From [Clostridium] aerotolerans DSM 5434 (GTDB taxonomy: Bacteria; Bacillota; Clostridia; Lachnospirales; Lachnospiraceae): a stretch of 64,000 nucleotides of DNA. The translations under genes were made by a program, and so were the position numbers. Positions 1-64,000 of the stretch are shown here, piece after piece; position 1 is the first letter of the stretch; every line of letters begins with the position of its first letter. The DNA lies in NCBI RefSeq assembly GCF_000687555.1, contig NZ_JHWJ01000004.1:248001-312000 (forward strand). The letters run 5' to 3'. Below the pieces are notes generated by a model. That model did no database searches. It worked only from the letters and a program-made list of their open reading frames with translations, and was not told the DNA's origin.

Positions 1-1
1 T

Positions 2-259
2 CCGTGGGGCCCACCGCCGGGACCGAAAAACCCCTGGGGTCCATGGGGACCGCCACCAGGAAAGAGACCAGGATGTGGAAATCCATGGGGACCGCCATGC
101 GGGAAACCATGGGGACCAAATCAACCCTGGGGCCCACCGTGGGGCCCAAACTGGGGACCTAGAGGACCGAAGGATAATCGGTGGTTAACCGATGTGGTTT
201 CAGTGCTGCTGCTCAATGAGATGCATCGCAGAAGATGCGCATCAGGTCGTTGTAGATAA
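2..259 (+). CDS. C-terminal part of a Trp/Gly/Pro-rich repeat protein (partial)
   Basis: An open frame enters from the left edge in frame 2 and ends at TAA 257-259, giving 85 visible residues. About the first 57 are a low-complexity array of PWGP-type units (PWGPPPGPKNPWGPWGPPPG and variants) with two scattered Cys. The last 28 or so leave the repeat and end in an Arg/Cys-rich tail (MHRRRCASGRCR). The frame has no stop, and a strong terminator follows 2 bases after the stop codon, which supports real coding. I do not recognise the family. Such tails occur in surface, coat or matrix-like low-complexity proteins, but no function is assigned. The start, and any signal peptide, lie outside the window. 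Confidence 0.6.
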   Translation, partial: PWGPPPGPKNPWGPWGPPPGKRPGCGNPWGPPCGKPWGPNQPWGPPWGPNWGPRGPKDNRWLTDVVSVLLLNEMHRRRCASGRCR

Positions 260-260
260 T

Positions 261-316
261 AAAAAAGGTGTGTTTCCTTCTAACTGTGTAAGTTAGTGAT
301 GAAACACACCTTTTTT
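261..316. terminator. Bidirectional intrinsic terminator
   Basis: A perfect 16-bp inverted repeat (AAAAAAGGTGTGTTTC, 261-276, against 301-316) has A/T runs at both outer ends. A second inner stem (CTAACT/AGTTAG, 280-296) sits in the loop. It lies between the Trp/Gly/Pro-rich gene on the plus strand and the ABC ATPase gene ending at 377 on the minus strand, so it can stop both convergent transcripts. Confidence 0.9.
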
Positions 317-376
317 ATAGGATAGAAATAGCTCCCAAACATCTATCATAATCTGCGGGTCAAACCTCTATGGTTC

Positions 377-1144
377 TCAGGAAAATGGCATATAGGCAAT
401 ACCAAGCTCCCCAGTCACGGGATTCGTATAGATTTCACAGGAAACATCATAAACCTCACGAATCAGCTCGCTGGTCAGCAGCTCTTTTGGAGTGCCCTGA
501 GCCATAAGCTTTCCTCGCTTCATAACATAAAGATAATCACAGTATTCCGCAGCAAGCTCCAAATCATGAAGAGCAGCAAGGGTGCCGACATTCATTTGCT
601 TTACGATGGATAAGATCTGCAGCTGATATTTAATATCTAAATGATTGGTCGGCTCATCCATCACAAGAAAGGAAGGCTGCTGTGCAATGGCACGTGCCAG
701 GATCACACGCTGCTTTTCACCGCCGGATAAGGTGAGATAGCTTCTATCCTCATATCCGGTCAGACTGACTTTATTAAGGGCTTCTCTCACAATCTCATGA
801 TCTTCTTCTGTATCCCGCTCCATAAACTTTTTATGGGGAGTCCGGCCCATTAAAACCATTTCCTCCACGGTAAAATCAAAGCTTAAATCATTAAACTGAC
901 CGACAACGCCCATAATGCGGGAGACTGACATAGGTTCTGATTTCAGCACGTCCAAATCACCTAAGTAAATGCTTCCTTTTTTCGGTTTAATGACCTTGTA
1001 AATGCTCTTAAGAAGTGTAGATTTTCCGCATCCATTAGGGCCTATCAATCCTACGAACTGTTTATTTTTCACTTTAATCGAAATATCGTTTACAATATCT
1101 GTATTTGCCAATGTAACGATCATATTTTCTGCTCTGAGTTCCAT
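377..1144 (-). CDS. ABC transporter ATP-binding protein, iron-siderophore/cobalamin (FecE/BtuD) type
   Basis: Cytoplasmic ATPase that would power the adjacent FecCD-type permease. Visible motifs are Walker A (GPNGCGKST), the LSGGEKQR signature, Walker B (FLVMDEPTNHLD) and the switch His (AALHD). The length (255 aa) is normal for the family. I start at ATG 1144 (MELRAEN), not at the ATG seven codons upstream. A GGAGGT site lies 7 nt before it, inside the last codons of the permease gene, and the two genes are then separated by a single base, implying translational coupling. The substrate cannot be read from the ATPase. The DtxR-like operators upstream favour iron-siderophore or haem, while cobalamin remains possible. 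Confidence 0.93.
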   Translation of the reverse strand: MELRAENMIVTLANTDIVNDISIKVKNKQFVGLIGPNGCGKSTLLKSIYKVIKPKKGSIYLGDLDVLKSEPMSVSRIMGVVGQFNDLSFDFTVEEMVLMGRTPHKKFMERDTEEDHEIVREALNKVSLTGYEDRSYLTLSGGEKQRVILARAIAQQPSFLVMDEPTNHLDIKYQLQILSIVKQMNVGTLAALHDLELAAEYCDYLYVMKRGKLMAQGTPKELLTSELIREVYDVSCEIYTNPVTGELGIAYMPFS

Positions 1145-1145
1145 C

Positions 1146-2249
1146 TTATTTACCTCCAAATCCATAGCCTTTTTTCATCAGCATGTACATAAACATGGGA
1201 GCGCCGATCATGGATGTAATAATTCCAATAGGCAGCTCACTCTGAGGGATCAGGGTACGTGCCAAAATATCGGCCCAGATCAGGAAGAGAGAACCGAACA
1301 AAATAGATACCGGCACCAGTCTTTTGTGGTCGGATCCCATGACTCCTCTCACAATATGGGGAATGATTAGTCCTACAAAACCGATGGTACCGCAGCTGGC
1401 AACGATAATTCCCGTAACGAATGCAGAAACCAGCATGAAGATGCGCAGATACTGATTTAAGGAGATTCCCAGGGTAACGGCCGCTTCGCTTCCCAGCAGC
1501 ATGGTATTAAGAATTCTGGACTGAGTTAAGAAGAATAAGGAGGCAGCGCAGATACTGACTGCCACCAGAGGCAGCTTATCCCATGTTGCGGATGCAATGC
1601 TTCCCATGGTCCAGAACGTAACTGTTTTAATGCCTTCTGAGTTATTAGCTAAATAAACAATAAAGTTAGAAAAGGAATTACATAGTGCATTGATCACCAT
1701 ACCTGCAAGTACAAGCTTCACCGAGGTTACCTTGCCCTTTACATTTGCAATGGCAAGCACTAAAAGTGCAGCTCCAAATGCTCCCGCAAAGGCCCATACG
1801 GCAACTCCCATCTGTCCCAGTATTCCGGGAATGCTAAAGCCCAGCATAATGGCAAATGTTGCGCCTAATGCGCCTCCTGAGGAAATGCCCAGGATATAAG
1901 GGTCTGCCAGAGGGTTCTGTACGGAGGCTTGGATGACCACGCCGCACAGGGAAAGTCCGGCGCCAATGAGCATGGACATCAAAGCCCGGGGCATACGGAT
2001 ATGCCAGATAATATCGGCAAAGGACGCCTGAGAAATCCCATCCAATGAGCCTAGTCTCATACCAGAGCTCTTATAAAGTAAGATGCGAAAGGTATCGCCA
2101 AGTGAGATGTTAACTTGTCCGATGGCAACCGAACAGCCAATGGAAAATACTATAAAAACAATCAGGAAGACGATCAACATTACAAATGACTTTTGTTGAA
2201 CTCTTCCCTTATTACGAAAACCTGTTGTGACGCTATTTTGTGACTTCAT
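1146..2249 (-). CDS. FecCD-family ABC transporter permease
   Basis: Integral membrane subunit of an iron-complex/cobalamin importer. The 367-aa protein has an N-terminal hydrophobic helix followed by the usual string of about ten membrane segments. Family hallmarks are the motif around RMPRALMSMLIGAGLSLCG, the QNPLADPYILGISSGGALGA stretch, and GFVGLIIPHIVRGVMG near the C-terminus. It has a good ribosome site (AAGGAG) before ATG 2249. It is the first gene of a two-gene minus-strand operon with the ATPase. The binding protein is encoded divergently at 2470, so the full importer is split between two promoters with a shared regulatory region. Confidence 0.95.
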   Translation of the reverse strand: MKSQNSVTTGFRNKGRVQQKSFVMLIVFLIVFIVFSIGCSVAIGQVNISLGDTFRILLYKSSGMRLGSLDGISQASFADIIWHIRMPRALMSMLIGAGLSLCGVVIQASVQNPLADPYILGISSGGALGATFAIMLGFSIPGILGQMGVAVWAFAGAFGAALLVLAIANVKGKVTSVKLVLAGMVINALCNSFSNFIVYLANNSEGIKTVTFWTMGSIASATWDKLPLVAVSICAASLFFLTQSRILNTMLLGSEAAVTLGISLNQYLRIFMLVSAFVTGIIVASCGTIGFVGLIIPHIVRGVMGSDHKRLVPVSILFGSLFLIWADILARTLIPQSELPIGIITSMIGAPMFMYMLMKKGYGFGGK

Positions 2250-2289
2250 GCTTATAACTCCTTAGTAATTGGTACATTCTGTTTTGTAA

Positions 2290-2309
2290 TGGTTAGTTAA
2301 ATCTAACCA
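2290..2309. promoter_or_regulatory. Predicted metal-regulator operator 1 (permease side)
   Basis: Perfect inverted repeat TGGTTAG-N6-CTAACCA. It lies just downstream of the minus-strand -10 box, where a bound repressor would block transcription. The core GTTAG-N6-CTAAC recurs at 2425-2440 at the equivalent position of the divergent promoter. The half-sites resemble DtxR/IdeR-family operators. Which regulator binds is an inference. Confidence 0.6.
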
Positions 2310-2315
2310 AAGTTC

Positions 2316-2344
2316 AATATAACACACCCAAATACGGCTGTCAA
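2316..2344 (-). promoter_or_regulatory. Sigma-A promoter of the permease/ATPase operon
   Basis: Read on the minus strand: TTGACA (2344-2339), 17-bp spacer, TATATT (2321-2316), followed directly by operator 1. Confidence 0.75.
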
Positions 2345-2388
2345 TAAAAAGGACGACTCTTAAAGAAAGAGAAAATTTTTAGAACCGG

Positions 2389-2418
2389 TTGACAAATTGT
2401 CTCTTTCTATTGTATATT
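2389..2418 (+). promoter_or_regulatory. Sigma-A promoter of the binding-protein gene
   Basis: TTGACA (2389-2394), 18-bp spacer, TATATT (2413-2418). Operator 2 begins 7 bp downstream. Confidence 0.7.
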
Positions 2419-2424
2419 TGGTAA

Positions 2425-2440
2425 GTTAGACGTAACTAAC
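2425..2440. promoter_or_regulatory. Predicted metal-regulator operator 2 (binding-protein side)
   Basis: GTTAG-N6-CTAAC inverted repeat overlapping the expected transcription start. It has the same half-sites and spacing as operator 1, so one regulator probably controls both halves of the importer. Confidence 0.55.
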
Positions 2441-2469
2441 CTATAATCCAGCTAAAAGGAGAGATACCA

Positions 2470-3507
2470 TTGAATTTCACTTGGAAAAAACAACTTATGG
2501 GCATTTCGATGCTTGCACTTATGACCACAGGAGTGGCAGGATGCGCCTCCAAAGCCCCCACTGCCAATAAAGAAAATGAAACGGCTAAGGAACAGACCTC
2601 TGATACCTCAGCCTATCCCTTAACCATATCCAATTACAGCATAAGTGATGGCGTGTGGTCTCCAAAGGACCAGGTATTTAAGGCCGCCCCCACCCGTGTG
2701 GTCGCTAATAATCAGTCCGCGGCTGAACTGTTGATCCGCCTGGGGCTTACAGATTCCATGGTGGGTGTTGCTGCTCTTTATGGGGCAACGGAAGAAGATA
2801 TCAAGGAAGAATTTTCGAAAATTCCCGTACTCAATGAAAAATATGTAGGAAAAGAAATAACCCTTGGTGCAAACCCCGATCTTGTCATGGGACGAGGTGA
2901 CCTGTTTGCGGATTCAGAATGGGGCGTGGGTACAGTTGATGAGTTGAATTCATTGGGCGTCAATACGTATATCTTTAATGCCTGTCAAAAGGGAGCCAAG
3001 CTTGACGCATTGTTCAAAGACATTGATGAGATAGGAAAGATATTTCATGCAGAAGATAAAGCTACCGCCTTTGCAGACAGCCTCCATACCAGAATAAGCC
3101 AGCTGGAAACGAAAATGAAAGAGGTGGAGCCCCTTAAATATGGCTATATATCCTACAGCGATGGCAACGTATCTACGTATGCGGGAACCACTGACACCTA
3201 TCAAAACGATGCCCTCAATATCATAAAGCTGGATAACGCTTTTAAAGATGCAGCCGGTGAAATCACCCTGGAACAGCTTGTTTCAACCAATCCTGATATC
3301 CTTCTCATCTCCCGTTATACCGGCGGCCCTGATACAGAGGAATCGGTTGCTTCCATTTATGAAATGCCTGCATTACAGTCACTTACCGCAGTGAAAAACC
3401 GCCAGATTTACATTATTGACTTTAGTCACTTCTGGGGATTCAGCTACCAGATTTTAGATGGTGTAGAGCAGCTTGCCAAAGAAATGCATCCGGATCTGAT
3501 GAAATAA
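2470..3507 (+). CDS. Iron-complex/cobalamin-type ABC substrate-binding lipoprotein
   Basis: Extracytoplasmic receptor of the importer encoded divergently at 377-2249. The N-terminus is a lipoprotein signal (charged WKK, hydrophobic core, lipobox ending VAGC) with acylated Cys at about residue 25. The rest matches the helical-backbone peripla_BP_2/TroA fold: an early RVVANNQSAAELLIRLGL stretch, NPDLVMGRG, and late STNPDILLIS. The length (345 aa) is typical. Translation appears to start at TTG 2470, since AAAGGAGAG is correctly placed before it and no in-frame ATG gives the signal peptide. Ligand identity is unknown; an Fe(III) chelate is favoured by the operators. Confidence 0.92.
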   Translation: MNFTWKKQLMGISMLALMTTGVAGCASKAPTANKENETAKEQTSDTSAYPLTISNYSISDGVWSPKDQVFKAAPTRVVANNQSAAELLIRLGLTDSMVGVAALYGATEEDIKEEFSKIPVLNEKYVGKEITLGANPDLVMGRGDLFADSEWGVGTVDELNSLGVNTYIFNACQKGAKLDALFKDIDEIGKIFHAEDKATAFADSLHTRISQLETKMKEVEPLKYGYISYSDGNVSTYAGTTDTYQNDALNIIKLDNAFKDAAGEITLEQLVSTNPDILLISRYTGGPDTEESVASIYEMPALQSLTAVKNRQIYIIDFSHFWGFSYQILDGVEQLAKEMHPDLMK

Positions 3508-3917
3508 AGTCATTAGAAGTGGTTCCATACTCCATACACATGCTCATAGTTCTGTCCTGCTGATGCAGACAGACAATAGACGCTTACTAAAAATCAGTGT
3601 GTGATAGCTATTGATCCAAACATATAATACAGATAACACGAAAATACGTCTTGTAACGGAATTTCAGAATGGAGTTTACCTCAAAAAGAGGTCGCCCAAT
3701 TCAGAAGTCGTTCAAGACGTATTTTTACTATTTCCCCAATCACCTATCTTAAATCAATCCATTCAGTCCTTTCCTTTGTCCCCGCTTTTCCTTAAAGATT
3801 TTACGGCATTCCTAAAAGTCTCCGGATTTACGAATGTTTAAGAAAGTTTTCATTGTAGTTTTGGTTATAATTGTATAGAATAATAAGATAGAAAGTAAAG
3901 TCAAAGGAAGTTTTCAT
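3508..3917. other. Intergenic region with a weak promoter, no convincing gene
   Basis: 410 bases between the binding-protein gene and the large secreted-protein gene. A 76-codon frame at 3611-3841 opens with TTG, has no ribosome site and an unremarkable composition, so I do not call it. A possible promoter for the downstream gene is TTGTAG (3853-3858), 17 bp, TAGAAT (3876-3881). No clear terminator is seen after 3507. Confidence 0.5.
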
Positions 3918-6392
3918 ATGAATCGAATGATTAAGAAAATTGCGGTGTTATCTGCGGTTTTTGTAGCAGCCACCGCAGTTTATTTTGTTTGGAACCAAAA
4001 AACAACGGAAAAAAAAGATGTTATGGTCTACACCTCCATGGATGAGTCCTCTCTCCCCGTTGTTTATACCGATATGTACGGCAGAAAGATGAATCTGCTG
4101 CACGGCTACACTCAGGACATGAAGCAGACCGTTTCCAGGGAAGCTCTTACCCTTCTGCCTGCTGACCGTTCTTTAAACCTTCAGATCTCAGATAACAGCG
4201 GAAGCATCAATGGAATCAGCTATGAAGTCCGCAGTCTTGATATGGAGCGGCTGGTAGAGCGGACAACCGTTGAGACCTGGAATCAGGCGGATGATGGTGT
4301 TTCTGTTTCCCTTCCCATCCAGAATCTGTTAACAAAGGACAAGGAATACTTGCTCGTCCTCGACCTGGATACCTCAAGTAAAGGAAGTCTCCTTTACTAC
4401 ACAAGAATCATGTGGACAGACAACAGCAATGCCAAGGATATGATTGATTTTGCAGTTAATTTTACCACTAAGACCTTTAATTATGAGCAGGCCAAAGAGC
4501 TTACCACCTATCTGGAAAGCAATGATTCAGAGGATAACAGCTCCCTTAGCCATGTTTCCATACGTTCCAGCTTTTCCCAGCTGACCTGGGGCGGTCTTTC
4601 TGTTGCTCCTGTGGGAGATATTCAGGCAACCCTTAAGGATTTAAACGGAATTATGTGCAGCGTCCAGCTAAAATACCAGGTAGCCAGAGGAGAGGGCGAT
4701 TCCAGAGAGCTTTATGAAGTGGAGGACAACTTCACCATGAAGTGGGACAGCCGCAGAATTTATCTCATGGATTTTAACCGGGATACCAGTCAGGTCTTTT
4801 CCGGGCAGAGAGAGCTTTTTGCCGGAAAACGGATTCTTCTTGGAATCGTTGACCCGGAAGAGGTACGGACAGCAAAAAGTCCGTCAGGGAACCAGATTGC
4901 CTATGTGGTGAACCGGGACCTTTGGACCTTTGACCAGAAGGGAGAACATGGTGTTAAGGTATTTTCCTTCCGAAGCAAAGAAGATGACCGCATCCGAAGC
5001 GGGTATGACCAGCATGATATCAAGATTCTTTCCGTAGGTGACAATGGAGATGTGAATTTCCTGGTATACGGATACATGAACCGTGGAATCCACGAGGGAA
5101 GCATGGGAATAGCCATGTATCAGTACAGCAGTCAGAACAATGCCATAGAGGAACGTTTCTTCACTCCAATTACCTTATCCTATGAGATGCTCAAAGAGGA
5201 TATGGACCAGCTGGCTCATTTAGGAAGCAATGGAATGCTTTATTTAATGGCCGACCGGTCGGTATACGGAATTGATTTAAACAGCAACGAATATATGGTT
5301 CTTGCAGATTCCCTCATGGAAGGTGGCTATGCAGTCAGCGGAACGGAACGCCATTTTGCATGGCAGGAAGGAAGCGACATCTATGGGGCAGGAGTGATCC
5401 ACCTCATGAATCTTGACACTGGAATCAAGCGGGAGATTGCAGGGGGAGATCATGATTTATACCGTCCCTTAGGCTTTGTTGGAGATGATTTTATCTACGG
5501 CATTGCAAACGAGGGCGACAAATGGGTGGAAAACGGTAGAATACTGGATGCCCCTATGCACCGAATTGAGATTATGGACCAGGCCGGAAAGATTTTAAAG
5601 GAGTATGAGCAGGAGAATGTTTATATTTCCGATGTTTCTGTAGATGACAGCCGAATTCATCTGACTCAGGTGGTTAAATCGGCAGACCAGTCTTATGCTG
5701 CTTCTAAGCGGGATACCATTGTCTGCAATCAGGAAATCACCAATGATGAAATAGAAGGAGTCGGCTCCGCCGCGACTCAGGACCGGAAAAAGATTTATTT
5801 TATCCAGCTTTCCAAGGACACACAAAGCAAAGAGGTAAGAATCACAGTACCAAAGAAGGTGGCCTATGAAACTACAGAAGTGGTGGAATTAAAGGGCAAT
5901 CAAAAGGCAAGAGAAAACCGCTACTATGCCTACAGCGGAAGCCATTTTCTTGGAAGTAGAAGAGATTTTACCGATGCTCTGGCCCTGGCCTTTGACAGAA
6001 TGGGCGTGGTAACCGATCAGAATCAGGAGATTTTATGGAGCCGTGTCAATCGTCCACCCATTCGCAACATGAAGGACCCCATGAAAAATGGAGCTGTATT
6101 TTTACACAATCTAGAAGATTTTGACGGAGAGAGAACCCTGCGGGACGGCGTTTTGATGATCGATGCCAGAGGCTGTACCTTAAACCAGGTGCTTTACTTT
6201 GTAGGCAAGGGGTGCCCGGTGGCAGCGTATACTGGTCAGGGAGGATATCTTCTCATATCGGGCTACGATCAGTACAACGTAACCCTTTATAATCCGTCTA
6301 CCGGAGACAGCCAGAAGATGGGGATCAACGATGCCTCTTCCTTCTTCACAGAACGGGGAAATGATTTTGTCTGCGGACTATTGTTGGAATAG
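3918..6392 (+). CDS. Large membrane-anchored or secreted protein of unknown function
   Basis: 824 aa. Residues 5-25 form one hydrophobic signal/anchor helix after a basic start (MNRMIKK), so the bulk is predicted outside the cell. The N-terminal third is beta-rich. The middle (about 320-640) has repeated blade-like segments in a beta-propeller style (AKSPSGNQIAYVVNRDLW, GSNGMLYLMADRSVYGID, GFVGDDFIYGIANEGD). The last 130 or so residues resemble a C39/papain-like fold, with GCTLNQVLYFVGKGCPVAAY and then YLLISGYDQYNVTLYNPSTG. At the position where C39 peptidases carry a catalytic His (H-x-hydrophobic-GYD) this protein has Leu, so if related it is probably inactive. Transcribed on its own ahead of murA. 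No family name can be given with confidence. Confidence 0.75.
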   Translation: MNRMIKKIAVLSAVFVAATAVYFVWNQKTTEKKDVMVYTSMDESSLPVVYTDMYGRKMNLLHGYTQDMKQTVSREALTLLPADRSLNLQISDNSGSINGISYEVRSLDMERLVERTTVETWNQADDGVSVSLPIQNLLTKDKEYLLVLDLDTSSKGSLLYYTRIMWTDNSNAKDMIDFAVNFTTKTFNYEQAKELTTYLESNDSEDNSSLSHVSIRSSFSQLTWGGLSVAPVGDIQATLKDLNGIMCSVQLKYQVARGEGDSRELYEVEDNFTMKWDSRRIYLMDFNRDTSQVFSGQRELFAGKRILLGIVDPEEVRTAKSPSGNQIAYVVNRDLWTFDQKGEHGVKVFSFRSKEDDRIRSGYDQHDIKILSVGDNGDVNFLVYGYMNRGIHEGSMGIAMYQYSSQNNAIEERFFTPITLSYEMLKEDMDQLAHLGSNGMLYLMADRSVYGIDLNSNEYMVLADSLMEGGYAVSGTERHFAWQEGSDIYGAGVIHLMNLDTGIKREIAGGDHDLYRPLGFVGDDFIYGIANEGDKWVENGRILDAPMHRIEIMDQAGKILKEYEQENVYISDVSVDDSRIHLTQVVKSADQSYAASKRDTIVCNQEITNDEIEGVGSAATQDRKKIYFIQLSKDTQSKEVRITVPKKVAYETTEVVELKGNQKARENRYYAYSGSHFLGSRRDFTDALALAFDRMGVVTDQNQEILWSRVNRPPIRNMKDPMKNGAVFLHNLEDFDGERTLRDGVLMIDARGCTLNQVLYFVGKGCPVAAYTGQGGYLLISGYDQYNVTLYNPSTGDSQKMGINDASSFFTERGNDFVCGLLLE

Positions 6393-6405
6393 AAAATGCG
6401 TTCTC

Positions 6406-6433
6406 TTTACAAATTCCCAGGATGTGTTATAAT
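6406..6433 (+). promoter_or_regulatory. Promoter of murA
   Basis: TTTACA (6406-6411), 16-bp spacer, TATAAT (6428-6433), with an extended -10 TG at 6425-6426. It lies 67 bp upstream of the murA start. Confidence 0.7.
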
Positions 6434-6499
6434 TATCAAAGGCTAATCAAGAAAACGTAAGAAATTTTTAATAGATAACGTGATAATCAGAGGTGTGAA

Positions 6500-7792
6500 A
6501 TGGAGCAGTATATTATGAAGGGCGGAAATCCACTGGTGGGCGAAGTTACCATCGGCGGAGCAAAGAATGCCGCTTTAGGAATTCTGGCAGCAGCTATTAT
6601 GACAGACGAAGATGTTCTGATCGATAATTTACCCGATGTTCGGGATATAAATGTATTACTGGAAGCGATTGAAGAGATTGGTGCAAAGGTAGAACGCATC
6701 GACAGACATACCGTTCGTATCAACGGCGGAACCATTCGGGAAGTATCCGTTGATGATGAATATATCCGTAAGATCAGAGCCTCCTATTATTTTATCGGAG
6801 CGATGCTTGGCAAATATAAAAGCGCCCAGGTTCCTCTTCCAGGTGGCTGCAACATTGGAAGCCGACCGATTGATCAGCATTTAAAGGGATTCCGCGCCCT
6901 TGGAGCGGAAGTAAAGATTGAGCGTGGAGCCGTAATCGCCCATGCCATTGACCTTGTGGCAAGCCATATCTATTTAGACGTGGTAAGCGTTGGAGCGACC
7001 ATTAATGTAATGATGGCGGCAACTCTCGCAGAAGGACAGACTATTTTAGAAAATGTGGCAAAAGAGCCACACGTCGTTGACGTTGCAAACTTCTTAAACA
7101 GCATGGGAGCCAACATCAAAGGCGCTGGTACCGATACCATCCGCATCCGCGGTGTGAATAAGCTTCATGGAACCGAATATTCCATTATCCCTGACCAGAT
7201 CGAGGCAGGCACCTTTATGTGTGCAGCAGCGATTACCAGAGGGGATGTTATGGTGAAAAACGTAATACCAAAGCATCTGGAAGCCATTTCTGCAAAGCTC
7301 CTTGAGATGGGATGTGAAGTGGTTGAATTTGACGATGCAGTCCGCGTGGTTGGTAAGACCAATCAAAAGCATACGGATATTAAGACTCTTCCTTATCCTG
7401 GGTTCCCTACGGATATGCAGCCTCAGATGGCGGTAACATTGGCTCTTGCTAATGGAACCAGTGTGGTAACAGAGAGTATCTTTGAAAATCGTTTCCGTTA
7501 CGTAGATGAACTGTCCCGCATGGGAGCCAGCGTTAAGGTAGAAGGCAACGTAGCAGTCATCGACGGAGTAGGCGGCTTCAGCGGCGCATTCGTCAATGCC
7601 CCCGACCTTCGTGCCGGTGCAGCTCTTGTTATTGCAGGACTGGCGGCAGACGGATATACTGTGGTCGATGAAATCGGATTTATTCAGAGAGGCTATGAGT
7701 GCTTTGAAGAGAAGCTTCAGGGACTTGGAGCCATGATTGAAAAAGTAGATTCCGAAAAGGAAGCGAAGAAGTTTAAATTAAAGGTAGGTTAG
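6500..7792 (+). CDS. murA: UDP-N-acetylglucosamine 1-carboxyvinyltransferase
   Basis: First committed step of peptidoglycan synthesis: transfers enolpyruvate from PEP to UDP-GlcNAc in the cytoplasm. The 430-aa length is typical. Visible hallmarks are GGAKNAALGILAAAIM near the N-terminus (substrate-binding Lys/Asn), IRKIRASYYFIGAMLG, and PLPGGCNIGSRPIDQH with the catalytic, fosfomycin-sensitive Cys at residue 117. DMQPQMAVTLALA and ENRFRYVDELSRMGA follow. The IRASYY/GGCNIG wording is typical of clostridial MurA paralogues; whether this is the only copy cannot be told here. Monocistronic: own promoter upstream, terminator directly after the stop. Confidence 0.97.
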   Translation: MEQYIMKGGNPLVGEVTIGGAKNAALGILAAAIMTDEDVLIDNLPDVRDINVLLEAIEEIGAKVERIDRHTVRINGGTIREVSVDDEYIRKIRASYYFIGAMLGKYKSAQVPLPGGCNIGSRPIDQHLKGFRALGAEVKIERGAVIAHAIDLVASHIYLDVVSVGATINVMMAATLAEGQTILENVAKEPHVVDVANFLNSMGANIKGAGTDTIRIRGVNKLHGTEYSIIPDQIEAGTFMCAAAITRGDVMVKNVIPKHLEAISAKLLEMGCEVVEFDDAVRVVGKTNQKHTDIKTLPYPGFPTDMQPQMAVTLALANGTSVVTESIFENRFRYVDELSRMGASVKVEGNVAVIDGVGGFSGAFVNAPDLRAGAALVIAGLAADGYTVVDEIGFIQRGYECFEEKLQGLGAMIEKVDSEKEAKKFKLKVG

Positions 7793-7816
7793 GCGGGGAT
7801 ATTTCCCGCCTTTTTT
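7792..7816 (+). terminator. Intrinsic terminator of murA
   Basis: GGCGGG / CCCGCC stem (7792-7797 with 7805-7810) followed by six T (7811-7816). Confidence 0.9.
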
Positions 7817-7938
7817 ATGTCATAGGGAAATTATGGACACTGAGGCAGGTTCCGTGATAAAATGTCGGTGTGATAAAAGGAATGCCGCCTACATACCCTT
7901 TAAAGGTGCGGGCAGGCAAGTTAAGCGGAGGTAACAAA

Positions 7939-8871
7939 ATGAGTAAAAAACCGGTTCTGGTAATCATGGCAGCAGGTATGGGCAGTCGTTACGGAGGATT
8001 GAAGCAGATTGATCCAGTGGATGAGCAAGGGAATAAGATCATTGACTTTTCCATCTACGATGCCGTGCAGGCTGGATTTGAAACGGTTGTTTTTATTATA
8101 AAAAAGGCCATTGAGAAAGAGTTCAAGGAAAATATCGGAGACAGGCTGAAAGACCATGTTAACGTAAAGTACGTCTATCAGGAGCTTGATAAGCTGCCAG
8201 AGGGGTATGACATTCCCGAAGGCAGAGTAAAGCCCTGGGGCACCGGTCACGCCATTCTATGCTGTCAGGAGGTCATTGACGGACCCTTTGCAGTCATCAA
8301 CGCAGATGATTATTACGGAAGAACTGCCTTTCAGGCAATCTATAACCAATTGACCAGAGTCTCTGACGATGAGAATAAATATCAGTACGCCATGGTAGGC
8401 TATGAGCTTTATAATACCCTGACGGAAAATGGTCATGTGGCCAGAGGTGTCTGCACGGTAAATGAGGACGGTAAACTCTTAAATATCCATGAGCGCACCC
8501 GGATTGAAAAGCATGGAGAAATTGCAGAATTTACAGAAGATGACGGCAATTCCTGGACCGAACTTTCTAAGGAAACTCTTGTCTCCATGAATTTGTGGGG
8601 ATTTACAGAAAGCATTTTAAAGGAGCTATCTTCCCGTTTTATCAGCTTTCTTGACCGGGAGCTCACTCAAAATCCAGTGAAGTGTGAGTATTTCCTCCCC
8701 TTTGTGGTAGATGAACTTTTAAAAGAAGGTAAGGCAGAGGTCTCTGTCTTAAAAAGCTCAGACCGCTGGTACGGTGTGACCTACAAGGAAGATAAAGAGA
8801 ACGTTGTTAAGGCAATCGGCCAGCTGAAACAATCAGGCCTCTATCCTGACATTCTCTGGGAAGAGAAGTAA
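7939..8871 (+). CDS. Sugar-1-phosphate nucleotidyltransferase family protein
   Basis: 310-aa NTP_transferase-fold protein expected to make an NDP-sugar from a sugar phosphate and an NTP. The N-terminus has the nucleotide-binding signature MAAGMGSRYGGLKQ. Later come GTGHAILC and an NADDYYG motif, which is the usual metal/substrate Asp region. A C-terminal extension replaces the left-handed helix of GlmU-like enzymes. I start at ATG 7939 (MSKKPVLV), since GGAGG sits 8 nt upstream; the longer frame adds 23 residues with no ribosome site. The specific sugar is not deducible, and no cell-wall or capsule genes flank it. Between the murA terminator and this gene the sequence shows no strong promoter. 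Confidence 0.85.
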   Translation: MSKKPVLVIMAAGMGSRYGGLKQIDPVDEQGNKIIDFSIYDAVQAGFETVVFIIKKAIEKEFKENIGDRLKDHVNVKYVYQELDKLPEGYDIPEGRVKPWGTGHAILCCQEVIDGPFAVINADDYYGRTAFQAIYNQLTRVSDDENKYQYAMVGYELYNTLTENGHVARGVCTVNEDGKLLNIHERTRIEKHGEIAEFTEDDGNSWTELSKETLVSMNLWGFTESILKELSSRFISFLDRELTQNPVKCEYFLPFVVDELLKEGKAEVSVLKSSDRWYGVTYKEDKENVVKAIGQLKQSGLYPDILWEEK

Positions 8872-8891
8872 TGCGCTAGATAGAAATGCAC

Positions 8892-8920
8892 TTGACAGCC
8901 GATTATGAATAAGTTAAAAT
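8892..8920 (+). promoter_or_regulatory. Promoter of the SAM riboswitch / metK transcript
   Basis: TTGACA (8892-8897), 17-bp spacer, TAAAAT (8915-8920), about 55 bp upstream of the riboswitch aptamer. Confidence 0.8.
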
Positions 8921-8979
8921 ATAGGTGCAATTATATAGCACCTTACAATTGAATAACAACTGAAAAGTACGTAATATCC

Positions 8980-9104
8980 CTTATTCAGAGTGATGGAGAT
9001 ACAAAGGATCTGTGAAGTCACGGCAACCCCCGCAACCGAATGGCATATGCCATATCGAAGCTGCTGGAAGGTGCCAACCTGAGCGAGAAATCGAGCAATA
9101 AGAG
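8980..9104 (+). promoter_or_regulatory. SAM-I (S-box) riboswitch aptamer
   Basis: Leader RNA upstream of metK with the S-box layout. P1 is closed by CTTATT (8980-8985) and AATAAG (9097-9102). Conserved core elements are AGAGTGATGGAG near the start, GTGAAGTCACGGCAACC (the GAAG..CGGCAACC block), and AAGGTGCCAACCTGA before the P4 hairpin GAGCGAGAAATCGAGC. Known S-box RNAs switch transcription off when S-adenosylmethionine binds, which fits its place before the SAM synthetase gene. The call rests on motif order and context; a covariance-model search was not run. Confidence 0.9.
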
Positions 9105-9124
9105 GATTTGATACAGTTTATCAA

Positions 9125-9150
9125 GTCCGCATTTGCTGCGGACTTTTCTT
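9125..9150 (+). terminator. Riboswitch-controlled terminator
   Basis: GTCCGCA (9125-9131) / TGCGGAC (9137-9143) stem, then TTTTCTTTTT. It lies 21 bp after the aptamer. The intervening TTGATACAGTTTATCAA can pair alternatively, giving the expression platform. Confidence 0.85.
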
Positions 9151-9190
9151 TTTGTTATTCCCCCATGTAAAATAGAGGAGGAATTACAAC

Positions 9191-10378
9191 ATGGAAAAAT
9201 TATTATTTACATCCGAGTCAGTAACCGAAGGACATCCGGATAAGATGTGCGATCAGATTTCTGACGCCATTCTTGATGAGCTGTTAAGACAGGACCCTAT
9301 GAGCCGCGTAGCCTGCGAGACCTGCACCACAACTGGTATTGTTATGGTCATGGGAGAGGTTACCACAAATGCTTACGTGGATATCCAGAAGATCGTACGG
9401 GAAACGGTAAAGGAAATCGGTTATGACCGCGCGAAATACGGCTTTGATTACGAGACCTGCGGTGTTATGGTAGCTCTTGACGAACAGTCCAAAGATATTG
9501 CCATGGGTGTTGACCGCGCTCTTGAGGCAAAAGAAAATAAAATGTCTGATGCAGAAATTGATGCTATCGGAGCAGGAGACCAGGGTATGATGTTCGGTTT
9601 TGCCAGCAATGAGACCGAAGAATATATGCCATATCCCATCGCACTGGCTCACAAACTGGCTCTTCAGCTGACCAAGGTGAGAAAAGACGGAACTCTGACC
9701 TATCTTCGTCCTGACGGAAAGACACAGGTTACTGTGGAATACAATGAAGATGGAAAGCCAATCCGCCTCGATGCCGTTGTATTATCCACACAGCATGATG
9801 AGAACGTAAGCCAGGATCAGATTCACAAAGATATTAAAAAGTATGTCTTTGATGAGATTCTTCCAGCAGAATTAGTAGATGATAACACAAAATTCTTTAT
9901 TAATCCAACCGGACGTTTCGTTATCGGCGGACCTCACGGAGACAGCGGTTTAACTGGACGTAAGATCATCGTAGACACCTATGGCGGCTATGCTCGTCAC
10001 GGCGGCGGTGCTTTCTCTGGGAAAGACTGCACAAAGGTAGACCGTTCCGCAGCATACGCAGCACGTTACGTGGCTAAGAACATTGTTGCAGCAGGTCTTG
10101 CTGATAAGTGTGAGATTCAGCTTTCCTATGCCATCGGTGTGGCTCATCCGACTTCCATCATGGTAGATACCTTTGGAACAGGAAAATTAAGCAATGAAAA
10201 GCTGGTTAATATCATTCGTGAGAACTTCGATCTTCGCCCGGCTGGAATCATTAAGATGCTGGATCTTCGCCGTCCGATTTACAAGCAGACCGCTGCTTAC
10301 GGACATTTTGGAAGAAACGATCTTGATCTTCCATGGGAGAAGCTTGATAAGACAGAGCTTTTAAAGAAATATTTATAA
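9191..10378 (+). CDS. metK: S-adenosylmethionine synthetase
   Basis: Makes SAM from methionine and ATP in the cytoplasm. The 395-aa length is typical. Signatures are [20 protein letters not shown] (ATP and Mg site), [12 protein letters not shown] (signature 1), [20 protein letters not shown], and [20 protein letters not shown] (signature 2, phosphate-binding). AGGAGG lies ahead of ATG 9191. Expression should respond to SAM through the upstream riboswitch. SAM is the substrate of the three radical SAM enzymes at the right end of the window, but there is no sign of any direct link. Confidence 0.98.
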
Positions 10379-10423
10379 AAATTAGTTAAAAATTAGATTA
10401 GAAACAGCCAAAAGCTGGCAACG

Positions 10424-10470
10424 GCTGAGGCAACAGGCAGGGTAAAACCGCCTGTTGCCTCAGCTTTTTA
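10424..10470 (+). terminator. Intrinsic terminator of metK
   Basis: Perfect 15-bp stem GCTGAGGCAACAGGC (10424-10438) with its complement at 10450-10464, followed by a T run. Confidence 0.93.
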
Positions 10471-10582
10471 AATTTTAGAATTGTTTTATAAATTCTTACG
10501 GCCATGTGTGTTATAATACCATTACGTTATATAATGATTTTGTCATGTATTTTTAATAGGAAGCATAAGAGAGGCGATAAAA

Positions 10583-12079
10583 GTGAAATTAAAACTAAAA
10601 ACCAGACTGGTGGTTGCATTTATAATTATCACGGTAATCCCCCTGACCCTTATATTTGGCGTGGTGACAGGTCTAAGCAGTTACCAGAGGAATGCATTCC
10701 GTAAAGCATATAATCTGACAGACCAGGTGGATCTTATTTCCGGCAATACCATTCAGATTTTTAGCCGCCTGACAAGTCCGGAGGTAAAGGAAATCGGCCA
10801 GTTATTAGAAAGTGATCCGGGACAGCTTGGTAACAAGGAGTATTTGGACAAGTTAAATGCAGGCCTGTCAAGAAAGTACGCCTATGTCATCGTCCGCAAG
10901 GGAGATACCTTTATATATGACGGCAACAGCCATATTACCCAGGGCTTAACCAGCCAGCTTCCCAAATATGAGGAGGTAGACGGCACCCTTGACGCGGCCA
11001 TGTATCTGGACGGAGAGAGTCAGCATCTGGTGAAGCAGATAGATTTTTTATTTCCAGATGGAGGGCAGGGCAGCGTATTCATTGTGTCAAACATAGACGG
11101 GCTTCTTCCTGAGATTAAGGTCATGATGTGGGAGATGCTTCTTGCTGGTGTTATGATTATTGTATTTACCGATGCCATTCTTTTGATGTGGGTATATCGT
11201 TCTGTTATAAGCCCGTTGGGGCGCTTGGAGGTAGCCACAAAGAAGATTCGGGATGGAAACCTGGATTTTTCCCTGGAGATCGAAGAGGATGACGAGATTG
11301 GTCAGCTTTGCCAGGACTTTGAGGAGATGAGAATCCGTTTAAAGGAATCCGCAGAGGAGAAGGTTGAGTATGATAAGGAGAATAAGGAGCTGATCAGCAA
11401 CATTTCTCATGATTTAAAGACGCCCATTACTGCCATCAAAGGGTATGTGGAAGGAATCATGGATGGGGTTGCATCCTCCCCTGAAAAACTGGACCGTTAT
11501 ATCAGGACCATTTACAACAAAGCCAATGATATGGATAAGCTGATTGATGAGCTTACCTTCTATTCTAAAATTGATACCAATAAAATCCCCTATACCTTTT
11601 CGAAAATCAGCGTTTCCAATTATTTCAGGGACTGCGTGGATGAGGTGGGGCTTGAGATGGAAGCCAGAAACATTGAGCTTGGTTATTTTAATTATGTGGA
11701 CGAAGAGGTGGTAATAATAGCAGATGCGGAACAGCTTCGCCGGGTCATTAATAATATTGTGAGCAATTCGGTAAAATATATGGATAAGAGGAATGGAATT
11801 ATTAACATCCGGATTAAGGATGTAGGCGATTTTATTCAGGTGGGAATCGAGGATAACGGCAAGGGAATTTCAGCAAAGGATCTGCCGAACATTTTTGACC
11901 GGTTCTATCGTACCGATTCCTCCAGGAATTCCTCCCAGGGCGGCAGCGGAATTGGTTTGTCTATTGTGAAAAAGATTATAGAGGATCATGGCGGCAGGAT
12001 TTGGGCCAGCAGCAAGGAAGGAATCGGAACCGAGATTCATTTTGTTTTAAGAAAATACCAGGAGGTCATACAGGAATGA
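10583..12079 (+). CDS. Membrane sensor histidine kinase
   Basis: 498 aa. Membrane helices at about residues 8-28 and 183-203 enclose an extracytoplasmic sensor region of about 150 residues. HAMP follows (SPLGRLEVATKKIRDGNLDF), then HisKA with the phospho-acceptor in NISHDLKTPITAIKGY. The HATPase_c domain shows N-box NNIVSNSVKYM, G1 DNGKGI and G2 GGSGIGLSIVKKI. Start is GTG 10583, with GAGAGG upstream. The stop overlaps the start of the response regulator (ATGA), so the two form an operon. The input signal is unknown: the sensor region has no domain I recognise. Confidence 0.94.
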   Translation: MKLKLKTRLVVAFIIITVIPLTLIFGVVTGLSSYQRNAFRKAYNLTDQVDLISGNTIQIFSRLTSPEVKEIGQLLESDPGQLGNKEYLDKLNAGLSRKYAYVIVRKGDTFIYDGNSHITQGLTSQLPKYEEVDGTLDAAMYLDGESQHLVKQIDFLFPDGGQGSVFIVSNIDGLLPEIKVMMWEMLLAGVMIIVFTDAILLMWVYRSVISPLGRLEVATKKIRDGNLDFSLEIEEDDEIGQLCQDFEEMRIRLKESAEEKVEYDKENKELISNISHDLKTPITAIKGYVEGIMDGVASSPEKLDRYIRTIYNKANDMDKLIDELTFYSKIDTNKIPYTFSKISVSNYFRDCVDEVGLEMEARNIELGYFNYVDEEVVIIADAEQLRRVINNIVSNSVKYMDKRNGIINIRIKDVGDFIQVGIEDNGKGISAKDLPNIFDRFYRTDSSRNSSQGGSGIGLSIVKKIIEDHGGRIWASSKEGIGTEIHFVLRKYQEVIQE

Positions 12080-12765
12080 GCAGAATACTGATTGTGGAAG
12101 ACGAGATAAGCATTGCAGAGCTTGAGAAGGATTATCTGGAGCTAAGCGGCTTTGAGGTAGAGATTGAAAATAACGGAACGGAAGGATTATCCCAGGCACT
12201 TCACGAGGATTTTGACCTGTTAATACTGGATCTGATGCTTCCTGGGGTAGATGGCTTTGAGATTTGCAGAAAGGTGAGAGAGGTTAAAAATACTCCCATC
12301 ATTATGGTATCTGCAAAGAAGGAAGATATTGACAAGATCCGTGGTCTTGGACTGGGAGCCGATGATTATATCACAAAGCCCTTTAGTCCCAGCGAGATGG
12401 TTGCCCGTGTAAAGGCTCACTTAGCCCGTTACGAGCGTTTGATCGGAAGCGGAACACCGGATAACGAGATTATCGAAATCCGCGGCCTTAAGGTTGATAA
12501 GACGGCAAGAAGAGTCTGGATCAACGGGGAAGAAAAGAATTTTACCACAAAGGAATTCGATCTTCTTACGTTCCTGGCTCAGAATCCCAATCATGTATTT
12601 ACAAAAGAAGAATTGTTTAATAAAATATGGGATATGGAATCCATTGGAGATATTGCCACGGTTACCGTCCATATTAAAAAGATCAGAGAAAAAATCGAAT
12701 TTAATACGGCAAAACCTCAGTATATCGAGACAATCTGGGGCGTAGGCTATCGGTTTAAGGTCTAA
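12076..12765 (+). CDS. OmpR/PhoB-family response regulator
   Basis: 229 aa. The N-terminal receiver domain has an acidic pocket (VEDE), the phospho-acceptor Asp in LLILDLMLPGVDG, a Ser in IIMVSAKK and the Lys in YITKPFSP. The C-terminal winged-helix domain ends in VTVHIKKIREKIE and IETIWGVGYRFKV. ATG 12076 overlaps the kinase stop codon (ATGA) and is preceded by AGGAGG. A longer in-frame start inside the kinase gene was rejected. It is the partner of the kinase at 10583; target genes cannot be identified from the window. Confidence 0.95.
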   Translation: MSRILIVEDEISIAELEKDYLELSGFEVEIENNGTEGLSQALHEDFDLLILDLMLPGVDGFEICRKVREVKNTPIIMVSAKKEDIDKIRGLGLGADDYITKPFSPSEMVARVKAHLARYERLIGSGTPDNEIIEIRGLKVDKTARRVWINGEEKNFTTKEFDLLTFLAQNPNHVFTKEELFNKIWDMESIGDIATVTVHIKKIREKIEFNTAKPQYIETIWGVGYRFKV

Positions 12766-12787
12766 GGTCTGCCTGGGCGATGAAGAA

Positions 12788-12832
12788 AAACCCGGCTGTG
12801 CGAAGGAAGAATCCTGGCACAGCCGGGTTTTA
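12788..12832 (+). terminator. Intrinsic terminator of the two-component operon
   Basis: AAACCCGGCTGTGC (12788-12801) pairs with GCACAGCCGGGTTT (12817-12830), followed by T residues. Confidence 0.9.
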
Positions 12833-12877
12833 TGTCATAGGAAATGTGTTACAGGAGATAGGAAAGGAAAGGCTGAG

Positions 12878-13636
12878 ATGAAGGAAAAACTATATGAGAT
12901 ACCGTTAAATGATGCCATGGATGCAGGGGAGGAATGCCCTTTTTGCTTCTTAGAGAGAAAGGCAGAGCAGGAATTAATGGACTTTGTACTTGGCTCCTGC
13001 GCATCCTACATGGAAAGCGATACCAGAGCAGCCACGGATCAGGAAGGCTTCTGCCGCACCCATCAAAAAAAGATGTTTGATTACGGCAATGCCCTTGGGA
13101 ACGGCTGGATTCTTAAGACCTATTATAAAAAGCTGTTAAAGGAAATGAAGGAGGAGTTTACCCATTTCGCTCCTCAGAAGACCTCCTTAAAGGACCGGCT
13201 GATGAAAAAGTCAGGGAATGAAAATTCCATACGTGAATGGGTCACATCAAAAGAAAAGACCTGCTATATCTGTGACCGATTTTCCAAACGCTACGAACGG
13301 TATGTGGCAACCTTTTTCCATCTTTATAAGAATGATTCTTCCTTCCGGGAAAAGCTGACAAAAAGCAAGGGGTTCTGCTTTCATCACTTTGGGGATTTAT
13401 GCAGCGGAGCCGATCAGTACTTAGGTGACGGGGATCGTAAGGAATTTTACTCTGTCCTTTTTCCACTGATGGAAGAAAATATGGAACGGATGTCAGGGGA
13501 TATCGACTGGTTCATTGAGAAATTCGATTATATAAACCGGGATGCCGACTGGAAGCAGTCAAAGGATGCCCTGCAGCGGGGAATGCAGAAAATTCGGGGC
13601 GGCTATCCGGCCGACCCGGTCTATAAGATGAAATAA
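12878..13636 (+). CDS. DUF6062-type Cys-rich protein of unknown function
   Basis: 252 aa, soluble, with no signal peptide. It carries four regularly spaced Cys/His motifs: ECPFCFLE near residue 20, FCRTHQKKMFDYG near 62, CYICDRFSKRYERY near 130 and GFCFHHFGDLC near 167. These suggest a metal (zinc or Fe-S) site formed by CxxC and C-x2-3-H pairs. This pattern matches the Firmicutes family DUF6062 as I remember it; the family name is recall, the motifs are seen. AGGAAAGG-like ribosome sites precede ATG 12878. It follows the terminator of the two-component operon and ends 4 bp from the convergent AraC gene. Confidence 0.75.
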   Translation: MKEKLYEIPLNDAMDAGEECPFCFLERKAEQELMDFVLGSCASYMESDTRAATDQEGFCRTHQKKMFDYGNALGNGWILKTYYKKLLKEMKEEFTHFAPQKTSLKDRLMKKSGNENSIREWVTSKEKTCYICDRFSKRYERYVATFFHLYKNDSSFREKLTKSKGFCFHHFGDLCSGADQYLGDGDRKEFYSVLFPLMEENMERMSGDIDWFIEKFDYINRDADWKQSKDALQRGMQKIRGGYPADPVYKMK

Positions 13637-13640
13637 CTCC

Positions 13641-14486
13641 TTACTCATTCAACCGCTTGAACTGTCCCGGCGTACATCCGGTGGTATTACGGAAGGTACG
13701 GATAAAGTTGGAATAATCATGAAAGCCGGACAAATAGCAGGCTTCGGAAACGGTGTGGCCCTTTAGTAAAAGCTCCTTTGCCAGGGCTACCCGTTTTACA
13801 ACAATGTACTGGAAGATGCTGCTTTCTGTTTCCGATTTGAATAAATGGCTTAAATAATATTTATCAAGAGCCAGGGCGTTGGAGATGGAATCCAGTGTCA
13901 TGGGAGCTGTTAAGTTCTCATCAATATAGTTCATAATAGCCTGGGCCTTATGAGGTCTTGGAGAGGTATTTTTAGAACCGGTCTTTTTGTATGTTTTATT
14001 AATTAAAACCAATATTTGAAGCAAAGTTGTAATCTCTGTTAAGTCGCTGCCGTAGGAGCCGCGATTTTTTTTTGCCTTTTCTAAGGTCTCTGCCATGGAA
14101 ATCATTACTTTGTAATCCTCCCCTGAAAGCAGTATTAAATTGTTTACTCCAGGCTCCCGGTGGAAACAATCAAGTAGATTGGTATTGGGAGTGGAGTAAG
14201 GACGGATAAAGGCGGGATTTATGTGGATTACAAGGCGGGTAAATAGCTCGTTGCTGGAGTTGATGGCCTTGTGTATTTCCCGGTTAGAAAAGAGGATTAA
14301 GTTACCGGGGCTCATATCATAACAGGCATTTTCCACAAAATACTGGATATGCCCGTCCAAAAGAAGATATATTTCGTGGCTGTTATGCATATGAAAATCC
14401 ACATTTCCCGCGGCATGGCTGGTGGTAAAATCACAAGTGAAGGGTTCTGAAAATTCACTGTAATGATAAAGATTTTCCTTTTTCAT
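13641..14486 (-). CDS. AraC-family transcriptional regulator with cupin sensor domain
   Basis: 281 aa. The N-terminal AraC-type cupin (about 1-150) includes HMHNSHEIYLLLDGHIQYFVE and the ligand pocket region. The C-terminal double helix-turn-helix (about 180-281) includes LTAPMTLDSISNALALDKYYLSHLFK-type helices, then SEACYLSGFHDYSNFIRTFR and TGCTPGQFK. AAGGAGG precedes ATG 14486. It is transcribed divergently from the oxidoreductase/isomerase operon at 14609-17706. The shared intergenic region carries two direct repeats 21 bp apart, so it is most likely the activator of that operon, presumably in response to its sugar. Confidence 0.93.
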   Translation of the reverse strand: MKKENLYHYSEFSEPFTCDFTTSHAAGNVDFHMHNSHEIYLLLDGHIQYFVENACYDMSPGNLILFSNREIHKAINSSNELFTRLVIHINPAFIRPYSTPNTNLLDCFHREPGVNNLILLSGEDYKVMISMAETLEKAKKNRGSYGSDLTEITTLLQILVLINKTYKKTGSKNTSPRPHKAQAIMNYIDENLTAPMTLDSISNALALDKYYLSHLFKSETESSIFQYIVVKRVALAKELLLKGHTVSEACYLSGFHDYSNFIRTFRNTTGCTPGQFKRLNE

Positions 14487-14505
14487 GGGAGCCTCCTTAA
14501 AAAGA

Positions 14506-14566
14506 CAATCTGCGCATGTTTCTAGTCAATCTACGCAAACAAATTGCGTTAATAAAAGTATATAAT
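14506..14566 (+). promoter_or_regulatory. AraC-type tandem operator and promoter of the oxidoreductase operon
   Basis: Direct repeats CAATCTGCGCA (14506-14516) and CAATCTACGCA (14527-14537) differ at one base and are spaced exactly 21 bp, two helical turns, as AraC-type dimers bind. The -10 TATAAT is at 14561-14566. The -35 position (14538-14543, AACAAA) is poor and abuts the second repeat, as at activator-dependent promoters. Confidence 0.7.
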
Positions 14567-14608
14567 AAATCTATCATAGAAACAGCAAAAAGAAAAGGGG
14601 ATGGAATC

Positions 14609-15628
14609 ATGGTTCGGGTTGGTATCGTTGGCTGCGGTAGCATTGGAAGGGTTCATGCCATGAGCTTAAATGGACTTTCGGGGGTCAGTCTTTGTGCGTT
14701 TGCAGATATCCATAAGGAGCGTGCGGAGGAATATTCGAAGGAATATACCGGTGGTGATGGAAGGGCTTATGAATCTTTGGATGAGATGCTTCAAAAAGAG
14801 GATTTAGAGGTGGTCCACATCTGCACGCCTCATTACTGCCATACGGACTTGGCAGTGGCAGGATTAGAGAAGGGAATTTCTGTATTTATGGAGAAACCGC
14901 CAGCCATCACCAGAGAGCAGTTTTTCAGGCTTTCTAAGGCGGAACAAGCAAGCAAGGGAAGACTTGGCATCTGCTTTCAGAACCGTTATAACGAGACTAC
15001 AAGAGAGGTCAGCCGTATCTTAAAGGAGGAAATTCTTGGAAAGGTAAAAGGAGGTAGAGCCTTTGTCACCTGGAACCGGGGGCAGTCCTATTATACGGAA
15101 AGCGAATGGCGGGGAAGTCTCCAGACGGAGGGAGGCGGAGCTTTAATGAACCAGTCCATTCACACTCTGGATCTTTTGCTGTACTGGCTTGGAAGGCCTG
15201 TAAGGACGGAGGCGACCATCAGAAACCACCATTTAAAAAATGTGATAGAGGTGGAGGATATGGTAGAGGCGTATATGGAGTTTACAGAAGGGGATGACCC
15301 GGTTCGTGCCACATTTTACGCCACAACTGCCTTTGGATACGATGCTCCTGTTTTTATTGAACTGGTATGCGAAAAGGGAGTAGTCAGACTGGAAGGGGGT
15401 TCCGTCTGGTACAGGACCTGGGAAGATGAAGAGCCGGTTTATTTCCAGGCAGCTAAGGGGCTGGCTCCGGGAAAGGAATACTGGGGCAGAGGGCATGAAG
15501 CCTGCATCAGGGACTTTTATCACTGCTTACTGACGAAAGAAGCCTATGGCAATGACCTTTCCTCTGTGGAAAACACATTCTTTACGGTAATGGATATTTA
15601 TGATTCAGCAAGAAATAAGGAGAGATGA
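14609..15628 (+). CDS. Gfo/Idh/MocA-family oxidoreductase
   Basis: 339 aa NAD(P)-dependent sugar or cyclitol dehydrogenase. The N-terminal Rossmann fold has VGIVGCGSIGRVHA, HICTPHYCHTDLA, and the EKP motif MEKPPAITREQF with its catalytic Lys. The C-terminal alpha/beta domain has EGGGALMNQSIHTLDLLLYW, which carries the conserved His of the active site. I start at ATG 14609 (MVRVGIVG), behind AAAAGGGGATGG; the longer frame is leader sequence containing the operators. It is the first gene of a three-gene operon with a second paralogue and a TIM-barrel isomerase. Substrate is unknown. Confidence 0.9.
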   Translation: MVRVGIVGCGSIGRVHAMSLNGLSGVSLCAFADIHKERAEEYSKEYTGGDGRAYESLDEMLQKEDLEVVHICTPHYCHTDLAVAGLEKGISVFMEKPPAITREQFFRLSKAEQASKGRLGICFQNRYNETTREVSRILKEEILGKVKGGRAFVTWNRGQSYYTESEWRGSLQTEGGGALMNQSIHTLDLLLYWLGRPVRTEATIRNHHLKNVIEVEDMVEAYMEFTEGDDPVRATFYATTAFGYDAPVFIELVCEKGVVRLEGGSVWYRTWEDEEPVYFQAAKGLAPGKEYWGRGHEACIRDFYHCLLTKEAYGNDLSSVENTFFTVMDIYDSARNKER

Positions 15629-15630
15629 CG

Positions 15631-16785
15631 ATGGAACAGGTGAGACTTGGAATTATTGGAATTGGAAATATGGGGTCAGGACATGTAAAGAACATACTGG
15701 AAGCGGAGCTTTCTCAGTTGACAATCACTGCAGTGGCAGACAGACAGGAGGGCCGGAGGACCTGGGCGAAAGAACATCTGCCGGAATCCGTGGCGATCTT
15801 TGAGGAAGGAACTGAATTAATTGATTCCGGAACCTGCGATGCAGTACTGATTGTGGTTCCTCACTATCAGCATCCGGAGCTTACGATATATGCCTTGAAC
15901 CATGGTCTTCATGTACTTTGTGAAAAGCCAGCCGGTGTTTACACCAAGCAGGTACGGGAGATGAATGAGGCGGCTAAAAAGAGTGACCGTGTGTTTGCCA
16001 TGATGTTCAATCAGAGAACCAACAGCATTTACCGAAAGATGCACGAGCTGGTAACCGGCGGAGAGCTTGGGGCCATTAAGAGGGTGAACTGGATCGTAAC
16101 CGACTGGTACCGCACCCAGTCCTATTATGATTCCGGAAGCTGGAGAGCTACCTGGGATGGGGAAGGCGGCGGAGTTTTATTAAACCAGTGCCCCCACAAT
16201 ATGGACCTCATCCAGTGGATCTGCGGAATGCCGAGCAAGGTAAGGGCATTCTGCCACAATGGAAAATGGCATGAGATCGAGGTGGAAGACGATGTGACCG
16301 CCTATATGGAATATCCCAATGGAGCGACCGGCGTTTTTGTTACCACCACTGCAGACGCCCCTGGCACCAACCGGTTTGAAGTCACCCTGGAGATGGGCAA
16401 ACTGGTCTGCGAAGATAACAAGCTGACTCTTTATAAGCTGTCAGAGAATGAGCGTACCTTCTGTAAAACAGCTAAGGGCGGCTTTGATACTCCGGAATGC
16501 ACCGTAACAGAGGTGGAAACAGATGGACTCAATGAACAGCATATGGGAGTGATTAAGGCATTTGCCAATCGGATTCTCCATGGAACTCCTCTTGTGGCAG
16601 ACGGTGTGGAGGGAATCAACGGACTGACCTTATCAAATGCCATGCATTTATCCAGTTGGCTTGAGAAAGACATTGAACTTCCATTTGATGAGGACCTTTT
16701 CTTAGAGGAGCTTACGAAGCGTCGTATGGCATCTAAGAAAAAGGAAGGCACAGGAGTTGTTTTCAGCACAGAGGGAAGTTATTAA
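15631..16785 (+). CDS. Gfo/Idh/MocA-family oxidoreductase
   Basis: 384 aa, a paralogue of the preceding gene. Rossmann motif IGIGNMGSGH, then LIVVPHYQHPEL, the EKP motif CEKPAGVYTKQ and GEGGGVLLNQCPHNMDLIQW in the substrate domain. Two in-frame ATGs exist at 15625 and 15631. AAGGAGAG is only about 2 nt from the first but correctly spaced for the second, so I use 15631. The first overlaps the stop of the upstream gene, so coupling is expected either way. Pairs of such dehydrogenases with a TIM-barrel isomerase often work on keto-sugars or cyclitols, one oxidising and one reducing; that pairing here is an inference. Confidence 0.9.
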   Translation: MEQVRLGIIGIGNMGSGHVKNILEAELSQLTITAVADRQEGRRTWAKEHLPESVAIFEEGTELIDSGTCDAVLIVVPHYQHPELTIYALNHGLHVLCEKPAGVYTKQVREMNEAAKKSDRVFAMMFNQRTNSIYRKMHELVTGGELGAIKRVNWIVTDWYRTQSYYDSGSWRATWDGEGGGVLLNQCPHNMDLIQWICGMPSKVRAFCHNGKWHEIEVEDDVTAYMEYPNGATGVFVTTTADAPGTNRFEVTLEMGKLVCEDNKLTLYKLSENERTFCKTAKGGFDTPECTVTEVETDGLNEQHMGVIKAFANRILHGTPLVADGVEGINGLTLSNAMHLSSWLEKDIELPFDEDLFLEELTKRRMASKKKEGTGVVFSTEGSY

Positions 16786-16854
16786 TAATATACAAACTAT
16801 TTCGAAAAAATATATTTATGAAACGATTGATGTAACAATGAAAAAGGAGAAACG

Positions 16855-17706
16855 ATGATGTGGGAAGGAATTCAGTTATCCGGGTTTGCGGATGAAATTG
16901 ATATGAATTTAGGTAAGCAGATTGAGGTGTTAAAAAAGCTCCAAATTGATCATGTGGAGATGCGCGGGGTAAATGGAAAAGGTTTGGTGGATTACTCCAT
17001 TCAGGAAGCAAGGGAGATTAAGAAGCAGTTAGATGAATCTGGAATCCAGTTATCTTCCGTAGGTTCTCCCATTGGAAAGATTAAGATCACCGATGATTTT
17101 GCACCTCACATGGAGCTTTATAAGCATACCGTAGAGATTGCACATGAAATGGAGACGCCCTATATCCGTATGTTCAGCTTTTTCATGCCAGAACATGAAA
17201 GCTATGCTCCTTACCGTGGAAAAGTCATGGACCAGTTGGGTCAGTTTGTGGATTATGCCAAGGCGAGCAATATCATCCTTCTTCATGAAAATGAAAAGGA
17301 TATCTATGGTGATGTGGCAGACCGCTGCCTGGAGCTGATGAAGGAATTTTATGGGGACCATTTTAAGGCTGTGTTTGATTTTGCAAACTTTGTTCAGTGC
17401 AAGCAGGATACACTGGCTGCTTATGAAATGTTAAAGCCATACATTGCTTACATTCACATTAAGGATGCCCTTTGGTCAGATGGCAGCGTAGTTCCGGCAG
17501 GTCATGGGGATGGAAATGTGGAAAAGATTCTTAAGCTGTTAAAGGACAGTGGATATCAGGGATTTTTATCTCTGGAGCCTCATCTGGCTGACTTTGCAGG
17601 CTTTAGTTCCTTAGAGCAGAGTGCAGGAGAGAAGAAAAAACTGAGTGGGGAAGAGGCATTTACCATTGCCTGTGAAGCACTTCGGAAGATTCTTGAGAGA
17701 ATTTAG
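16855..17706 (+). CDS. Sugar phosphate isomerase/epimerase family TIM-barrel protein
   Basis: 283 aa AP-endonuclease-2-like TIM barrel (xylose isomerase-like). The N-terminus is IQLSGFADEIDMNLGKQIEVL. Metal ligands expected in this fold appear as LLHENEKDIYGD (Glu), AVFDFANFVQCK (Asp), YIHIKDALW (His) and FLSLEPHL (Glu). AAAGGAGA precedes tandem ATG codons at 16855 and 16858. Last gene of the AraC-controlled operon; a 14-bp-stem terminator follows. It probably interconverts a keto-sugar or inosose produced by the two upstream dehydrogenases. A role as a second inosose isomerase is possible but not shown. Confidence 0.88.
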   Translation: MMWEGIQLSGFADEIDMNLGKQIEVLKKLQIDHVEMRGVNGKGLVDYSIQEAREIKKQLDESGIQLSSVGSPIGKIKITDDFAPHMELYKHTVEIAHEMETPYIRMFSFFMPEHESYAPYRGKVMDQLGQFVDYAKASNIILLHENEKDIYGDVADRCLELMKEFYGDHFKAVFDFANFVQCKQDTLAAYEMLKPYIAYIHIKDALWSDGSVVPAGHGDGNVEKILKLLKDSGYQGFLSLEPHLADFAGFSSLEQSAGEKKKLSGEEAFTIACEALRKILERI

Positions 17707-17731
17707 TAAATGAAATCAGAATAAATACCAT

Positions 17732-17776
17732 AAAGGTGTCCTGACAGCAGTCGAAACGACTGGTCAGGGCATCTTT
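17732..17776. terminator. Bidirectional terminator between convergent operons
   Basis: A 14-bp stem with two G-T pairs (17732-17745 with 17763-17776) is extended inside by CAGTCG/CGACTG. T-rich tracts flank both sides, so it serves the isomerase operon and the YesN-type regulator gene. Confidence 0.88.
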
Positions 17777-19307
17777 ATTTTTCTCCTCCGTTTAAGCGTT
17801 TCACATAGGCGCTGGGCGTCATGCCAGTATGCTTTTTAAAGATCTGGCTGAAATATTGGGGGTTATTCCCGCAGCCCACCTGCTCCGCCACCCATTGAAT
17901 CTGTTCTGCATTGCCTTCTGTTAACAGCTGCTTTGCCTTTTGAATGCGAAGCGTTGCTAAGTAATTGGAGAATTTCTGTTTTGTTTCCTTGATAAAACGG
18001 GCACTGACATAATCCACATTCATGAAAAGATAAGTTTCTGCAATCCACTTTAAGGTCAGATTAGGGTTACTTAAGTTATTTTCCACACACTGCTTGACTT
18101 TTTCAATGAACGGACTGCAGCACTGGGGATTTTCATGGGGCTGTTCCATGATGTGCAGGATTTTTTTTATAAGCATGTTTTTAAGGACCTCTATATTTGT
18201 CTGTTCGTTTAAGGTCATTAAATATTCCGTAGCTTCCAAAGTGGAATAATACCGATTTCCTGTTGTGAACTTAATCACCATGCGGGAGGCCGCCTGTTTT
18301 AGAAAGTCCAGGTTTCCTATATTTTTAATCGTATTTAAAAGCTCCTCTAAGGTGACATCGGTAGAATTTTTATCTTCTGACTGCATCAGGGAGGTAGTCA
18401 GCTGTTCAATTTTAGTAATCAGATTCTTATAGTTACAGATAGGAACGGGCTGCAGGCCATTCATGAAATATATCATTCCGTACCTCTCAATTTTACCGGT
18501 CAGAGTCTCAATTAAGGCAGAAAGACTGACATAAGTTGCTCTTACATAGGAAAGCTCTGTTAAAGCCTTACCGGGAGACAGTGACATCATAAAGGCATCC
18601 AGCTTATCATAGGAAACCTGATGACTTTCAAAAAACAGGATCAGAGTGTTTTTCACATAAATGCTGTAAACCGTGATTCCTGGCGCGTGCTCCTTCATGT
18701 AGAAGGAAACCTGATTGAGAACCGATGTTAAATGTTCCTCCTCCAGATAATGAAGATAACACATCTCATACCCGGTATTAAAAAAATCCATGAAGCCGGA
18801 ATAGGAATCCCAGGCCCGCTCCGGTGATTCCTGGAGAAAAATCCGCTCGTTGATGATATTTGCCAGTACACTGTAATGAAGATTGTGGGTCAGGGCCTTC
18901 TGCCTCTCCTTTAAATCCTGGAACGCCCGGCGATGATAGTATTCCTTTACCACATCCTTCATGCTTTCTATGATCTGTCCCTCGTTGCAGGGCTTTAGGA
19001 GATAATGGTGGACCCTGAATTTCATGGCCTGCTTGGCATACTTAAATTCTCCGAAGCCGGAGAGGATAATAAACTGGGTGCCAAGGTCCGTCTGTGAGAT
19101 TCGTTCCACCAGCTCAAGGCCCGATAAGCCTGGCATGCGGATGTCGGTGAGCACAATATCGGGAGTCTCATCAAGAATCATATTATAAGCCTCAATCCCG
19201 TCGCTGCAGGTACCGATTAACTCAATTCCAAGACTGTTCCAGTCGATGAGGGAAGAAATGGATTCCCGGATCATTCGCTCATCGTCGGCGATCATTAACT
19301 TTAACAT
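17775..19307 (-). CDS. YesN-type response regulator (receiver plus AraC HTH)
   Basis: 510 aa. Receiver domain at about 1-120, with DDE pocket, phospho-acceptor Asp in DIVLTDIRMPGLSG and Lys in HYLLKPCNEG. A long middle region of about 280 residues with no motif I recognise separates it from a C-terminal AraC double helix-turn-helix (about 405-505: WIAETYLFMNVDYVSARFIK, WVAEQVGCGNNPQYFSQIFKKHTG). ATG 19307 overlaps the end of the kinase gene by 7 bp and uses a ribosome site inside it (AAAGGAGA). With the kinase it forms the regulator of the adjacent sugar ABC importer, whose promoter carries matching 21-bp-spaced direct repeats. Confidence 0.94.
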   Translation of the reverse strand: MLKLMIADDERMIRESISSLIDWNSLGIELIGTCSDGIEAYNMILDETPDIVLTDIRMPGLSGLELVERISQTDLGTQFIILSGFGEFKYAKQAMKFRVHHYLLKPCNEGQIIESMKDVVKEYYHRRAFQDLKERQKALTHNLHYSVLANIINERIFLQESPERAWDSYSGFMDFFNTGYEMCYLHYLEEEHLTSVLNQVSFYMKEHAPGITVYSIYVKNTLILFFESHQVSYDKLDAFMMSLSPGKALTELSYVRATYVSLSALIETLTGKIERYGMIYFMNGLQPVPICNYKNLITKIEQLTTSLMQSEDKNSTDVTLEELLNTIKNIGNLDFLKQAASRMVIKFTTGNRYYSTLEATEYLMTLNEQTNIEVLKNMLIKKILHIMEQPHENPQCCSPFIEKVKQCVENNLSNPNLTLKWIAETYLFMNVDYVSARFIKETKQKFSNYLATLRIQKAKQLLTEGNAEQIQWVAEQVGCGNNPQYFSQIFKKHTGMTPSAYVKRLNGGEK

Positions 19308-21076
19308 GGCAAATCTCCTTTCTGGCAGCCATCTTCCTCCTGATCGTTTGACAGGGGAAAGGAAAGCTTTGCAACGGCTTGTTCCTTTTCGTTATATAGA
19401 TAAAGACTTCCGGCAGAGCCGTAGGTCAGTTTCATACGCTCCTGGATGTTAAGAAGACCGATTCCAAAGCCGTGAGGGGTAATCTGATGGTATTTCAGCT
19501 TTTCTAACAGGTTGTCCTCAAATTGGGAGCCGTTGTTCATGACAGAAACGGATAGGACTCCGTCCGTAAGGGCTGCGACGATACGAATCTGACAGCCTTC
19601 CGTATTTTCTTCCAGACCGTAACGGATTGCATTTTCAACCAGGGGCTGAAGGGTGAGCTTTAAGACGCTTAAGTCAAGAAGCTCTGGTGGCACCATCACC
19701 TGGTATTCCAGGCGGTCCTCATACCTATACTTTTGAATGGTCATATAGCACTGGACCATCTCAAGCTCCCTTCGTAACGTCACCTGCTTGCTTTTCTGGT
19801 CCAGGGTGATCCTTAGAAGGGTTCCCAGGGCTTCCGCCATGGAAGAGATATCCCTGGCCCCAAGAGCCTTTGCCCTCCAGTTGATGGACTCTAAGGTATT
19901 GTATAAAAAGTGGGGATTCATCTGGTTTTCCAGGGCCTTAAGCTGAGCTTCTTTTTTAAGTATTTCATTGAGGTAATTGGTCCTTATAAGCTCATTGACC
20001 GCTAAGACCATCTGGTCAAAACGGGTATGTAAGATTCCAACCTCATCAAAACGTTCTTTGTAATTGTAGCGTATGGTGAGCTGCTGGTTCTGTCCGTCTG
20101 CCAGATTGTTCATTTTAAGAAGAAGGATATTAAAGTGTCTTGTGATGGAATCAATGAGTGCTGAGGACAATGCCATGGCAAGAGCCATGGCTCCAAGGGT
20201 TATGACAATGCAGAGATAGAAGCTTACCCGAAGGGATTCCACAATATCGTTATAGGGAATCATACACACAAAGTCCCAATTCAGATCTGGTACGCTTCGT
20301 TTTACATAGAAATAATTGTTTGATTCTAGATTGACACGCCCATATCTGGAATCAAAGCCTTGAAGCAAAGCCTGATCTGACGGAAGGGCTGAGGAATTGT
20401 AGATGAAATGTCCGTTCTGATATAGAATATAGACCGCCTTTTCATTGAGTCTGCTGGAGCTGGTAAAGGAGTTCATCAGCTGGTTGATATCAATGTTCAC
20501 GATGAGATTTCCAATGGAATCCAGCTTTAGAAACTGGGACCGTCTGATGTTCTTTACCATAAAAAGACCGTATTCCTGGCTGTAATCCGTGACCCATAGG
20601 GTCTTTCCTTTTCCTTCCTCTGCTCTTTTGATTAAATCATTCTTTATGGCACTTGGAAGCTTTTCCTTCGTCATGATATGGGTGTGGACAGATATATTTC
20701 CCTGATAAAGGCTCATGTAATTGATGTTGTTCTTACGGAAATTAAAGTAGTATTCATTTAAGGTAGTATAAAGGGTCTTGTAAGCAATGGTCCGGTCCTG
20801 GGTCTGGGAGGAATCCTTATAGACACAAAGGCTCTTTTGCATGGAATTGTCGGCCAGCAGCATATCTGCCATGGTGCGGATATTTTCCAGACGGTTATTT
20901 AACTCCTGGGCAGAAAAGGAGAGAGTGGTGGCCACCGTCTGGTGCAGTACCTTCTGATGGGCCTGGGAGGAGATACGGAGGCTTAGGTAGGAGGTAAAGG
21001 CTAAGAGCAGGATGCTTAAGAATACAATGGACTGAATCTTCTTTTTTAAGGATAAATTGCGGATAAAGGATTTCAT
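19301..21076 (-). CDS. YesM-type sensor histidine kinase
   Basis: 591 aa. A membrane helix at about 15-35 and a second at about 280-305 enclose a large extracytoplasmic Cache-like sensor region. HAMP follows, then the His_kinase domain with QMNPHFLYNTLESINWRAK, whose first His is the phospho-acceptor. The HATPase_c domain has LKLTLQPLVENAIRYGLE and GFGIGLLNIQERMKLTYG. I start at ATG 21076 (MKSFIRNL) because AGAGGAG lies just upstream; the longer frame adds 24 residues without a ribosome site. Such kinases usually sense extracellular sugars, directly or through the binding protein encoded divergently at 21288. Confidence 0.93.
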   Translation of the reverse strand: MKSFIRNLSLKKKIQSIVFLSILLLAFTSYLSLRISSQAHQKVLHQTVATTLSFSAQELNNRLENIRTMADMLLADNSMQKSLCVYKDSSQTQDRTIAYKTLYTTLNEYYFNFRKNNINYMSLYQGNISVHTHIMTKEKLPSAIKNDLIKRAEEGKGKTLWVTDYSQEYGLFMVKNIRRSQFLKLDSIGNLIVNIDINQLMNSFTSSSRLNEKAVYILYQNGHFIYNSSALPSDQALLQGFDSRYGRVNLESNNYFYVKRSVPDLNWDFVCMIPYNDIVESLRVSFYLCIVITLGAMALAMALSSALIDSITRHFNILLLKMNNLADGQNQQLTIRYNYKERFDEVGILHTRFDQMVLAVNELIRTNYLNEILKKEAQLKALENQMNPHFLYNTLESINWRAKALGARDISSMAEALGTLLRITLDQKSKQVTLRRELEMVQCYMTIQKYRYEDRLEYQVMVPPELLDLSVLKLTLQPLVENAIRYGLEENTEGCQIRIVAALTDGVLSVSVMNNGSQFEDNLLEKLKYHQITPHGFGIGLLNIQERMKLTYGSAGSLYLYNEKEQAVAKLSFPLSNDQEEDGCQKGDLPC

Positions 21077-21183
21077 GGTGTACTCCTCTTGTTCCGGTTT
21101 TATAGTGACTTGTAACCAAATTATATACAAATTATGGAATAAATACAATTAATAAGTCGTGAAAATATACATTTTAAACAATC

Positions 21184-21249
21184 AACTCGGTTTTTTCCAC
21201 TTCTAACTCGGTTTTGCACATTTACCGCCCCATATGCAAAACGTATAAT
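21184..21249 (+). promoter_or_regulatory. YesN-type tandem operator and promoter of the sugar ABC operon
   Basis: Direct repeats AACTCGGTTTTT (21184-21195) and AACTCGGTTTTG (21205-21216) are 21 bp apart. They are followed 5 bp later by -35 TTTACC (21221-21226), a 17-bp spacer and -10 TATAAT (21244-21249). The geometry mirrors the AraC site at 14506 and fits direct activation by the regulator encoded at 17775. Confidence 0.72.
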
Positions 21250-21287
21250 GAAACTACCTAAGATGAGTTAACAAGGAGGAAGGTATT

Positions 21288-22640
21288 ATGAAGAAAAGAA
21301 TGGCATTGCTCATGACAGGTCTGCTGGCAGCAGCATCCCTGGCCGGCTGTGGGGGAAGTAAGACTTCTGCAACAACTGCAGCTCCTGAGACCACCAAGGA
21401 AACAGAGACCACCACAGCAGCTGCTAAGCAGGATGGGGGAAAGCTTACTATGAGCTGGTGGGGAAACCAGGTTCGTAATGAGAGGACCCAGGCAGCACTT
21501 GATCTGTACGCAGAGCAGAATCCGGGAATCACCATTGAAGGCCAGTTCTCTGAATGGTCCGATTACTGGAACAAGCTCGCCACATCAGCAGCCGGCCAGT
21601 CCATTCCGGACATTGTCCAGATGGATTATATGTACATTGACCAGTATGTGAAAAATGATTTACTGGTGGACCTGAAGCCGTACATAGACGATAAGACACT
21701 TGATGTGTCCAACATCTCAGAGAATACCATGGCTTCCGGTACAGTGGAGGGAGGGGTATATGCCATCTGTGCAGGCATTAATTCACCGGCTATGATGTAC
21801 AACAAGACACTTCTTGACCAGAACGGAATTACCGTAAAGGATTATTTGACCATTGATGAATTTGAGGACCTTTGCCGTCAGGTATATGAAAAGACCGGCT
21901 ATAAGACCTCCATCGTTTACGGAACTGCCCAGACCTATCTGGATTACTTTATGAGAGCCTATGATGTTGTGCTGTTTGGAGACAAAAAGATGGGCGGAAC
22001 AAAGGAAGATTACATTCCATTCTTCGAGATGTATACCAAAGGCTTAAAAGAGGGCTGGCTCATCGATCCCGGTGTATTTGCTGAAATCTCCGTGGGCTCC
22101 GTAGAGCAGGACCCGATGGTTTACGGCTCCAGCCCGGAAACCATGTCCTGGTGCGCCTTTGCAAACTCCAATCAGCTGACTGCCATTCAAAAGGCTGCTC
22201 CAGAAGGCGTGACGGTTGGTATGACCACATGGCCGTCTCCTGATCCAAAGAAATCCGGTTACTTAAAGTCCAGCCAGTTCTTCTCCATCGGCGCCCATAC
22301 AAAGAATGCAGAGGAAGCGGTTAAAGTCCTTAATTTCCTTATAAATTCAAGTGATGCAAATAACATTTTACTGGGCGAGCGTGGAGTTCCTACTTCCAGC
22401 AAAATCGCAGAAGAGCTTTCTCCAAAGATGGATGAGATCAATCAGGAAATCATTCGTTATATCAATGATGTGGTAACTCCTAACAGCTCTCCCATCAACC
22501 CACCGCAGCCTGACGGAGCAAGTGAGGTATTCAATCTTTTAAATCAGGTACAGGAGCAGTTATGCTACGGTGCTTATGACGCTGCTACCGCTGCAGAAGA
22601 ATTCTACAACGGTGCCAATAAGATCATGAGCCAGAAATAA
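21288..22640 (+). CDS. Sugar ABC transporter substrate-binding lipoprotein
   Basis: 450 aa family-1 solute-binding protein. Lipoprotein signal with lipobox ending LAGC and acylated Cys at residue 21, then a Thr/Ala-rich linker. The fold is recognisable from LTMSWWGNQVRNERTQAALDLY, PDIVQMDYMYIDQYV, DLKPYIDD and the late GERGVPTSS stretch. AAGGAGG lies ahead of ATG 21288. It is the receptor for the two permeases downstream; the ATPase is not encoded here, so a shared MsmK-type ATPase elsewhere is implied. Regulated by the divergent YesMN pair. The neighbouring GH28 gene suggests pectin-derived oligosaccharides as ligand, by context only. Confidence 0.93.
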   Translation: MKKRMALLMTGLLAAASLAGCGGSKTSATTAAPETTKETETTTAAAKQDGGKLTMSWWGNQVRNERTQAALDLYAEQNPGITIEGQFSEWSDYWNKLATSAAGQSIPDIVQMDYMYIDQYVKNDLLVDLKPYIDDKTLDVSNISENTMASGTVEGGVYAICAGINSPAMMYNKTLLDQNGITVKDYLTIDEFEDLCRQVYEKTGYKTSIVYGTAQTYLDYFMRAYDVVLFGDKKMGGTKEDYIPFFEMYTKGLKEGWLIDPGVFAEISVGSVEQDPMVYGSSPETMSWCAFANSNQLTAIQKAAPEGVTVGMTTWPSPDPKKSGYLKSSQFFSIGAHTKNAEEAVKVLNFLINSSDANNILLGERGVPTSSKIAEELSPKMDEINQEIIRYINDVVTPNSSPINPPQPDGASEVFNLLNQVQEQLCYGAYDAATAAEEFYNGANKIMSQK

Positions 22641-22647
22641 ATGGATT

Positions 22648-22674
22648 GGGGCAGAGAAGGCTCTGCCCCTTTTT
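22648..22674 (+). terminator. Intercistronic terminator/attenuator
   Basis: Perfect 9-bp stem GGGGCAGAG/CTCTGCCCC with AAGG loop and a five-T run. Its place between receptor and permease genes should let more receptor than permease mRNA accumulate. Confidence 0.85.
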
Positions 22675-22709
22675 GTGGAATCTTTTCTTTGTGAACGGAG
22701 GGGACGTAT

Positions 22710-23621
22710 ATGAACGATAGGAAAAGAGAGAGTTTCAGACATTTTATGAATAAAGAAAGCACGGCAGGTTTCGTATTCAGCCTTCCGTTTACCATTGGAT
22801 TTTTGCTTTTTATGGTAGTTCCCATGGGGCTTTCCTTATATTATTCCTTTTGTGATTACAATATATTGGCGCCGCCTGTTTTTACCGGGGCCAAGAATTA
22901 TATAAAGATGTTTACGGATGATGCGGTGTTTCTTAAGACCATTGGGGTCACTTTTTATTTTGCATTGGTATCCGTGCCCTTAAGGCTTATATTCGCCTTA
23001 ATCGTTGCCCTCATCTTATACAGGACCACGAGAATCACCGGATTTTACCGGGCAGCCTATTATCTGCCTTCCATCATTGGCGGTTCTGTGGCAGTGGCCA
23101 TTCTCTGGAAGCGGATGTTTGCAACGGATGGCGTGGTAAACCAGCTGTTAAGGCTGACTGGTGTCAATTCAAGCTTTCCATGGCTTGGCAACGTAAATAC
23201 TGCCATCTGGACTCTGATTATCCTGGCTGTGTGGCAGTTTGGCTCATCCATGCTCATCTTTTTATCCTCCTTAAAGCAGATTCCTGTGACACTTTATGAG
23301 GCCGCCAGAGTGGACGGAGCCAATAAGGGTTCCCAGTTTTTCCGGATTACCCTGCCTCTTTTGACTCCTACTATATTTTTTAACCTGGTCATGCAGATGA
23401 TCAACGGGTTCCTTGCCTTTACCCAGTGCTTTATCATCACTCAGGGAAAGCCTTTAAACTCCACCTTATTCTATACCGTTTACATGTATCAGCAGTCCTT
23501 TGAATTTTACAACACAGGCTACGGTGCGGCACTGGCATGGGTCATGCTGGCGATCATTGGTTTTATCACCATGATTCTGTTTGCCACCAAGAGATTCTGG
23601 GTCTATACGGAAGGAGTGTGA
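22710..23621 (+). CDS. Sugar ABC transporter permease (MalF/UgpA type)
   Basis: 303 aa with six membrane helices predicted. The first follows AGFVFSLPFTIGFLLFMVVP. The cytoplasmic EAA loop that contacts the ATPase is clear: LYEAARVDGANKGSQFFRITLPLLTP. GGAGGGG precedes ATG 22710. It is the first of two permeases, 4 bp ahead of the second. Confidence 0.94.
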   Translation: MNDRKRESFRHFMNKESTAGFVFSLPFTIGFLLFMVVPMGLSLYYSFCDYNILAPPVFTGAKNYIKMFTDDAVFLKTIGVTFYFALVSVPLRLIFALIVALILYRTTRITGFYRAAYYLPSIIGGSVAVAILWKRMFATDGVVNQLLRLTGVNSSFPWLGNVNTAIWTLIILAVWQFGSSMLIFLSSLKQIPVTLYEAARVDGANKGSQFFRITLPLLTPTIFFNLVMQMINGFLAFTQCFIITQGKPLNSTLFYTVYMYQQSFEFYNTGYGAALAWVMLAIIGFITMILFATKRFWVYTEGV

Positions 23622-23625
23622 CACC

Positions 23626-24471
23626 ATGAAAGCTAAGAAACGGATGGGTGAAATCGTTTATCATGTTCTGGTGTGTGGATTTGGCCTCATTATGGTCTAT
23701 CCTCTCATCTGGATGATTATGAGCTCCTTTAAGGAAACAAGCACCATATTTACCACAGCAGGACAATTGATACCGAAGAAATTTGTACTTGCCAACTACG
23801 CCACCGGCTGGAGAGGCTTTGCAAAAACCGGGTTTGTGGTATTTTTCCGCAATTCCTTTTTTATTGCAATCGTAGCGACCTTGGGTACCGTGTTTTCTTC
23901 TGCATTTGTCGCCTATGGTCTGGCACGGTGTAAATTCTTTGGGAGGAAATTTCTCTTTGTTGCCATGCTCTTATCCATGATGCTGCCGGCTCAGGTTCTT
24001 ATGATTCCTCAGTATTTATGGTATCAGAAGCTTGGCTGGGTAGGAAGCTATCTTCCTCTCATCGTTCCTTATTACTTTGCCATTCAGGGGTTTTTCATCT
24101 ACCTGATGATTAATTTCATCGATGGAATTCCAAGAGAGCTTGATGAGGCGGCAAAGATTGACGGATGCTCTTATTACAGCATCTTTGCCCGGATCATACT
24201 TCCTCTCATAACACCGGCACTGATTACAGCCAGTATCTTTTCCTTCATGTGGCGCTGGGATGATTTTCTTTCTGCCCTGCTCTACATCAATGAATCTGCA
24301 AGATATCCGGTGAGCCTTGCATTAAAGCTATTTAGTGATCCTGGCTCTTCCTCCGATTACGGTGCCATGTTCGCTATGGCTACCTTATCCATTCTTCCGG
24401 CGGTCATCATATTTATCTGTCTTCAGAAATATCTGGTGGAGGGGATAAGCACCTCTGGTCTCAAAGGTTAA
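23626..24471 (+). CDS. Sugar ABC transporter permease (MalG/UgpE type)
   Basis: 281 aa with six membrane helices. The EAA loop is ELDEAAKIDGCSYYSIFARI, and the C-terminus ends in FICLQKYLVEGISTSGLKG, typical of the MalG branch. I start at ATG 23626, which follows the upstream stop by 4 bp and uses the GGAAGGAG inside its last codons; a longer frame overlapping the previous gene was rejected. A long terminator follows, closing the transporter operon. Confidence 0.94.
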   Translation: MKAKKRMGEIVYHVLVCGFGLIMVYPLIWMIMSSFKETSTIFTTAGQLIPKKFVLANYATGWRGFAKTGFVVFFRNSFFIAIVATLGTVFSSAFVAYGLARCKFFGRKFLFVAMLLSMMLPAQVLMIPQYLWYQKLGWVGSYLPLIVPYYFAIQGFFIYLMINFIDGIPRELDEAAKIDGCSYYSIFARIILPLITPALITASIFSFMWRWDDFLSALLYINESARYPVSLALKLFSDPGSSSDYGAMFAMATLSILPAVIIFICLQKYLVEGISTSGLKG

Positions 24472-24472
24472 A

Positions 24473-24533
24473 AAACGGCAGAGGGCTTATAAAAAACAGC
24501 TTTTTTATAAGTCCCTGCCGTTTATTTTAGTTT
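24473..24533 (+). terminator. Intrinsic terminator of the sugar ABC operon
   Basis: A stem of about 24 bp (AAACGGCAGAGGG..., then TTATAAAAAA / TTTTTTATAA) has a CAGC loop and ends in TTTATTTT. Confidence 0.9.
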
Positions 24534-24644
24534 TCAGCTTTTCTTCTTCGGATAGAATTGATATAATTGTGCCAATTTAACATATATCACACATTTAGAA
24601 AAAGACAGCACGTCACAGCTACGTTTGCGGGATTGGAGGAATTT

Positions 24645-25964
24645 ATGATTTATAATGTATTGGATTTCGGAGCAAAGGGCGATGGAGTGACCAATGATGC
24701 TAAGGCAATCCAAGAGGCCATTGACACATGTACCAGTGAGGGCGGCGGCCGGGTCTTACTTCCTGGCGGACATACCTATAACAGCGGTTCTATCCTGTTA
24801 AAATCAAACGTGGATTTCCACCTGGAGATGGGAGCCGTGTTAAAGGCCAGTGATGACTTAAATGATTACTATCCTCTGGCAAACGGAGGAAAAATCGTGG
24901 CTCATGAATCCGGGCTTCCTTCCTTTTTAAACAGTGAATATAACGGCAGACCGTTCCATGCCTTCCTCTATGGATTTGACCAGAAGAATGTAGCCATCAC
25001 AGGCTTTGGAACCATTGATGCCAATGAAAAGATTTTTTACGGAACCAACTCCGGTTTTCATATTGAGGGAACTTACTATCCAAGAATTCCTCTTATGCTG
25101 TTAGAAAAATTTGAGCATCTCACCATTCAGGATGTCACCTTAATCAACTGTGCCTTCTGGACCGTTCATCTGGTGGGCTGTAATGATGTACTGATTCAGG
25201 GAATCCGCTTACTCAATAACTTACAGATGGCTAACTCCGACGGTATCGACCCGGACCACTGCACCAATGTGCGGATCATCGGCTGTCACATCGAATGCGG
25301 AGACGATGCCATTGTTCTTAAAAATTCCGGAGATTACAATCAGTACGGCCCCTGTGAAAATATCGTGATTTCAAACTGTACCTTAATCTCCACCAGCGCT
25401 GCCATAAAATTTGGTACAGAAGGGGAATGCAGCTTCCGCAATGTTCTGGTCGATAATTGTACCATCAGCAGAAGCAACCGTGGAATCTCCCTTCAGATCA
25501 GAGATGGCGGAAACGTGGAAAATGCCGTGTTCTCCAATATTACCATTGAGACACGCCGCTTCTCCCATGAGTGGTGGGGAAGAGCCGAGCCGATCTGCAT
25601 TACCGTACAGGACCGTAAGCCTGGGGTAAAAGCTGGAAAGGTGAGAAATGTCCGGTTCCAGAACATTACCTGCAAAGGGGAAAATGGAATCTTTATTCGG
25701 GGAAGCGAAGACAATTACGTGGAAGATGTGAGCTTTGAAAATATCCATCTGACCCTGGAAAAGACCTCCCGTTGGGAGATTGAAGGATATGATATCCGTC
25801 CCTGCCAGGGCGATGGAGCCATTCATACAAAGATCTCCGGAATCTATGCAGACTATGCCAGAGATATCTCGTTTGAGCATGTGAAAATCAATGTGGAAGA
25901 GAGCATGCAGCCCTATTACAAAGAAGATGTTACCCTGTTAAATACAGAAGAGATTACATTTTAG
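24645..25964 (+). CDS. Glycoside hydrolase family 28 (polygalacturonase-like) protein
   Basis: 439 aa right-handed beta-helix enzyme without a signal peptide, so it would act on imported pectin-type oligosaccharides in the cytoplasm. The N-terminus is the classic YNVLDFGAKGDGVTNDAKAIQEAID. GH28 catalytic acids are visible as NSDGIDPDHC and CGDDAIVLKNSG. The usual downstream G-H-G motif is replaced by STSAAIKFGTEG, a variant I associate with bacterial exo-acting or rhamnogalacturonan-type relatives; the activity may therefore differ from polygalacturonase. I start at ATG 24645, behind GGAGGA; the longer frame has no ribosome site. It follows the sugar importer but sits behind a terminator, so it has its own promoter. 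Confidence 0.88.
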   Translation: MIYNVLDFGAKGDGVTNDAKAIQEAIDTCTSEGGGRVLLPGGHTYNSGSILLKSNVDFHLEMGAVLKASDDLNDYYPLANGGKIVAHESGLPSFLNSEYNGRPFHAFLYGFDQKNVAITGFGTIDANEKIFYGTNSGFHIEGTYYPRIPLMLLEKFEHLTIQDVTLINCAFWTVHLVGCNDVLIQGIRLLNNLQMANSDGIDPDHCTNVRIIGCHIECGDDAIVLKNSGDYNQYGPCENIVISNCTLISTSAAIKFGTEGECSFRNVLVDNCTISRSNRGISLQIRDGGNVENAVFSNITIETRRFSHEWWGRAEPICITVQDRKPGVKAGKVRNVRFQNITCKGENGIFIRGSEDNYVEDVSFENIHLTLEKTSRWEIEGYDIRPCQGDGAIHTKISGIYADYARDISFEHVKINVEESMQPYYKEDVTLLNTEEITF

Positions 25965-25967
25965 AGG

Positions 25968-26741
25968 TTATTCCGTGGCGATGCGGATGGCGCAGCCCAG
26001 TTCTTCACAGTAGGAACAGAATGCATCATCCGGCATCTGATCGGTTAGAATAGAGTCAAACTGACTCACATCTCCAAAGGTCATAAGGGATGCACGGCCA
26101 AACTTTGAGGAATCAGCCAGAAGATAATGCTTCTGGCTTTTTTTAATCGCTGCTTTTTTCACATTATATTCTTCCGTGGAAGCATTGCAGATTCCTGCCT
26201 GTACGGAAATGCCGGTACATGCCATAAAGGCCCGTACAATGTTAAAATCCTCTAAATATTCTACGCAGGAGCTGCCAACAAGAGAGGCAGTATCCCTTTT
26301 TAAGGAACCTGGAAGAACGATTAAGTTGATATTTGGGTAATTCATGGCCTTATTTATGACCTGAACGCTGTTCGTAATCACAGTGACTGTATTCAAATGG
26401 GTCAGATAGTCCACAATATTCATGGTCGTGGTACCACTGTCAATGAATATGATATCCCGTTCTCTCACGTAGGAGGCGGCTAAGGCTGCAATCCGTAATT
26501 TCTTTTGCGCATTCTGATTGGCCCGCTCGTGAAAGGTAATCAGCTCTGGGATAGGAGAAGTGGTTTCTAAGGCAACGACACCTCCGTATACTTTTTCTAC
26601 CGTTCCTCTTGATACCAGTACTTCTAAATCCCTTCGCAGGGTATTTTTTGATATTTCAAAGACTTCACACAGGGTATCTATGGAAGCTGTTTTGTGTTCT
26701 AAAATATATTGTTCCAATTGGTCAATCCGGGAAATTCTCAT
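25968..26741 (-). CDS. DeoR-family transcriptional regulator (probable inositol operon repressor)
   Basis: 257 aa. The N-terminal winged helix-turn-helix includes LEQYILEHKTASIDTLCEVFEISKNTLRRDLEVL. The C-terminal DeoRC sensor domain has DIIFIDSGTTTMNIVDYL and MACTGISVQAGICNAS, the usual phospho-sugar pocket. AAAAGGAG precedes ATG 26741. It is divergent from the inositol operon, the arrangement of IolR, whose known inducer in Bacillus is 2-deoxy-5-keto-D-gluconate 6-phosphate. Identity as IolR is inferred from position. It ends only 3 bp from the GH28 stop codon, with no clear terminator between them. Confidence 0.88.
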   Translation of the reverse strand: MRISRIDQLEQYILEHKTASIDTLCEVFEISKNTLRRDLEVLVSRGTVEKVYGGVVALETTSPIPELITFHERANQNAQKKLRIAALAASYVRERDIIFIDSGTTTMNIVDYLTHLNTVTVITNSVQVINKAMNYPNINLIVLPGSLKRDTASLVGSSCVEYLEDFNIVRAFMACTGISVQAGICNASTEEYNVKKAAIKKSQKHYLLADSSKFGRASLMTFGDVSQFDSILTDQMPDDAFCSYCEELGCAIRIATE

Positions 26742-26865
26742 GCTTTACTCCTTTTATGGCAGCCCCGCAGGCAGCCCTTCTGAGAAAATTATAACAGATG
26801 CACAAAAAAATATCAACAAATAACCAACAAGTGATCATATTAAGGAAAAAAACTGGAAGAATCTC

Positions 26866-26894
26866 TTGACCATCCCCATGAAAAGTGCTAAAAT
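26866..26894 (+). promoter_or_regulatory. Promoter of the inositol operon
   Basis: TTGACC (26866-26871), 17-bp spacer, TAAAAT (26889-26894). The decamer CAACAAATAA occurs on both sides (26814-26823 and 26910-26919), 96 bp apart, and may be the DeoR-type repressor's half-site; that is an inference. Confidence 0.65.
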
Positions 26895-26956
26895 ATAACC
26901 AAAATACAACAACAAATAAATCAAAACATTATCATAAACAGGAAAGGAGCGTAATA

Positions 26957-28111
26957 ATGGGAAGAGAGTTTATTATGCCTGGAACAATCGTCAGCGGAGA
27001 CAATGCCCTCTTTGATGCAAGGGCTCATTTAAAAGAACAGGGGAATAAAGCCCTGATCGTCACCGATGAGGTGATGGTGAAGCTTGGAAATGTGGAAGTA
27101 TTGACCGGGCTTTTAAAAGAAGAGGGAATACTTTATGCTATTTTTGACGGAATTAACGGGGAGCCAACGGATACCATGATTGAAGATGGACTATCCTGTT
27201 ATCAGAAGGAAGGCTGTGACTTCCTCATTGCCCTGGGAGGCGGAAGCCCTATTGATTCCATGAAGGCAATTGCCGCTCTGTCTGCCTGCGGTGGTAACAT
27301 TTCTGATTATATGGGTAAGGTCATAAAGGGAAACCTTCCCCCTATGACAGCCATTCCTACCACAGCAGGAACAGGTTCTGAGGCAACTCAGTTCACCATT
27401 ATTACGGATACGAAAAAGGACATTAAGATGCTGTTAAAGGGTCCTGTCCTCATGCCGGATCTGGCAATCATTGATCCCAGATTCACCATGACGGCTCCGC
27501 CTAAGATCACGGCGGCAACCGGACTTGATGCTCTGACTCATGCCATGGAAGCCTACACCTCAAGAAAGGCTCAGCCTCTGTCTGACTCCTTTGCGTTATC
27601 AGCGGTAAAGAGAATTTTTGCCTGGCTGCCAAAGGCATTTCATGATGGCGAGGATAAAAAGGCAAGAGAAGAGATGTCTCTGGCCGCTTTGGAAGCAGGA
27701 ATTGCATTTAACAATGCATCGGTGACTCTGGTTCACGGTATGAGCCGTCCTATCGGAGCCTTGTTCCACGTTCCTCACGGCATTTCCAATGCCATGCTCT
27801 TAAAGGAATGCTTCCGCTTTGCCCTTGACGGTGCCTATGACCGGTTTGCAGTGATGGCAAGAGAGATCGGGGCAGCAGGGGAAGAGACAGGAGATGAAGA
27901 GGCAGCAAAGGCATTTCTTGACTCAGTCATTGGAATTTTGGATGAGCTTGAGATTCCATCCCTGGCAGGGTACGGCATTGACCGGGAAGCATTCTTTGCA
28001 GTCATTGACAAGATGGCAGGAGATGCCATGGACAGCGGAAGTCCTTCCAATACCAGAAAGGATATGGCAAAGGACGATGTAACCGAAATTTACCGCAGAC
28101 TGTGGGATTGA
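26957..28111 (+). CDS. Iron-containing alcohol dehydrogenase
   Basis: 384 aa group III Fe-ADH. NAD-binding motif ALGGGSPIDSMKAIAAL, then IPTTAGTGSEATQFTIIT. Metal ligands are seen in ATGLDALTHAMEAY (Asp/His) and HGMSRPIGALFHVPHGISNA (His, His). I start at ATG 26957 (MGREFIMPG) behind GGAAAGGAG; the upstream extension is leader. It is the first gene of the inositol operon, a place where a methylmalonate/malonate-semialdehyde dehydrogenase (iolA) might be expected. A reasonable inference is that it reduces malonate semialdehyde to 3-hydroxypropionate using NADH from IolG. Other aldehyde substrates are possible. Confidence 0.9.
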   Translation: MGREFIMPGTIVSGDNALFDARAHLKEQGNKALIVTDEVMVKLGNVEVLTGLLKEEGILYAIFDGINGEPTDTMIEDGLSCYQKEGCDFLIALGGGSPIDSMKAIAALSACGGNISDYMGKVIKGNLPPMTAIPTTAGTGSEATQFTIITDTKKDIKMLLKGPVLMPDLAIIDPRFTMTAPPKITAATGLDALTHAMEAYTSRKAQPLSDSFALSAVKRIFAWLPKAFHDGEDKKAREEMSLAALEAGIAFNNASVTLVHGMSRPIGALFHVPHGISNAMLLKECFRFALDGAYDRFAVMAREIGAAGEETGDEEAAKAFLDSVIGILDELEIPSLAGYGIDREAFFAVIDKMAGDAMDSGSPSNTRKDMAKDDVTEIYRRLWD

Positions 28112-28133
28112 CCTGGGGATAAAGGAGAAGAGT

Positions 28134-28979
28134 ATGGCATTAGTAAAGATGAAGGAATTGCTTTTACAGGCGAAGGAAGAAAACCGGGCCGTGGGAGCCT
28201 TCAGCGTGGGGAATCTTGAGATGGTAAAGGGAGCGGTGAAAGCGGCAGAGGATTACAATACCCCTATCATTTTACAGATAGCGGAAGTAAGGCTTCCTCA
28301 TTCTCCCCTGGCTCTTATGGGGCCTATGATGGTGGAAGCAGCAAAAAAATCCTCCGTTCCCATTGCCGTTCATTTAGATCACGGGAAGTCCCTGGAAGTA
28401 CTTTCTCAGGCACTTGCCTATGGGTTTACTTCTATTATGATGGACGGCTCCACTCTTCCTTTTGAAGAAAATATAGAAATGACCTTGCAGGCAGTTGAAC
28501 TGGCAAAAAAATACGGCGCAACCGTGGAAGCGGAGCTTGGTCTGGTGGGTGGAAGTGAGGATGGCAAGACCGATGAAGGAATTCGCTGCACAAACCCACA
28601 GGATGCCAAAGTCTTTTTAGAACGGACGGGAGTGGATGCGCTGGCTGTTGCCATTGGCAATGCCCATGGCAATTATCCCGTGGCACCACGATTAGCCTTT
28701 GATGTATTAGAAGCCATTGATAAGATAACCAGTGTACCTTTGGTGCTTCATGGGGGAACCGGAATCACACCGGAGGATTTTAGAAAAGCCATATCCCTTG
28801 GGATTCGGAAAATAAACATTGCCACCGCAAGCTTTGACAGCCTGACCAGAGAAGCCATTAACTATCTGGACAGTGACGGAAAGCATGATTATTTTGGCTT
28901 AAATGAAGCAATGGTAAAGGGAGTTTATGATAATGTAACACAGCATATCCGCATTTTTAACTGTGCAGAGCCGCTGTAA
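28134..28979 (+). CDS. iolJ: Class II aldolase, probable 6-phospho-5-dehydro-2-deoxy-D-gluconate aldolase
   Basis: 281 aa zinc-dependent aldolase of the FbaA/GatY/IolJ family. Zinc ligands lie in VAVHLDHGKSLE (His) and VLHGGTGI (His). The phosphate-binding and catalytic regions are EAELGLVGGSEDG and GIRKINIATAS. In inositol breakdown IolJ splits 2-deoxy-5-keto-gluconate 6-phosphate into dihydroxyacetone phosphate and malonate semialdehyde. The family assignment is from sequence; the IolJ specificity rests on its place next to iolC. A tagatose- or fructose-bisphosphate aldolase cannot be excluded from motifs alone. AGGAGA precedes ATG 28134. Confidence 0.85.
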   Translation: MALVKMKELLLQAKEENRAVGAFSVGNLEMVKGAVKAAEDYNTPIILQIAEVRLPHSPLALMGPMMVEAAKKSSVPIAVHLDHGKSLEVLSQALAYGFTSIMMDGSTLPFEENIEMTLQAVELAKKYGATVEAELGLVGGSEDGKTDEGIRCTNPQDAKVFLERTGVDALAVAIGNAHGNYPVAPRLAFDVLEAIDKITSVPLVLHGGTGITPEDFRKAISLGIRKINIATASFDSLTREAINYLDSDGKHDYFGLNEAMVKGVYDNVTQHIRIFNCAEPL

Positions 28980-28993
28980 TCAGGAGGGAAAGC

Positions 28994-30010
28994 ATGCAGT
29001 ATATAACATTTGATGAAAAGAGACCTATGGATTTAGTCCTGCTGGGCAGAGTGGCAGTTGATTTTAACCCGGTGGATTACTTCCATCCCTTAGCAGAGTG
29101 CACCACATTTAAAAAGTATGTGGGCGGTTCTCCGGCAAACATAGCGGTTGGTGTATCAAGACATGGATTAAAGGCAGGATTTTTCGCAAGAGTGTCTGAC
29201 GACCAGTTCGGAGACTTTGTTACAGACTTTTTCAAAAAAGAAGGAATTGACGTAACCAGAATCCGCCGCTGTGAACACGGAGAAAAGATCGGTCTGACCT
29301 TTACAGAAATCTTATCCCCAACAGAAAGCAGTATCTTAATGTATCGCAACTGCATTGCCGATTTGCAGTTAAGTCCGGCGGATATTGATGAAGATTATAT
29401 AAAGAATGCAAAAGCAATCTTGATTTCAGGAACTTCCCTGGCAGCCAGTCCGTCAAGAGAAGCAGCTCTTAAGGCTGTGATGCTGGCTAAGAGAAATAAC
29501 ACAGTTATCATTTTTGATATTGATTACCGCCCCTATAACTGGGTCAGTGAAGATGAGATATCCATCTACTATTCCATGGTAGCAAAAGAAGCGGATATTA
29601 TCATGGGCTCCAGAGAGGAATTTAACTTAACAGAACGCCTTATTGAGGAAGGTCGCTCTGATAAGGAGAGTGCAGCGGCATGGCATAAGGAACGGGCAAA
29701 GATTGTCATCATTAAGCATGGCAAGGAAGGCTCCACCGCTTATACAAACGACGGCAACAGTTACAGCATTAAGCCATTCCCGGTGACTGCCTTAAAATCC
29801 TTTGGCGGCGGTGACGGATATGGTTCCGGTTTCTTATATGGTCTGTTTGAAGGCTGGGAGATGATCGACTGTCTGGAATTTGGCAGCGCGGAAGCAGCCA
29901 TGATGGTGGCCAGCCACTCCTGTTCCGAGGATCTTCCGGGACCGGATGAGGTTCGTGCATTCATTAAAGAAAGCAAGGAAAAATACGGCGAAATGATCGC
30001 CAGAGCATAA
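28994..30010 (+). CDS. iolC: 5-dehydro-2-deoxygluconokinase
   Basis: 338 aa PfkB-family sugar kinase. The N-terminus [21 protein letters not shown] is characteristic of IolC. The [20 protein letters not shown] stretch (PfkB signature 1 region) and [15 protein letters not shown] (signature 2, containing the catalytic Asp) follow. It phosphorylates 5-dehydro-2-deoxy-D-gluconate, the product of IolB, to make the IolJ substrate. CAGGAGGG lies just before ATG 28994, 15 bp after the aldolase gene. Confidence 0.93.
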
Positions 30011-30029
30011 AGAAGGGAGACAACGTGTT

Positions 30030-31958
30030 ATGGGGTACACCAAAATGACGGTTGCACAGGCCTTAGTAAAGTTCCTGGATAACCAGTATGTGGAACGGGA
30101 TGGAGAAGTAACAAAGTTTGTAGAAGGAGTCTTCACCATCTTCGGTCACGGAATCGTGGTAGGGTTAGGCCAGGCCTTAGACGAGAATCCAGGAAGCTTA
30201 AAGGTATATCAGGGACGAAACGAGCAGGGAATGGCTCATGTGGCAGCAGGCTATGCCAAACAGAACAACCGGAAAAAGATCATCGCCTGTTCTTCCTCCA
30301 TCGGACCGGGAGCTGCCAATATGGTAACAGCAGCAGCCTGTGCTACCGTTAATAATATTCCTCTTCTCCTCCTTCCAGGAGATACTTATGCCACCAGACA
30401 GCCGGATCCTGTGCTGCAGCAGTTAGAGCAGAGCTACGGCCCGTCCATCACCACCAACGACGCCTTCCGTCCTGTGTGTAAGTTCTGGGACCGTATCGTT
30501 CGACCGGAGCAGCTGATGTCAACCATGATTAACGCTATGCGTGTCCTCACGGACCCGGCTGAGACAGGTGCGGTATGTGTGGCTCTTTCTCAGGACGCAG
30601 AAGGTGAAGCTTATGAGTACCCGGATTATTTCTTTGAGAAACGGGTTCACAGAATCTCCCGTCCAGTACCGACTGAGGCTGATTTAAAAGATTTGACCGC
30701 TATGATCGTAAGCAGCAAAAAGCCTATGATCATCTGCGGCGGCGGTGTGAGGTATTCTGAGGCTGGGGAAGAGCTGATGAAATTCTGTGAGACCTTCCGC
30801 ATTCCATTTGCGGAGACTCAGTCAGGAAAGAGCGCCTGTAAGTCCTCTCACCCTTATAATCTTGGGGGCCTTGGGGTTACCGGTAACTTGTCTGCAAACA
30901 CCATTGCTGAAGAAGCTGATTTAATCATTTCCGTGGGAAGCCGTTTGTCTGACTTTACCACTGGCTCAAAGAACCAGTTTAAGAATCCAGAAGTGAAGAT
31001 AGCTTCCATTAATATTTCCAGATTCCATGCTTACAAAATGGATTCCCTTCCCGTAGTGGCAGATGCGAAAGCAGCCCTTGAAGTTCTTTCTAAGAGCCTG
31101 AAGGAAAAAGGCTATATATCAGCTTACAATTGTGAGATTGAGGAAGCGAAGAAAGCCTGGGACGAAGAGATGGAGCGTCTTTCCAACTACTGCTATGACG
31201 ATGATTTTGAGCCGATTGTAAAAGCCAGAAATCCAGTATCCATCGAGGAATTCGTAGAGCTTACAGGTGGTGTCATCACGCAGACAGCAGCAATCTCTTT
31301 AATCCGCAAAGAAATTGATCCTGACGCCATTGTCATCGGTGCTTCCGGAAGTCTTCCAGGCTGCTTACAGAGAATGTGGACCACAGATCAAAAGGATGCC
31401 TACCACATGGAATACGGTTATTCCTGTATGGGCTATGAGATCGCAGCAAGCCTGGGAGCCAAGATGGCCTCTCCGAACCAGGAGGTATACTCCATGTGCG
31501 GCGATGGAAGCTTCCAGATGCTTCACAGTGAGCTTGCCACCTCATTGCAGGAAGGCATGAAGATCAATGTTTTATTGTTTGATAACTGCGGCTTTGGCTG
31601 CATCAACAATCTCCAGATGTCAAACGGAATCGGAAACCTGGCTACAGAATTCCGTTACCGTGGTGAAGATGGAACCTTAAACGGCGGACTGATCCCAGTG
31701 GATTATGCCAAGGTCTGTGAAGGATATGGGGTTAAGACCTACACAGCAAAAACACTGGAGGAATTAAAGGAAGCGCTTGCGGATGCCAAGAAGCAGACCG
31801 TATCTACTTTAATTGATATCAAGGTACTTCCAAAGACCATGACAGAAGGTTACAAGTCCTGGTGGAATGTAGGCCTTGCAAGCGTAACAGGAATTGAAGG
31901 GCAGCAAAAAGCGTATGAAAATCTGATTGAAAACCGCGGAAAAGCCAGGCGGTATTAA
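30030..31958 (+). CDS. iolD: 3D-(3,5/4)-trihydroxycyclohexane-1,2-dione hydrolase
   Basis: 642 aa ThDP-dependent enzyme of the acetolactate synthase fold, which opens the cyclohexanedione ring to 5-deoxy-glucuronate. The N-terminus has [20 protein letters not shown], where the conserved Glu activates ThDP. A central domain follows ([18 protein letters not shown]). The C-terminal ThDP/Mg motif starts at MCGDGSFQM and ends at [15 protein letters not shown]. The length matches IolD rather than acetolactate synthase. AAGGGAG precedes ATG 30030; iolE follows after 27 bp. Confidence 0.96.
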
Positions 31959-31985
31959 ATAATATAACAGGGAAGGGATACCGAT

Positions 31986-32885
31986 ATGTTAAACAAGGAG
32001 AAAGTAAAATTAGGAATCGCACCAATCGCATGGACCAATGATGATCTTCCAGATCTTGGAGGGGAGAATACCTTTGAGCAGTGTGTCAGTGAAATGGCAC
32101 TGGCCGGGTTTACAGGCTCTGAGGTAGGAAATAAATACCCAAGAGATGTAGAGGTATTAAAAAAAGCTCTTAATTTAAGAGGCGTAGAGATCTGCAACGC
32201 ATGGTTTTCCACCTTCTTAATCAGCAAGCCTTACGAAGAGACAGAAGCAGAATTTAAAAAGCATGTGGCATTCCTTGCAGCCATGGGCGCAAAGGTAGTA
32301 GGGGTCTCCGAACAGAGCTACAGCACCCAGGGAATTCAGGATCAGCCAGTTTTCGAAGGAAAGCATGAGATGGATGATAGGGAATGGGATCTCTTATGTG
32401 ACGGTCTGAACCGTCTTGGAAAGGTATCCAAAGAGGAATACGGCGTTGCTCTTACCTTCCACCATCACATGGGAACCGTTGTTCAGAGTGCCAAAGAAGT
32501 AGAGCGTATGATGGCAGGCACTGACCCGGAATACGTAAGCCTTCTTTTTGACAGCGGTCACTTTGCTTACTGCGACGAAGACCCGGTTGAAATGGTCACA
32601 AAGTATGTAAACCGCATCAAACATGTACATTTAAAGGATATCCGTCCCGAAGTAGTAAAGCAGGTAAGAGAAGAGAAGATGAGCTTCCTGGCAGGCGTGA
32701 GAGCCGGTGCTTTCACCATTCCAGGAGATGGCTGCGTAAACTTTGATCCTATTTTCAAGGTATTAGAGGACGCCTCCTATGAAGGCTATATGGTGGTTGA
32801 GGCAGAGCAGGATCCAGCAAAAGCTAACCCATTAGAATACGCCATCAATGCAAGAAAATTCATCGCAGAAAAAACTGGTCTTTAA
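31986..32885 (+). CDS. iolE: Inosose dehydratase
   Basis: 299 aa TIM-barrel metalloenzyme that dehydrates 2-keto-myo-inositol to the diketone used by IolD. The N-terminus LGIAPIAWTNDDLPDLGGE is diagnostic. Metal and active-site residues appear in LTFHHHMGTVVQ, SLLFDSGHFAYC, VHLKDIRP and MVVEAEQD. The length is normal, and a ribosome site (AGGGA) precedes ATG 31986. Confidence 0.96.
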   Translation: MLNKEKVKLGIAPIAWTNDDLPDLGGENTFEQCVSEMALAGFTGSEVGNKYPRDVEVLKKALNLRGVEICNAWFSTFLISKPYEETEAEFKKHVAFLAAMGAKVVGVSEQSYSTQGIQDQPVFEGKHEMDDREWDLLCDGLNRLGKVSKEEYGVALTFHHHMGTVVQSAKEVERMMAGTDPEYVSLLFDSGHFAYCDEDPVEMVTKYVNRIKHVHLKDIRPEVVKQVREEKMSFLAGVRAGAFTIPGDGCVNFDPIFKVLEDASYEGYMVVEAEQDPAKANPLEYAINARKFIAEKTGL

Positions 32886-32915
32886 TCCATCAAACAATAA
32901 AAGGAGAAGAATATT

Positions 32916-33929
32916 ATGGTAACCGTAGGAATTATCGGAGCAGGAAGAATCGGAAAGGTTCATACTACTAGCATCTGCAACATTGTTAAAAATGCAACAA
33001 TCAAGACCATTGCTGACCCATTTATGAACGAAGAAACTGCTGAGTGGGCAAAGAGCATGGGCGTTACTCATACCACCAAGGATTACAAGGAAATTTTAGC
33101 TGACCCGGAGATTGATGCTGTACTTATTTGTTCTTCCACAAACACTCATTCTCCAATTTCTGTGGAAGCAATCAAAGCTGGAAAACATGTATTCTGCGAA
33201 AAACCAATCGACCATGACATTGATAAAATCAAAGAAGTTATTGATGCATTAAAGGACAGCAAGGTAAAATACCAGGTTGGCTTTAACCGCCGCTTTGACC
33301 ATAACTTTGAAGCAGTGAAAAATGCAGTGGTAGCTGGAAAAATCGGTGAGCCTCATATCATCAAGGTGACCTCCAGAGATCCAGAGCCGCCAAGTGCAGA
33401 GTACGCAGCTGTTTCCGGTGGTATGTTCCTTGATATGACCATTCATGATTTTGATATGGTTCGTTTCCTTGCAGGATGTGATGCAGAAGAAATTTATGTA
33501 CAGTCAGCTGTCCTCGTTGATCCGGCCATTGGAGAAGCAGGCGATGTGGATACCGCAGTCATTACCATTAAGATGGAAAATGGTGCCATTGCTGTGATCG
33601 ACAACTCCAGAAAAGCAGTTTACGGCTATGACCAGAGAGCAGAAGTATTTGGCTCCAAGGGCATGGTAGCAACTGCCAATGACACCGAATCCAGTGCTGT
33701 ATTAAGCACCGCTGACGGCGTGACTGGTGAAAAGCCGCTTTACTTCTTCTTAGAGCGTTACATGCAGTCCTTCGCAAAAGAGGTAAACTGCTTTATCGAT
33801 GCCATTGAACATAATACGGATACTCCTCTTGGTGTATTAGACGGATTAAAGCCAGTTCTTATGGGAATCGCAGCAAAGAAATCCGTAGAGGAACACAGAC
33901 CAGTTAAGATATCAGAAATCACAATGTAA
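32916..33929 (+). CDS. iolG: myo-Inositol 2-dehydrogenase
   Basis: 337 aa Gfo/Idh/MocA-family NAD-dependent dehydrogenase that starts inositol catabolism. Rossmann motif VGIIGAGRIGKVHT, then ICSSTNTHSPI, the EKP motif FCEKPIDHDIDKI with the catalytic Lys, and GGMFLDMTIHDFDMVRFL carrying the active-site Asp/His pair. NRRFDHNF is typical of IolG. AAAGGAGAAG precedes ATG 32916. Specificity for myo- versus scyllo- or chiro-inositol cannot be read from sequence; the operon context makes inositol firm. Confidence 0.95.
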   Translation: MVTVGIIGAGRIGKVHTTSICNIVKNATIKTIADPFMNEETAEWAKSMGVTHTTKDYKEILADPEIDAVLICSSTNTHSPISVEAIKAGKHVFCEKPIDHDIDKIKEVIDALKDSKVKYQVGFNRRFDHNFEAVKNAVVAGKIGEPHIIKVTSRDPEPPSAEYAAVSGGMFLDMTIHDFDMVRFLAGCDAEEIYVQSAVLVDPAIGEAGDVDTAVITIKMENGAIAVIDNSRKAVYGYDQRAEVFGSKGMVATANDTESSAVLSTADGVTGEKPLYFFLERYMQSFAKEVNCFIDAIEHNTDTPLGVLDGLKPVLMGIAAKKSVEEHRPVKISEITM

Positions 33930-33956
33930 GAGCCACAAAGGGAGAAAGGAGCTTTC

Positions 33957-34733
33957 ATGAGCGAATTATTCAGCTACCCGGAGTTTGACAAGGACGGAAT
34001 TAAAGTCCTTTGCAAAGCCGGTGATGCGAACAATGATATGTTAATGGACATTGCTGTCTATGAACTAAAAAATGGAGAGGAACGTACCTTTGCCTATTCC
34101 CAGAATGAGATGGCAGTCCTTTTACTTACGGGAGAAGTCACCTTTTCCTGGGAAGGGAAGGAAGAGAGCGGAAAGCGTACCAGCCTCATTGAGGAAGGCC
34201 CTTACTGTCTTCATGTATGCAAGGGAATGTCAGTGAAGGTATCTGCAAAGGCTGACAGCCAGATTCTCGTTCAGTGCACGGAAAATGAGACCATCTTTGA
34301 AAGCGTGTTCTACCGCCCCAGTGACTGCACCAATGATATCTTTGGTGAGGGATTATGGGAAAATAAAATGAAGCGTACGGTCCGCACCATCTTCGACTAC
34401 AGCAATGCTCCTTATTCCAATATGGTAAACGGAGAAGTAATCACCCATCAGGGCGGCTGGTCCAGCTACACCCCCCACGAGCATCCCCAGCCAGAGGTAT
34501 ATTACTATAGTTATGAGCGACCAGAGGGCTTTGGAGCCTGTTTTATCGGCGAAGAGGCATTTAAGATTAAGGACGGAAGCTGCGCGAAGATTCCAGGAGG
34601 AAAGACCCACCCCCAGACAACCGCACCCGGATTCCCCATGTATTACTGCTGGATGATCCGCCACCTTCCGGGTAATCCCTGGACAACCAGAGTAGACGAT
34701 CCAAGATACAACTGGATCAAAGACGTGAAATAA
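33957..34733 (+). CDS. iolB: 5-deoxy-glucuronate isomerase
   Basis: 258 aa bicupin protein that isomerises 5-deoxy-D-glucuronate to 5-dehydro-2-deoxy-D-gluconate, the IolC substrate. Diagnostic stretches are VRTIFDYSNAPYSNMVNGEV and GGWSSYTPHEHPQPEVYYY, with metal-binding His and Glu. GGKTHPQTTAPGFPMYYCW and the C-terminal WTTRVDDPRYNW also match. AGAAAGGAG precedes ATG 33957. Last gene of the inositol operon; a terminator follows. Confidence 0.96.
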   Translation: MSELFSYPEFDKDGIKVLCKAGDANNDMLMDIAVYELKNGEERTFAYSQNEMAVLLLTGEVTFSWEGKEESGKRTSLIEEGPYCLHVCKGMSVKVSAKADSQILVQCTENETIFESVFYRPSDCTNDIFGEGLWENKMKRTVRTIFDYSNAPYSNMVNGEVITHQGGWSSYTPHEHPQPEVYYYSYERPEGFGACFIGEEAFKIKDGSCAKIPGGKTHPQTTAPGFPMYYCWMIRHLPGNPWTTRVDDPRYNWIKDVK

Positions 34734-34736
34734 AGA

Positions 34737-34780
34737 GTGGAGAGATGCTTGTGTCCCAGCAGGCATCTCTCTACTTTTAT
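34737..34780 (+). terminator. Intrinsic terminator of the inositol operon
   Basis: GTGGAGAGATGC (34737-34748) pairs with GCATCTCTCTAC (34763-34774), followed by TTTTAT. Confidence 0.87.
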
Positions 34781-34938
34781 ATATTTCCTCTTAACTTTTA
34801 CATAAAAAGGCCGAATACAAAAAGTGCATAGTTATTGAAGAGAGAAACGCAAATTCTGCGCTGACGTTTTCAATCAAACATGTTAAATTAGTAGCATATT
34901 TATAACATAACAGCTTTATACAGAAAAGGGGTATCGTA

Positions 34939-35631
34939 ATGGTTCATGTTCAACAAATGCTGGCGGCGGTAATCGAAAAGTATGAACTCGGTTATCAGAC
35001 CAGTTTGTTTTTAAGGATTGTTGTGGCAGGGGTATTCGGATATCTCATTGGATATGAGAGAAAAAGCCGTTATAAAGGAGCAGGAATGAGGACCCATGCC
35101 ATCGTTGCCATGGGAGCTGCTCTCATGATGGTGGTCTCCAAGTATGGATTCAGGGACATTCCTAATTTTGATGCATCAAGAATTGCTGCCCAGATCGTTT
35201 CCGGAATTGGTTTTTTGGGAGCTGGTGTCATCTTCATCAAGAATAACTCCGTAAGCGGGCTGACCACAGCCGCCGGTATCTGGGCAACGGCAGGAGTCGG
35301 TATGGCCATCGGTGCCGGTTGCTATTACATGGGAGGAGGAGCCAGCCTGCTTCTTATCTTTACGCAGATCATACTTCACGATGTGCCATTTTTAGCCAAG
35401 GAGCCATACCGGAGTATGTTAAAGATCAGCACCTCTCATTATGACTCATTAATCAAAGATCTTTTTAATATGCTAGGCGAAGAAAAGATTCGTGTGCTAA
35501 ATGTGAAAATCGGAAAATCAAAGGACATCACCAAGGTAGAGCTGGACCTTCTCTATCCGGCAGGATATGAGAAAAATGACCTGATCCTCAAATGGTCTGC
35601 AGACAAACGAATCGAATCCATTAACGGTTAA
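34939..35631 (+). CDS. MgtC/SapB-family membrane protein
   Basis: 230 aa. The N-terminal half has four or five membrane helices with the family motifs GYLIGYERKSRYKGAGMRTH, SRIAAQIVSGIGFLGAGVI and GLTTAAGIWATAGVGMAIG. The C-terminal 90 residues are a soluble ACT-like domain (SHYDSLIKDLFNMLG). MgtC proteins are linked to Mg2+ limitation and membrane-potential control in some bacteria; the role here is unknown. No M-box riboswitch is visible in the 158 bases between the iol terminator and this gene. AAAAGGGG precedes ATG 34939. Confidence 0.92.
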   Translation: MVHVQQMLAAVIEKYELGYQTSLFLRIVVAGVFGYLIGYERKSRYKGAGMRTHAIVAMGAALMMVVSKYGFRDIPNFDASRIAAQIVSGIGFLGAGVIFIKNNSVSGLTTAAGIWATAGVGMAIGAGCYYMGGGASLLLIFTQIILHDVPFLAKEPYRSMLKISTSHYDSLIKDLFNMLGEEKIRVLNVKIGKSKDITKVELDLLYPAGYEKNDLILKWSADKRIESING

Positions 35632-35706
35632 ATTCAGGTTGAAGCCTCTATTTCAGGGGAATATAATAGACGTTAACCAGGACAATCAGAAAAAAGCAGG
35701 ATAAAA

Positions 35707-36444
35707 ATGATAAAACATCTGACAGCGGATTTACACATCCATACGGATGTGAGTAAACACGGCTACAGCACCGTTTATGAAAATATTATGGCTGCAAAGG
35801 CGGCCGGGCTGACCCACGTTGGAATCAGCAATCACGGCCCAGCCCACGATGACGGAGCCCCGGAGGGACATTTTAGAAATCTAAGGGTCATACCTGAGAT
35901 GGTAGAAGGCGTCCGAGTCTACCGGGGAGCGGAATTAAATATTACAGATTATAATGGAAGCATTGACTTAAGCGGGGATACCATAAGAAACAGACTGGAT
36001 TATACCATTGCCTCCTTTCACGATGAGGTCATATCACCAGGGACCAGAGAGGACCACACAAGGGCATATTTAGACCTTGCGGCCAATCCTTTGGTGGATA
36101 TCATCGGGCATAGCGGAACCCATGGCTTTCCTTATGATTATGAGCGCGTGATACCGGAGTTTAAACGGTATGAAAAGGCAGTTGAAATCAATGAGGCAAC
36201 CTTTCATGTACGAAAGCAGTCCGCAGAAAACTGCATGAACATCGCCAGACTGTGCGCCCTTCATGGAGTTTTCGTGATTGTAAACTCAGATGCCCATTTT
36301 TGCAAGCTGGTAGGAGTGTTCCATAACGCCCTGGAAATGCTTCAACAGATCAATTTCCCGGAGGAACTTATTTTAAATGGGGATGGGAAACGTCTGGAAG
36401 CATGGCTGCAAAGGAGAAATCAATTAAAGGAGCAGGGGATATGA
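35707..36444 (+). CDS. PHP-domain metal-dependent phosphoesterase
   Basis: 245 aa. The N-terminal metal motif ADLHIHTDVSKHG, then GISNHGPAH, YRGAELNIT (Glu ligand), DIIGHSGTHGF and VNSDAHFCKLVG give the full His/Asp set of the PHP fold (histidinol-phosphatase-like). The substrate is unknown. Its stop overlaps the ROK kinase start (ATGA), so the two are co-translated, which suggests linked sugar-phosphate metabolism. Confidence 0.87.
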   Translation: MIKHLTADLHIHTDVSKHGYSTVYENIMAAKAAGLTHVGISNHGPAHDDGAPEGHFRNLRVIPEMVEGVRVYRGAELNITDYNGSIDLSGDTIRNRLDYTIASFHDEVISPGTREDHTRAYLDLAANPLVDIIGHSGTHGFPYDYERVIPEFKRYEKAVEINEATFHVRKQSAENCMNIARLCALHGVFVIVNSDAHFCKLVGVFHNALEMLQQINFPEELILNGDGKRLEAWLQRRNQLKEQGI

Positions 36445-37394
36445 GATATTACATTGGAATCGATCTTGGAGGAACCAATATCGCAGCAGGACTGGTAGGA
36501 GAAGACGGCACTTTGTTAAAGCAGCTTTCAATCCCTACAAACAGCGGAAGGAGTGCCCGTGAAATCGTTAAGGATATGGCGGATCTAGCAAAGGAAGCGG
36601 CAGACCTTGGCGGGATATCATGGGATCAAATAGAGGCAGTTGGAGTTGGTGTGCCTGGAACAGCTAACCGGGACACTGGCATTGTGGAATATGCCAATAA
36701 TCTTGGCTTTTACGATGAGCCAATGGTAGCCATGCTGGAGGAAGAGCTTCCGGGAAAGGCCATCCGGTTTGATAACGATGCCAATGCCGCCGCCTGGGGA
36801 GAATACGTGGCAGGCAGCGGAAAAGGCAGCAGATCCATGCTGGCAGTGACTCTAGGAACCGGCGTAGGCGGTGGAATCATTCTGGACGGAAAGCTGTTTC
36901 GCGGCGTGAATTATGCGGCTGGGGAATTCGGACACTTTGTCATTGACCGGAACGGAATTGAGTGCAACTGCGGCAGACGGGGATGTTTTGAAAATTATGC
37001 ATCGGCTACAGCTTTGGTGGCACAGACAAAGGAAGCCATGGAAAAGAACCCTCAGTCCATTTTGTGGGAGCTGTGCGGCAAAGACATCAATCAGGTAGAG
37101 GGAAGGACCTTGTTTGATGGAGTGAGGCAGGGAGATGATACAGCAAACCAGGTCCTTCATCAGTTCATTGAATACTTAGGCACAGGACTGGTAGACTTAA
37201 TCAATATCTTTCAGCCGGAGCTTATCTGCATTGGCGGAGGAATCAGTAAGGCAGGTGAGCTTTTATTAACGCCGCTCCAGACGATTATTGACCGGGAAGA
37301 TTATGCCGCTACTTCTCGTAAACGGACAAAGATTGTGGTGGCAAAGCTGGATAATGACGCGGGCCTTATTGGTGCGGCGCTGTTAGAATCGTAG
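36441..37394 (+). CDS. ROK-family glucokinase
   Basis: 317 aa sugar kinase. The ATP-binding phosphate-1 motif YYIGIDLGGTNIAAGLV is at the N-terminus. GVGVPGTANRDTG, the catalytic Asp in RFDNDANAAAWGE and TLGTGVGGGIILDG follow. The ROK zinc motif GHFVIDRNGIECNCGRRGCF and ICIGGGISKAGELL complete the fold. I start at ATG 36441, which overlaps the PHP stop codon; GGAGCAGGGG lies upstream. Glucose is the usual substrate for this branch (GlcK), but other hexoses or N-acetyl sugars are possible. Confidence 0.92.
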   Translation: MRYYIGIDLGGTNIAAGLVGEDGTLLKQLSIPTNSGRSAREIVKDMADLAKEAADLGGISWDQIEAVGVGVPGTANRDTGIVEYANNLGFYDEPMVAMLEEELPGKAIRFDNDANAAAWGEYVAGSGKGSRSMLAVTLGTGVGGGIILDGKLFRGVNYAAGEFGHFVIDRNGIECNCGRRGCFENYASATALVAQTKEAMEKNPQSILWELCGKDINQVEGRTLFDGVRQGDDTANQVLHQFIEYLGTGLVDLINIFQPELICIGGGISKAGELLLTPLQTIIDREDYAATSRKRTKIVVAKLDNDAGLIGAALLES

Positions 37395-37411
37395 AAAAGA
37401 GGAAAATCAGG

Positions 37412-39052
37412 ATGAAACGATATATGGAACATATGATCCGTTCCGCAGAACAGAGAGTGGATCAATTTTTAAGCCTGCAGGTAAAAGACGAAAGAGATGT
37501 ATTTTTCGGAGGGATGAAACGCCCTATCTTAGAGGCAAAGCCTACGATTTATGTGATGGCAGATGCAGCGTCCGTGTATCTCAATGAAAAGAGCCGTTAT
37601 TATAAGAGTGAAAGGCTGTTAAAAGCTATGGAGGCAGCCATCATTTTTATTAAGAACTGTCAAAGGGAAGATGGGAGCTTTGATTACCCGTCCTGTAACT
37701 TTAAATCAGCACCGGATACCTCTTTTTGCTTTAAGCGCCTCATAGCCACCTACCGTCTGTTCCTAAGATACACAGGGGAAGAGGAGCTTGTTTCCTTAAA
37801 GGCTGGCTACCGTTACGTTCTTGTAAAGACACTGACAGCTCTTTTAACAGGTGGTTTTCACACTCCAAACCATCGCTGGGGCATTACGGCGGCTCTCATG
37901 CAGGGAGCAAATCTTGTAAAGGAAGAAAATCCTGAGCTTTCCAGCCAGCTTATGAAGCGTGCTAAACAGTATCTTAATGAGGGCATTGATGGCAACGAGG
38001 AAGGGGAGTACGCGGAGCGTTCCACAGGCAATTATAATGCAGTGGTGAACAACGCCATGATGGCCATGTATGAGGAATCTGGTGACGAGAGCTATCTTGG
38101 TTATGTGGAGCGGAATTTAAAGATGATGCTTTACTACATTGATCCTGATGATACGATTTTTACACAGAATTCAACAAGACAGGATCAGGGCAAGGCAGAT
38201 TACCCGGACAAGTACCTTTACCAGTATTTATATATGGCGGCAAAAACGGGGTTTGATGTATTTGACCGCGCGGCCCATAAAATCATAAAGGATAACACAG
38301 AACGTGGGGATATGGCGCCGGAATGCCTTCACATTATTATGCTTCACGACTTTATGATGAATTATGAATTTAAGGGTTATGGATTCCTTGAGACCTATCA
38401 TAAGCATTTTGAAGAGGCAGGGGTTATCCGTGGGAAAACGACGGAGTATGGCTACAGTATTTTAAAAGGAAAGAGTGCCTTCCTTTTTCTTAAGTTCCAG
38501 GAGACACTTATTTACTTAAAGATTGGGGAAAGCTACTGTGATATCCGGAATTTCATTCCACAGACCATAGAGGAAAAGGACGGCGTCTGCACCCTGACAT
38601 CTGTGGCTAAGGGCTGGTATTATCTTCCTTTTGCTGAAAAGCAAAGTACCAACGATTGGTGGAAGATGGATCATACCAAGCGGGAAATCTTAAACAGCAG
38701 TGAAATTAAAATGACTGTAACCTTAAAGGAGCTTTCCGATGGTATGGAAATCAGTGTGAAGGCAGATGGTCTGGATCAGGTGCCGCTGCGGGTTGAAATC
38801 TGTATTCCGGCAGGAAGTATTCTTGAGAATGAACATTTCCATATGCGTGCGGCAAAAGGAGAAGACATGGTGCTAAGAGATGGGTATGTGACCTTAATCC
38901 ATGGCAATCAGAAACTTCTTTTTGGACCTGGTTATGGAACCCATGAATTTGGGGGACATTATTCAGGAGAAGAAATCAACGAATCCGGCTTCACCATTTA
39001 CTTTAATGATTACACTCCTTATGAAAGAACGTTTTCCATCCGCAAGGCGTAA
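37412..39052 (+). CDS. Alpha/alpha-toroid protein, possible polysaccharide lyase or hydrolase
   Basis: 546 aa, no signal peptide. The first 370 or so residues are helical and aromatic-rich in the pattern of (alpha/alpha)6 toroid carbohydrate enzymes. Candidate active-site stretches are CQREDGSFDYPSCNFKSAPD, GGFHTPNHRWGITAALM (His/Arg), ERSTGNYNAVVNNAMM and NSTRQDQGKADYPDKYLYQY. The last 170 or so residues form a beta-rich domain (ISVKADGLDQVPLRVEICIP), as in heparinase-type lyases. I cannot name the family. It lies 17 bp after the ROK kinase in the same operon and just before an oligopeptide-type ABC importer. Intracellular cleavage of an imported uronic-acid oligosaccharide is a reasonable guess. 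Confidence 0.7.
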   Translation: MKRYMEHMIRSAEQRVDQFLSLQVKDERDVFFGGMKRPILEAKPTIYVMADAASVYLNEKSRYYKSERLLKAMEAAIIFIKNCQREDGSFDYPSCNFKSAPDTSFCFKRLIATYRLFLRYTGEEELVSLKAGYRYVLVKTLTALLTGGFHTPNHRWGITAALMQGANLVKEENPELSSQLMKRAKQYLNEGIDGNEEGEYAERSTGNYNAVVNNAMMAMYEESGDESYLGYVERNLKMMLYYIDPDDTIFTQNSTRQDQGKADYPDKYLYQYLYMAAKTGFDVFDRAAHKIIKDNTERGDMAPECLHIIMLHDFMMNYEFKGYGFLETYHKHFEEAGVIRGKTTEYGYSILKGKSAFLFLKFQETLIYLKIGESYCDIRNFIPQTIEEKDGVCTLTSVAKGWYYLPFAEKQSTNDWWKMDHTKREILNSSEIKMTVTLKELSDGMEISVKADGLDQVPLRVEICIPAGSILENEHFHMRAAKGEDMVLRDGYVTLIHGNQKLLFGPGYGTHEFGGHYSGEEINESGFTIYFNDYTPYERTFSIRKA

Positions 39053-39078
39053 GGGCAGGAGAAAGATAAAGGAGAAGG

Positions 39079-39107
39079 TTCCGGTGCAGGGCTGCACCGG
39101 AATTTTT
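39079..39107 (+). terminator. Intrinsic terminator of the PHP-ROK-toroid operon
   Basis: TTCCGGTGCA (39079-39088) / TGCACCGGAA (39093-39102) stem followed by TTTTT. Confidence 0.92.
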
Positions 39108-39190
39108 GTATGGTAAATCCTGTCTGATGGATGTGAAATTTGTATTAACATTTAAACATATGAAAAAAATAGGAAATTAACGAAAACCAG

Positions 39191-39240
39191 TTGCAAAATT
39201 ACCCGAAGTGAGTATATAATAAATTTACTTTTTAGTAAAT
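39191..39240 (+). promoter_or_regulatory. Promoter and palindromic operator of the Dpp/Opp-type operon
   Basis: TTGCAA (39191-39196), 18-bp spacer, TATAAT (39215-39220). A perfect palindrome ATTTACT-N4-AGTAAAT (39223-39229 with 39234-39240) begins 2 bp after the -10 box, covering the start site. A repressor site is likely; its protein is unknown. Confidence 0.65.
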
Positions 39241-39307
39241 GACGGTTACCAGTGATTCTGGATTATCATATACGTCGTGGGTTAGCTAGAAATGAAAGGA
39301 GATAATT

Positions 39308-40939
39308 ATGAAAAAATCACTTAAAAAAATTGGGTTAGCGTTTATGACCTCCATGCTGGTTCTTGGAGCGCTTACCGCATGCGGCGGAAAGGATCCGGGC
39401 GCAGAAAATAATACATCCTCCAGTGCAGCAGGAGAGACTACAAAAGCAGGCGAGACCGCGGCTGGAACAAAGACCGGTGGAGACAGTACCTTTACCTATG
39501 CCATTGCAGGCGATCCGGGAGCGAATGTTAACGTAATTACAACAAGCGACCGTTTTGGTCTTATGACAATTAAAATGATCTATTCCCCATTATATATGTA
39601 CAACGCAGATGGCATCAACTATTTCCTCGCAAAGAGCGTTGAACCCTCTGACGATAAATTGACTTATACCGTACATTTACGGGACGATGTAAAGTGGTCT
39701 GACGGAGAGAAATTCACGGCGGATGACGTAGTATTCACCTTTGATGCCATGGAAAAAGAAGAGAATGCGGGCTGGGCCTACTCTCAGCTTGTTTACCCGG
39801 AAGGCAGTGTTAAGGTTGCCAAGGTAGATGATTATACCGTTACCTTTACCATGCCAGTGGTCAATGCTGCAGCAGAGGAGATGATTTCCCAGATCTTCAT
39901 CATGCCAAAGCATGTTTATGAGAATGTGACCAGCTTTGAAAACAATGAAGTGAATTCAAAGCCCGTTGGAACAGGTCCATACGTAATGTCAGAGTACTCC
40001 GCAGGTTCCTATGTGAAGTTCACAAAGAATGAGAACTACTTCCTGGGAGCACCTTCGATTGATAACATTGTTTACCGGATCATTGAAAATGAAAATACAG
40101 CAAAAACAGCCATTCAGAGCGGGGAAGTAGATGCCTGGATCGGAACTCCTACTCAGGTGGAGCAGATGGATCTAAAGTCCAATAACTTAACCGTTCATCC
40201 TTATCAGGAAGGCCGAGTCGGCTATCTGATGATGAACGAAAAGCGCATGACTGATGAGAACTTAAGAAAAGCAGTACTTTATGCCATTGATAAAAAAGCC
40301 ATTGCAGATGCTATTTTCTTAGATGCCGCTAACTACGATCTGCCATGGAGCTTCATACCTCCAAACAGCGAGTTCTTTACGGAGGATGTAGAAAAATATG
40401 GTCAGGACCTTGAAAAGTCAAAAGAATTCCTGGCTGCTTCCGGCAACAAGGCGCCTGAGCTTACCCTGGCATACAGCGCAACAGACAGCATTCAGTCAAC
40501 CACTGCCATTCTTGTTCAGGAACAGCTTCAGAAGGTCGGCATTAAGGTAAACTTAACAGGCGTGGATTCCACTGCACTGAGCCAGCAGATGAAAAAAGAA
40601 GATAATGCATACGACATGTATTTCGGCGGTTATATCATGGGAATTGACCCGGATACCTTTACCAGCCTCTTTGAGAGTGGAAGCGGTTTTAACTACATGC
40701 ATTACAATTATCCTGAGATCGATGAGCTGTTCTCTCAGGGACGGAAAGAAACCGACAAAGCAAAGAGAAAAGAAATCTATACAAAGCTTCAGCAGAAAAT
40801 ACAGGATACAGCCTGCTTCTATCCGCTGTACTCCAATAAGCGTCTTTTAGTGGTATCAGACAGAATCACAGGCATCGAGGATGCAAAGCTGGTTCCTGTC
40901 TATACCTTTGAAGATACTTCCAAGCTTAAGTTAAAATAA
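39308..40939 (+). CDS. Family-5 (oligopeptide/dipeptide-type) substrate-binding lipoprotein
   Basis: 543 aa SBP_bac_5 protein. Lipobox ends LTAC, with the acylated Cys at residue 25, followed by a Thr/Ala/Gly linker. Fold hallmarks are YTVHLRDDVKWSDGEKFTADDVVFTFD, PVGTGPYVMSEYSAGSYV and AVLYAIDKKAIADAIFLD. Receptor of the importer encoded by the next four genes. Family-5 proteins bind peptides, nickel or, in some Firmicutes, oligosaccharides; the sugar-processing genes just upstream make a glycan ligand as likely as a peptide here. AAAGGAG precedes ATG 39308. Confidence 0.93.
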   Translation: MKKSLKKIGLAFMTSMLVLGALTACGGKDPGAENNTSSSAAGETTKAGETAAGTKTGGDSTFTYAIAGDPGANVNVITTSDRFGLMTIKMIYSPLYMYNADGINYFLAKSVEPSDDKLTYTVHLRDDVKWSDGEKFTADDVVFTFDAMEKEENAGWAYSQLVYPEGSVKVAKVDDYTVTFTMPVVNAAAEEMISQIFIMPKHVYENVTSFENNEVNSKPVGTGPYVMSEYSAGSYVKFTKNENYFLGAPSIDNIVYRIIENENTAKTAIQSGEVDAWIGTPTQVEQMDLKSNNLTVHPYQEGRVGYLMMNEKRMTDENLRKAVLYAIDKKAIADAIFLDAANYDLPWSFIPPNSEFFTEDVEKYGQDLEKSKEFLAASGNKAPELTLAYSATDSIQSTTAILVQEQLQKVGIKVNLTGVDSTALSQQMKKEDNAYDMYFGGYIMGIDPDTFTSLFESGSGFNYMHYNYPEIDELFSQGRKETDKAKRKEIYTKLQQKIQDTACFYPLYSNKRLLVVSDRITGIEDAKLVPVYTFEDTSKLKLK

Positions 40940-40946
40940 AACGTTG

Positions 40947-40997
40947 AAAAAGGGGTTTTTTGCTGCTTCATTTCCTGCGGCAAATGCCCCTTTTTAT
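40947..40997 (+). terminator. Intercistronic terminator/attenuator after the binding protein
   Basis: AAAAAGGGG (40947-40955) pairs with CCCCTTTTT (40987-40995), with an inner TTGCTGC / TGCGGCAA stem. As at 22648, it separates an abundant receptor from its permeases. Confidence 0.82.
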
Positions 40998-41011
40998 AAG
41001 GAGATAATTCT

Positions 41012-41965
41012 ATGGCCAAATATATATTAAAGCGAATATTGACAGCCATACCCATGGTCCTTTTCATCACCATCCTGTGCTTTACTCTCATGCATTTTTC
41101 ACCATACGATGCCATAGATGCCATGACAAACCCCAGGATGTCCCAGGAAACCATTGATTTAATTAAGGCAAAGTACGGATATGACCAGCCCCTTTATATT
41201 CAGTATTTCCGCTGGCTTGATGGACTGATGAATGGAAATTATGGATATTCTATCGTAACAAAGCAAAGCATTGCAGCGGATCTTTCCGTCAGAATTCCTA
41301 ATACATTTAAGCTGGTGCTTCCAGCCTATATTACTGCTTACTTTCTGGCCGTTGTGCTGGGACTCTTGGCAGGCTCTCATAAAAACCGGACGGCAGATAA
41401 GCTGATTGACGGTTTTTCTTCCGTTGGAATCGCAGTTCCTTCCTTCTGGTTTTCCATGCTCCTTATCTTTGTCTTTGGATATAAGCTGAAGCTTCTTCCC
41501 TTTGTTGGAATGAATTCCGTTGGAATGGAAGCCTCTGTGGCTGACTTTATGAGACATTACATCATGCCCTTTACCACACTTGTATTTACCTTTCTGCCTG
41601 CCAATATAAAGTTCGTCCGTTCCTCCACCCTGACTCAGTTTTCAGAGGATTATGTACTGGTGCAGCAGGCCTTTGGTGCCAGCAAGCGGGAAATCATGTT
41701 TAAGCATGTCTGCAAAAATGTACTCCTGCCGGTGGTTACAAGACTTGGAATGGCATTGCCATTATTAGTAACTGGAGCTATCATCACAGAGACCGTATTT
41801 GGCTGGCCAGGGGTAGGTCCTTACTTTATCAAAGCCATTCAGGGCCTGGATTACCCCATTGTCATGATTATCCTTGTGTTGTCCTCAACTCTGGTAATCC
41901 TTGGCAATCTTCTGTCAGATATCCTGTACTGTCTCATCGATCCGCGTATTCGGGAAATGGGGTGA
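41012..41965 (+). CDS. Oligopeptide/dipeptide ABC permease (DppB/OppB type)
   Basis: 317 aa with six membrane helices. The N-terminus AKYILKRILTAIPMVLFITI is typical. The cytoplasmic coupling loop is DYVLVQQAFGASKREIMFKHVCKN, and PLLVTGAIITETVFGWPGVG closes the core. AAGGAG precedes ATG 41012. Confidence 0.94.
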   Translation: MAKYILKRILTAIPMVLFITILCFTLMHFSPYDAIDAMTNPRMSQETIDLIKAKYGYDQPLYIQYFRWLDGLMNGNYGYSIVTKQSIAADLSVRIPNTFKLVLPAYITAYFLAVVLGLLAGSHKNRTADKLIDGFSSVGIAVPSFWFSMLLIFVFGYKLKLLPFVGMNSVGMEASVADFMRHYIMPFTTLVFTFLPANIKFVRSSTLTQFSEDYVLVQQAFGASKREIMFKHVCKNVLLPVVTRLGMALPLLVTGAIITETVFGWPGVGPYFIKAIQGLDYPIVMIILVLSSTLVILGNLLSDILYCLIDPRIREMG

Positions 41966-41971
41966 TGACAA

Positions 41972-42856
41972 ATGAGAAAGAAAGATAATATGAAACATAA
42001 CAACAGGTCCACAAGAATGGACAGCGTGATTCTTGTATTAAAGCATGATAAGGCAGCGGTACTCTCCCTGATTCTTTTAGGGATTATCATCCTGTTTGCC
42101 CTTATCGCCCCCTTACTTCCCGTAGATCCCAATGCCACGGACGTCATCAACCGGTTAAAATCTCCGTCTCTGACTCATCTGTTTGGAACCGATGAAGTGG
42201 GAAGGGATTATTTTGCAAGAGTCATTTATGGAGGCCGTGTCTCCCTTTTGGTTGGATTTCTAGCCATGCTCACAAGCCTTACCATCGGCGTTGCGGTGGG
42301 AACCATCTCCGGGTTCTGTGGTGGGATCATAGATGCCATACTGATGCGTATCGTAGACGTTCTTCACTCCATACCATGGATGATTTTAGTAACCGTTGTC
42401 AGCATCTTTTTAAAGCCAGGACTTAAGTCCATCATACTTGTAATCGGACTCTTTACCTGGATGGAGATTGCAAGGCTGGTACGTGCGGAGACTCTTTCTT
42501 TAAAAGAGAGGGAATTTGTCCTTTATGCCAAATTTTCGGGAGTTGGTGTTTTAACAATCATTCTGCGCCATATTATCCCCGCAGTATTTCCCACCATCAT
42601 CGTCTCAGCCACCACCAGCATGGCAAATGCCATTATGACAGAGTCCTCCCTAAGCTTCTTAGGGGTCGGAATTCAGCAGCCAATGTCCTCCTGGGGCAGT
42701 CTCCTTCAGGATGCCCAGGGAACCATGCAGAACAACTTTTTCATGGCCTTAATTCCAGGACTTTTAATCATAATAACGATTTTTAGCTTTAATAAGCTTG
42801 GGAATTTACTTCGGGTCTATGTGGAGCCTAAGGTCATGAACGATGAGAAAGAATAA
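41972..42856 (+). CDS. Oligopeptide/dipeptide ABC permease (DppC/OppC type)
   Basis: 294 aa. The N-terminal OppC_N segment (LKHDKAAVLSLILLGIIILF, then HLFGTDEVGRDYFARVIYGG) is followed by the permease core. The coupling loop is REFVLYAKFSGVGVLTIILR, and SSLSFLGVGIQQPMSSWGSL is diagnostic of the family. It begins 6 bp after the DppB-type gene. Confidence 0.94.
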   Translation: MRKKDNMKHNNRSTRMDSVILVLKHDKAAVLSLILLGIIILFALIAPLLPVDPNATDVINRLKSPSLTHLFGTDEVGRDYFARVIYGGRVSLLVGFLAMLTSLTIGVAVGTISGFCGGIIDAILMRIVDVLHSIPWMILVTVVSIFLKPGLKSIILVIGLFTWMEIARLVRAETLSLKEREFVLYAKFSGVGVLTIILRHIIPAVFPTIIVSATTSMANAIMTESSLSFLGVGIQQPMSSWGSLLQDAQGTMQNNFFMALIPGLLIIITIFSFNKLGNLLRVYVEPKVMNDEKE

Positions 42857-42871
42857 AGTGAGGGAATAAAA

Positions 42872-43891
42872 GTGGAAGATTCAAACAATAAAAATAAAGA
42901 AATCCTGTCTGCCAGGAATGCACACACCACTTTTCATACCCATGGAAAATCGGTGCAGGCAGTACGAGGTGTCAGCTTCCATGTCGGGCAGAAGGAAATC
43001 CTTGCTGTGGTAGGAGAATCCGGAAGCGGAAAAAGCGTTCTCATGAAATCAATCATGGGACTGATGCCTGACAATGCAGAAATTACCGCAGATGAAATCC
43101 GGTTTATGGACCGGGAGCTTACTGCCATGACACCGGAGCAGCTAAGAAAAATACGGGGAAAGGAAATTGCCATGGTATTTCAGGATCCCATGACAGCCTT
43201 AAACCCTTTAAGAACCATAGGATACCACCTTATGGAGGTGTTAAAACGGCACCGTAACATGAGCGGAAAAGAAGCCCATAACGAGGCCATAGAAGTGCTG
43301 AAGCAAGTAGGAATTTCTTCCCCGGAAAAGCGTCTCATGCAGTATCCCCACGAGTTTTCCGGCGGAATGCGCCAGAGAGCTTTAATAGCCATGGCCCTTT
43401 GCTGTTTGCCAAAGCTTTTGATCGCAGATGAGCCTACGACAGCCCTTGATGTGACCATTCAGGCCCAAATCCTTGAACTGTTAAAGAAGCTTCAGGAAGA
43501 GAATGGAATGAGCGTGGTATTAATCACTCATGACCTTGGTGTGGTAGCAAGCTTAAGCCATAGAATCTGTGTGATGTACGGCGGACTTATTATGGAGGAG
43601 GGGCTGACCGATGAAATCTTTTATGCTCCCAAACATCCTTATACAAAAGCGCTCTTAAGAGCCATTCCAAAGCCCCAGTCAGGAAACAAAGAGCGGCTGG
43701 AAGCCATTCCTGGAATGGCCCCGTCCCTGGCTTCTCCACCCCCTGGATGCCCTTTTGCAGAGCGGTGTAAATTCGCCTGTGAAGCATGCAATGAGGCCAT
43801 ACCACAGTACCGGGTGTATTCTGATACTCAGAGGGCTCTGTGCATCTTTTCTGACGAAGAGCTTCATGCCATGGAACAGGAGGTGGAGTAA
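42872..43891 (+). CDS. Oligopeptide/dipeptide ABC ATPase (DppD/OppD type)
   Basis: 339 aa. Walker A GESGSGKSV, Q-loop MVFQDPMTALNPL, signature FSGGMRQRA, Walker B LLIADEPTTALD and switch ITHDL are all present. The C-terminal oligopeptide extension has PGCPFAERCKFACEAC, a Cys cluster typical of these ATPases. Start is GTG 42872. The next gene begins right after its stop codon. Confidence 0.94.
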   Translation: MEDSNNKNKEILSARNAHTTFHTHGKSVQAVRGVSFHVGQKEILAVVGESGSGKSVLMKSIMGLMPDNAEITADEIRFMDRELTAMTPEQLRKIRGKEIAMVFQDPMTALNPLRTIGYHLMEVLKRHRNMSGKEAHNEAIEVLKQVGISSPEKRLMQYPHEFSGGMRQRALIAMALCCLPKLLIADEPTTALDVTIQAQILELLKKLQEENGMSVVLITHDLGVVASLSHRICVMYGGLIMEEGLTDEIFYAPKHPYTKALLRAIPKPQSGNKERLEAIPGMAPSLASPPPGCPFAERCKFACEACNEAIPQYRVYSDTQRALCIFSDEELHAMEQEVE

Positions 43892-44872
43892 ATGGAACAG
43901 AACAACCAGGAGATCCTTCTGGAAGCGAAAAACTTGTGTAAATACTTCCCTCAAAAGGACTTTTTTGGGCGGAAAAAAGCAGAGGTAAAGGCTGTTGATG
44001 GCATCAATCTTGCCATACGAAAAGGCGAGACCTTCGGCCTTGTTGGAGAGTCTGGCTGCGGGAAATCAACCCTTGGGCGCACCCTCATCCGGATGTATGA
44101 TCCCACCAGCGGTTCTATCCATTTTAAGGGTCAGGATATTACTGGATGGAAGGGGAAACAGCTCCTTCCCATTCATAAGCAGATGCAGATCATTTTCCAG
44201 GATCCCTATTCAGCCCTTGATCCCCATCTAAATGTAAGGGAAATCATCAAAGAGTCCCTGACGGCCGGAGGAAAGATGGCTGCCAGCGAAATGGATGGAA
44301 GAATCGAAGAGCTCCTGAAAAGGGTGGGAATGAAACCGGATGATATGCATAAGTATGCATACGAATTCTCCGGGGGACAGCGTCAGAGAATCGGAGTTGC
44401 CAGAGCACTTTCCGTGGAGCCGGAATTTCTTCTCTGCGACGAACCGATATCAGCTCTTGATGTGTCGATTCAGGCCCAGGTGGTGAATATGCTGGAAGAT
44501 CTTCAGGAAGAATTAGGGCTTACCTACCTGTTCGTTGCCCATGATTTATCCATGGTGCGCCACATATCCACCAGAATTGGTGTCATGTATTTAGGCAGAC
44601 TGGTGGAGGTGGCAGATTGTGATGAACTCTATGAAAATCCTCTTCATCCTTACACGAAAGCCCTTCTTTCTGCCATTCCTGTGGCTGATCCAAAGGCAGC
44701 AAGAGCGGCCAGCCGCCTTATGTTATCAGGAGAACTCCCAAGTCCCATGGATGTACCAGGCGGATGCCACTTCCATACCCGGTGCATGGACGCTCAGAAA
44801 GAATGTGAAGAATCCATTCCAGGCATGCGTGAAATAACTCCGGGGCATTACGTGGCATGCTCCTGTATCTGA
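43892..44872 (+). CDS. Oligopeptide/dipeptide ABC ATPase (DppF/OppF type)
   Basis: 326 aa partner of the preceding ATPase. Walker [11 protein letters not shown]-loop [13 protein letters not shown], signature FSGGQRQRI, Walker [13 protein letters not shown] and switch VAHDL. C-terminal Cys motif [17 protein letters not shown] 43892 directly follows the upstream TAA; AGGAGGTGGAG lies in the end of that gene. Last gene of the five-gene importer. Confidence 0.94.
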
Positions 44873-44914
44873 CATTTTACGCAGGATGAGAGAAAAACAT
44901 TAGAAAAATAATTC

Positions 44915-44943
44915 TTGACTTTTTAATCAAAACTTTTTATAAT
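44915..44943 (+). promoter_or_regulatory. Promoter of the amino-acid ABC operon
   Basis: TTGACT (44915-44920), 17-bp spacer, TATAAT (44938-44943), near consensus. Confidence 0.85.
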
Positions 44944-44965
44944 AACAACAATTAAAAAACAAAAC

Positions 44966-45008
44966 TAAGCGAAGACGCTTAAGAGTATTTACCCTTAGGC
45001 GTTTTTTT
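44966..45008 (+). promoter_or_regulatory. Leader hairpins: possible compact attenuator
   Basis: About 20 nt after the promoter, TAAGCG-AAGA-CGCTTA (44966-44981) forms one hairpin. The segment 44975-44983 (ACGCTTAAG) can instead pair with CTTAGGCGT (44994-45002), which is followed by a T run (45002-45008), i.e. a terminator. The two structures share 44975-44981 and exclude each other. It could also be a read-through terminator of the upstream operon. Confidence 0.6.
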
Positions 45009-45047
45009 GCATATTCGCAGTCTTTTACACAGAAAGGAGATGAAAAT

Positions 45048-45779
45048 ATGCCAGATATGGTGAAAGTCGAAAACTTAAAAAAGAACTTCGGAGACCTTGA
45101 AGTTTTGAAGGATATCAGCCTGACGGTGAAGGAAGGTGAGAAGCTTGTTATTATAGGTCCTTCCGGTTCCGGAAAGTCCACCTTTATCCGGTGCATCAAC
45201 TACCTGGAGGAGCCCACAAGCGGCAAAATTACAGTAGCAGGCACGGAAGTAACAAAAAAGAATCATCTGGAAATGGCAAAAAAGTATTCATCCATGGTCT
45301 TTCAGCAATTTAACTTATATCCCCATCTTACCGTCTTAGAAAATCTTACCCTGGCACCCATCAAGCTGCAGCATGTTCCCAAAGAAGAGGCAAAAAAGAA
45401 CGCACTAAATTGCCTGGAACGAGTTGGCCTTAAGGAAAAGGCTGGTAATTATCCAGTTCAGCTTTCCGGTGGACAGCAGCAGAGAGTTGCCATTGCAAGA
45501 GCCTTATGCACCAAACAGCCGCTCATTCTGTTTGATGAGCCTACTTCTGCCCTCGATCCTGAGATGGTGCAGGAGGTTTTAAGCGTTATGGTAGAGCTGG
45601 CGCAAGAAAATATTACGATGATCTGCGTGACTCATGAGATGGGATTTGCCCGTCAGGTGGCAGACCGAGTAATTTTCATGGATGGCGGGTATATTCTTGA
45701 AGAGGGAACACCAGAGCATTTCTTTGAGTGCCCGGAACATGAAAGAACCAAAGCGTTCTTAAGCAAGATCCTGCATTAG
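45048..45779 (+). CDS. Polar amino-acid ABC transporter ATPase (GlnQ type)
   Basis: 243 aa. Walker [11 protein letters not shown]-loop [13 protein letters not shown] (the FNL/PHLT wording is typical of amino-acid importers), signature [15 protein letters not shown], Walker [15 protein letters not shown] and switch CVTHEM. AGAAAGGAGATG precedes ATG 45048. First gene of a four-gene importer operon. Confidence 0.94.
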
Positions 45780-45822
45780 GGTGTTTGTTTAATATAAAAA
45801 CAAGATTGAGGAGGAAACAGAT

Positions 45823-46698
45823 ATGATGAAAAAGATGTTATCACTTGCACTTACACTTGCTATGGTGGCTTCCATTACCGCCTGCGGTTCTAAACCGGAG
45901 ACGACAACGACTGCCGCAGAGACAACTAAGGCAGGGGAGACTGCGAAAGCAGGAGACGGTGCAGCCGCTGACGTTCAGAAAATTATCGACCGGGGAACTT
46001 TAAAGGTTGGTTGTAAATCCGATATTCCAAAGTTCAGCCTTCAGAATACTGCAACAGGAGAGTATGAAGGATTTGAAGATGATATTGCTTATGAGATCGC
46101 AGGAAAAATCTTCGGATGTACCGCTGACGAAGCAAAAGAGAAAAAACTGGTTGCGTTCCAGGGCGTTACCGCAAAAACAAGAGGACCACTCTTAGAGAAT
46201 GGGGAAATCGATCTTGTTATCGCTACCTTTACCATCACAGATGAGAGAAAAGAAACCTATAACTTCTCCACCCCTTACTATACCGATGCAATTGGTCTTT
46301 TAGTAAATAAGGATTCCGGCATTACTTCCATCGAGGGACTTGACGGAAAGATCGTAGGAATTGCTCAGTCTGCCAATACAAAAGAGATGACCTTAAAGTA
46401 TATTGACGAAAAGGGCTTAAAGGTAAAACCTCAGTTCCAGGAATTCGATGGTTACCCAGCACTTGCTCAGGCTCTGGCAACCAAGCAGATCGACTGCTTC
46501 TCCGTTGACCGTGCCATCTTATCCGGTTATGTAAACGATAAAAATCAGATCTTAGAGGATCGTTTTGCAGAGCAGGATTACGGCGTTGCATCTGCAAAGG
46601 AGAATACAGGTCTTGCAGCATTAGTAGAAGAGAAAGTTACTTCCATGATTTCTGATGGCTCCATGAAGAAGCTTCAGGACAAATGGGAATTACAGTAA
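45823..46698 (+). CDS. Polar amino-acid ABC substrate-binding lipoprotein
   Basis: 291 aa family-3 solute-binding protein. Lipobox ends ITAC, with Cys 21, then a Thr/Ala/Lys/Gly linker. Family features are IIDRGTLKVGCKSDIPKFSL, GFEDDIAYEIAGKIFG, IDLVIATFTITDERKETYNF and YYTDAIGLLV. The ligand, glutamine, glutamate or a similar polar amino acid, cannot be fixed from sequence. GAGGAGG precedes ATG 45823. Confidence 0.93.
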   Translation: MMKKMLSLALTLAMVASITACGSKPETTTTAAETTKAGETAKAGDGAAADVQKIIDRGTLKVGCKSDIPKFSLQNTATGEYEGFEDDIAYEIAGKIFGCTADEAKEKKLVAFQGVTAKTRGPLLENGEIDLVIATFTITDERKETYNFSTPYYTDAIGLLVNKDSGITSIEGLDGKIVGIAQSANTKEMTLKYIDEKGLKVKPQFQEFDGYPALAQALATKQIDCFSVDRAILSGYVNDKNQILEDRFAEQDYGVASAKENTGLAALVEEKVTSMISDGSMKKLQDKWELQ

Positions 46699-46722
46699 GC
46701 TGTGATGTAAAGGAAAATTGAC

Positions 46723-47454
46723 ATGATTAAAGGTCTTTTTGATACAAAACGCTGGAATGCCCTGTTTCAGGCATTTCCCGAATATTATATACCAGGCTTT
46801 CTTATGACCCTTAAAATATCACTTGTTGGGCTGGCGCTTGCGCTGGCCCTTGGAGTGGTATTTGGTCTGCTTTCTACGGCAAAATTCAAACCGTTTCGGA
46901 TTCTTTCACGAATTTACGTGGAATTCATACAGAATACGCCTCTGGCTCTTCAGGTGGTGTGCTATTATTCTATCCTGCCCATGCTCTTTTCCAGTTCCGG
47001 ATTTCGTATGCCCAAGTTTATCCTGGGCGTCATCGGTGTTGGAATCTACCATGGTGCCTACATCTCTGAGGTCATAAGAACCGGAATTGAAGCCATACCG
47101 AAGGGACAGTCTGAGGCAGCATCTTCTCAGGGGTTTTCTTATCTGGAGACCATGTATCACATCATTTTGCCTCAGACCATAAAGATTATCCTGCCGCCTC
47201 TTGCCAATCAGGCTCTGGGACTTGTAAAGAACACCTCCATTCTGGCCATGGTCGCTGGTATGGACCTGATGTATTTTACAGATTCCTGGGGTTCCGAGCG
47301 AGGCTACTTTGCTCAGGCATACTTTACCAGTGCGGTTATGTACTTTATCATCTGTTTCCCGCTGGCAAGACTTGCCCGCTATCTGGAGATTCGTTCTATG
47401 AGGCTTCCGACTGCAAAACGGCTTGAGATTACAGCAGATGAGGAGGTCGCATGA
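46723..47454 (+). CDS. Polar amino-acid ABC permease 1
   Basis: 243 aa HisM/GlnP-type permease. Membrane helices begin at FLMTLKISLVGLALALALGV. IQNTPLALQV is the conserved segment before the core, and the EAA-like loop is EAIPKGQSEAASSQGFSYLE. Its stop overlaps the next permease start (ATGA), so the two are translationally coupled. Confidence 0.94.
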   Translation: MIKGLFDTKRWNALFQAFPEYYIPGFLMTLKISLVGLALALALGVVFGLLSTAKFKPFRILSRIYVEFIQNTPLALQVVCYYSILPMLFSSSGFRMPKFILGVIGVGIYHGAYISEVIRTGIEAIPKGQSEAASSQGFSYLETMYHIILPQTIKIILPPLANQALGLVKNTSILAMVAGMDLMYFTDSWGSERGYFAQAYFTSAVMYFIICFPLARLARYLEIRSMRLPTAKRLEITADEEVA

Positions 47455-48113
47455 TAGAATTATTTCACCAGATTTTTACCCCGGCTAATGTGATCTTTAT
47501 GCTTAAAGGATTACAGATGACGGTTCTTATCGCAATTCTGGCTACCATTATCAGTATGATTTTTGGTACAGTATTCGCCCTGATTAGAACCTATGCTTCC
47601 GGCAAATGGAAATGGGCAGGCGTGATGGTTGCGATCTATACAGAATTTTTCCGCTGTACCCCAAACCTGTTGTGGATTCTTTGGATCTATTTTACGGTGA
47701 AAGGGAATAAAGTAGGAGTATCGGTGTTTGCTATATCACTCTTTACTTCCGCTGTTATGGCAGAGATCATCAGAGGAGGGTTAAACTCCATTCCCAAGGG
47801 CCAGTTTGAAAGCGCTCAGTCTCAGGGCTTTGGATTTATAAAGACTCTCTGGTACATTATACTTCCCCAGACTTATAAGAAGGTCATTCCTGCGCTTTTA
47901 AGCCAGGTCATTACAATCATTAAAGATACCTCCTTCTTAAAAATGGTGGACGTTGCAGAATTTATGAGAAACAGCTCAGTTGTACTTGGAAGCATTTACG
48001 ATGTACGGGGCATGATGATGCTGTTTGCCTTCGAAGCCCTTTGCTATTTTACCATCTGCTTTGCGTTGAGCACGGTAGTAAGGCGTTATCAGAAAACCAT
48101 AGTAACTGGTTAG
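47451..48113 (+). CDS. Polar amino-acid ABC permease 2
   Basis: 220 aa partner of the preceding permease. MLKGLQMTVLIAILATIISM opens the core, FFRCTPNLLWILW matches the conserved F-x-R-x-T/P segment, and the coupling loop is NSIPKGQFESAQSQGFGFIK. ATG 47451 overlaps the upstream stop codon. Two distinct permeases imply a heterodimer. Confidence 0.94.
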   Translation: MIELFHQIFTPANVIFMLKGLQMTVLIAILATIISMIFGTVFALIRTYASGKWKWAGVMVAIYTEFFRCTPNLLWILWIYFTVKGNKVGVSVFAISLFTSAVMAEIIRGGLNSIPKGQFESAQSQGFGFIKTLWYIILPQTYKKVIPALLSQVITIIKDTSFLKMVDVAEFMRNSSVVLGSIYDVRGMMMLFAFEALCYFTICFALSTVVRRYQKTIVTG

Positions 48114-48128
48114 GGAGGAACTTTTTGA

Positions 48129-48728
48129 ATGAAAAAGTTTACAATCACGATTGCCCGTGAGTTTGGAAGTATGGGAGGCCCTATTGCAAGGGAACTTTCC
48201 AAGGAACTGGGCGTGAAGTTTTACGACCGTGATATTGTGGAAGAGGTGGCGAAAAAGTTAAAGCTTCCTGTTTCCACCATAAGTGATGAAGAGGAAAAGT
48301 CCAAGCATCTGTTGTTTTCCCATATGTTTCCTTTGGGGACGGATGAGGACTATATGCAGGATATCATTTTTGATGTGCAAAAGGATATCATACTGGATCT
48401 TGCAAAAAAGGAAAGCTGCATTCTGGTTGGAAGATGCTCCAATCACATTTTAGAGCATCAAAAGAACAACATTAATATTTTTATTTATGCCCCATATCAG
48501 AAGCGGATTGAAAACTGCGTGAATTCCTTAGGGATGACGGTGAGTGAAGCCAAGCGAATGATTCAGTCTGTGGACAAAGCAAGAAATACTTATCATAAAA
48601 AATATGCCGGATATCTTCCAAATAATCCGGAGCATACCAACCTTATGATTGATTCCTCTCTCCTTGGAGTGACAGGTACGGCGCAGCTCATTGCTGGTGT
48701 GGTCCGTCAGCTTTTTGGGGAAGAATAA
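48129..48728 (+). CDS. Cytidylate kinase-like family protein
   Basis: 199 aa P-loop-type protein. The N-terminus TITIAREFGSMGGPIARELS is the Cytidylate_kin2 version of the nucleotide-binding loop (GSMGGPIA in place of GPSGSGKS). FYDRDIVEEVAKKL and CILVGRCSNHIL follow, then a lid region ENCVNSLGMTVSEAKRMI. The true substrate of this family is not established as far as I know. It is 15 bp after the last permease gene and ends in front of a strong terminator, so it shares the amino-acid importer transcript. Confidence 0.87.
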   Translation: MKKFTITIAREFGSMGGPIARELSKELGVKFYDRDIVEEVAKKLKLPVSTISDEEEKSKHLLFSHMFPLGTDEDYMQDIIFDVQKDIILDLAKKESCILVGRCSNHILEHQKNNINIFIYAPYQKRIENCVNSLGMTVSEAKRMIQSVDKARNTYHKKYAGYLPNNPEHTNLMIDSSLLGVTGTAQLIAGVVRQLFGEE

Positions 48729-48751
48729 AATGGGAGAAGTTTCCTATTTAA

Positions 48752-48805
48752 ATAGCCCCTTGGAAAAGAAAAGGATGAAACCTGATTCTTTTTCAAGGGG
48801 CTATT
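48752..48805 (+). terminator. Intrinsic terminator of the amino-acid ABC operon
   Basis: AATAGCCCCTTGGAAAAGA (48752-48770) pairs almost perfectly with the sequence 48787-48805, followed by ATTTATTTA. Confidence 0.88.
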
Positions 48806-48851
48806 ATTTATTTATCGCTATTTACCAGCGGTTTACTAGAGGAGATTTGTT

Positions 48852-49319
48852 ATGAATGGAAAACATATTACGATTGAATCAGTCAGTCCATTTTCAGAAG
48901 AGGCTACTTCCTTAATGGAAGAACTTTCCATATGCCTAAGGGATATTACCGGAAATGAGGGAAGGAATTCCTTTGACCCAAACGATGTGTGCAAAGAAAA
49001 AGCAATGTTTGTAATTGCCAGAGATGAAAATGGAAGTGCCATCGGCTGTGGTGCCTTCCGGCCCATGGATGAAAAGACAGCCGAGGTGAAGCGGATGTAT
49101 GCAAAGGAAAAAGGATTGGGAGTAGGAAACCTTATTTTATCATATTTAGAATCACAGGCCAGCCAGATGGGATATGAGAGTTTCCGTCTGGAAACCCGCG
49201 TCATCAATAAAAATGCAGTATCCTTTTATCAGCGAAATGGTTATGAGGTGATTCCTAACTATGGTCACTACAAAGACAGAGGGGAATCAATCTGTTTTGA
49301 GAAAAAATTGTCAATCTGA
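48852..49319 (+). CDS. GNAT-family N-acetyltransferase
   Basis: 155 aa single GNAT domain. Motif A, which binds acetyl-CoA, is seen as EVKRMYAKEKGLGVGNLILS (the usual R/Q-x-x-G-x-G/A loop reads KGLGVG). Motif B is RLETRVINKNAVSFYQRNGY, and GHYKDRGESICFEKKL closes the fold. AGAGGAG precedes ATG 48852. The substrate is unknown. Monocistronic. Confidence 0.9.
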   Translation: MNGKHITIESVSPFSEEATSLMEELSICLRDITGNEGRNSFDPNDVCKEKAMFVIARDENGSAIGCGAFRPMDEKTAEVKRMYAKEKGLGVGNLILSYLESQASQMGYESFRLETRVINKNAVSFYQRNGYEVIPNYGHYKDRGESICFEKKLSI

Positions 49320-49379
49320 TCTGCCTTCTGTATTTTTTTCTGTTTCAAAAATAAGACAAGGAAATATAAGCATCACTCC

Positions 49380-49408
49380 TTGACACTGAAAAAAAAATCT
49401 GCTATAGT
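49380..49408 (+). promoter_or_regulatory. Promoter of the DEAD-box helicase gene
   Basis: TTGACA (49380-49385), 17-bp spacer, TATAGT (49403-49408). The start is expected about 130 nt before the coding start, giving a long leader. Confidence 0.8.
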
Positions 49409-49421
49409 TTACATTTGTGTG

Positions 49422-49466
49422 AAACGAGAGGATGAAGGTCTGAAACGTGCCTGTTACCTCTCGTTT
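49422..49466 (+). promoter_or_regulatory. Structured leader hairpin of the DEAD-box helicase mRNA
   Basis: Perfect 10-bp inverted repeat AAACGAGAGG (49422-49431) / CCTCTCGTTT (49457-49466), followed by TGTTTG, a weak terminator tail. More G+C-rich sequence that could fold (around 49490-49525) lies before the ribosome site. An attenuator or a substrate for helicase autoregulation is possible. Confidence 0.6.
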
Positions 49467-49542
49467 TGTTTGCGAAAGTGTGTGTGTGCGGCCGTCGGCA
49501 ACATGGGAACCCGGCAGGCCATGAGAAAGGAATTAATCATTT

Positions 49543-51219
49543 ATGGAAACAGTTAGATTTGAAGAATTACAGTTAGATGAAAGAATTCTGCGGGCTGTAG
49601 CAGATATGGGATTCGAAGAGGCATCTCCTATCCAGGCCCAGGCAATTCCGGTGCAGTTGGAAGGAAGAGATATCGTCGGTCAGGCTCAGACAGGTACCGG
49701 CAAAACAGCAGCCTTTGGTATTCCTATGTTACAGAAAGTAGACCCTAAGGTTAAAAAGCTTCAGGCGGTGGCTCTCTGTCCTACAAGAGAGCTTGCTATC
49801 CAGGTAGCAGATGAAATCCGTAAGCTTTCAAAATATATGCATGGTGTTAAGGTTCTTCCGATTTACGGCGGACAGGATATTGTAAAGCAGATCCGTTCTT
49901 TAAAAGACGGTACACAGATCATTATCGGTACTCCAGGACGTGTTATGGATCATATGCGCCGCAAGACCGTTAAGTTTGATTTTGTCCATACCGTTGTTAT
50001 GGATGAGGCTGATGAGATGTTAAACATGGGATTCCTTGAGGATATGGAAACCATCTTAAGCCAGCTTCCAGAAAAGCGCCAGACCGTTATGTTCTCCGCT
50101 ACTATGCCTCCAGCTATCATGGAAATCGCAAGAAAGTTCCAGCAGGAGCCGGTAACCGTTAAAGTAGTAAAAAAAGAACTGACCGTTCCGAAAGTAACCC
50201 AGTACTATTATGAAGTAAAACCAAAGAGCAAAGTGGAAGTTATGTGCCGTCTTCTCGATATGTACGCACCAAAGCTTTCCGTTGCTTTCTGTAATACCAA
50301 AAAGCAGGTAGATGAGCTGGTTCAGTCCCTTCAGGGCCGCGGTTATTTTGCAGAAGGTCTCCATGGTGACTTAAAGCAGATACAGCGTGACAGGGTCATG
50401 AACAGCTTCCGTAACGGTAAGACAGAGATCCTTGTGGCTACAGACGTTGCAGCCCGTGGAATCGACGTAGACGACGTAGAAGCGGTATTCAATTACGACC
50501 TTCCCCAGGATGATGAGTACTATGTACACAGAATCGGCCGTACCGGACGTGCGAACAGAGAAGGAATTGCATTCAGCTTTGTCGTAGGCAAGGAAGTTTA
50601 CAAGCTTCGCGACATTCAGCGTTACTGCAAGACCAAGATCGTACCTCAGGCAATTCCTTCTTTAAATGACGTAACAGCCATCAAGGTTGATAAGATTTTA
50701 GAGAACGTTGCCGGTACCATCGGTGAGACCGATTTAAGTAACATGGTAAACATCATTGAAAAGAAGCTTCTGGAAGAGGATTACACCTCTCTGGATCTGG
50801 CAGCAGCTCTTCTTAGAAAATTGATGGGCGAAGAGAACGAAGATATCATTGATACAAGAGAACCTCGTTCCCTCGATGAGCTGGACGGCTATTTTAGCGG
50901 CAACAGCGGACGTGGTCGTGGAAGAAGCAACGGCGGACGCGGCGGCAGAGGTGATTCCTCCAGAGAAAGAGAAGACATGGCTCGCCTCTTCATTAACATC
51001 GGCAAGAACCAGAACGTAAAGCCAGGTGATATCCTTGGAGCCATCGCCGGAGAATCCGGTATGCCAGGTAAAATGGTTGGAAGCATCGACATGTATGACA
51101 AATACACCTTCGTAGAAGTTCCCAGAGAAAATGCGGACATTGTATTAAAGGCTATGAAAGATGTAAAAATCAAAGGAAAAAATATCCATATGGAAAAAGC
51201 CAACGGAAAAGGCAAATAA
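49543..51219 (+). CDS. DEAD-box ATP-dependent RNA helicase (DeaD/CshA type)
   Basis: 558 aa. Q motif at FEELQLDERILRAVADMGFEEASPIQAQ-type start, motif I AQTGTGKTAAFG, Ia PTRELAIQ, II VMDEADEML, III FSATMPP, V ATDVAARGIDVDDV and VI YYVHRIGRTGR. After the core comes a Gly/Arg-rich linker (SGRGRGRSNGGRGGRG, about 445-460). A C-terminal DbpA-like RNA-binding domain (about 470-555, KPGDILGAIAGESGMPGKMV) follows. It unwinds RNA in ribosome assembly, mRNA decay or cold adaptation. AGAAAGGA precedes ATG 49543. The long folded leader suggests post-transcriptional control. Confidence 0.95.
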   Translation: METVRFEELQLDERILRAVADMGFEEASPIQAQAIPVQLEGRDIVGQAQTGTGKTAAFGIPMLQKVDPKVKKLQAVALCPTRELAIQVADEIRKLSKYMHGVKVLPIYGGQDIVKQIRSLKDGTQIIIGTPGRVMDHMRRKTVKFDFVHTVVMDEADEMLNMGFLEDMETILSQLPEKRQTVMFSATMPPAIMEIARKFQQEPVTVKVVKKELTVPKVTQYYYEVKPKSKVEVMCRLLDMYAPKLSVAFCNTKKQVDELVQSLQGRGYFAEGLHGDLKQIQRDRVMNSFRNGKTEILVATDVAARGIDVDDVEAVFNYDLPQDDEYYVHRIGRTGRANREGIAFSFVVGKEVYKLRDIQRYCKTKIVPQAIPSLNDVTAIKVDKILENVAGTIGETDLSNMVNIIEKKLLEEDYTSLDLAAALLRKLMGEENEDIIDTREPRSLDELDGYFSGNSGRGRGRSNGGRGGRGDSSREREDMARLFINIGKNQNVKPGDILGAIAGESGMPGKMVGSIDMYDKYTFVEVPRENADIVLKAMKDVKIKGKNIHMEKANGKGK

Positions 51220-51225
51220 ATTTTC

Positions 51226-51288
51226 GGGAGCGGAGCAGGAAGGAAAGGCATAGCCTTTCCTGGAGTGTTTCGTTCTTTTTTTATTTCT
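51226..51288 (+). terminator. Intrinsic terminator of the helicase gene
   Basis: Core stem AGGAAAGGC/GCCTTTCCT (51241-51261), extended outward by imperfect pairing of the AGCGGA and TTTCGTT regions, then a seven-T run. Confidence 0.75.
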
Positions 51289-51327
51289 ATTTTTGTATAC
51301 ATTTAGTCTCTTACTTTGTTTCATGCC

Positions 51328-51356
51328 TTGCGTACTGATGAAAAAAAAGATACAAT
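51328..51356 (+). promoter_or_regulatory. Promoter of the rRNA methyltransferase gene
   Basis: TTGCGT (51328-51333), 17-bp spacer, TACAAT (51351-51356). Confidence 0.65.
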
Positions 51357-51438
51357 AGGTCTAGATAAAATGATTTAAAATGCCGGTATAGAGAAGCTTA
51401 CAGGCTTCTATGGCAAACGTGTCAAGATGGAGGATGTT

Positions 51439-52827
51439 ATGTCAGAGTGGAAGAAAAATGACAAGTTTGAAACAGTCATTGAAGATATCAGCGAGACCGG
51501 GGAAGGAATCGGTAAGACCGATGGCTTTACCTGGTTTATTAAAGATACAGTAATCGGAGACAGAGTAGAAGCTAAGGCTATGAAGACCAAGAAGTCCTAT
51601 GGCTTTGCAAGGCTGGAACGAATCCTGGAACCGTCCAAAAACCGTGTGGAACCAAAGTGCCCGGTTGCAAGGCAGTGCGGAGGATGTCAGCTCCAGGCCA
51701 TGGATTATAAGGAGCAGCTTACGTTTAAGGAAAGAAAGATATACAATAATCTGGCTAGAATTGGGGGATTTACTGAGATTCCCATGCTTCCTATTATGGG
51801 AATGGACGAGCCGTGGAGATACCGGAACAAAGCGCAGTTTCCATGGGGGACGGATAAGGAAGGCAATATTATCACTGGATTTTATGCAGGACGTACCCAT
51901 TCTATTATCGGGTGTGAGGATTGTTTGCTGGGCATAGAAGAGAATGAGGATATCCTTAAGATCATTAAGGCTCATATGGAGCGGTTTGGACTTCGCCCTT
52001 ATGATGAGGAAACTCATAAGGGGCTTATTCGTCATACTCTGATTAGGAAAGGCTTTAAGACTGGGGAGCTGATGATCTGTCAGGTGATTAATGGAAAGAG
52101 CCTGCCTCATCAGGAGGAGCTTGTAAAGGAGCTTTTAAAGATTCCGGGTATGACCAGCATTTCTTATAGTGTCAATCGGGAAAAGACCAATGTGATCATG
52201 GGAAATCAGGTGGAGAACCTGTACGGACCTGGATATATTTCTGATTATATCGGAGACGTGAAATACCGGATATCCCCTCTGTCCTTTTATCAGGTCAACC
52301 CGGTTCAGACGGAGAAGCTTTACGGTACAGCCCTTGAATACGCCGGGCTTACTGGAGGGGAAACGGTCTGGGATCTTTATTGTGGTATTGGAACCATATC
52401 ACTGTTTTTGGCTCAGAAGGCGAAAAAGGTGTATGGAGTTGAGATCGTGCCCCAGGCCATTGAGGACGCAAGGGAGAATGCCAGATTAAATGGTATGGAG
52501 AATGTGGAGTTCTTTGTAGGGAAGGCCGAAGAGGTGCTTCCAGAGCAGTTTGAGAAGAATCAGGTGTATGCGGACGTGATTGTGGTTGACCCGCCTAGAA
52601 AAGGGTGCGATGAGGTGTGCCTCGAAACCATTGTGAAGATGGGGCCGAAGCGGGTGGTTTATGTAAGCTGTGATTCTGCCACTCTTGCAAGGGATTTGAA
52701 GTATTTGGCGGAGAGAGGGTATGAGCTTAGTAAGGCTAGAGGGTGTGATATGTTTCCGCATACTGGGCATGTTGAAGCGGTGATAATGATGACGTATTGT
52801 GAACAAAGAGAAAAAGGTATAGTATAA
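51439..52827 (+). CDS. rlmD: 23S rRNA (uracil-5-)-methyltransferase, RumA/RlmD family
   Basis: 462 aa. An N-terminal TRAM domain (about 5-60) is followed by an Fe-S motif CPVARQCGGCQLQ with a later Cys pair (IIGCEDC). The SAM-binding Rossmann fold has WDLYCGIGTISLFLAQKAKK and VYGVEIV. The catalytic region is VVDPPRKGCDE, with VYVSCDSATLARDLKYL providing the nucleophilic Cys. I start at ATG 51439 (MSEWKKND), because GGAGG lies 5 nt upstream; an earlier ATG sits on that ribosome site itself. In Firmicutes one such enzyme (RlmCD) can modify two uridines, so the exact positions are open. It is the last gene before the AT-rich region. Confidence 0.93.
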   Translation: MSEWKKNDKFETVIEDISETGEGIGKTDGFTWFIKDTVIGDRVEAKAMKTKKSYGFARLERILEPSKNRVEPKCPVARQCGGCQLQAMDYKEQLTFKERKIYNNLARIGGFTEIPMLPIMGMDEPWRYRNKAQFPWGTDKEGNIITGFYAGRTHSIIGCEDCLLGIEENEDILKIIKAHMERFGLRPYDEETHKGLIRHTLIRKGFKTGELMICQVINGKSLPHQEELVKELLKIPGMTSISYSVNREKTNVIMGNQVENLYGPGYISDYIGDVKYRISPLSFYQVNPVQTEKLYGTALEYAGLTGGETVWDLYCGIGTISLFLAQKAKKVYGVEIVPQAIEDARENARLNGMENVEFFVGKAEEVLPEQFEKNQVYADVIVVDPPRKGCDEVCLETIVKMGPKRVVYVSCDSATLARDLKYLAERGYELSKARGCDMFPHTGHVEAVIMMTYCEQREKGIV

Positions 52828-52863
52828 CCAAAATATGTTGTGGTTATGGAGTTGAAAATGAGT

Positions 52864-52909
52864 AAAAAAAACAGGCTGAAAAGTGCAAATTTTGGTCTGT
52901 TTTTTTTTG
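52864..52909 (+). terminator. Intrinsic terminator of rlmD
   Basis: AAAACAG (52868-52874) pairs with CTGTTTT (52897-52903), with an inner AAAA/TTTT stem, inside A and T runs. It marks the left boundary of the AT-rich cluster. Confidence 0.8.
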
Positions 52910-53536
52910 GTAGATGACAAAGGGTAGTTGGAAAGTTAGAATCTTTAAAAAGAAAATTTTATACGGATAAAAAGAGTAGACTATATTATTGGACAACGAA
53001 TCAATATCCTTTTTTGTTTCAATAAGGGTATTGATAGCTCAAAAAGATTGTAAGGAAATGTAATGTAAAAGCATGTGAGCTTAAAATCCTAGTGTTTTTG
53101 TTTTACATATAGATACTATCAGATAGAGAGTGAGAATTTTTTGTTAAAGAATAAAAAACTGTACCGGATACAGCTCCGCAAGTAAAGTAATAGATGAATG
53201 CTGAAAATGGTGAAATGATAGCATGCAATAGAAGATACAATTAAGCAAATCCATTGATATTTCTAGTAACCACTTATTAGCTGAGGTCTGTTGTAAATTA
53301 AACTTTAGCACCTGTACTAATGATAGAGATCCTAATAATAGAATTAATTTAAAAATATTGCATCTTAATGTATTTATTTATGTTATTGTTAATATATATA
53401 TAATATAACTTGGACTTTTAGCTTAAGTTAATTGTTTTAATCGGTAATTATGATTTGCTATATTAGAAGAATTACATAAAAAGGTAAGAGTAAGGTCTAA
53501 GAGTGATTCTAATTTTGTTTAAGGGGGTGAAGTGAC
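52910..53536. other. AT-rich intergenic region upstream of the peptide cluster
   Basis: About 630 bases with no convincing gene. Base composition drops sharply relative to the left. It holds a 10-bp hairpin with no T run (TCAATATCCT, 53001-53010, with 53025-53034) and a TATAAT at 53399-53404 without a good -35. A short less AT-rich stretch lies around 53160-53180. The long untranslated stretch may hold the promoter and control sites of the cluster. No transposase, integrase, tRNA or attachment repeat is seen. Confidence 0.6.
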
Positions 53537-53716
53537 ATGTCTGAAATAATTAAATTGTCTTCTAATCAGAAAGAAGAACTAATGAAGCAGGCAGGTATGA
53601 ATTGGGAGGAACTGGCATCAAATTTTAATGATACTCAAAACAGTCCTGAATTATTAAAATTAACTAATTCTACAGTTGTTGTTCAAGGTAAAACTTGGAG
53701 AGTCGAGCCTGAATAG
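53537..53716 (+). CDS. Putative RiPP precursor peptide (59 aa)
   Basis: Small gene with a strong ribosome site (AAGGGGGTGA, 6 nt before ATG 53537) and a TAG stop at 53714. Residues 1-43 form a hydrophilic, helix-prone leader, rich in Lys/Glu/Asn/Gln, with KEELMKQAGMNWEELASNF in its centre and ELLKLT near 38-43. The last 16 residues, NSTVVVQGKTWRVEPE, differ in character: three Val, one Trp and several beta-branched residues that suit radical C-methylation or cross-linking. There is no Cys, no Gly-Gly cleavage site and no signal peptide. It is followed by a 17-bp hairpin and then by radical SAM and U32 genes, the usual place of a precursor gene. I do not recognise the family; the core boundary is a guess. 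Confidence 0.78.
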   Translation: MSEIIKLSSNQKEELMKQAGMNWEELASNFNDTQNSPELLKLTNSTVVVQGKTWRVEPE

Positions 53717-53732
53717 AAGTATACAAAACGTT

Positions 53733-53789
53733 AATGATAACGATGCAGAGTATCAATTATACATCTGCATCGTTATCATTATTATTTTA
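53733..53789 (+). terminator. Strong hairpin between precursor and biosynthetic genes
   Basis: Perfect 17-bp stem AATGATAACGATGCAGA (53733-53749) with 53764-53780, 14-nt loop, then ATTATTTTA. The T tract is imperfect, so partial termination or 3'-end protection of the short mRNA is expected. Either would make the precursor far more abundant than the enzymes. Confidence 0.8.
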
Positions 53790-53804
53790 CTGGAGGAATT
53801 GTTG

Positions 53805-55352
53805 ATGTTTAGACTAGCTCTAATTAATCCACCATATTTAGATGAAGAAAGTTTTGAAAAAAGCCTTGCTCCAATGGGTATTTGCTATATTGCAGCTTAT
53901 TTAGAAAATATGAATATAGCATGTGATGTATATGATTTTTCCTCGAGTGATTTGTCTAACGATGAGTTAATTGAAAAATATCAATTAGTTAGTTATAACC
54001 TTATAGCTTTTTCCACTTATACTTGCTCCTTTAAAGATACTGTTGCTTTGGCAGAAGCAATAAAGAACCATAATTCTAAAGTTATAATTATTATGGGAGG
54101 GCATCATGTCACTCTTGCACCATCAGAGGTTCTTAGGGATTTCCCAGTAGTAGACTTTGTTACGGTGGGATATGGTGAGCAGCTTATGTTTGATCTAGTA
54201 TCTGCCTTGAATAAGGGATATTCTTATAAGGATATACCAGGGATTGGATATAAAGATGGTGAAAATATCGTTGTTAATGACACAGTTATAAATGATATAA
54301 ATTTAGATTTAATACCATTTCCAAAGAGAGAAATAGTCACTGATTATGGATATAATACTGCTAATCTTATTGAGGGAAAGAAAATCATAAACATTGTAAC
54401 TAGTAGAGGGTGTGTTTATAATTGCCATTTTTGCGTTAACACAAAAAATAATCATTGGCTGCCTCGTAGTGTAAATAATGTTATTGACGAAATGAAAAAT
54501 TTATATGATGGAAATCAATTTAATCATATTTTTTTCACTGACTGTAACTTTTTAATAGATCCTTATAGGGCTATGGAGATTGTTGAAAAAGTTTATGAGT
54601 TTAATAAAAATATAACAATGAACTTTCATGCACGTTGTGATCAGATTGTTAAATATGAGAAGATAATCAGGAAAATGGGGGCGGCTGGATGTGCGTTTAT
54701 TAATGTGGGAGTAGAAAGTAATAGTGAGGCTGTTTTAAAGCGGTTTAACAAAAGGATATCTCCAGAAACAAATCAACATGCAATTGAAATTTTGAAAGAT
54801 GCAGGAATACATCCTAATGTTTACATGATTATGTTTGAGGCGCTTGTAACTATAGATGATATTTACGAAAGCTATATATTTCTAAAAAAAAATAAGCTAA
54901 CTAATTTTGTTGGAGTACATAACTTATATAATTCACTGATGCCTTTTTATGGGACACCATACTGGAATAATTACGGAGAATTTTATACTCAAACGATTCA
55001 TGGAATATCGAAAACATATTTTCAGAATAAAGATGTTAAGAAATTTTACTATGTTATTAAATTACTTAGAGAAGAATATGAAAAGGAAATATCATCTCAG
55101 GTAGCTGTATTTATGAAGTTACAAGTGACTCATCCAAAATTAATTGATAAAAATTTATATCAAAATTACATTCTTGTACAAAATTTTCAATACATAGCGT
55201 TTGAAAAATTGTTGGAATATTATAAAAACCAAAAGGAACTTATTTCGTATGTTGAACTAAAGGCAAATCCATTAATCTCAGACTATATAAATGTTATTGA
55301 AGAAAATAGAGTGCTTTTAAAGGAAATAGAATCATATTACAGTTTTAATTAG
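53805..55352 (+). CDS. Cobalamin-binding-domain radical SAM enzyme 1
   Basis: 515 aa. Residues 1-140 or so form a B12-binding-like Rossmann domain (FRLALINPPYLDEESF, APMGICYIAAYLE, IIIMGGHHVTLAPSEVL, FVTVGYGEQL). The radical SAM barrel follows, with the cluster motif C-x3-C-x2-C at residues 203, 207 and 210 (SRGCVYNCHFCVNT). Downstream are MNFHARCDQI and GVESNSEAVLKRFNKRISPE, typical of B12 radical SAM proteins. The C-terminal 120 residues are helical. I start at ATG 53805, behind GGAGG; the longer frame overlaps the precursor and hairpin. Known relatives methylate unactivated carbons or epimerise and rearrange; the reaction here is unknown. Very AT-rich codon use. Confidence 0.92.
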   Translation: MFRLALINPPYLDEESFEKSLAPMGICYIAAYLENMNIACDVYDFSSSDLSNDELIEKYQLVSYNLIAFSTYTCSFKDTVALAEAIKNHNSKVIIIMGGHHVTLAPSEVLRDFPVVDFVTVGYGEQLMFDLVSALNKGYSYKDIPGIGYKDGENIVVNDTVINDINLDLIPFPKREIVTDYGYNTANLIEGKKIINIVTSRGCVYNCHFCVNTKNNHWLPRSVNNVIDEMKNLYDGNQFNHIFFTDCNFLIDPYRAMEIVEKVYEFNKNITMNFHARCDQIVKYEKIIRKMGAAGCAFINVGVESNSEAVLKRFNKRISPETNQHAIEILKDAGIHPNVYMIMFEALVTIDDIYESYIFLKKNKLTNFVGVHNLYNSLMPFYGTPYWNNYGEFYTQTIHGISKTYFQNKDVKKFYYVIKLLREEYEKEISSQVAVFMKLQVTHPKLIDKNLYQNYILVQNFQYIAFEKLLEYYKNQKELISYVELKANPLISDYINVIEENRVLLKEIESYYSFN

Positions 55353-55385
55353 ATTTCTAGTTACAAAAAAATAAATGTTTATTTT

Positions 55386-55420
55386 AAAGAGATTGTTTAT
55401 AAATATGCAATCTTCTTTTT
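55386..55420 (+). terminator. Intercistronic hairpin in the peptide cluster
   Basis: Stem AAAGAGATTG (55386-55395) with CAATCTTCTTT (55408-55418, one bulged T), then T residues. It is likely a weak attenuator between radical SAM enzyme 1 and the U32 gene. Confidence 0.55.
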
Positions 55421-55437
55421 ATAAGGAGATTAAATAG

Positions 55438-56556
55438 ATGCTTAAAAATTTCTGCATTTCAACTGACTTTTTGTTAAAAACAATTAGTCAACTGAGTGAG
55501 TTAGATAAGATAAAAGAAAATAAGATAAAAGAAGTTTTTGGGAATATTACACCAAGCATTTTTTCTTCCGGTAGATCAGAACTCTATTTACCGAAATGTA
55601 ATATTGAAGAGCTGGCTATTTATATAAGCTATGCTCATAAGCATGGTATTGAATTTAACTATACTTTAAATGGAATATGTATGTCGAATCAAGAGTTTGA
55701 TTCATGTGGATATAAGAAATTACTTAATTTTGTAAGTGATTTAATTGATATTGGAGTAGATCGCTTTACAATTTCATCTCCTGTTTTGATGAATATTTTA
55801 TCAACGCATTTTAAGAATATAAAAATAACAGCATCTGCTATATGTCAAATCAATTCATTAAGCATGGCAAGAGATTATGCTGGAATAGGGGGAGTGGACA
55901 GATTAGTTATTTTTGAGGATTCTACTAGAAATTTTCAATTATTGAAGAAGATTCACAAAGAATTAGGAATTGAAATGGAGATCATAGTAAACCAGCCGTG
56001 CCAATTCGGATGTATCTATAGAAATTTTCACAGAATTGGATTGAGTCATGAAAGTATAGATGAGAGTGGTAAATTTAAGATTGATGATTACTATCAAGTT
56101 TGTTGGAAAAAAAAGTTGGCTAATCCCAGTGAAATGTTAAAAATACCAACAATTATTAGGCCTGAAGATTTGCACCATTATGAAATGGCCGGAGTAAAGT
56201 ATTTCAAAATAGTTGACAGGATGATAAAGTCTATTAATATTAAAATAATTGAGAGCTATATGGATGAAAGTTATGAAGGGAATTTATTTGACATTTTACC
56301 TGGAGAGTTTAATGCATTGTATCTTGATAATTCGGAAATGAATGGATTTATTGATTATTTCTTAAATGAGAAGAATATTTGTCATATAGGATGTAGTAAT
56401 TGTGGATATTGTGATTCTTATGCAAAGAAAATAATAGTCTCTGAGGAAAGAGTTGAAAAAAAACTAAATAAGGTAGAGAGTGATATAAGAGATTTTTTAG
56501 AAGACGGTCCAAAGGAGTCGACGGATTCATGGAGGCATATTCTATCAAACTGTTAG
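55438..56556 (+). CDS. U32-family TIM-barrel Fe-S protein
   Basis: 372 aa. The fold follows peptidase U32/UbiU-UbiV proteins: AIYISYAHKHGIEFNYTLNG, DLIDIGVDRFTISSPVLMNI, ITASAICQINSLSMARDYA, GGVDRLVIFEDSTRNFQLL and EMEIIVNQPCQFGC. Cys 188, 192 and 222 match the U32 cluster region. A second group at 315, 319, 322 and 325 (C-x3-C-x2-C-x2-C) lies near the C-terminus and may hold another cluster. Several U32 proteins (UbiU/UbiV, RlhA, TrhP) are O2-independent hydroxylation factors rather than peptidases, so peptide hydroxylation is possible; proteolysis is the older family label. Set 16 bp before the SPASM-protein gene. AAGGAG precedes ATG 55438. Confidence 0.82.
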   Translation: MLKNFCISTDFLLKTISQLSELDKIKENKIKEVFGNITPSIFSSGRSELYLPKCNIEELAIYISYAHKHGIEFNYTLNGICMSNQEFDSCGYKKLLNFVSDLIDIGVDRFTISSPVLMNILSTHFKNIKITASAICQINSLSMARDYAGIGGVDRLVIFEDSTRNFQLLKKIHKELGIEMEIIVNQPCQFGCIYRNFHRIGLSHESIDESGKFKIDDYYQVCWKKKLANPSEMLKIPTIIRPEDLHHYEMAGVKYFKIVDRMIKSINIKIIESYMDESYEGNLFDILPGEFNALYLDNSEMNGFIDYFLNEKNICHIGCSNCGYCDSYAKKIIVSEERVEKKLNKVESDIRDFLEDGPKESTDSWRHILSNC

Positions 56557-56571
56557 AGGAGATTTTATTAT

Positions 56572-57711
56572 ATGATGTATATGAACCATATCAATATAAT
56601 TCAGATGGATGAGAATAAGTATCTTATTTATCAAAGTTTACTAGGCAATGTCAGGATAATAAATAAAAAAATGCTTATGTTAATCGTTAATCCTGAATTA
56701 GCAGATAAAGTTGAGAGTGATGAAGTTAAACGATATGTAAAGCTTTTTAAAAAAGAAGGCTATATTGAAATGTCAAATCCTGAAGTAAAGAATTCCACCT
56801 TAAAAAATATAGCAGAAAGAAATGTATTGAATATTGATTTGAGTGGAGAGTATTTATCTCCGAGTAAGGAAGAGTCATTGCTGGTAATTCTAAAAGATAT
56901 ACTAAGCTGTATGGAGCGGAATAAGCTGTATGTTACTATAAAAGACGGATTTACTCCAGTAAAATATGATTTGATTCAGAGAATAATCAAAATTTTATCG
57001 CAGTTCAATAATAAAAATATTCAGTTGTGTATTCGTTTTCCTATTGAGGTTTTAACTAATGACAGATGGATTGCTCTATCATTTCCCAAAGATACCGCAC
57101 TAGAGGTGTATATGAAAGAATTGTTAGTACCAGAATTTTGTCTTTTAGAAAAATTAATTAATATATATGATACAAGAAATATAATAATACGGTATAGAAG
57201 TAAAAATATAAATATAAATGTAATTTATATTGAAGAAGTCTTTAAAAAAATAAAAAATAATTTTATAAGATTTAATCTTGATATTGAATTTATTAAGGCT
57301 GATAATCCTTCGCAGATAATAGAGAAAATAATAGAAATACAAGAATTGGCTAAATTGTATCAGGTAAATGTATTTGGATGGTGGTACAAGCCATTTGAAA
57401 ACATAATTAATTCTAATCCTAATAGTTTTTGTAATACCTATGAGAGCCAAATTTCTATAGGGTTACGAGGTGAAATTCAATACTGTAAGCAGCATTGTGC
57501 ATTGAATATACAGGAAAGATATTCTGATTTTGAAAACCGAACCAAAAGTTTTGAAGAAAAAGTAAAGGTTAGAAGGAATTTATGCTACGGATGTAAAATT
57601 GAAGGCTTTTGCAAAGAAGGTTGTATTTATTGGAGAGAGCAGGATAGAAATTTTATTTGTGACTTTCTAATAGAGGTAACTGAAAGACTTCTTGTTATGC
57701 AGTATAGTTAA
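56572..57711 (+). CDS. Degenerate radical SAM/SPASM-domain protein
   Basis: 379 aa. Residues 1-70 or so resemble the PqqD-like N-terminus found on many peptide-modifying SPASM enzymes (KYLIYQSLLGNVRIINKKML, YVKLFKKEGYIEM). At about 85-120, where a radical SAM C-x3-C-x2-C motif should follow, there is none; only lone Cys residues occur. The C-terminus keeps a full SPASM-like Cys set at 287, 305, 309, 338, 341, 347, 351 and 363 (LCYGCKIEGFCKEGC). It may bind auxiliary Fe-S clusters and the precursor without doing radical chemistry itself. AGAGGAG lies upstream of the tandem ATGs at 56572. Extremely AT-rich. Confidence 0.75.
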   Translation: MMYMNHINIIQMDENKYLIYQSLLGNVRIINKKMLMLIVNPELADKVESDEVKRYVKLFKKEGYIEMSNPEVKNSTLKNIAERNVLNIDLSGEYLSPSKEESLLVILKDILSCMERNKLYVTIKDGFTPVKYDLIQRIIKILSQFNNKNIQLCIRFPIEVLTNDRWIALSFPKDTALEVYMKELLVPEFCLLEKLINIYDTRNIIIRYRSKNININVIYIEEVFKKIKNNFIRFNLDIEFIKADNPSQIIEKIIEIQELAKLYQVNVFGWWYKPFENIINSNPNSFCNTYESQISIGLRGEIQYCKQHCALNIQERYSDFENRTKSFEEKVKVRRNLCYGCKIEGFCKEGCIYWREQDRNFICDFLIEVTERLLVMQYS

Positions 57712-57740
57712 TATATGAAATGCTTTATGAGGGAAATTCT

Positions 57741-59639
57741 ATGTCGGAAATTATATATATACATCCAATTAACAATCAAAATCCTTTTGTAGTACCCATT
57801 GGTACCATAGCGGTAATTAATGATATAAAATATCCTAAAAAAGGATATTATTCTAATGAAGTGACAGTAGAAGATATAAAACAGGCAAAAATCATTATAA
57901 TGGATTTGCATTGGTATCATTCATTATGGTCTGTAACCCGGATTGCCAAAGAGATAAAGCTTGTTAATAACCGTGTAAAAATCATACTTGGAGGATATAC
58001 AGCTACAATATATGCAGAAGAACTATTAACGAAACAGGATATAGATTTTGTTGTTATCGGAGATGGGGAAGTAAGTATCAGTAGTTTAGTGAATTTGTTG
58101 ATGGAAGGCACACGGGTAGAGGGTATACCGAATGTCCTTTCTAAAGATATTTCATACTGTGAAAAAAAGCCTGCTTCAAAAGAAGACTTTAACAGATTAG
58201 ATTACTATACTATTGATTGGTTTCCAACATTTATAAAGAAAGTGAAAGAGAATTGTCAAAATGATATTTTTGAAGGAAATGATAATTCTTATTGGCCAAT
58301 TATACCTGTTAATCGAGGATGTCCGTATTCTTGCGAATTTTGTTATGGATCACAGGAGAATACAAGTATACTTTTTTTTAGAAAGCCCATTTTTAGAGAC
58401 TATATAAGAATTAAAGAAGACCTTTGTAATTTAGAAAAAAATGATCTCGTTCAAAATGTATATTTTATTGGTGATTTTATAAATTTTTATAGTGAAGAAG
58501 AATGTCGACGGATCTTGGATAAGCATTATAATCTTAACTTGTATTATGAATTTTTTAACTTGCCTGATTTACAACTTTTAAAATTACTTATTAGCAGATT
58601 TAACAAAATTTATTTGACTTTTTCATTATATAAGAATCATGGAGAATCGTTGGAAGTAGTGCCAGTGGATGTATTATATAAAATAATAGAGCTAATTGAA
58701 AATGAATCTTATATTAAGTTTTTTGTATTTGCTCATAAAAATCAGTATGTAGAAATTCCTGAGCGAATTAAAAAATATATATCATACAATGATGGTTGGC
58801 ATGTTGTGCAACCTAATACCAAATATATGGAAGAAAGTGTAAAGTATACAGAATTTTATGAGTTTATGGAAAAGACAGAAAAAACATACGGAAATAAGTG
58901 GTATCAGATACATTCAGTGATTATGGAGGATAATAGCTTAGCAGACCATAACCAGAAGATATTGATGAAAGAGAGTGAAGCATTAAAGAATATATATTGC
59001 GAAGTTCTTGGAGAAAATTTTGCCTGGGATGCTCTTAGGTTTCGTGTTAAATACATAAAAAGTTCTATTAAAGAGTTCATTCAAGAACATTTCAACCAAT
59101 TAAATTTGGGAGGTGAGTATTATTTAGTTGAAAACCAGAATGATGGCGATTTTGTATATTTAATAAAGTTAATGGAATTAAGTAACAATCATAGCAGGTT
59201 AAAATTTTCAAGTGAAAATCTTGAGATTCTTAAATATACAACATTCAGGACTCCAGATAATTTTTTAGATGCTATCAAAGAACCTAATAAAAATAAAAAG
59301 CTAAAGAATTGTATTAAAATATTTTTATTAATACAGAAGTTGTTATTTGAAGATTATATCTGCTCAAGAAAAGAATTAACAGTAATTTGGGATGAATACG
59401 AAAAACATATTTTAGGCTTTGAGAAGAGGAGTAAAAATACATATAAAGAAGTTATATTATTGATTCAGGATGAAAGTATTCTTTTATATAATATTTCAGA
59501 AGAGGTATTATATAGATTAGACAGAAAGGATTTACAGGATGCATTAGCTTTAATCGCAGATATTAAGGGACATTATGTAAGGATTAAAGATAAGAGAAGG
59601 GTAGCTGATATTTTTGGTGTAATTAAGCTATTAATTTAA
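57741..59639 (+). CDS. Cobalamin-binding-domain radical SAM enzyme 2
   Basis: 632 aa. The N-terminal B12-binding-like domain has IIMDLHWYHSLWSV (a D-x-H-x-x-S variant of the D-x-H-x-x-G lower-ligand motif), ILGGYTATIYAEELL and FVVIGDGEVSISSL. The radical SAM motif is at Cys 194, 198 and 201 (NRGCPYSCEFCYGS). The region after the barrel is long (about 300 residues) and unlike known domains I can name. I use ATG 57741, behind GAGGGA; an ATG 21 bases upstream has no ribosome site. The residue after the third cluster Cys is Tyr, as in many B12 methylases. Substrate is unknown; the precursor peptide is the obvious candidate. Confidence 0.9.
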   Translation: MSEIIYIHPINNQNPFVVPIGTIAVINDIKYPKKGYYSNEVTVEDIKQAKIIIMDLHWYHSLWSVTRIAKEIKLVNNRVKIILGGYTATIYAEELLTKQDIDFVVIGDGEVSISSLVNLLMEGTRVEGIPNVLSKDISYCEKKPASKEDFNRLDYYTIDWFPTFIKKVKENCQNDIFEGNDNSYWPIIPVNRGCPYSCEFCYGSQENTSILFFRKPIFRDYIRIKEDLCNLEKNDLVQNVYFIGDFINFYSEEECRRILDKHYNLNLYYEFFNLPDLQLLKLLISRFNKIYLTFSLYKNHGESLEVVPVDVLYKIIELIENESYIKFFVFAHKNQYVEIPERIKKYISYNDGWHVVQPNTKYMEESVKYTEFYEFMEKTEKTYGNKWYQIHSVIMEDNSLADHNQKILMKESEALKNIYCEVLGENFAWDALRFRVKYIKSSIKEFIQEHFNQLNLGGEYYLVENQNDGDFVYLIKLMELSNNHSRLKFSSENLEILKYTTFRTPDNFLDAIKEPNKNKKLKNCIKIFLLIQKLLFEDYICSRKELTVIWDEYEKHILGFEKRSKNTYKEVILLIQDESILLYNISEEVLYRLDRKDLQDALALIADIKGHYVRIKDKRRVADIFGVIKLLI

Positions 59640-59674
59640 GTATATATCTTACTAAGTTGGAGGAGGTATGTAGT

Positions 59675-61675
59675 GTGAAGATTATTTTTATCAGATCGCC
59701 TTTTGAAGCTGATGAAGAGTGGTATCTAGATCTGCCATTGGGAATTCTAAATTTGGCAACAGTACTAAAGAATAACCATTATGATGTTGGAATAATAGAT
59801 TTGCAGTTATATAAGGCAGATAATTTTTTTCAGGGTGATCACAGAGATTTTGATAGGATTGCTAAAAAGCTAACAAAAGATTCGGAAGTCGATATTCTCG
59901 CTTTTTCCATTATGAGTTGCTCTTTTCCCGAAGTAATAAAAATAGCTGAGGCATGTAAGAGAAATCGACCCAATATTAAGATATTATTTGGGGGTGCTCA
60001 GCCGTCACTTGTTGCAGAAGAAACTTTAAAGTATTTTAATGCAGTAGATTATGTATTTAGAGGTGAAGGGGAACGTGCAATTACTCAAGTCGTAGATGCT
60101 ATAAGGGGAGAATTACCTTTTCATATGGCACCTGGGCTCGTTTTTAGGGAAAAAGGAAATATAATTACAAATTCGGAGCCAGAATTGATAGAAGATTTAG
60201 ATGAAATACCTTTTGTTGATATTAATCTTTTAGTAAGAAAAGAAGAATATGTTCTCAAAGGTAACACCATATCTATAGATGCAGGAAGAGGATGTCCTTT
60301 TAAATGTAGTTTTTGTGCAACAAGTATTTTTTGGCGAAACAAGTTTAGAATGAAATCAGCAGAGAGAATAGTAAGTGAAATAGAATATTATCACACCAAT
60401 TTTAAGTGTGACAGATTTAACTTACATCATGATTTATTTACTTATGATAAAGCTTTTGTTGAAAAATTTTGTGATTTACTTATAAGTAAAGGATTAAAAG
60501 TTAAATGGGCATGTTCTTCGAGGGCGGCTTATATTAGCAAGCAACTTTTAGAAAAAATGAAAGAGAGTGGATGTAATAATATTTTTTATGGTTTGGAATC
60601 TGGCTCAAACCATGTTCTTAAGAAAATGAAAAAAGGAAATACTTCTGATATGGCATTAAAAACTATAAGAAATAACTATGAAGCAGGAATCTCTGCTATA
60701 TATTCATTTATTATTGGAATACAAGGAGAGACATTAAAAGATTTAGAGCAAACACTGAAAATGGCTATATATGGAAAAGTGAAAGGAGCCAAAATAGTAC
60801 TTGTAAATCAATTACGTCCGGAATCAGCTACTGAGATGTTAAAAGAAATTAATAATGATTTTATTTTAAATGAAGACTATGTTATACAAGAATGTCTTGT
60901 TGTTAAAAATTGTAACGAAACTATTGACTTAATAAAGAAATATCCCCATCTTTTTAGCCACTTTTACTTTGTAGATACAAAAGAAATTCAAGTTAATAAA
61001 TATATAGAATATGCAAATGACCTCCACTATATTATAAATCTATTTGCTTTTACGTTATACGTATTATGCTATAAGATAGGAATTTCTATATTTGAGATAC
61101 ATGAGAAATTTAAGTCTTTATATTATAAGGAATTAAACCTTAATAAGCTCACTATGTTAAATTTGCAACAAATAGCATCATTATTCCCAAAACTCATTAA
61201 AATATCATATTCTAATATTGAAGGGTATAATTATTTGACGGATTTAGCTTATTATGAATGCAGCTTAGCTAAAAAGAAAGAGAACACAGCGAAAGTAGAT
61301 TATTTAGGATTACAAACCAACCAAATAACACCAAAAGATAGACCTTACATCAGGCTTCAAGGAAGCATAGAGCAATATAATTATAATCTGTTCGATATTA
61401 TTGAAAGTATTAAAGCAGAATTTGTTTTGGAAAATATTGTACTGGAACCGTACCACATTATTGTAGATAAAGAAGATGAAAACATTAATAAGGTAATAAA
61501 AATAGACCAATTTACCTATGACTTTCTTGCTTTGTGTGACGGTCAAAGAAGTGTAGGAGAAATTATTGTGGTAGTTTACGAAAAGAAACCTTACATGTCA
61601 ATAAAAGATATAACTAAGAAGATATTTGAAATTACATCAGCTCTTAATAAAGAAGGCTATCTGGCATTTCATTAA
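59675..61675 (+). CDS. Cobalamin-binding-domain radical SAM enzyme 3 with C-terminal PqqD-like domain
   Basis: 666 aa. B12-binding-like domain at about 1-150 (DLPLGILNLATVLKNNHYDV, ILAFSIMSCSFPEVIKIAEA, ILFGGAQPSLVAEETL, YVFRGEGERAIT). The radical SAM motif is at Cys 207, 211 and 214 (GRGCPFKCSFCATS), followed by SSRAAYISKQLLEKMKESG and YGLESGSNHVLKKM. The last 65 or so residues (IDQFTYDFLALCDGQRSVGE, ITSALNKEGYLAFH) match the PqqD/RRE winged-helix pattern used by RiPP enzymes to bind leader peptides. Start is GTG 59675, with GGAGGAGG 8 nt upstream; the longer TTG frame overlaps that site. This domain is the best direct evidence that the cluster acts on a peptide. Confidence 0.9.
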   Translation: MKIIFIRSPFEADEEWYLDLPLGILNLATVLKNNHYDVGIIDLQLYKADNFFQGDHRDFDRIAKKLTKDSEVDILAFSIMSCSFPEVIKIAEACKRNRPNIKILFGGAQPSLVAEETLKYFNAVDYVFRGEGERAITQVVDAIRGELPFHMAPGLVFREKGNIITNSEPELIEDLDEIPFVDINLLVRKEEYVLKGNTISIDAGRGCPFKCSFCATSIFWRNKFRMKSAERIVSEIEYYHTNFKCDRFNLHHDLFTYDKAFVEKFCDLLISKGLKVKWACSSRAAYISKQLLEKMKESGCNNIFYGLESGSNHVLKKMKKGNTSDMALKTIRNNYEAGISAIYSFIIGIQGETLKDLEQTLKMAIYGKVKGAKIVLVNQLRPESATEMLKEINNDFILNEDYVIQECLVVKNCNETIDLIKKYPHLFSHFYFVDTKEIQVNKYIEYANDLHYIINLFAFTLYVLCYKIGISIFEIHEKFKSLYYKELNLNKLTMLNLQQIASLFPKLIKISYSNIEGYNYLTDLAYYECSLAKKKENTAKVDYLGLQTNQITPKDRPYIRLQGSIEQYNYNLFDIIESIKAEFVLENIVLEPYHIIVDKEDENINKVIKIDQFTYDFLALCDGQRSVGEIIVVVYEKKPYMSIKDITKKIFEITSALNKEGYLAFH

Positions 61676-61822
61676 CATTAATATGATTAAGAAAATTGGG
61701 AAATATATATTATAATTTGAACCTTTATACCAGTTGTAATAGATGCTATTTAAGAAAGATGGGAAGTAAGTTTAGATGTCATCTGCATGTAATATAAAAA
61801 TTATAAAAAGGTAATTTTGCAA

Positions 61823-63457
61823 ATGAATTTAAATAAAATAGTCAAACCATATATTTATAAGTATAAGTGGAAATTTGCTTTATTTTTCTGTTTGGGGATC
61901 ATAGTTTGGATTTCTTCAATGGTAATTCCCTACTTAACAGGAACATTTATAGATTCGCTTTTAGGGCAGAAAAGTTATGAAATTATATATGTTTATACGG
62001 CTTTATTAGCTATAATAATGACTTTTGATACAGTGCTGAAATATGCGTGCAATATCTTATTATTGCATTTGCAAAATAAAATGTCATTTGATATGAACAT
62101 AGATTTTATTGAACATATCAAAAAACTGCCTATTATGTTTCTTCAGTCTAGTAAATCTGCTTACCTAAGTCAAAGGGTGCAGGGGGATTGTAATAGTATT
62201 ATATCTTTCGCGGTAAATAATTCATTTAATATTGTTATAAATATATTGACACTTCTGGTAACCACTGTAATTTTATTTGTAATTAATTTGAAGTTGGCAA
62301 TAATTTTAGTGATCCTAATACCGATTTACATAAAAGTATATTTTATGTTTAAGAAACCATTATACGAAATTGGATATGAATTAAAGGAAAGCCAAAATCA
62401 ATTTTTTTCATCCGTAAATGACCAGTATATTAATATAGGCTTGATAAAAGTGAATGCGATTTATAATTTAGTGAACAGTCAACTGACAGATGAATTTTCT
62501 CGATTATTTAATATTTTATTAAAATATGGGAAAGTATCATTTAAATTTTCAACATGTGATAAAGTGATTAATGATGTAGCCAGCGTGATTATATTTTTTG
62601 TCGGTGGCTATCAGATACTTAATAATTTGATTACAGTGGGAGAGTATTTAATGATTAGCAATTATTTTTCCATGTTATTAAAATGTACGAGTTTTTTTAT
62701 GAATTTTGGTAAGTCGTATCAAGATGCAATGGTGTCATTTGGTCGGTTACAAGAAATCAAAGGAATGAAAAGCGAGAAAAATGGATGCAATCGAATTTCA
62801 AGTATAGAATCGATTGAAATTAAGAATTTATTCTTTTCGTACGATGAGCAGAAGAATATTTTAAACGGTTTTAATTATAAATTTATGAAAGGCAATACAT
62901 ACTGTATTATAGGAGAAAATGGCACTGGAAAAAGTACTTTTATTAATGTCTTAATTGGATTATATAATGGCTTTTATAGGGGCGATATTCTTTATAATTC
63001 CATGAGAATAGAAGAATTAGATATGTACCATATCCGCCATAAATTAATTGGCGTGTCAGAGCAGGAGCCTACATTAATAAACAGTACATTATTGGATAAC
63101 TTAACTTATGGTTTAGATACTCAAAATAAAGAACAGATAATGTATTGGTGTGACCGGTTTGACTTATTTCACTCTTTAAAAGAAGATGGTAGGGGACTAG
63201 AATTAGATATATATGAAAATAACAGTAATATTTCTGGGGGTGAAAAACAAAAAATTTCTTTAATAAGGTTATTATTAAAGGACCCTGATGTACTAATTTT
63301 AGATGAACCCACATCAGCTTTTGATTTTATTAGTATAGAAACATTTAAATCTGTTATAGATGAAATTAAAAAAGATAAAGTCATATTTATGATAACCCAT
63401 AATCAAGAGTTAATGGAAATTTCTGATGAAGTAATAAATTCAAAAGATTTTATTTGA
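61823..63457 (+). CDS. ABC exporter (fused membrane and ATPase domains)
   Basis: 544 aa type I exporter half-transporter. Residues 1-310 or so hold six predicted membrane helices (FALFFCLGIIVWISSMVIPY first). The ATPase domain has Walker A GENGTGKST near 364-371, signature NISGGEKQKISLIRL, Walker B VLILDEPTSAFD and switch MITHNQ. There is no N-terminal C39 peptidase domain, so it cannot cleave a leader itself. ATG 61823 is preferred over a TTG two codons earlier; AAAAGG lies upstream of both. It probably exports the mature peptide as a homodimer and may give immunity. The 147-bp gap before it may contain a weak promoter. Confidence 0.9.
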   Translation: MNLNKIVKPYIYKYKWKFALFFCLGIIVWISSMVIPYLTGTFIDSLLGQKSYEIIYVYTALLAIIMTFDTVLKYACNILLLHLQNKMSFDMNIDFIEHIKKLPIMFLQSSKSAYLSQRVQGDCNSIISFAVNNSFNIVINILTLLVTTVILFVINLKLAIILVILIPIYIKVYFMFKKPLYEIGYELKESQNQFFSSVNDQYINIGLIKVNAIYNLVNSQLTDEFSRLFNILLKYGKVSFKFSTCDKVINDVASVIIFFVGGYQILNNLITVGEYLMISNYFSMLLKCTSFFMNFGKSYQDAMVSFGRLQEIKGMKSEKNGCNRISSIESIEIKNLFFSYDEQKNILNGFNYKFMKGNTYCIIGENGTGKSTFINVLIGLYNGFYRGDILYNSMRIEELDMYHIRHKLIGVSEQEPTLINSTLLDNLTYGLDTQNKEQIMYWCDRFDLFHSLKEDGRGLELDIYENNSNISGGEKQKISLIRLLLKDPDVLILDEPTSAFDFISIETFKSVIDEIKKDKVIFMITHNQELMEISDEVINSKDFI

Positions 63458-63540
63458 GGCAAAACTGTTTATGACTCATAAATAACATAATTTGAAAAAG
63501 ATTATGACATTTTTTATAAACTAAAGGAAGAGTAAATTCT

Positions 63541-64000
63541 ATGAATGTAAGAACTATTCAATTAGAGGAAGCTTCACAATTTGAACAGATTGGAATGGCA
63601 GTCAATAGTAAAAAACTTAACTTGCATCAATGGCTGGATATGGGGAGGACAAGGCTTGAGTGGTGCTTTGTCATTGAAATAGAAGGAAAATTTCAGGGGA
63701 GAATTATTTATGGAATTTTTGATGTGCATCCTTGTGACTTAAAAATATGGCAAATGAAAATAGCAGATTCTGTAAATAATTTTTTGGAAGTGGGAAATAA
63801 GCTTCTAACGGATAGTATAGAAGTATTAAAATTGAAAGGTTTTAAAACGGTGGAGTACCATCTCTATTCAACAGCTTCATATATTATTGAAATCTATCAA
63901 TCCTTATTTAGAGAACTAGGCTTTTGCATAATGCAAGAGAAAGAGAGTTTTGAGGCTAATCAAATTCGTTGTGTAGAAACATCGAATAGGCTTCATTATA
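63541..64000 (+). CDS. GNAT-like acetyltransferase (partial, runs off the right edge)
   Basis: Opens at ATG 63541 behind AAGGAAG and stays open for 153 codons to the window end. RLEWCFVIEIEGKFQGRIIY resembles the central strands of the GNAT fold. LKIWQMKIADSVNNFLEVGNKLL and KTVEYHLYSTASYIIEIYQS fit the acetyl-CoA-binding helix and the following strand, but no clear Q/R-x-x-G-x-G/A loop is visible. The assignment is therefore tentative. It is 83 bp downstream of the exporter and shares the AT-rich composition, so it probably belongs to the cluster, as tailoring enzyme or self-resistance factor. Confidence 0.6.
   Translation, partial: MNVRTIQLEEASQFEQIGMAVNSKKLNLHQWLDMGRTRLEWCFVIEIEGKFQGRIIYGIFDVHPCDLKIWQMKIADSVNNFLEVGNKLLTDSIEVLKLKGFKTVEYHLYSTASYIIEIYQSLFRELGFCIMQEKESFEANQIRCVETSNRLHY

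Follow-up and report, generated by a model that had tools for sequence, protein, structure and literature searches.

Gene content and genomic setting of the operon

The end of the window (the whole 64,000-nucleotide stretch of [Clostridium] aerotolerans DSM 5434 analyzed here) holds an operon whose parts all lie on the plus strand, with intergenic gaps of 15 to 147 bases. In order, these are a 59-codon open reading frame (ORF), a hairpin, a B12-binding radical SAM enzyme (rS1), a U32-family protein, a SPASM protein, two further B12-binding radical SAM enzymes (rS2 and rS3), an ABC exporter and a GNAT acetyltransferase, and the cluster ends at window-equivalent position 64452, i.e., past the end of the window. 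A sequence-only reading made earlier had listed the same parts on one strand, and every one of them was present. No protease was recognized in the operon with Pfam, and its proteins gave no Pfam match to MNIO, P450, apy-type methyltransferase, ATP-grasp or YcaO (the last searched in eight proteins).

The operon is located in a variable segment of 20.6 kb (52783 to 64000 and on to window-equivalent 73363, with no strand assigned) that is missing in two near congeners (genomes G320 and G321). The GC content of the segment is 0.26 to 0.31 at 53 to 64 kb and 0.34 to 0.40 at 64 to 73 kb, that of the host is about 0.45, and an rve-type transposase is found ca. 2.4 kb downstream of the GNAT gene. We infer that the segment was acquired from outside. 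Five more of its ORFs, assigned by Pfam to a transposase, an esterase, an AraC regulator, an isopropylmalate synthase and a PhzF-like protein, are not scaffold makers as judged from these predicted families, and neither the window nor the next 18 kb contained a chorismate mutase or DAHP synthase.

A 59-codon gene at the head of the operon

The first ORF (53537 to 53716, plus strand) encodes a 59-amino-acid (aa) peptide and is preceded, seven bases upstream of its ATG, by the Shine-Dalgarno (SD) sequence AAGGGGGTG (53521 to 53529, plus strand), the pairing energy of which (-17.1 kcal/mol) was the strongest in the cluster and among the 10 starts compared. A plus-strand ATG ORF of equal length arose in 40 of 1000 dinucleotide shuffles of the region 52828 to 53804, and one that long with an equally strong SD in none of 1000. 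Its codon score of 0.162, attained by 2% of 312 shuffled segments, fell inside the span of six cluster genes (0.133 to 0.177), and no other plus-strand ORF of 15 to 120 codons between 52828 and 64000 had an SD of -8.5 kcal/mol or stronger. By all these measures the 59-codon ORF behaves as a real gene, and we treat it as a candidate RiPP precursor.

The peptide has no Cys in its 59 residues, Tyr and His are also absent, and its C-terminal part reads ...LTNSTVVVQGKTWRVEPE. Given a precursor without Cys, the Cys-based RiPP classes with thioether links (sactipeptides, ranthipeptides and lanthipeptides) were excluded. It matches no Pfam family and hence shows no match to nitrile-hydratase-like leaders; a match was found in only 1 of 341 genomes of the class, which was its own, and none in plasmids.

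Between the peptide gene and rS1 there is a hairpin (53732 to 53781, plus strand) made of an 18-bp stem with a one-base bulge and 4 inner pairs, with an energy of -28.8 kcal/mol (z of -8.6). A terminator scan returned nothing, this hairpin included, and it could be a partial terminator or an mRNA stabilizer. Both the small ORF and the strong hairpin had been pointed out previously, and the shuffles and the folding energy bear them out.

Three B12-binding radical SAM enzymes

rS1 (53805 to 55352, plus strand; 515 aa) was recognized by Pfam (PF02310 and PF04055) and its cysteine triad; rS2 (57741 to 59639, plus strand; 632 aa) is a divergent member, recognized by Pfam and reaching 95 bits against TIGR04190 (cut-off of 500); and rS3 (59675 to 61675, plus strand; 666 aa with a GTG start) is ApyD-like according to NF050148. 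The CxxxCxxC triad begins at residues 203, 194 and 207, respectively. The B12-binding Pfam domain scored over the cut-off in all three, and the Radical_SAM domain did so in rS1 and rS3 and remained under it in rS2 (20.8 versus 29.5 bits), so that the previous identification of three cobalamin radical SAM genes with intact triads is confirmed.

In the trees, the sister of rS1 (support of 97) was a B12-binding radical SAM enzyme encoded 12 bases upstream of a U32 gene in an NRPS cluster (locus L103), that of rS2 (support of 99) was an enzyme of Omnitrophota in locus L137, and rS3 fell in a clade of 8 rows with a support of 100. The nearest curated family to rS3 is the RiPP C-methyltransferase ApyD, matched by NF050148 with 234 bits along residues 21 to 433, under the equivalog cut-off of 750 bits. 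Relatives of rS3 were found in both RiPP and NRPS-like loci. One of the nearest found (L094) is flanked by two peptides with weak matches to Nif11 leaders (22.8 and 18.3 bits, under the cut-off of 32.3) and has a C39 ABC exporter in the locus, and three others (L091 to L093) are near-copies, two of these loci showing ORFs of 2369 to 2540 aa. B12-binding radical SAM enzymes are known to carry out many reactions other than methylation.

The C-terminal segment of rS3 (residues 576 to 663; 61400 to 61663, plus strand) is a tentative leader-binding domain, given its weak similarity to PqqD (12.4 bits, under the Pfam cut-off of 23.4). With a 30-row PqqD profile the top score went to an unrelated ORF (6.5 bits), followed by rS3 (5.6 bits). 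When the profile was re-used minus one off-target row (L208), the rS3 tail alone reached 9.2 bits, narrowly over the best of 2000 shuffles (8.7), and the whole of rS3 reached 6.0 bits, again second to an unrelated ORF of the window (7.7). Profile searches detected no PqqD signal in rS2 or the SPASM protein. Two structure predictions made without relatives were unreliable (pLDDT of 51 and 48), and fold searches against PDB were uninformative. The sequence-only reading had cited leader binding by PqqD-like domains as background; overall, support for a leader-binding domain in the operon is weak and partly contrary.

The U32 protein and its relatives

The U32-family protein (55438 to 56556, plus strand; 372 aa) was assigned by alignment, tree and Pfam PF01136 (38.2 bits versus a cut-off of 22.4, residues 93 to 184), and a profile built from 10 relatives matched 5d88 at 5.1e-16. 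C188, C192 and C222 were conserved in 16 of 16 aligned sequences and C81 in 11, while the C-terminal C315, C319, C322 and C325 appeared in 14, 14, 14 and 15 of the 16. Judging from these cysteines, the protein probably binds Fe-S, in agreement with the U32-type Fe-S protein named before. They are arranged as CX3CX29C, followed by four more in a motif at the C-terminus, and the published CX6CX15CX3/4C pattern of the oxidases (or CXnCX12CX3C of UbiV) was not found. PMC6747719 makes the case for a 4Fe-4S cluster in most members of the U32 family, and PMC11574389 describes U32 oxidases and leaves the mechanism of the family open; the oxidation treated in these papers is independent of O2. The known U32 oxidases act on quinone precursors or RNA. 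No U32 enzyme in a RiPP, NRPS or other biosynthetic cluster was recognized in the literature searched, which was mostly without subscription papers.

In the U32 tree, 21 of the 31 other rows of its own clade come from loci with NRPS-type signs, and relatives were also present in an ACP-bearing locus and in a terpene cluster. A 103-aa ORF in locus L042, considered as an acyl carrier, was dropped as it had no Pfam match. If U32 oxidases use prephenate, chorismate mutase or DAHP synthase would be expected near U32 genes, and one or the other was found in 7 of 95 U32 loci (91 distinct). In one of these loci (L141) the chorismate mutase lies 7 bases downstream of the U32 gene, and in another (L100) one gene separates the U32 gene from a chorismate mutase fusion. 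A control of 269 kb of DNA contained neither enzyme versus ca. 1.3 expected at the rate of the U32 loci, a sample too small to decide.

SPASM protein, exporter and acetyltransferase

The SPASM protein (56572 to 57711, plus strand; 379 aa) carries the motif C-x12-G-x4-C ... C-x2-C-x5-C-x3-C-x11-C, which we take to be the seven-Cys SPASM pattern, and has no CxxxCxxC triad; its score with TIGR04085 was below the cut-off (16.6 versus 27 bits). Since it retains the ligands of auxiliary Fe-S clusters and not the SAM-cleaving site, it would act as a substrate-binding or electron-relay partner. Its first 67 residues were predicted, with low confidence (mean pLDDT of 47.8), to form three strands followed by three helices. 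The ABC exporter (61823 to 63457, plus strand; 544 aa) has fused membrane and ATPase domains with no Pfam match to a C39 peptidase. The GNAT gene (63541 to 64000, plus strand) runs 452 bases past the window, and its in-window part gave no match, while the full 303-aa protein (L008) matched PF00583 with 28.5 bits (cut-off of 20.7). The SPASM protein devoid of a radical SAM motif, the exporter and the GNAT-like gene therefore hold up as first read, the last on the full protein.

Search for related clusters and scaffold genes

In the samples searched, no cluster homologous to this operon turned up. With the U32 protein alone as query, genome contigs gave 69 pattern matches, and with rS3, viral contigs gave 11, none of them confirmed. 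Among plasmids the U32 protein had no match, and rS3 hit 167 records, all at <60% identity and none covering 80% of the query. The SPASM protein was found in 1 of 25 genomes and in 2 of 299 in a second set (the second a weak match of 66 residues), rS2 had a match in 3 of 391, and a typed motif searched in the window gave no match. At 1e-3, the host genome (99.97% complete) contained no NRPS condensation domain, which disfavors an NRPS acting in trans and leaves the 59-aa peptide as the only scaffold candidate seen. A terpene scaffold gene like that of locus L039 was not recognized in the segment either.

A putative RiPP pathway with proposed O2-independent oxidation

The best explanation, which we consider reasonably probable, is that the operon gives its anaerobic host a RiPP pathway not described before, in which cobalamin-dependent C-modification is combined with U32-type O2-independent oxidation. 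The 59-aa peptide would be the precursor and substrate of the enzymes, produced in excess thanks to its very strong SD and the hairpin ahead of the enzyme genes, and its leader would be bound by the tail of rS3 and perhaps also by the SPASM protein through its N-terminal domain. In the core, unactivated carbons would be altered by rS1, rS2 and rS3, most likely by C-methylation as ApyD and PoyC do, and the U32 protein, probably together with rS1, would oxidize it without O2, hydroxylation being the most likely outcome by analogy with UbiU/UbiV, RlhA and TrhP. The ABC protein would export the product, a protease encoded elsewhere would cut it, and the GNAT enzyme might acetylate it or protect the producer. 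The reactions, their order, the product and the function of the pathway are put forward here as a model. The heavily modified and exported peptide of the sequence-only reading thus survives in part: the real small gene, the likeness of rS3 to ApyD, the peptide context of L094 and the lack of a condensation domain speak for it, while the weak PqqD similarity and a U32 clade mostly in NRPS-like rather than RiPP loci speak against it.

The predominance of NRPS-type loci in the U32 clade (21 of 31), together with the very long ORFs beside the near-copy relatives of rS3, could instead mean that the substrate of these enzymes is a small molecule or a carrier-bound intermediate from another part of the genome, with the 59-aa protein in an accessory role (as carrier, regulator or immunity protein). 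We find this unlikely, as a search of the genome for condensation domains at 1e-3 gave no match, no scaffold gene was recognized in the segment and the 59-aa protein matches no Pfam family. Another reading, to which we give slightly less credit, keeps the RiPP pathway and makes the U32 protein a leader peptidase or a structural Fe-S partner. The U32 family takes its name from peptidases, the operon shows no other recognized protease and the cysteine spacing is unlike that of the characterized oxidases; however, the conserved cysteines are of the Fe-S type, in line with what PMC6747719 and PMC11574389 say of 4Fe-4S clusters and oxidases, and relatives are encoded in loci with a chorismate mutase or a DAHP synthase, as well as in a terpene cluster. 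We consider it very improbable that decay or chance has left here a set of genes that no longer forms a pathway. The operon was found in a single genome of those searched and an rve-type transposase lies nearby, but all frames are open, spacing is tight, the genes have their own SD sequences, and composition and codon use are even.

P450s and other O2-dependent oxygenases cannot be used by anaerobes, and yet some anaerobes functionalize unactivated carbons. Within the RiPP interpretation, a broader proposal can be made tentatively, and we would not bet on it as a whole: this would be the first RiPP class with a U32 protein that hydroxylates a ribosomal peptide without O2, taking the oxygen from prephenate. 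It would work with three B12-binding radical SAM enzymes and, as a relay of electrons or substrate, a SPASM protein devoid of SAM chemistry. The U32 clade, spread through NRPS, polyketide-like, terpene and peptide clusters, would be the anaerobes' counterpart of P450s, with the chorismate mutase or DAHP synthase of some loci supplying the oxygen donor; the presence of these enzymes in some U32 loci makes the donor idea testable. Should the peptide prove to be a substrate of the U32 protein, the latter would, as far as the literature searched shows, be the first oxidase of its family placed in natural-product chemistry. The family, the mechanism of which is described as open in PMC11574389, would thereby gain a substrate that is soluble and encodable.

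Comparison with known systems

ApyD is an RRE-containing B12-binding radical SAM enzyme that forms beta-methyl-Tyr on a short RiPP peptide, according to PMC10635010. rS3 resembles it over residues 21 to 433, but its 234 bits are far under the 750 of the family. Three enzymes of the aminopyruvatide (apy) pathway, namely an MNIO, a P450 and a methyltransferase, had no match in this operon, which in addition has two more B12-binding radical SAM enzymes, a U32 protein and a SPASM protein that lacks the triad. With the proteusins the operon would share the action of such enzymes on a ribosomal peptide, PoyC reportedly being a B12-dependent radical SAM enzyme for C-methylation in polytheonamide. Proteusin precursors have a nitrile-hydratase-like leader, whereas the precursor here has no Pfam match; and since every radical SAM gene of the operon includes a B12 domain, there is, unlike in proteusins, no PoyD-like epimerase.

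Maturases with SPASM and without the radical SAM triad are known from grasp-with-spasm systems, which have this feature in common with our operon, although no ATP-grasp match was found here. UbiU/UbiV, RlhA and TrhP share the U32 family and cysteines of the Fe-S type, but the spacing differs and a C-terminal four-Cys motif is added here. The NRPS cluster L103, from a Lachnospiraceae MAG (isolate Th196P3bin150), has an rS1-like enzyme and a U32 protein adjacent and in the same order; it differs in its NRPS scaffold and DAHP synthase, and by BLAST it had no match to the peptide or to rS2-type, rS3-type or SPASM proteins as separate genes. The bottromycin pathway uses three B12-binding radical SAM methyltransferases, so that three such enzymes for one small peptide would be common to both, with no YcaO match here. 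In the combination of three of these enzymes with a U32 protein, regarded as new in the sequence-only reading, the three radical SAM enzymes have a precedent in bottromycin, and it is the U32 protein that makes this operon unusual.

Operon organization and variable segment

The window covers bases 248001 to 312000 of contig C4 in a genome of 4.73 Mb. From 53537 to window-equivalent position 64452 a single strand carries, in order, the 59-aa gene, a hairpin, rS1, U32, the SPASM protein, rS2, rS3, an ABC exporter and a GNAT gene, with successive intergenic gaps of 88, 85, 15, 29, 35, 147 and 83 bases. The GNAT gene runs past the window end and was recognized from the complete protein only. This operon holds all the parts listed by the sequence-only reading (three B12-binding radical SAM enzymes, a U32 protein and a degenerate SPASM protein), and that gene set is thus borne out; its further claim, an undescribed RiPP cluster, is plausible but unproven. 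By gene content, the cluster is a candidate new RiPP class. For specialists, the surprise lies in the U32 enzyme and in the spread of U32 among biosynthetic clusters of anaerobes.

The segment was probably acquired from outside, given its base composition and a gap in congeners. Where an rlmD-like gene ends, GC content drops from ca. 0.45 to 0.26-0.31, and it is 0.34-0.40 over 64-73 kb. In G320 and G321, the closest of 24 congeners as judged by the rlmD-like gene (96% identical), BLAST homology ends at 52782 and restarts at 73364, with ca. 3.25 kb in place of the segment; in G320 this DNA encodes a MatE transporter (Pfam) and two more ORFs resembling a methyltransferase and a regulator. Homology to a further genome, G299, is likewise interrupted nearby, at 52845, and a single match restarts at 73354. 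Downstream from the GNAT gene, Pfam identified a rve transposase, an esterase, an AraC regulator, an isopropylmalate synthase and a PhzF-like protein in five ORFs. Elsewhere in the window, a 546-aa ORF (37412-39052) had zero Pfam matches at 1e-3.

Searches for sister clusters found the SPASM protein in 2 of 299 family genomes (our own and a 66-residue match at 3.6e-4) and, within the genus, in our own genome only (1 of 25). The 59-aa peptide was likewise confined to it among 341 genomes of the class. At class level (391 genomes), rS2 was found in 3 at 1e-12, own genome counted, U32 in 15 at 1e-15 and rS3 in 23 at 1e-30. The operon block was absent from the 15 U32 loci, from 7 of the rS3 loci and from 80 U32 loci of a second scan.

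Small gene and possible leader binding

Judged from its sequence, the small gene (53537..53716, + strand) is a real gene. Its ribosome site, AAGGGGGTG, lies seven bases upstream of the ATG; at -17.1 kcal/mol, its pairing to the 16S end is the strongest among ten starts compared (runner-up rS3, -13.5). While 40 of 1,000 dinucleotide shuffles of the 977-base region contained an ATG ORF of at least 59 codons, none combined such an ORF with an equally strong ribosome site. The codon score (0.162, against 0.133-0.177 in six cluster genes) was reached by 2% of 312 shuffled segments, and no other operon ORF of 15 to 120 codons had a ribosome site of -8.5 or better. The AU-rich hairpin 3' of the gene (-28.8 kcal/mol, z of -8.6) was absent from terminator predictions. 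Strong translation and a hairpin would suit a precursor gene.

The RiPP reading draws on this gene, on the kinship of rS3 to ApyD, on the lack of any condensation domain match in our own genome (rated 99.97% complete) and, weakly, on the PqqD-like rS3 tail. Pfam PqqD matched the tail at 61454-61567 with 12.4 bits, under the cut-off of 23.4. When the isolated tail was compared with a profile built from 29 PqqD-like proteins, it reached 9.2 bits (best of 2,000 shuffles, 8.7), and in hhalign 23.1 over 87 columns versus at most 17.0 in 60 shuffles. Whole rS3 scored 6.0 bits against the PqqD profile, behind an unrelated ORF at 7.7 (window 25968-26741, - strand, 257 aa); a less clean profile gave 5.6 and 6.5, respectively. 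The tail is missing from 4 of 6 aligned relatives; the relatives in L091 and L093 carry a different, longer one. Elsewhere in the genome, a PqqD-type gene above cut-off was found (L053, G000:C12:114400-114546).

The SPASM protein keeps cysteines as C-x12-G-x4-C, C-x2-C-x5-C-x3-C and a last Cys, which is the SPASM pattern for auxiliary clusters. The SAM-binding triad is absent from its sequence; it would hardly start a radical itself, and a relay or binding role is suggested. AlphaFold modeled the rS3 tail and the SPASM protein poorly (mean pLDDT of 51.2 and 47.8, respectively), and fold searches with these models returned no usable result. Residues 1-67 of the SPASM protein were modeled, at low confidence (blocks at 49-66), as three strands, then three helices; leader recognition (RRE) domains are described in PMC10635010 as three helices and three strands.

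Relatives of the radical SAM enzymes

The sister of rS1 (support of 97) is a B12 radical SAM gene ending 12 bases 5' of a U32 gene in L103, an NRPS cluster from a Lachnospiraceae MAG. This cluster (8483-15923) has B12 radical SAM, U32, a thioesterase-like ORF and DAHP synthase, followed by a GNAT-radical SAM fusion. The sister of rS2 (support of 99) is a B12 radical SAM enzyme of Omnitrophota (L137), a single gene separating it from U32; L137 and L138 (Aminicenantes) have five and four B12 radical SAM genes, respectively, around U32 genes. As for rS3, its clade is ApyD-like and counts eight rows (support of 100). Within this clade, L094 encodes two peptides with Nif11-leader matches of 22.8 and 18.3 bits, under the cut-off of 32.3, and an exporter with a C39 domain. 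This locus (1602-15347) is a RiPP-like cluster from the same family, with radical SAM-motif genes, an rS3-like enzyme and two large ABC exporters, the one checked being the C39 type. In L095, from the genus of the window, a short ORF with no family match precedes the rS3 relative, and in L091 and L093 the relatives precede ORFs of 2,540 and 2,369 aa, which we read as NRPS.

U32 and its distribution

U32 oxidases are reported in PMC11574389 and PMC6747719 to carry out O2-independent hydroxylation in ubiquinone and RNA modification; in these accounts prephenate is the oxygen source for ubiquinone and is required in the RNA cases, and the mechanism is open. All 16 aligned relatives of the window U32 keep its C188, C192 and C222, and the residues of a further, C-terminal Cys set are kept in 14, 14, 14 and 15 of the 16; an Fe-S protein is the natural reading of the sequence. 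Its Cys spacing does not match that published for characterized U32 oxidases, which by that criterion places it outside their subgroup.

A survey of chorismate genes at 95 U32 loci (91 distinct; Pfam checks covered L100 and L103 only) detected chorismate mutase in three: L100, where U32 is followed by an amidotransferase gene and a chorismate-binding enzyme/chorismate mutase fusion (593-3861), L141, where 7 bases separate U32 from a free chorismate mutase downstream (9962-11411), and L107, on the opposite strand. DAHP synthase occurred in four (L103, L113, L116 and L043). The window's cluster has neither gene, and neither was found in 269 kb of control DNA including the window, with 1.3 expected at the U32-locus rate, a control too small to be decisive.

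A profile scan of an 84,980-species collection gave 513 pattern hits, 446 of them U32 relatives, and 80 loci were kept; 20 of these had adenylation, condensation or ketosynthase signatures, scored by sequence motifs rather than Pfam. These motifs define the thiotemplate label, except for L035-L037, labeled by giant ORFs. In a FastTree of 104 rows, the window U32 lies within a clade of 32 (support of 86), where 21 of the 31 other rows are labeled thiotemplate; the clade has to be widened to 51 rows, 23 so labeled, before support reaches at least 95. Outside this clade, U32 relatives occur close to a phosphopantetheine-carrier gene in L040 (20.9 bits, cut-off of 20.8) and, in L039, within a terpene cluster that encodes a squalene-hopene cyclase. 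Since U32 relatives occur in NRPS-type, carrier and terpene loci, the family seems to move as a tailoring enzyme between clusters of differing chemistry. O2-free oxidation of terpenoids is possible in L039 (843-19743), which also has a prenyl synthase, DXS, B12 radical SAM and five radical SAM-type genes of similar size in a row (two Pfam-checked).

Nine Asgard archaeal loci (L124, L126, L127, L128, L151, L152, L156, L162 and L169) repeat one gene order: two ORFs of ca. 455-490 aa, B12 radical SAM (in most loci), an ORF of ca. 390-400 aa and then U32 genes. In L115 (10001-12088) and L116 (184-2274), neither with an NRPS motif, U32 is followed by a GNAT gene (Pfam); the window's cluster likewise has a terminal GNAT.
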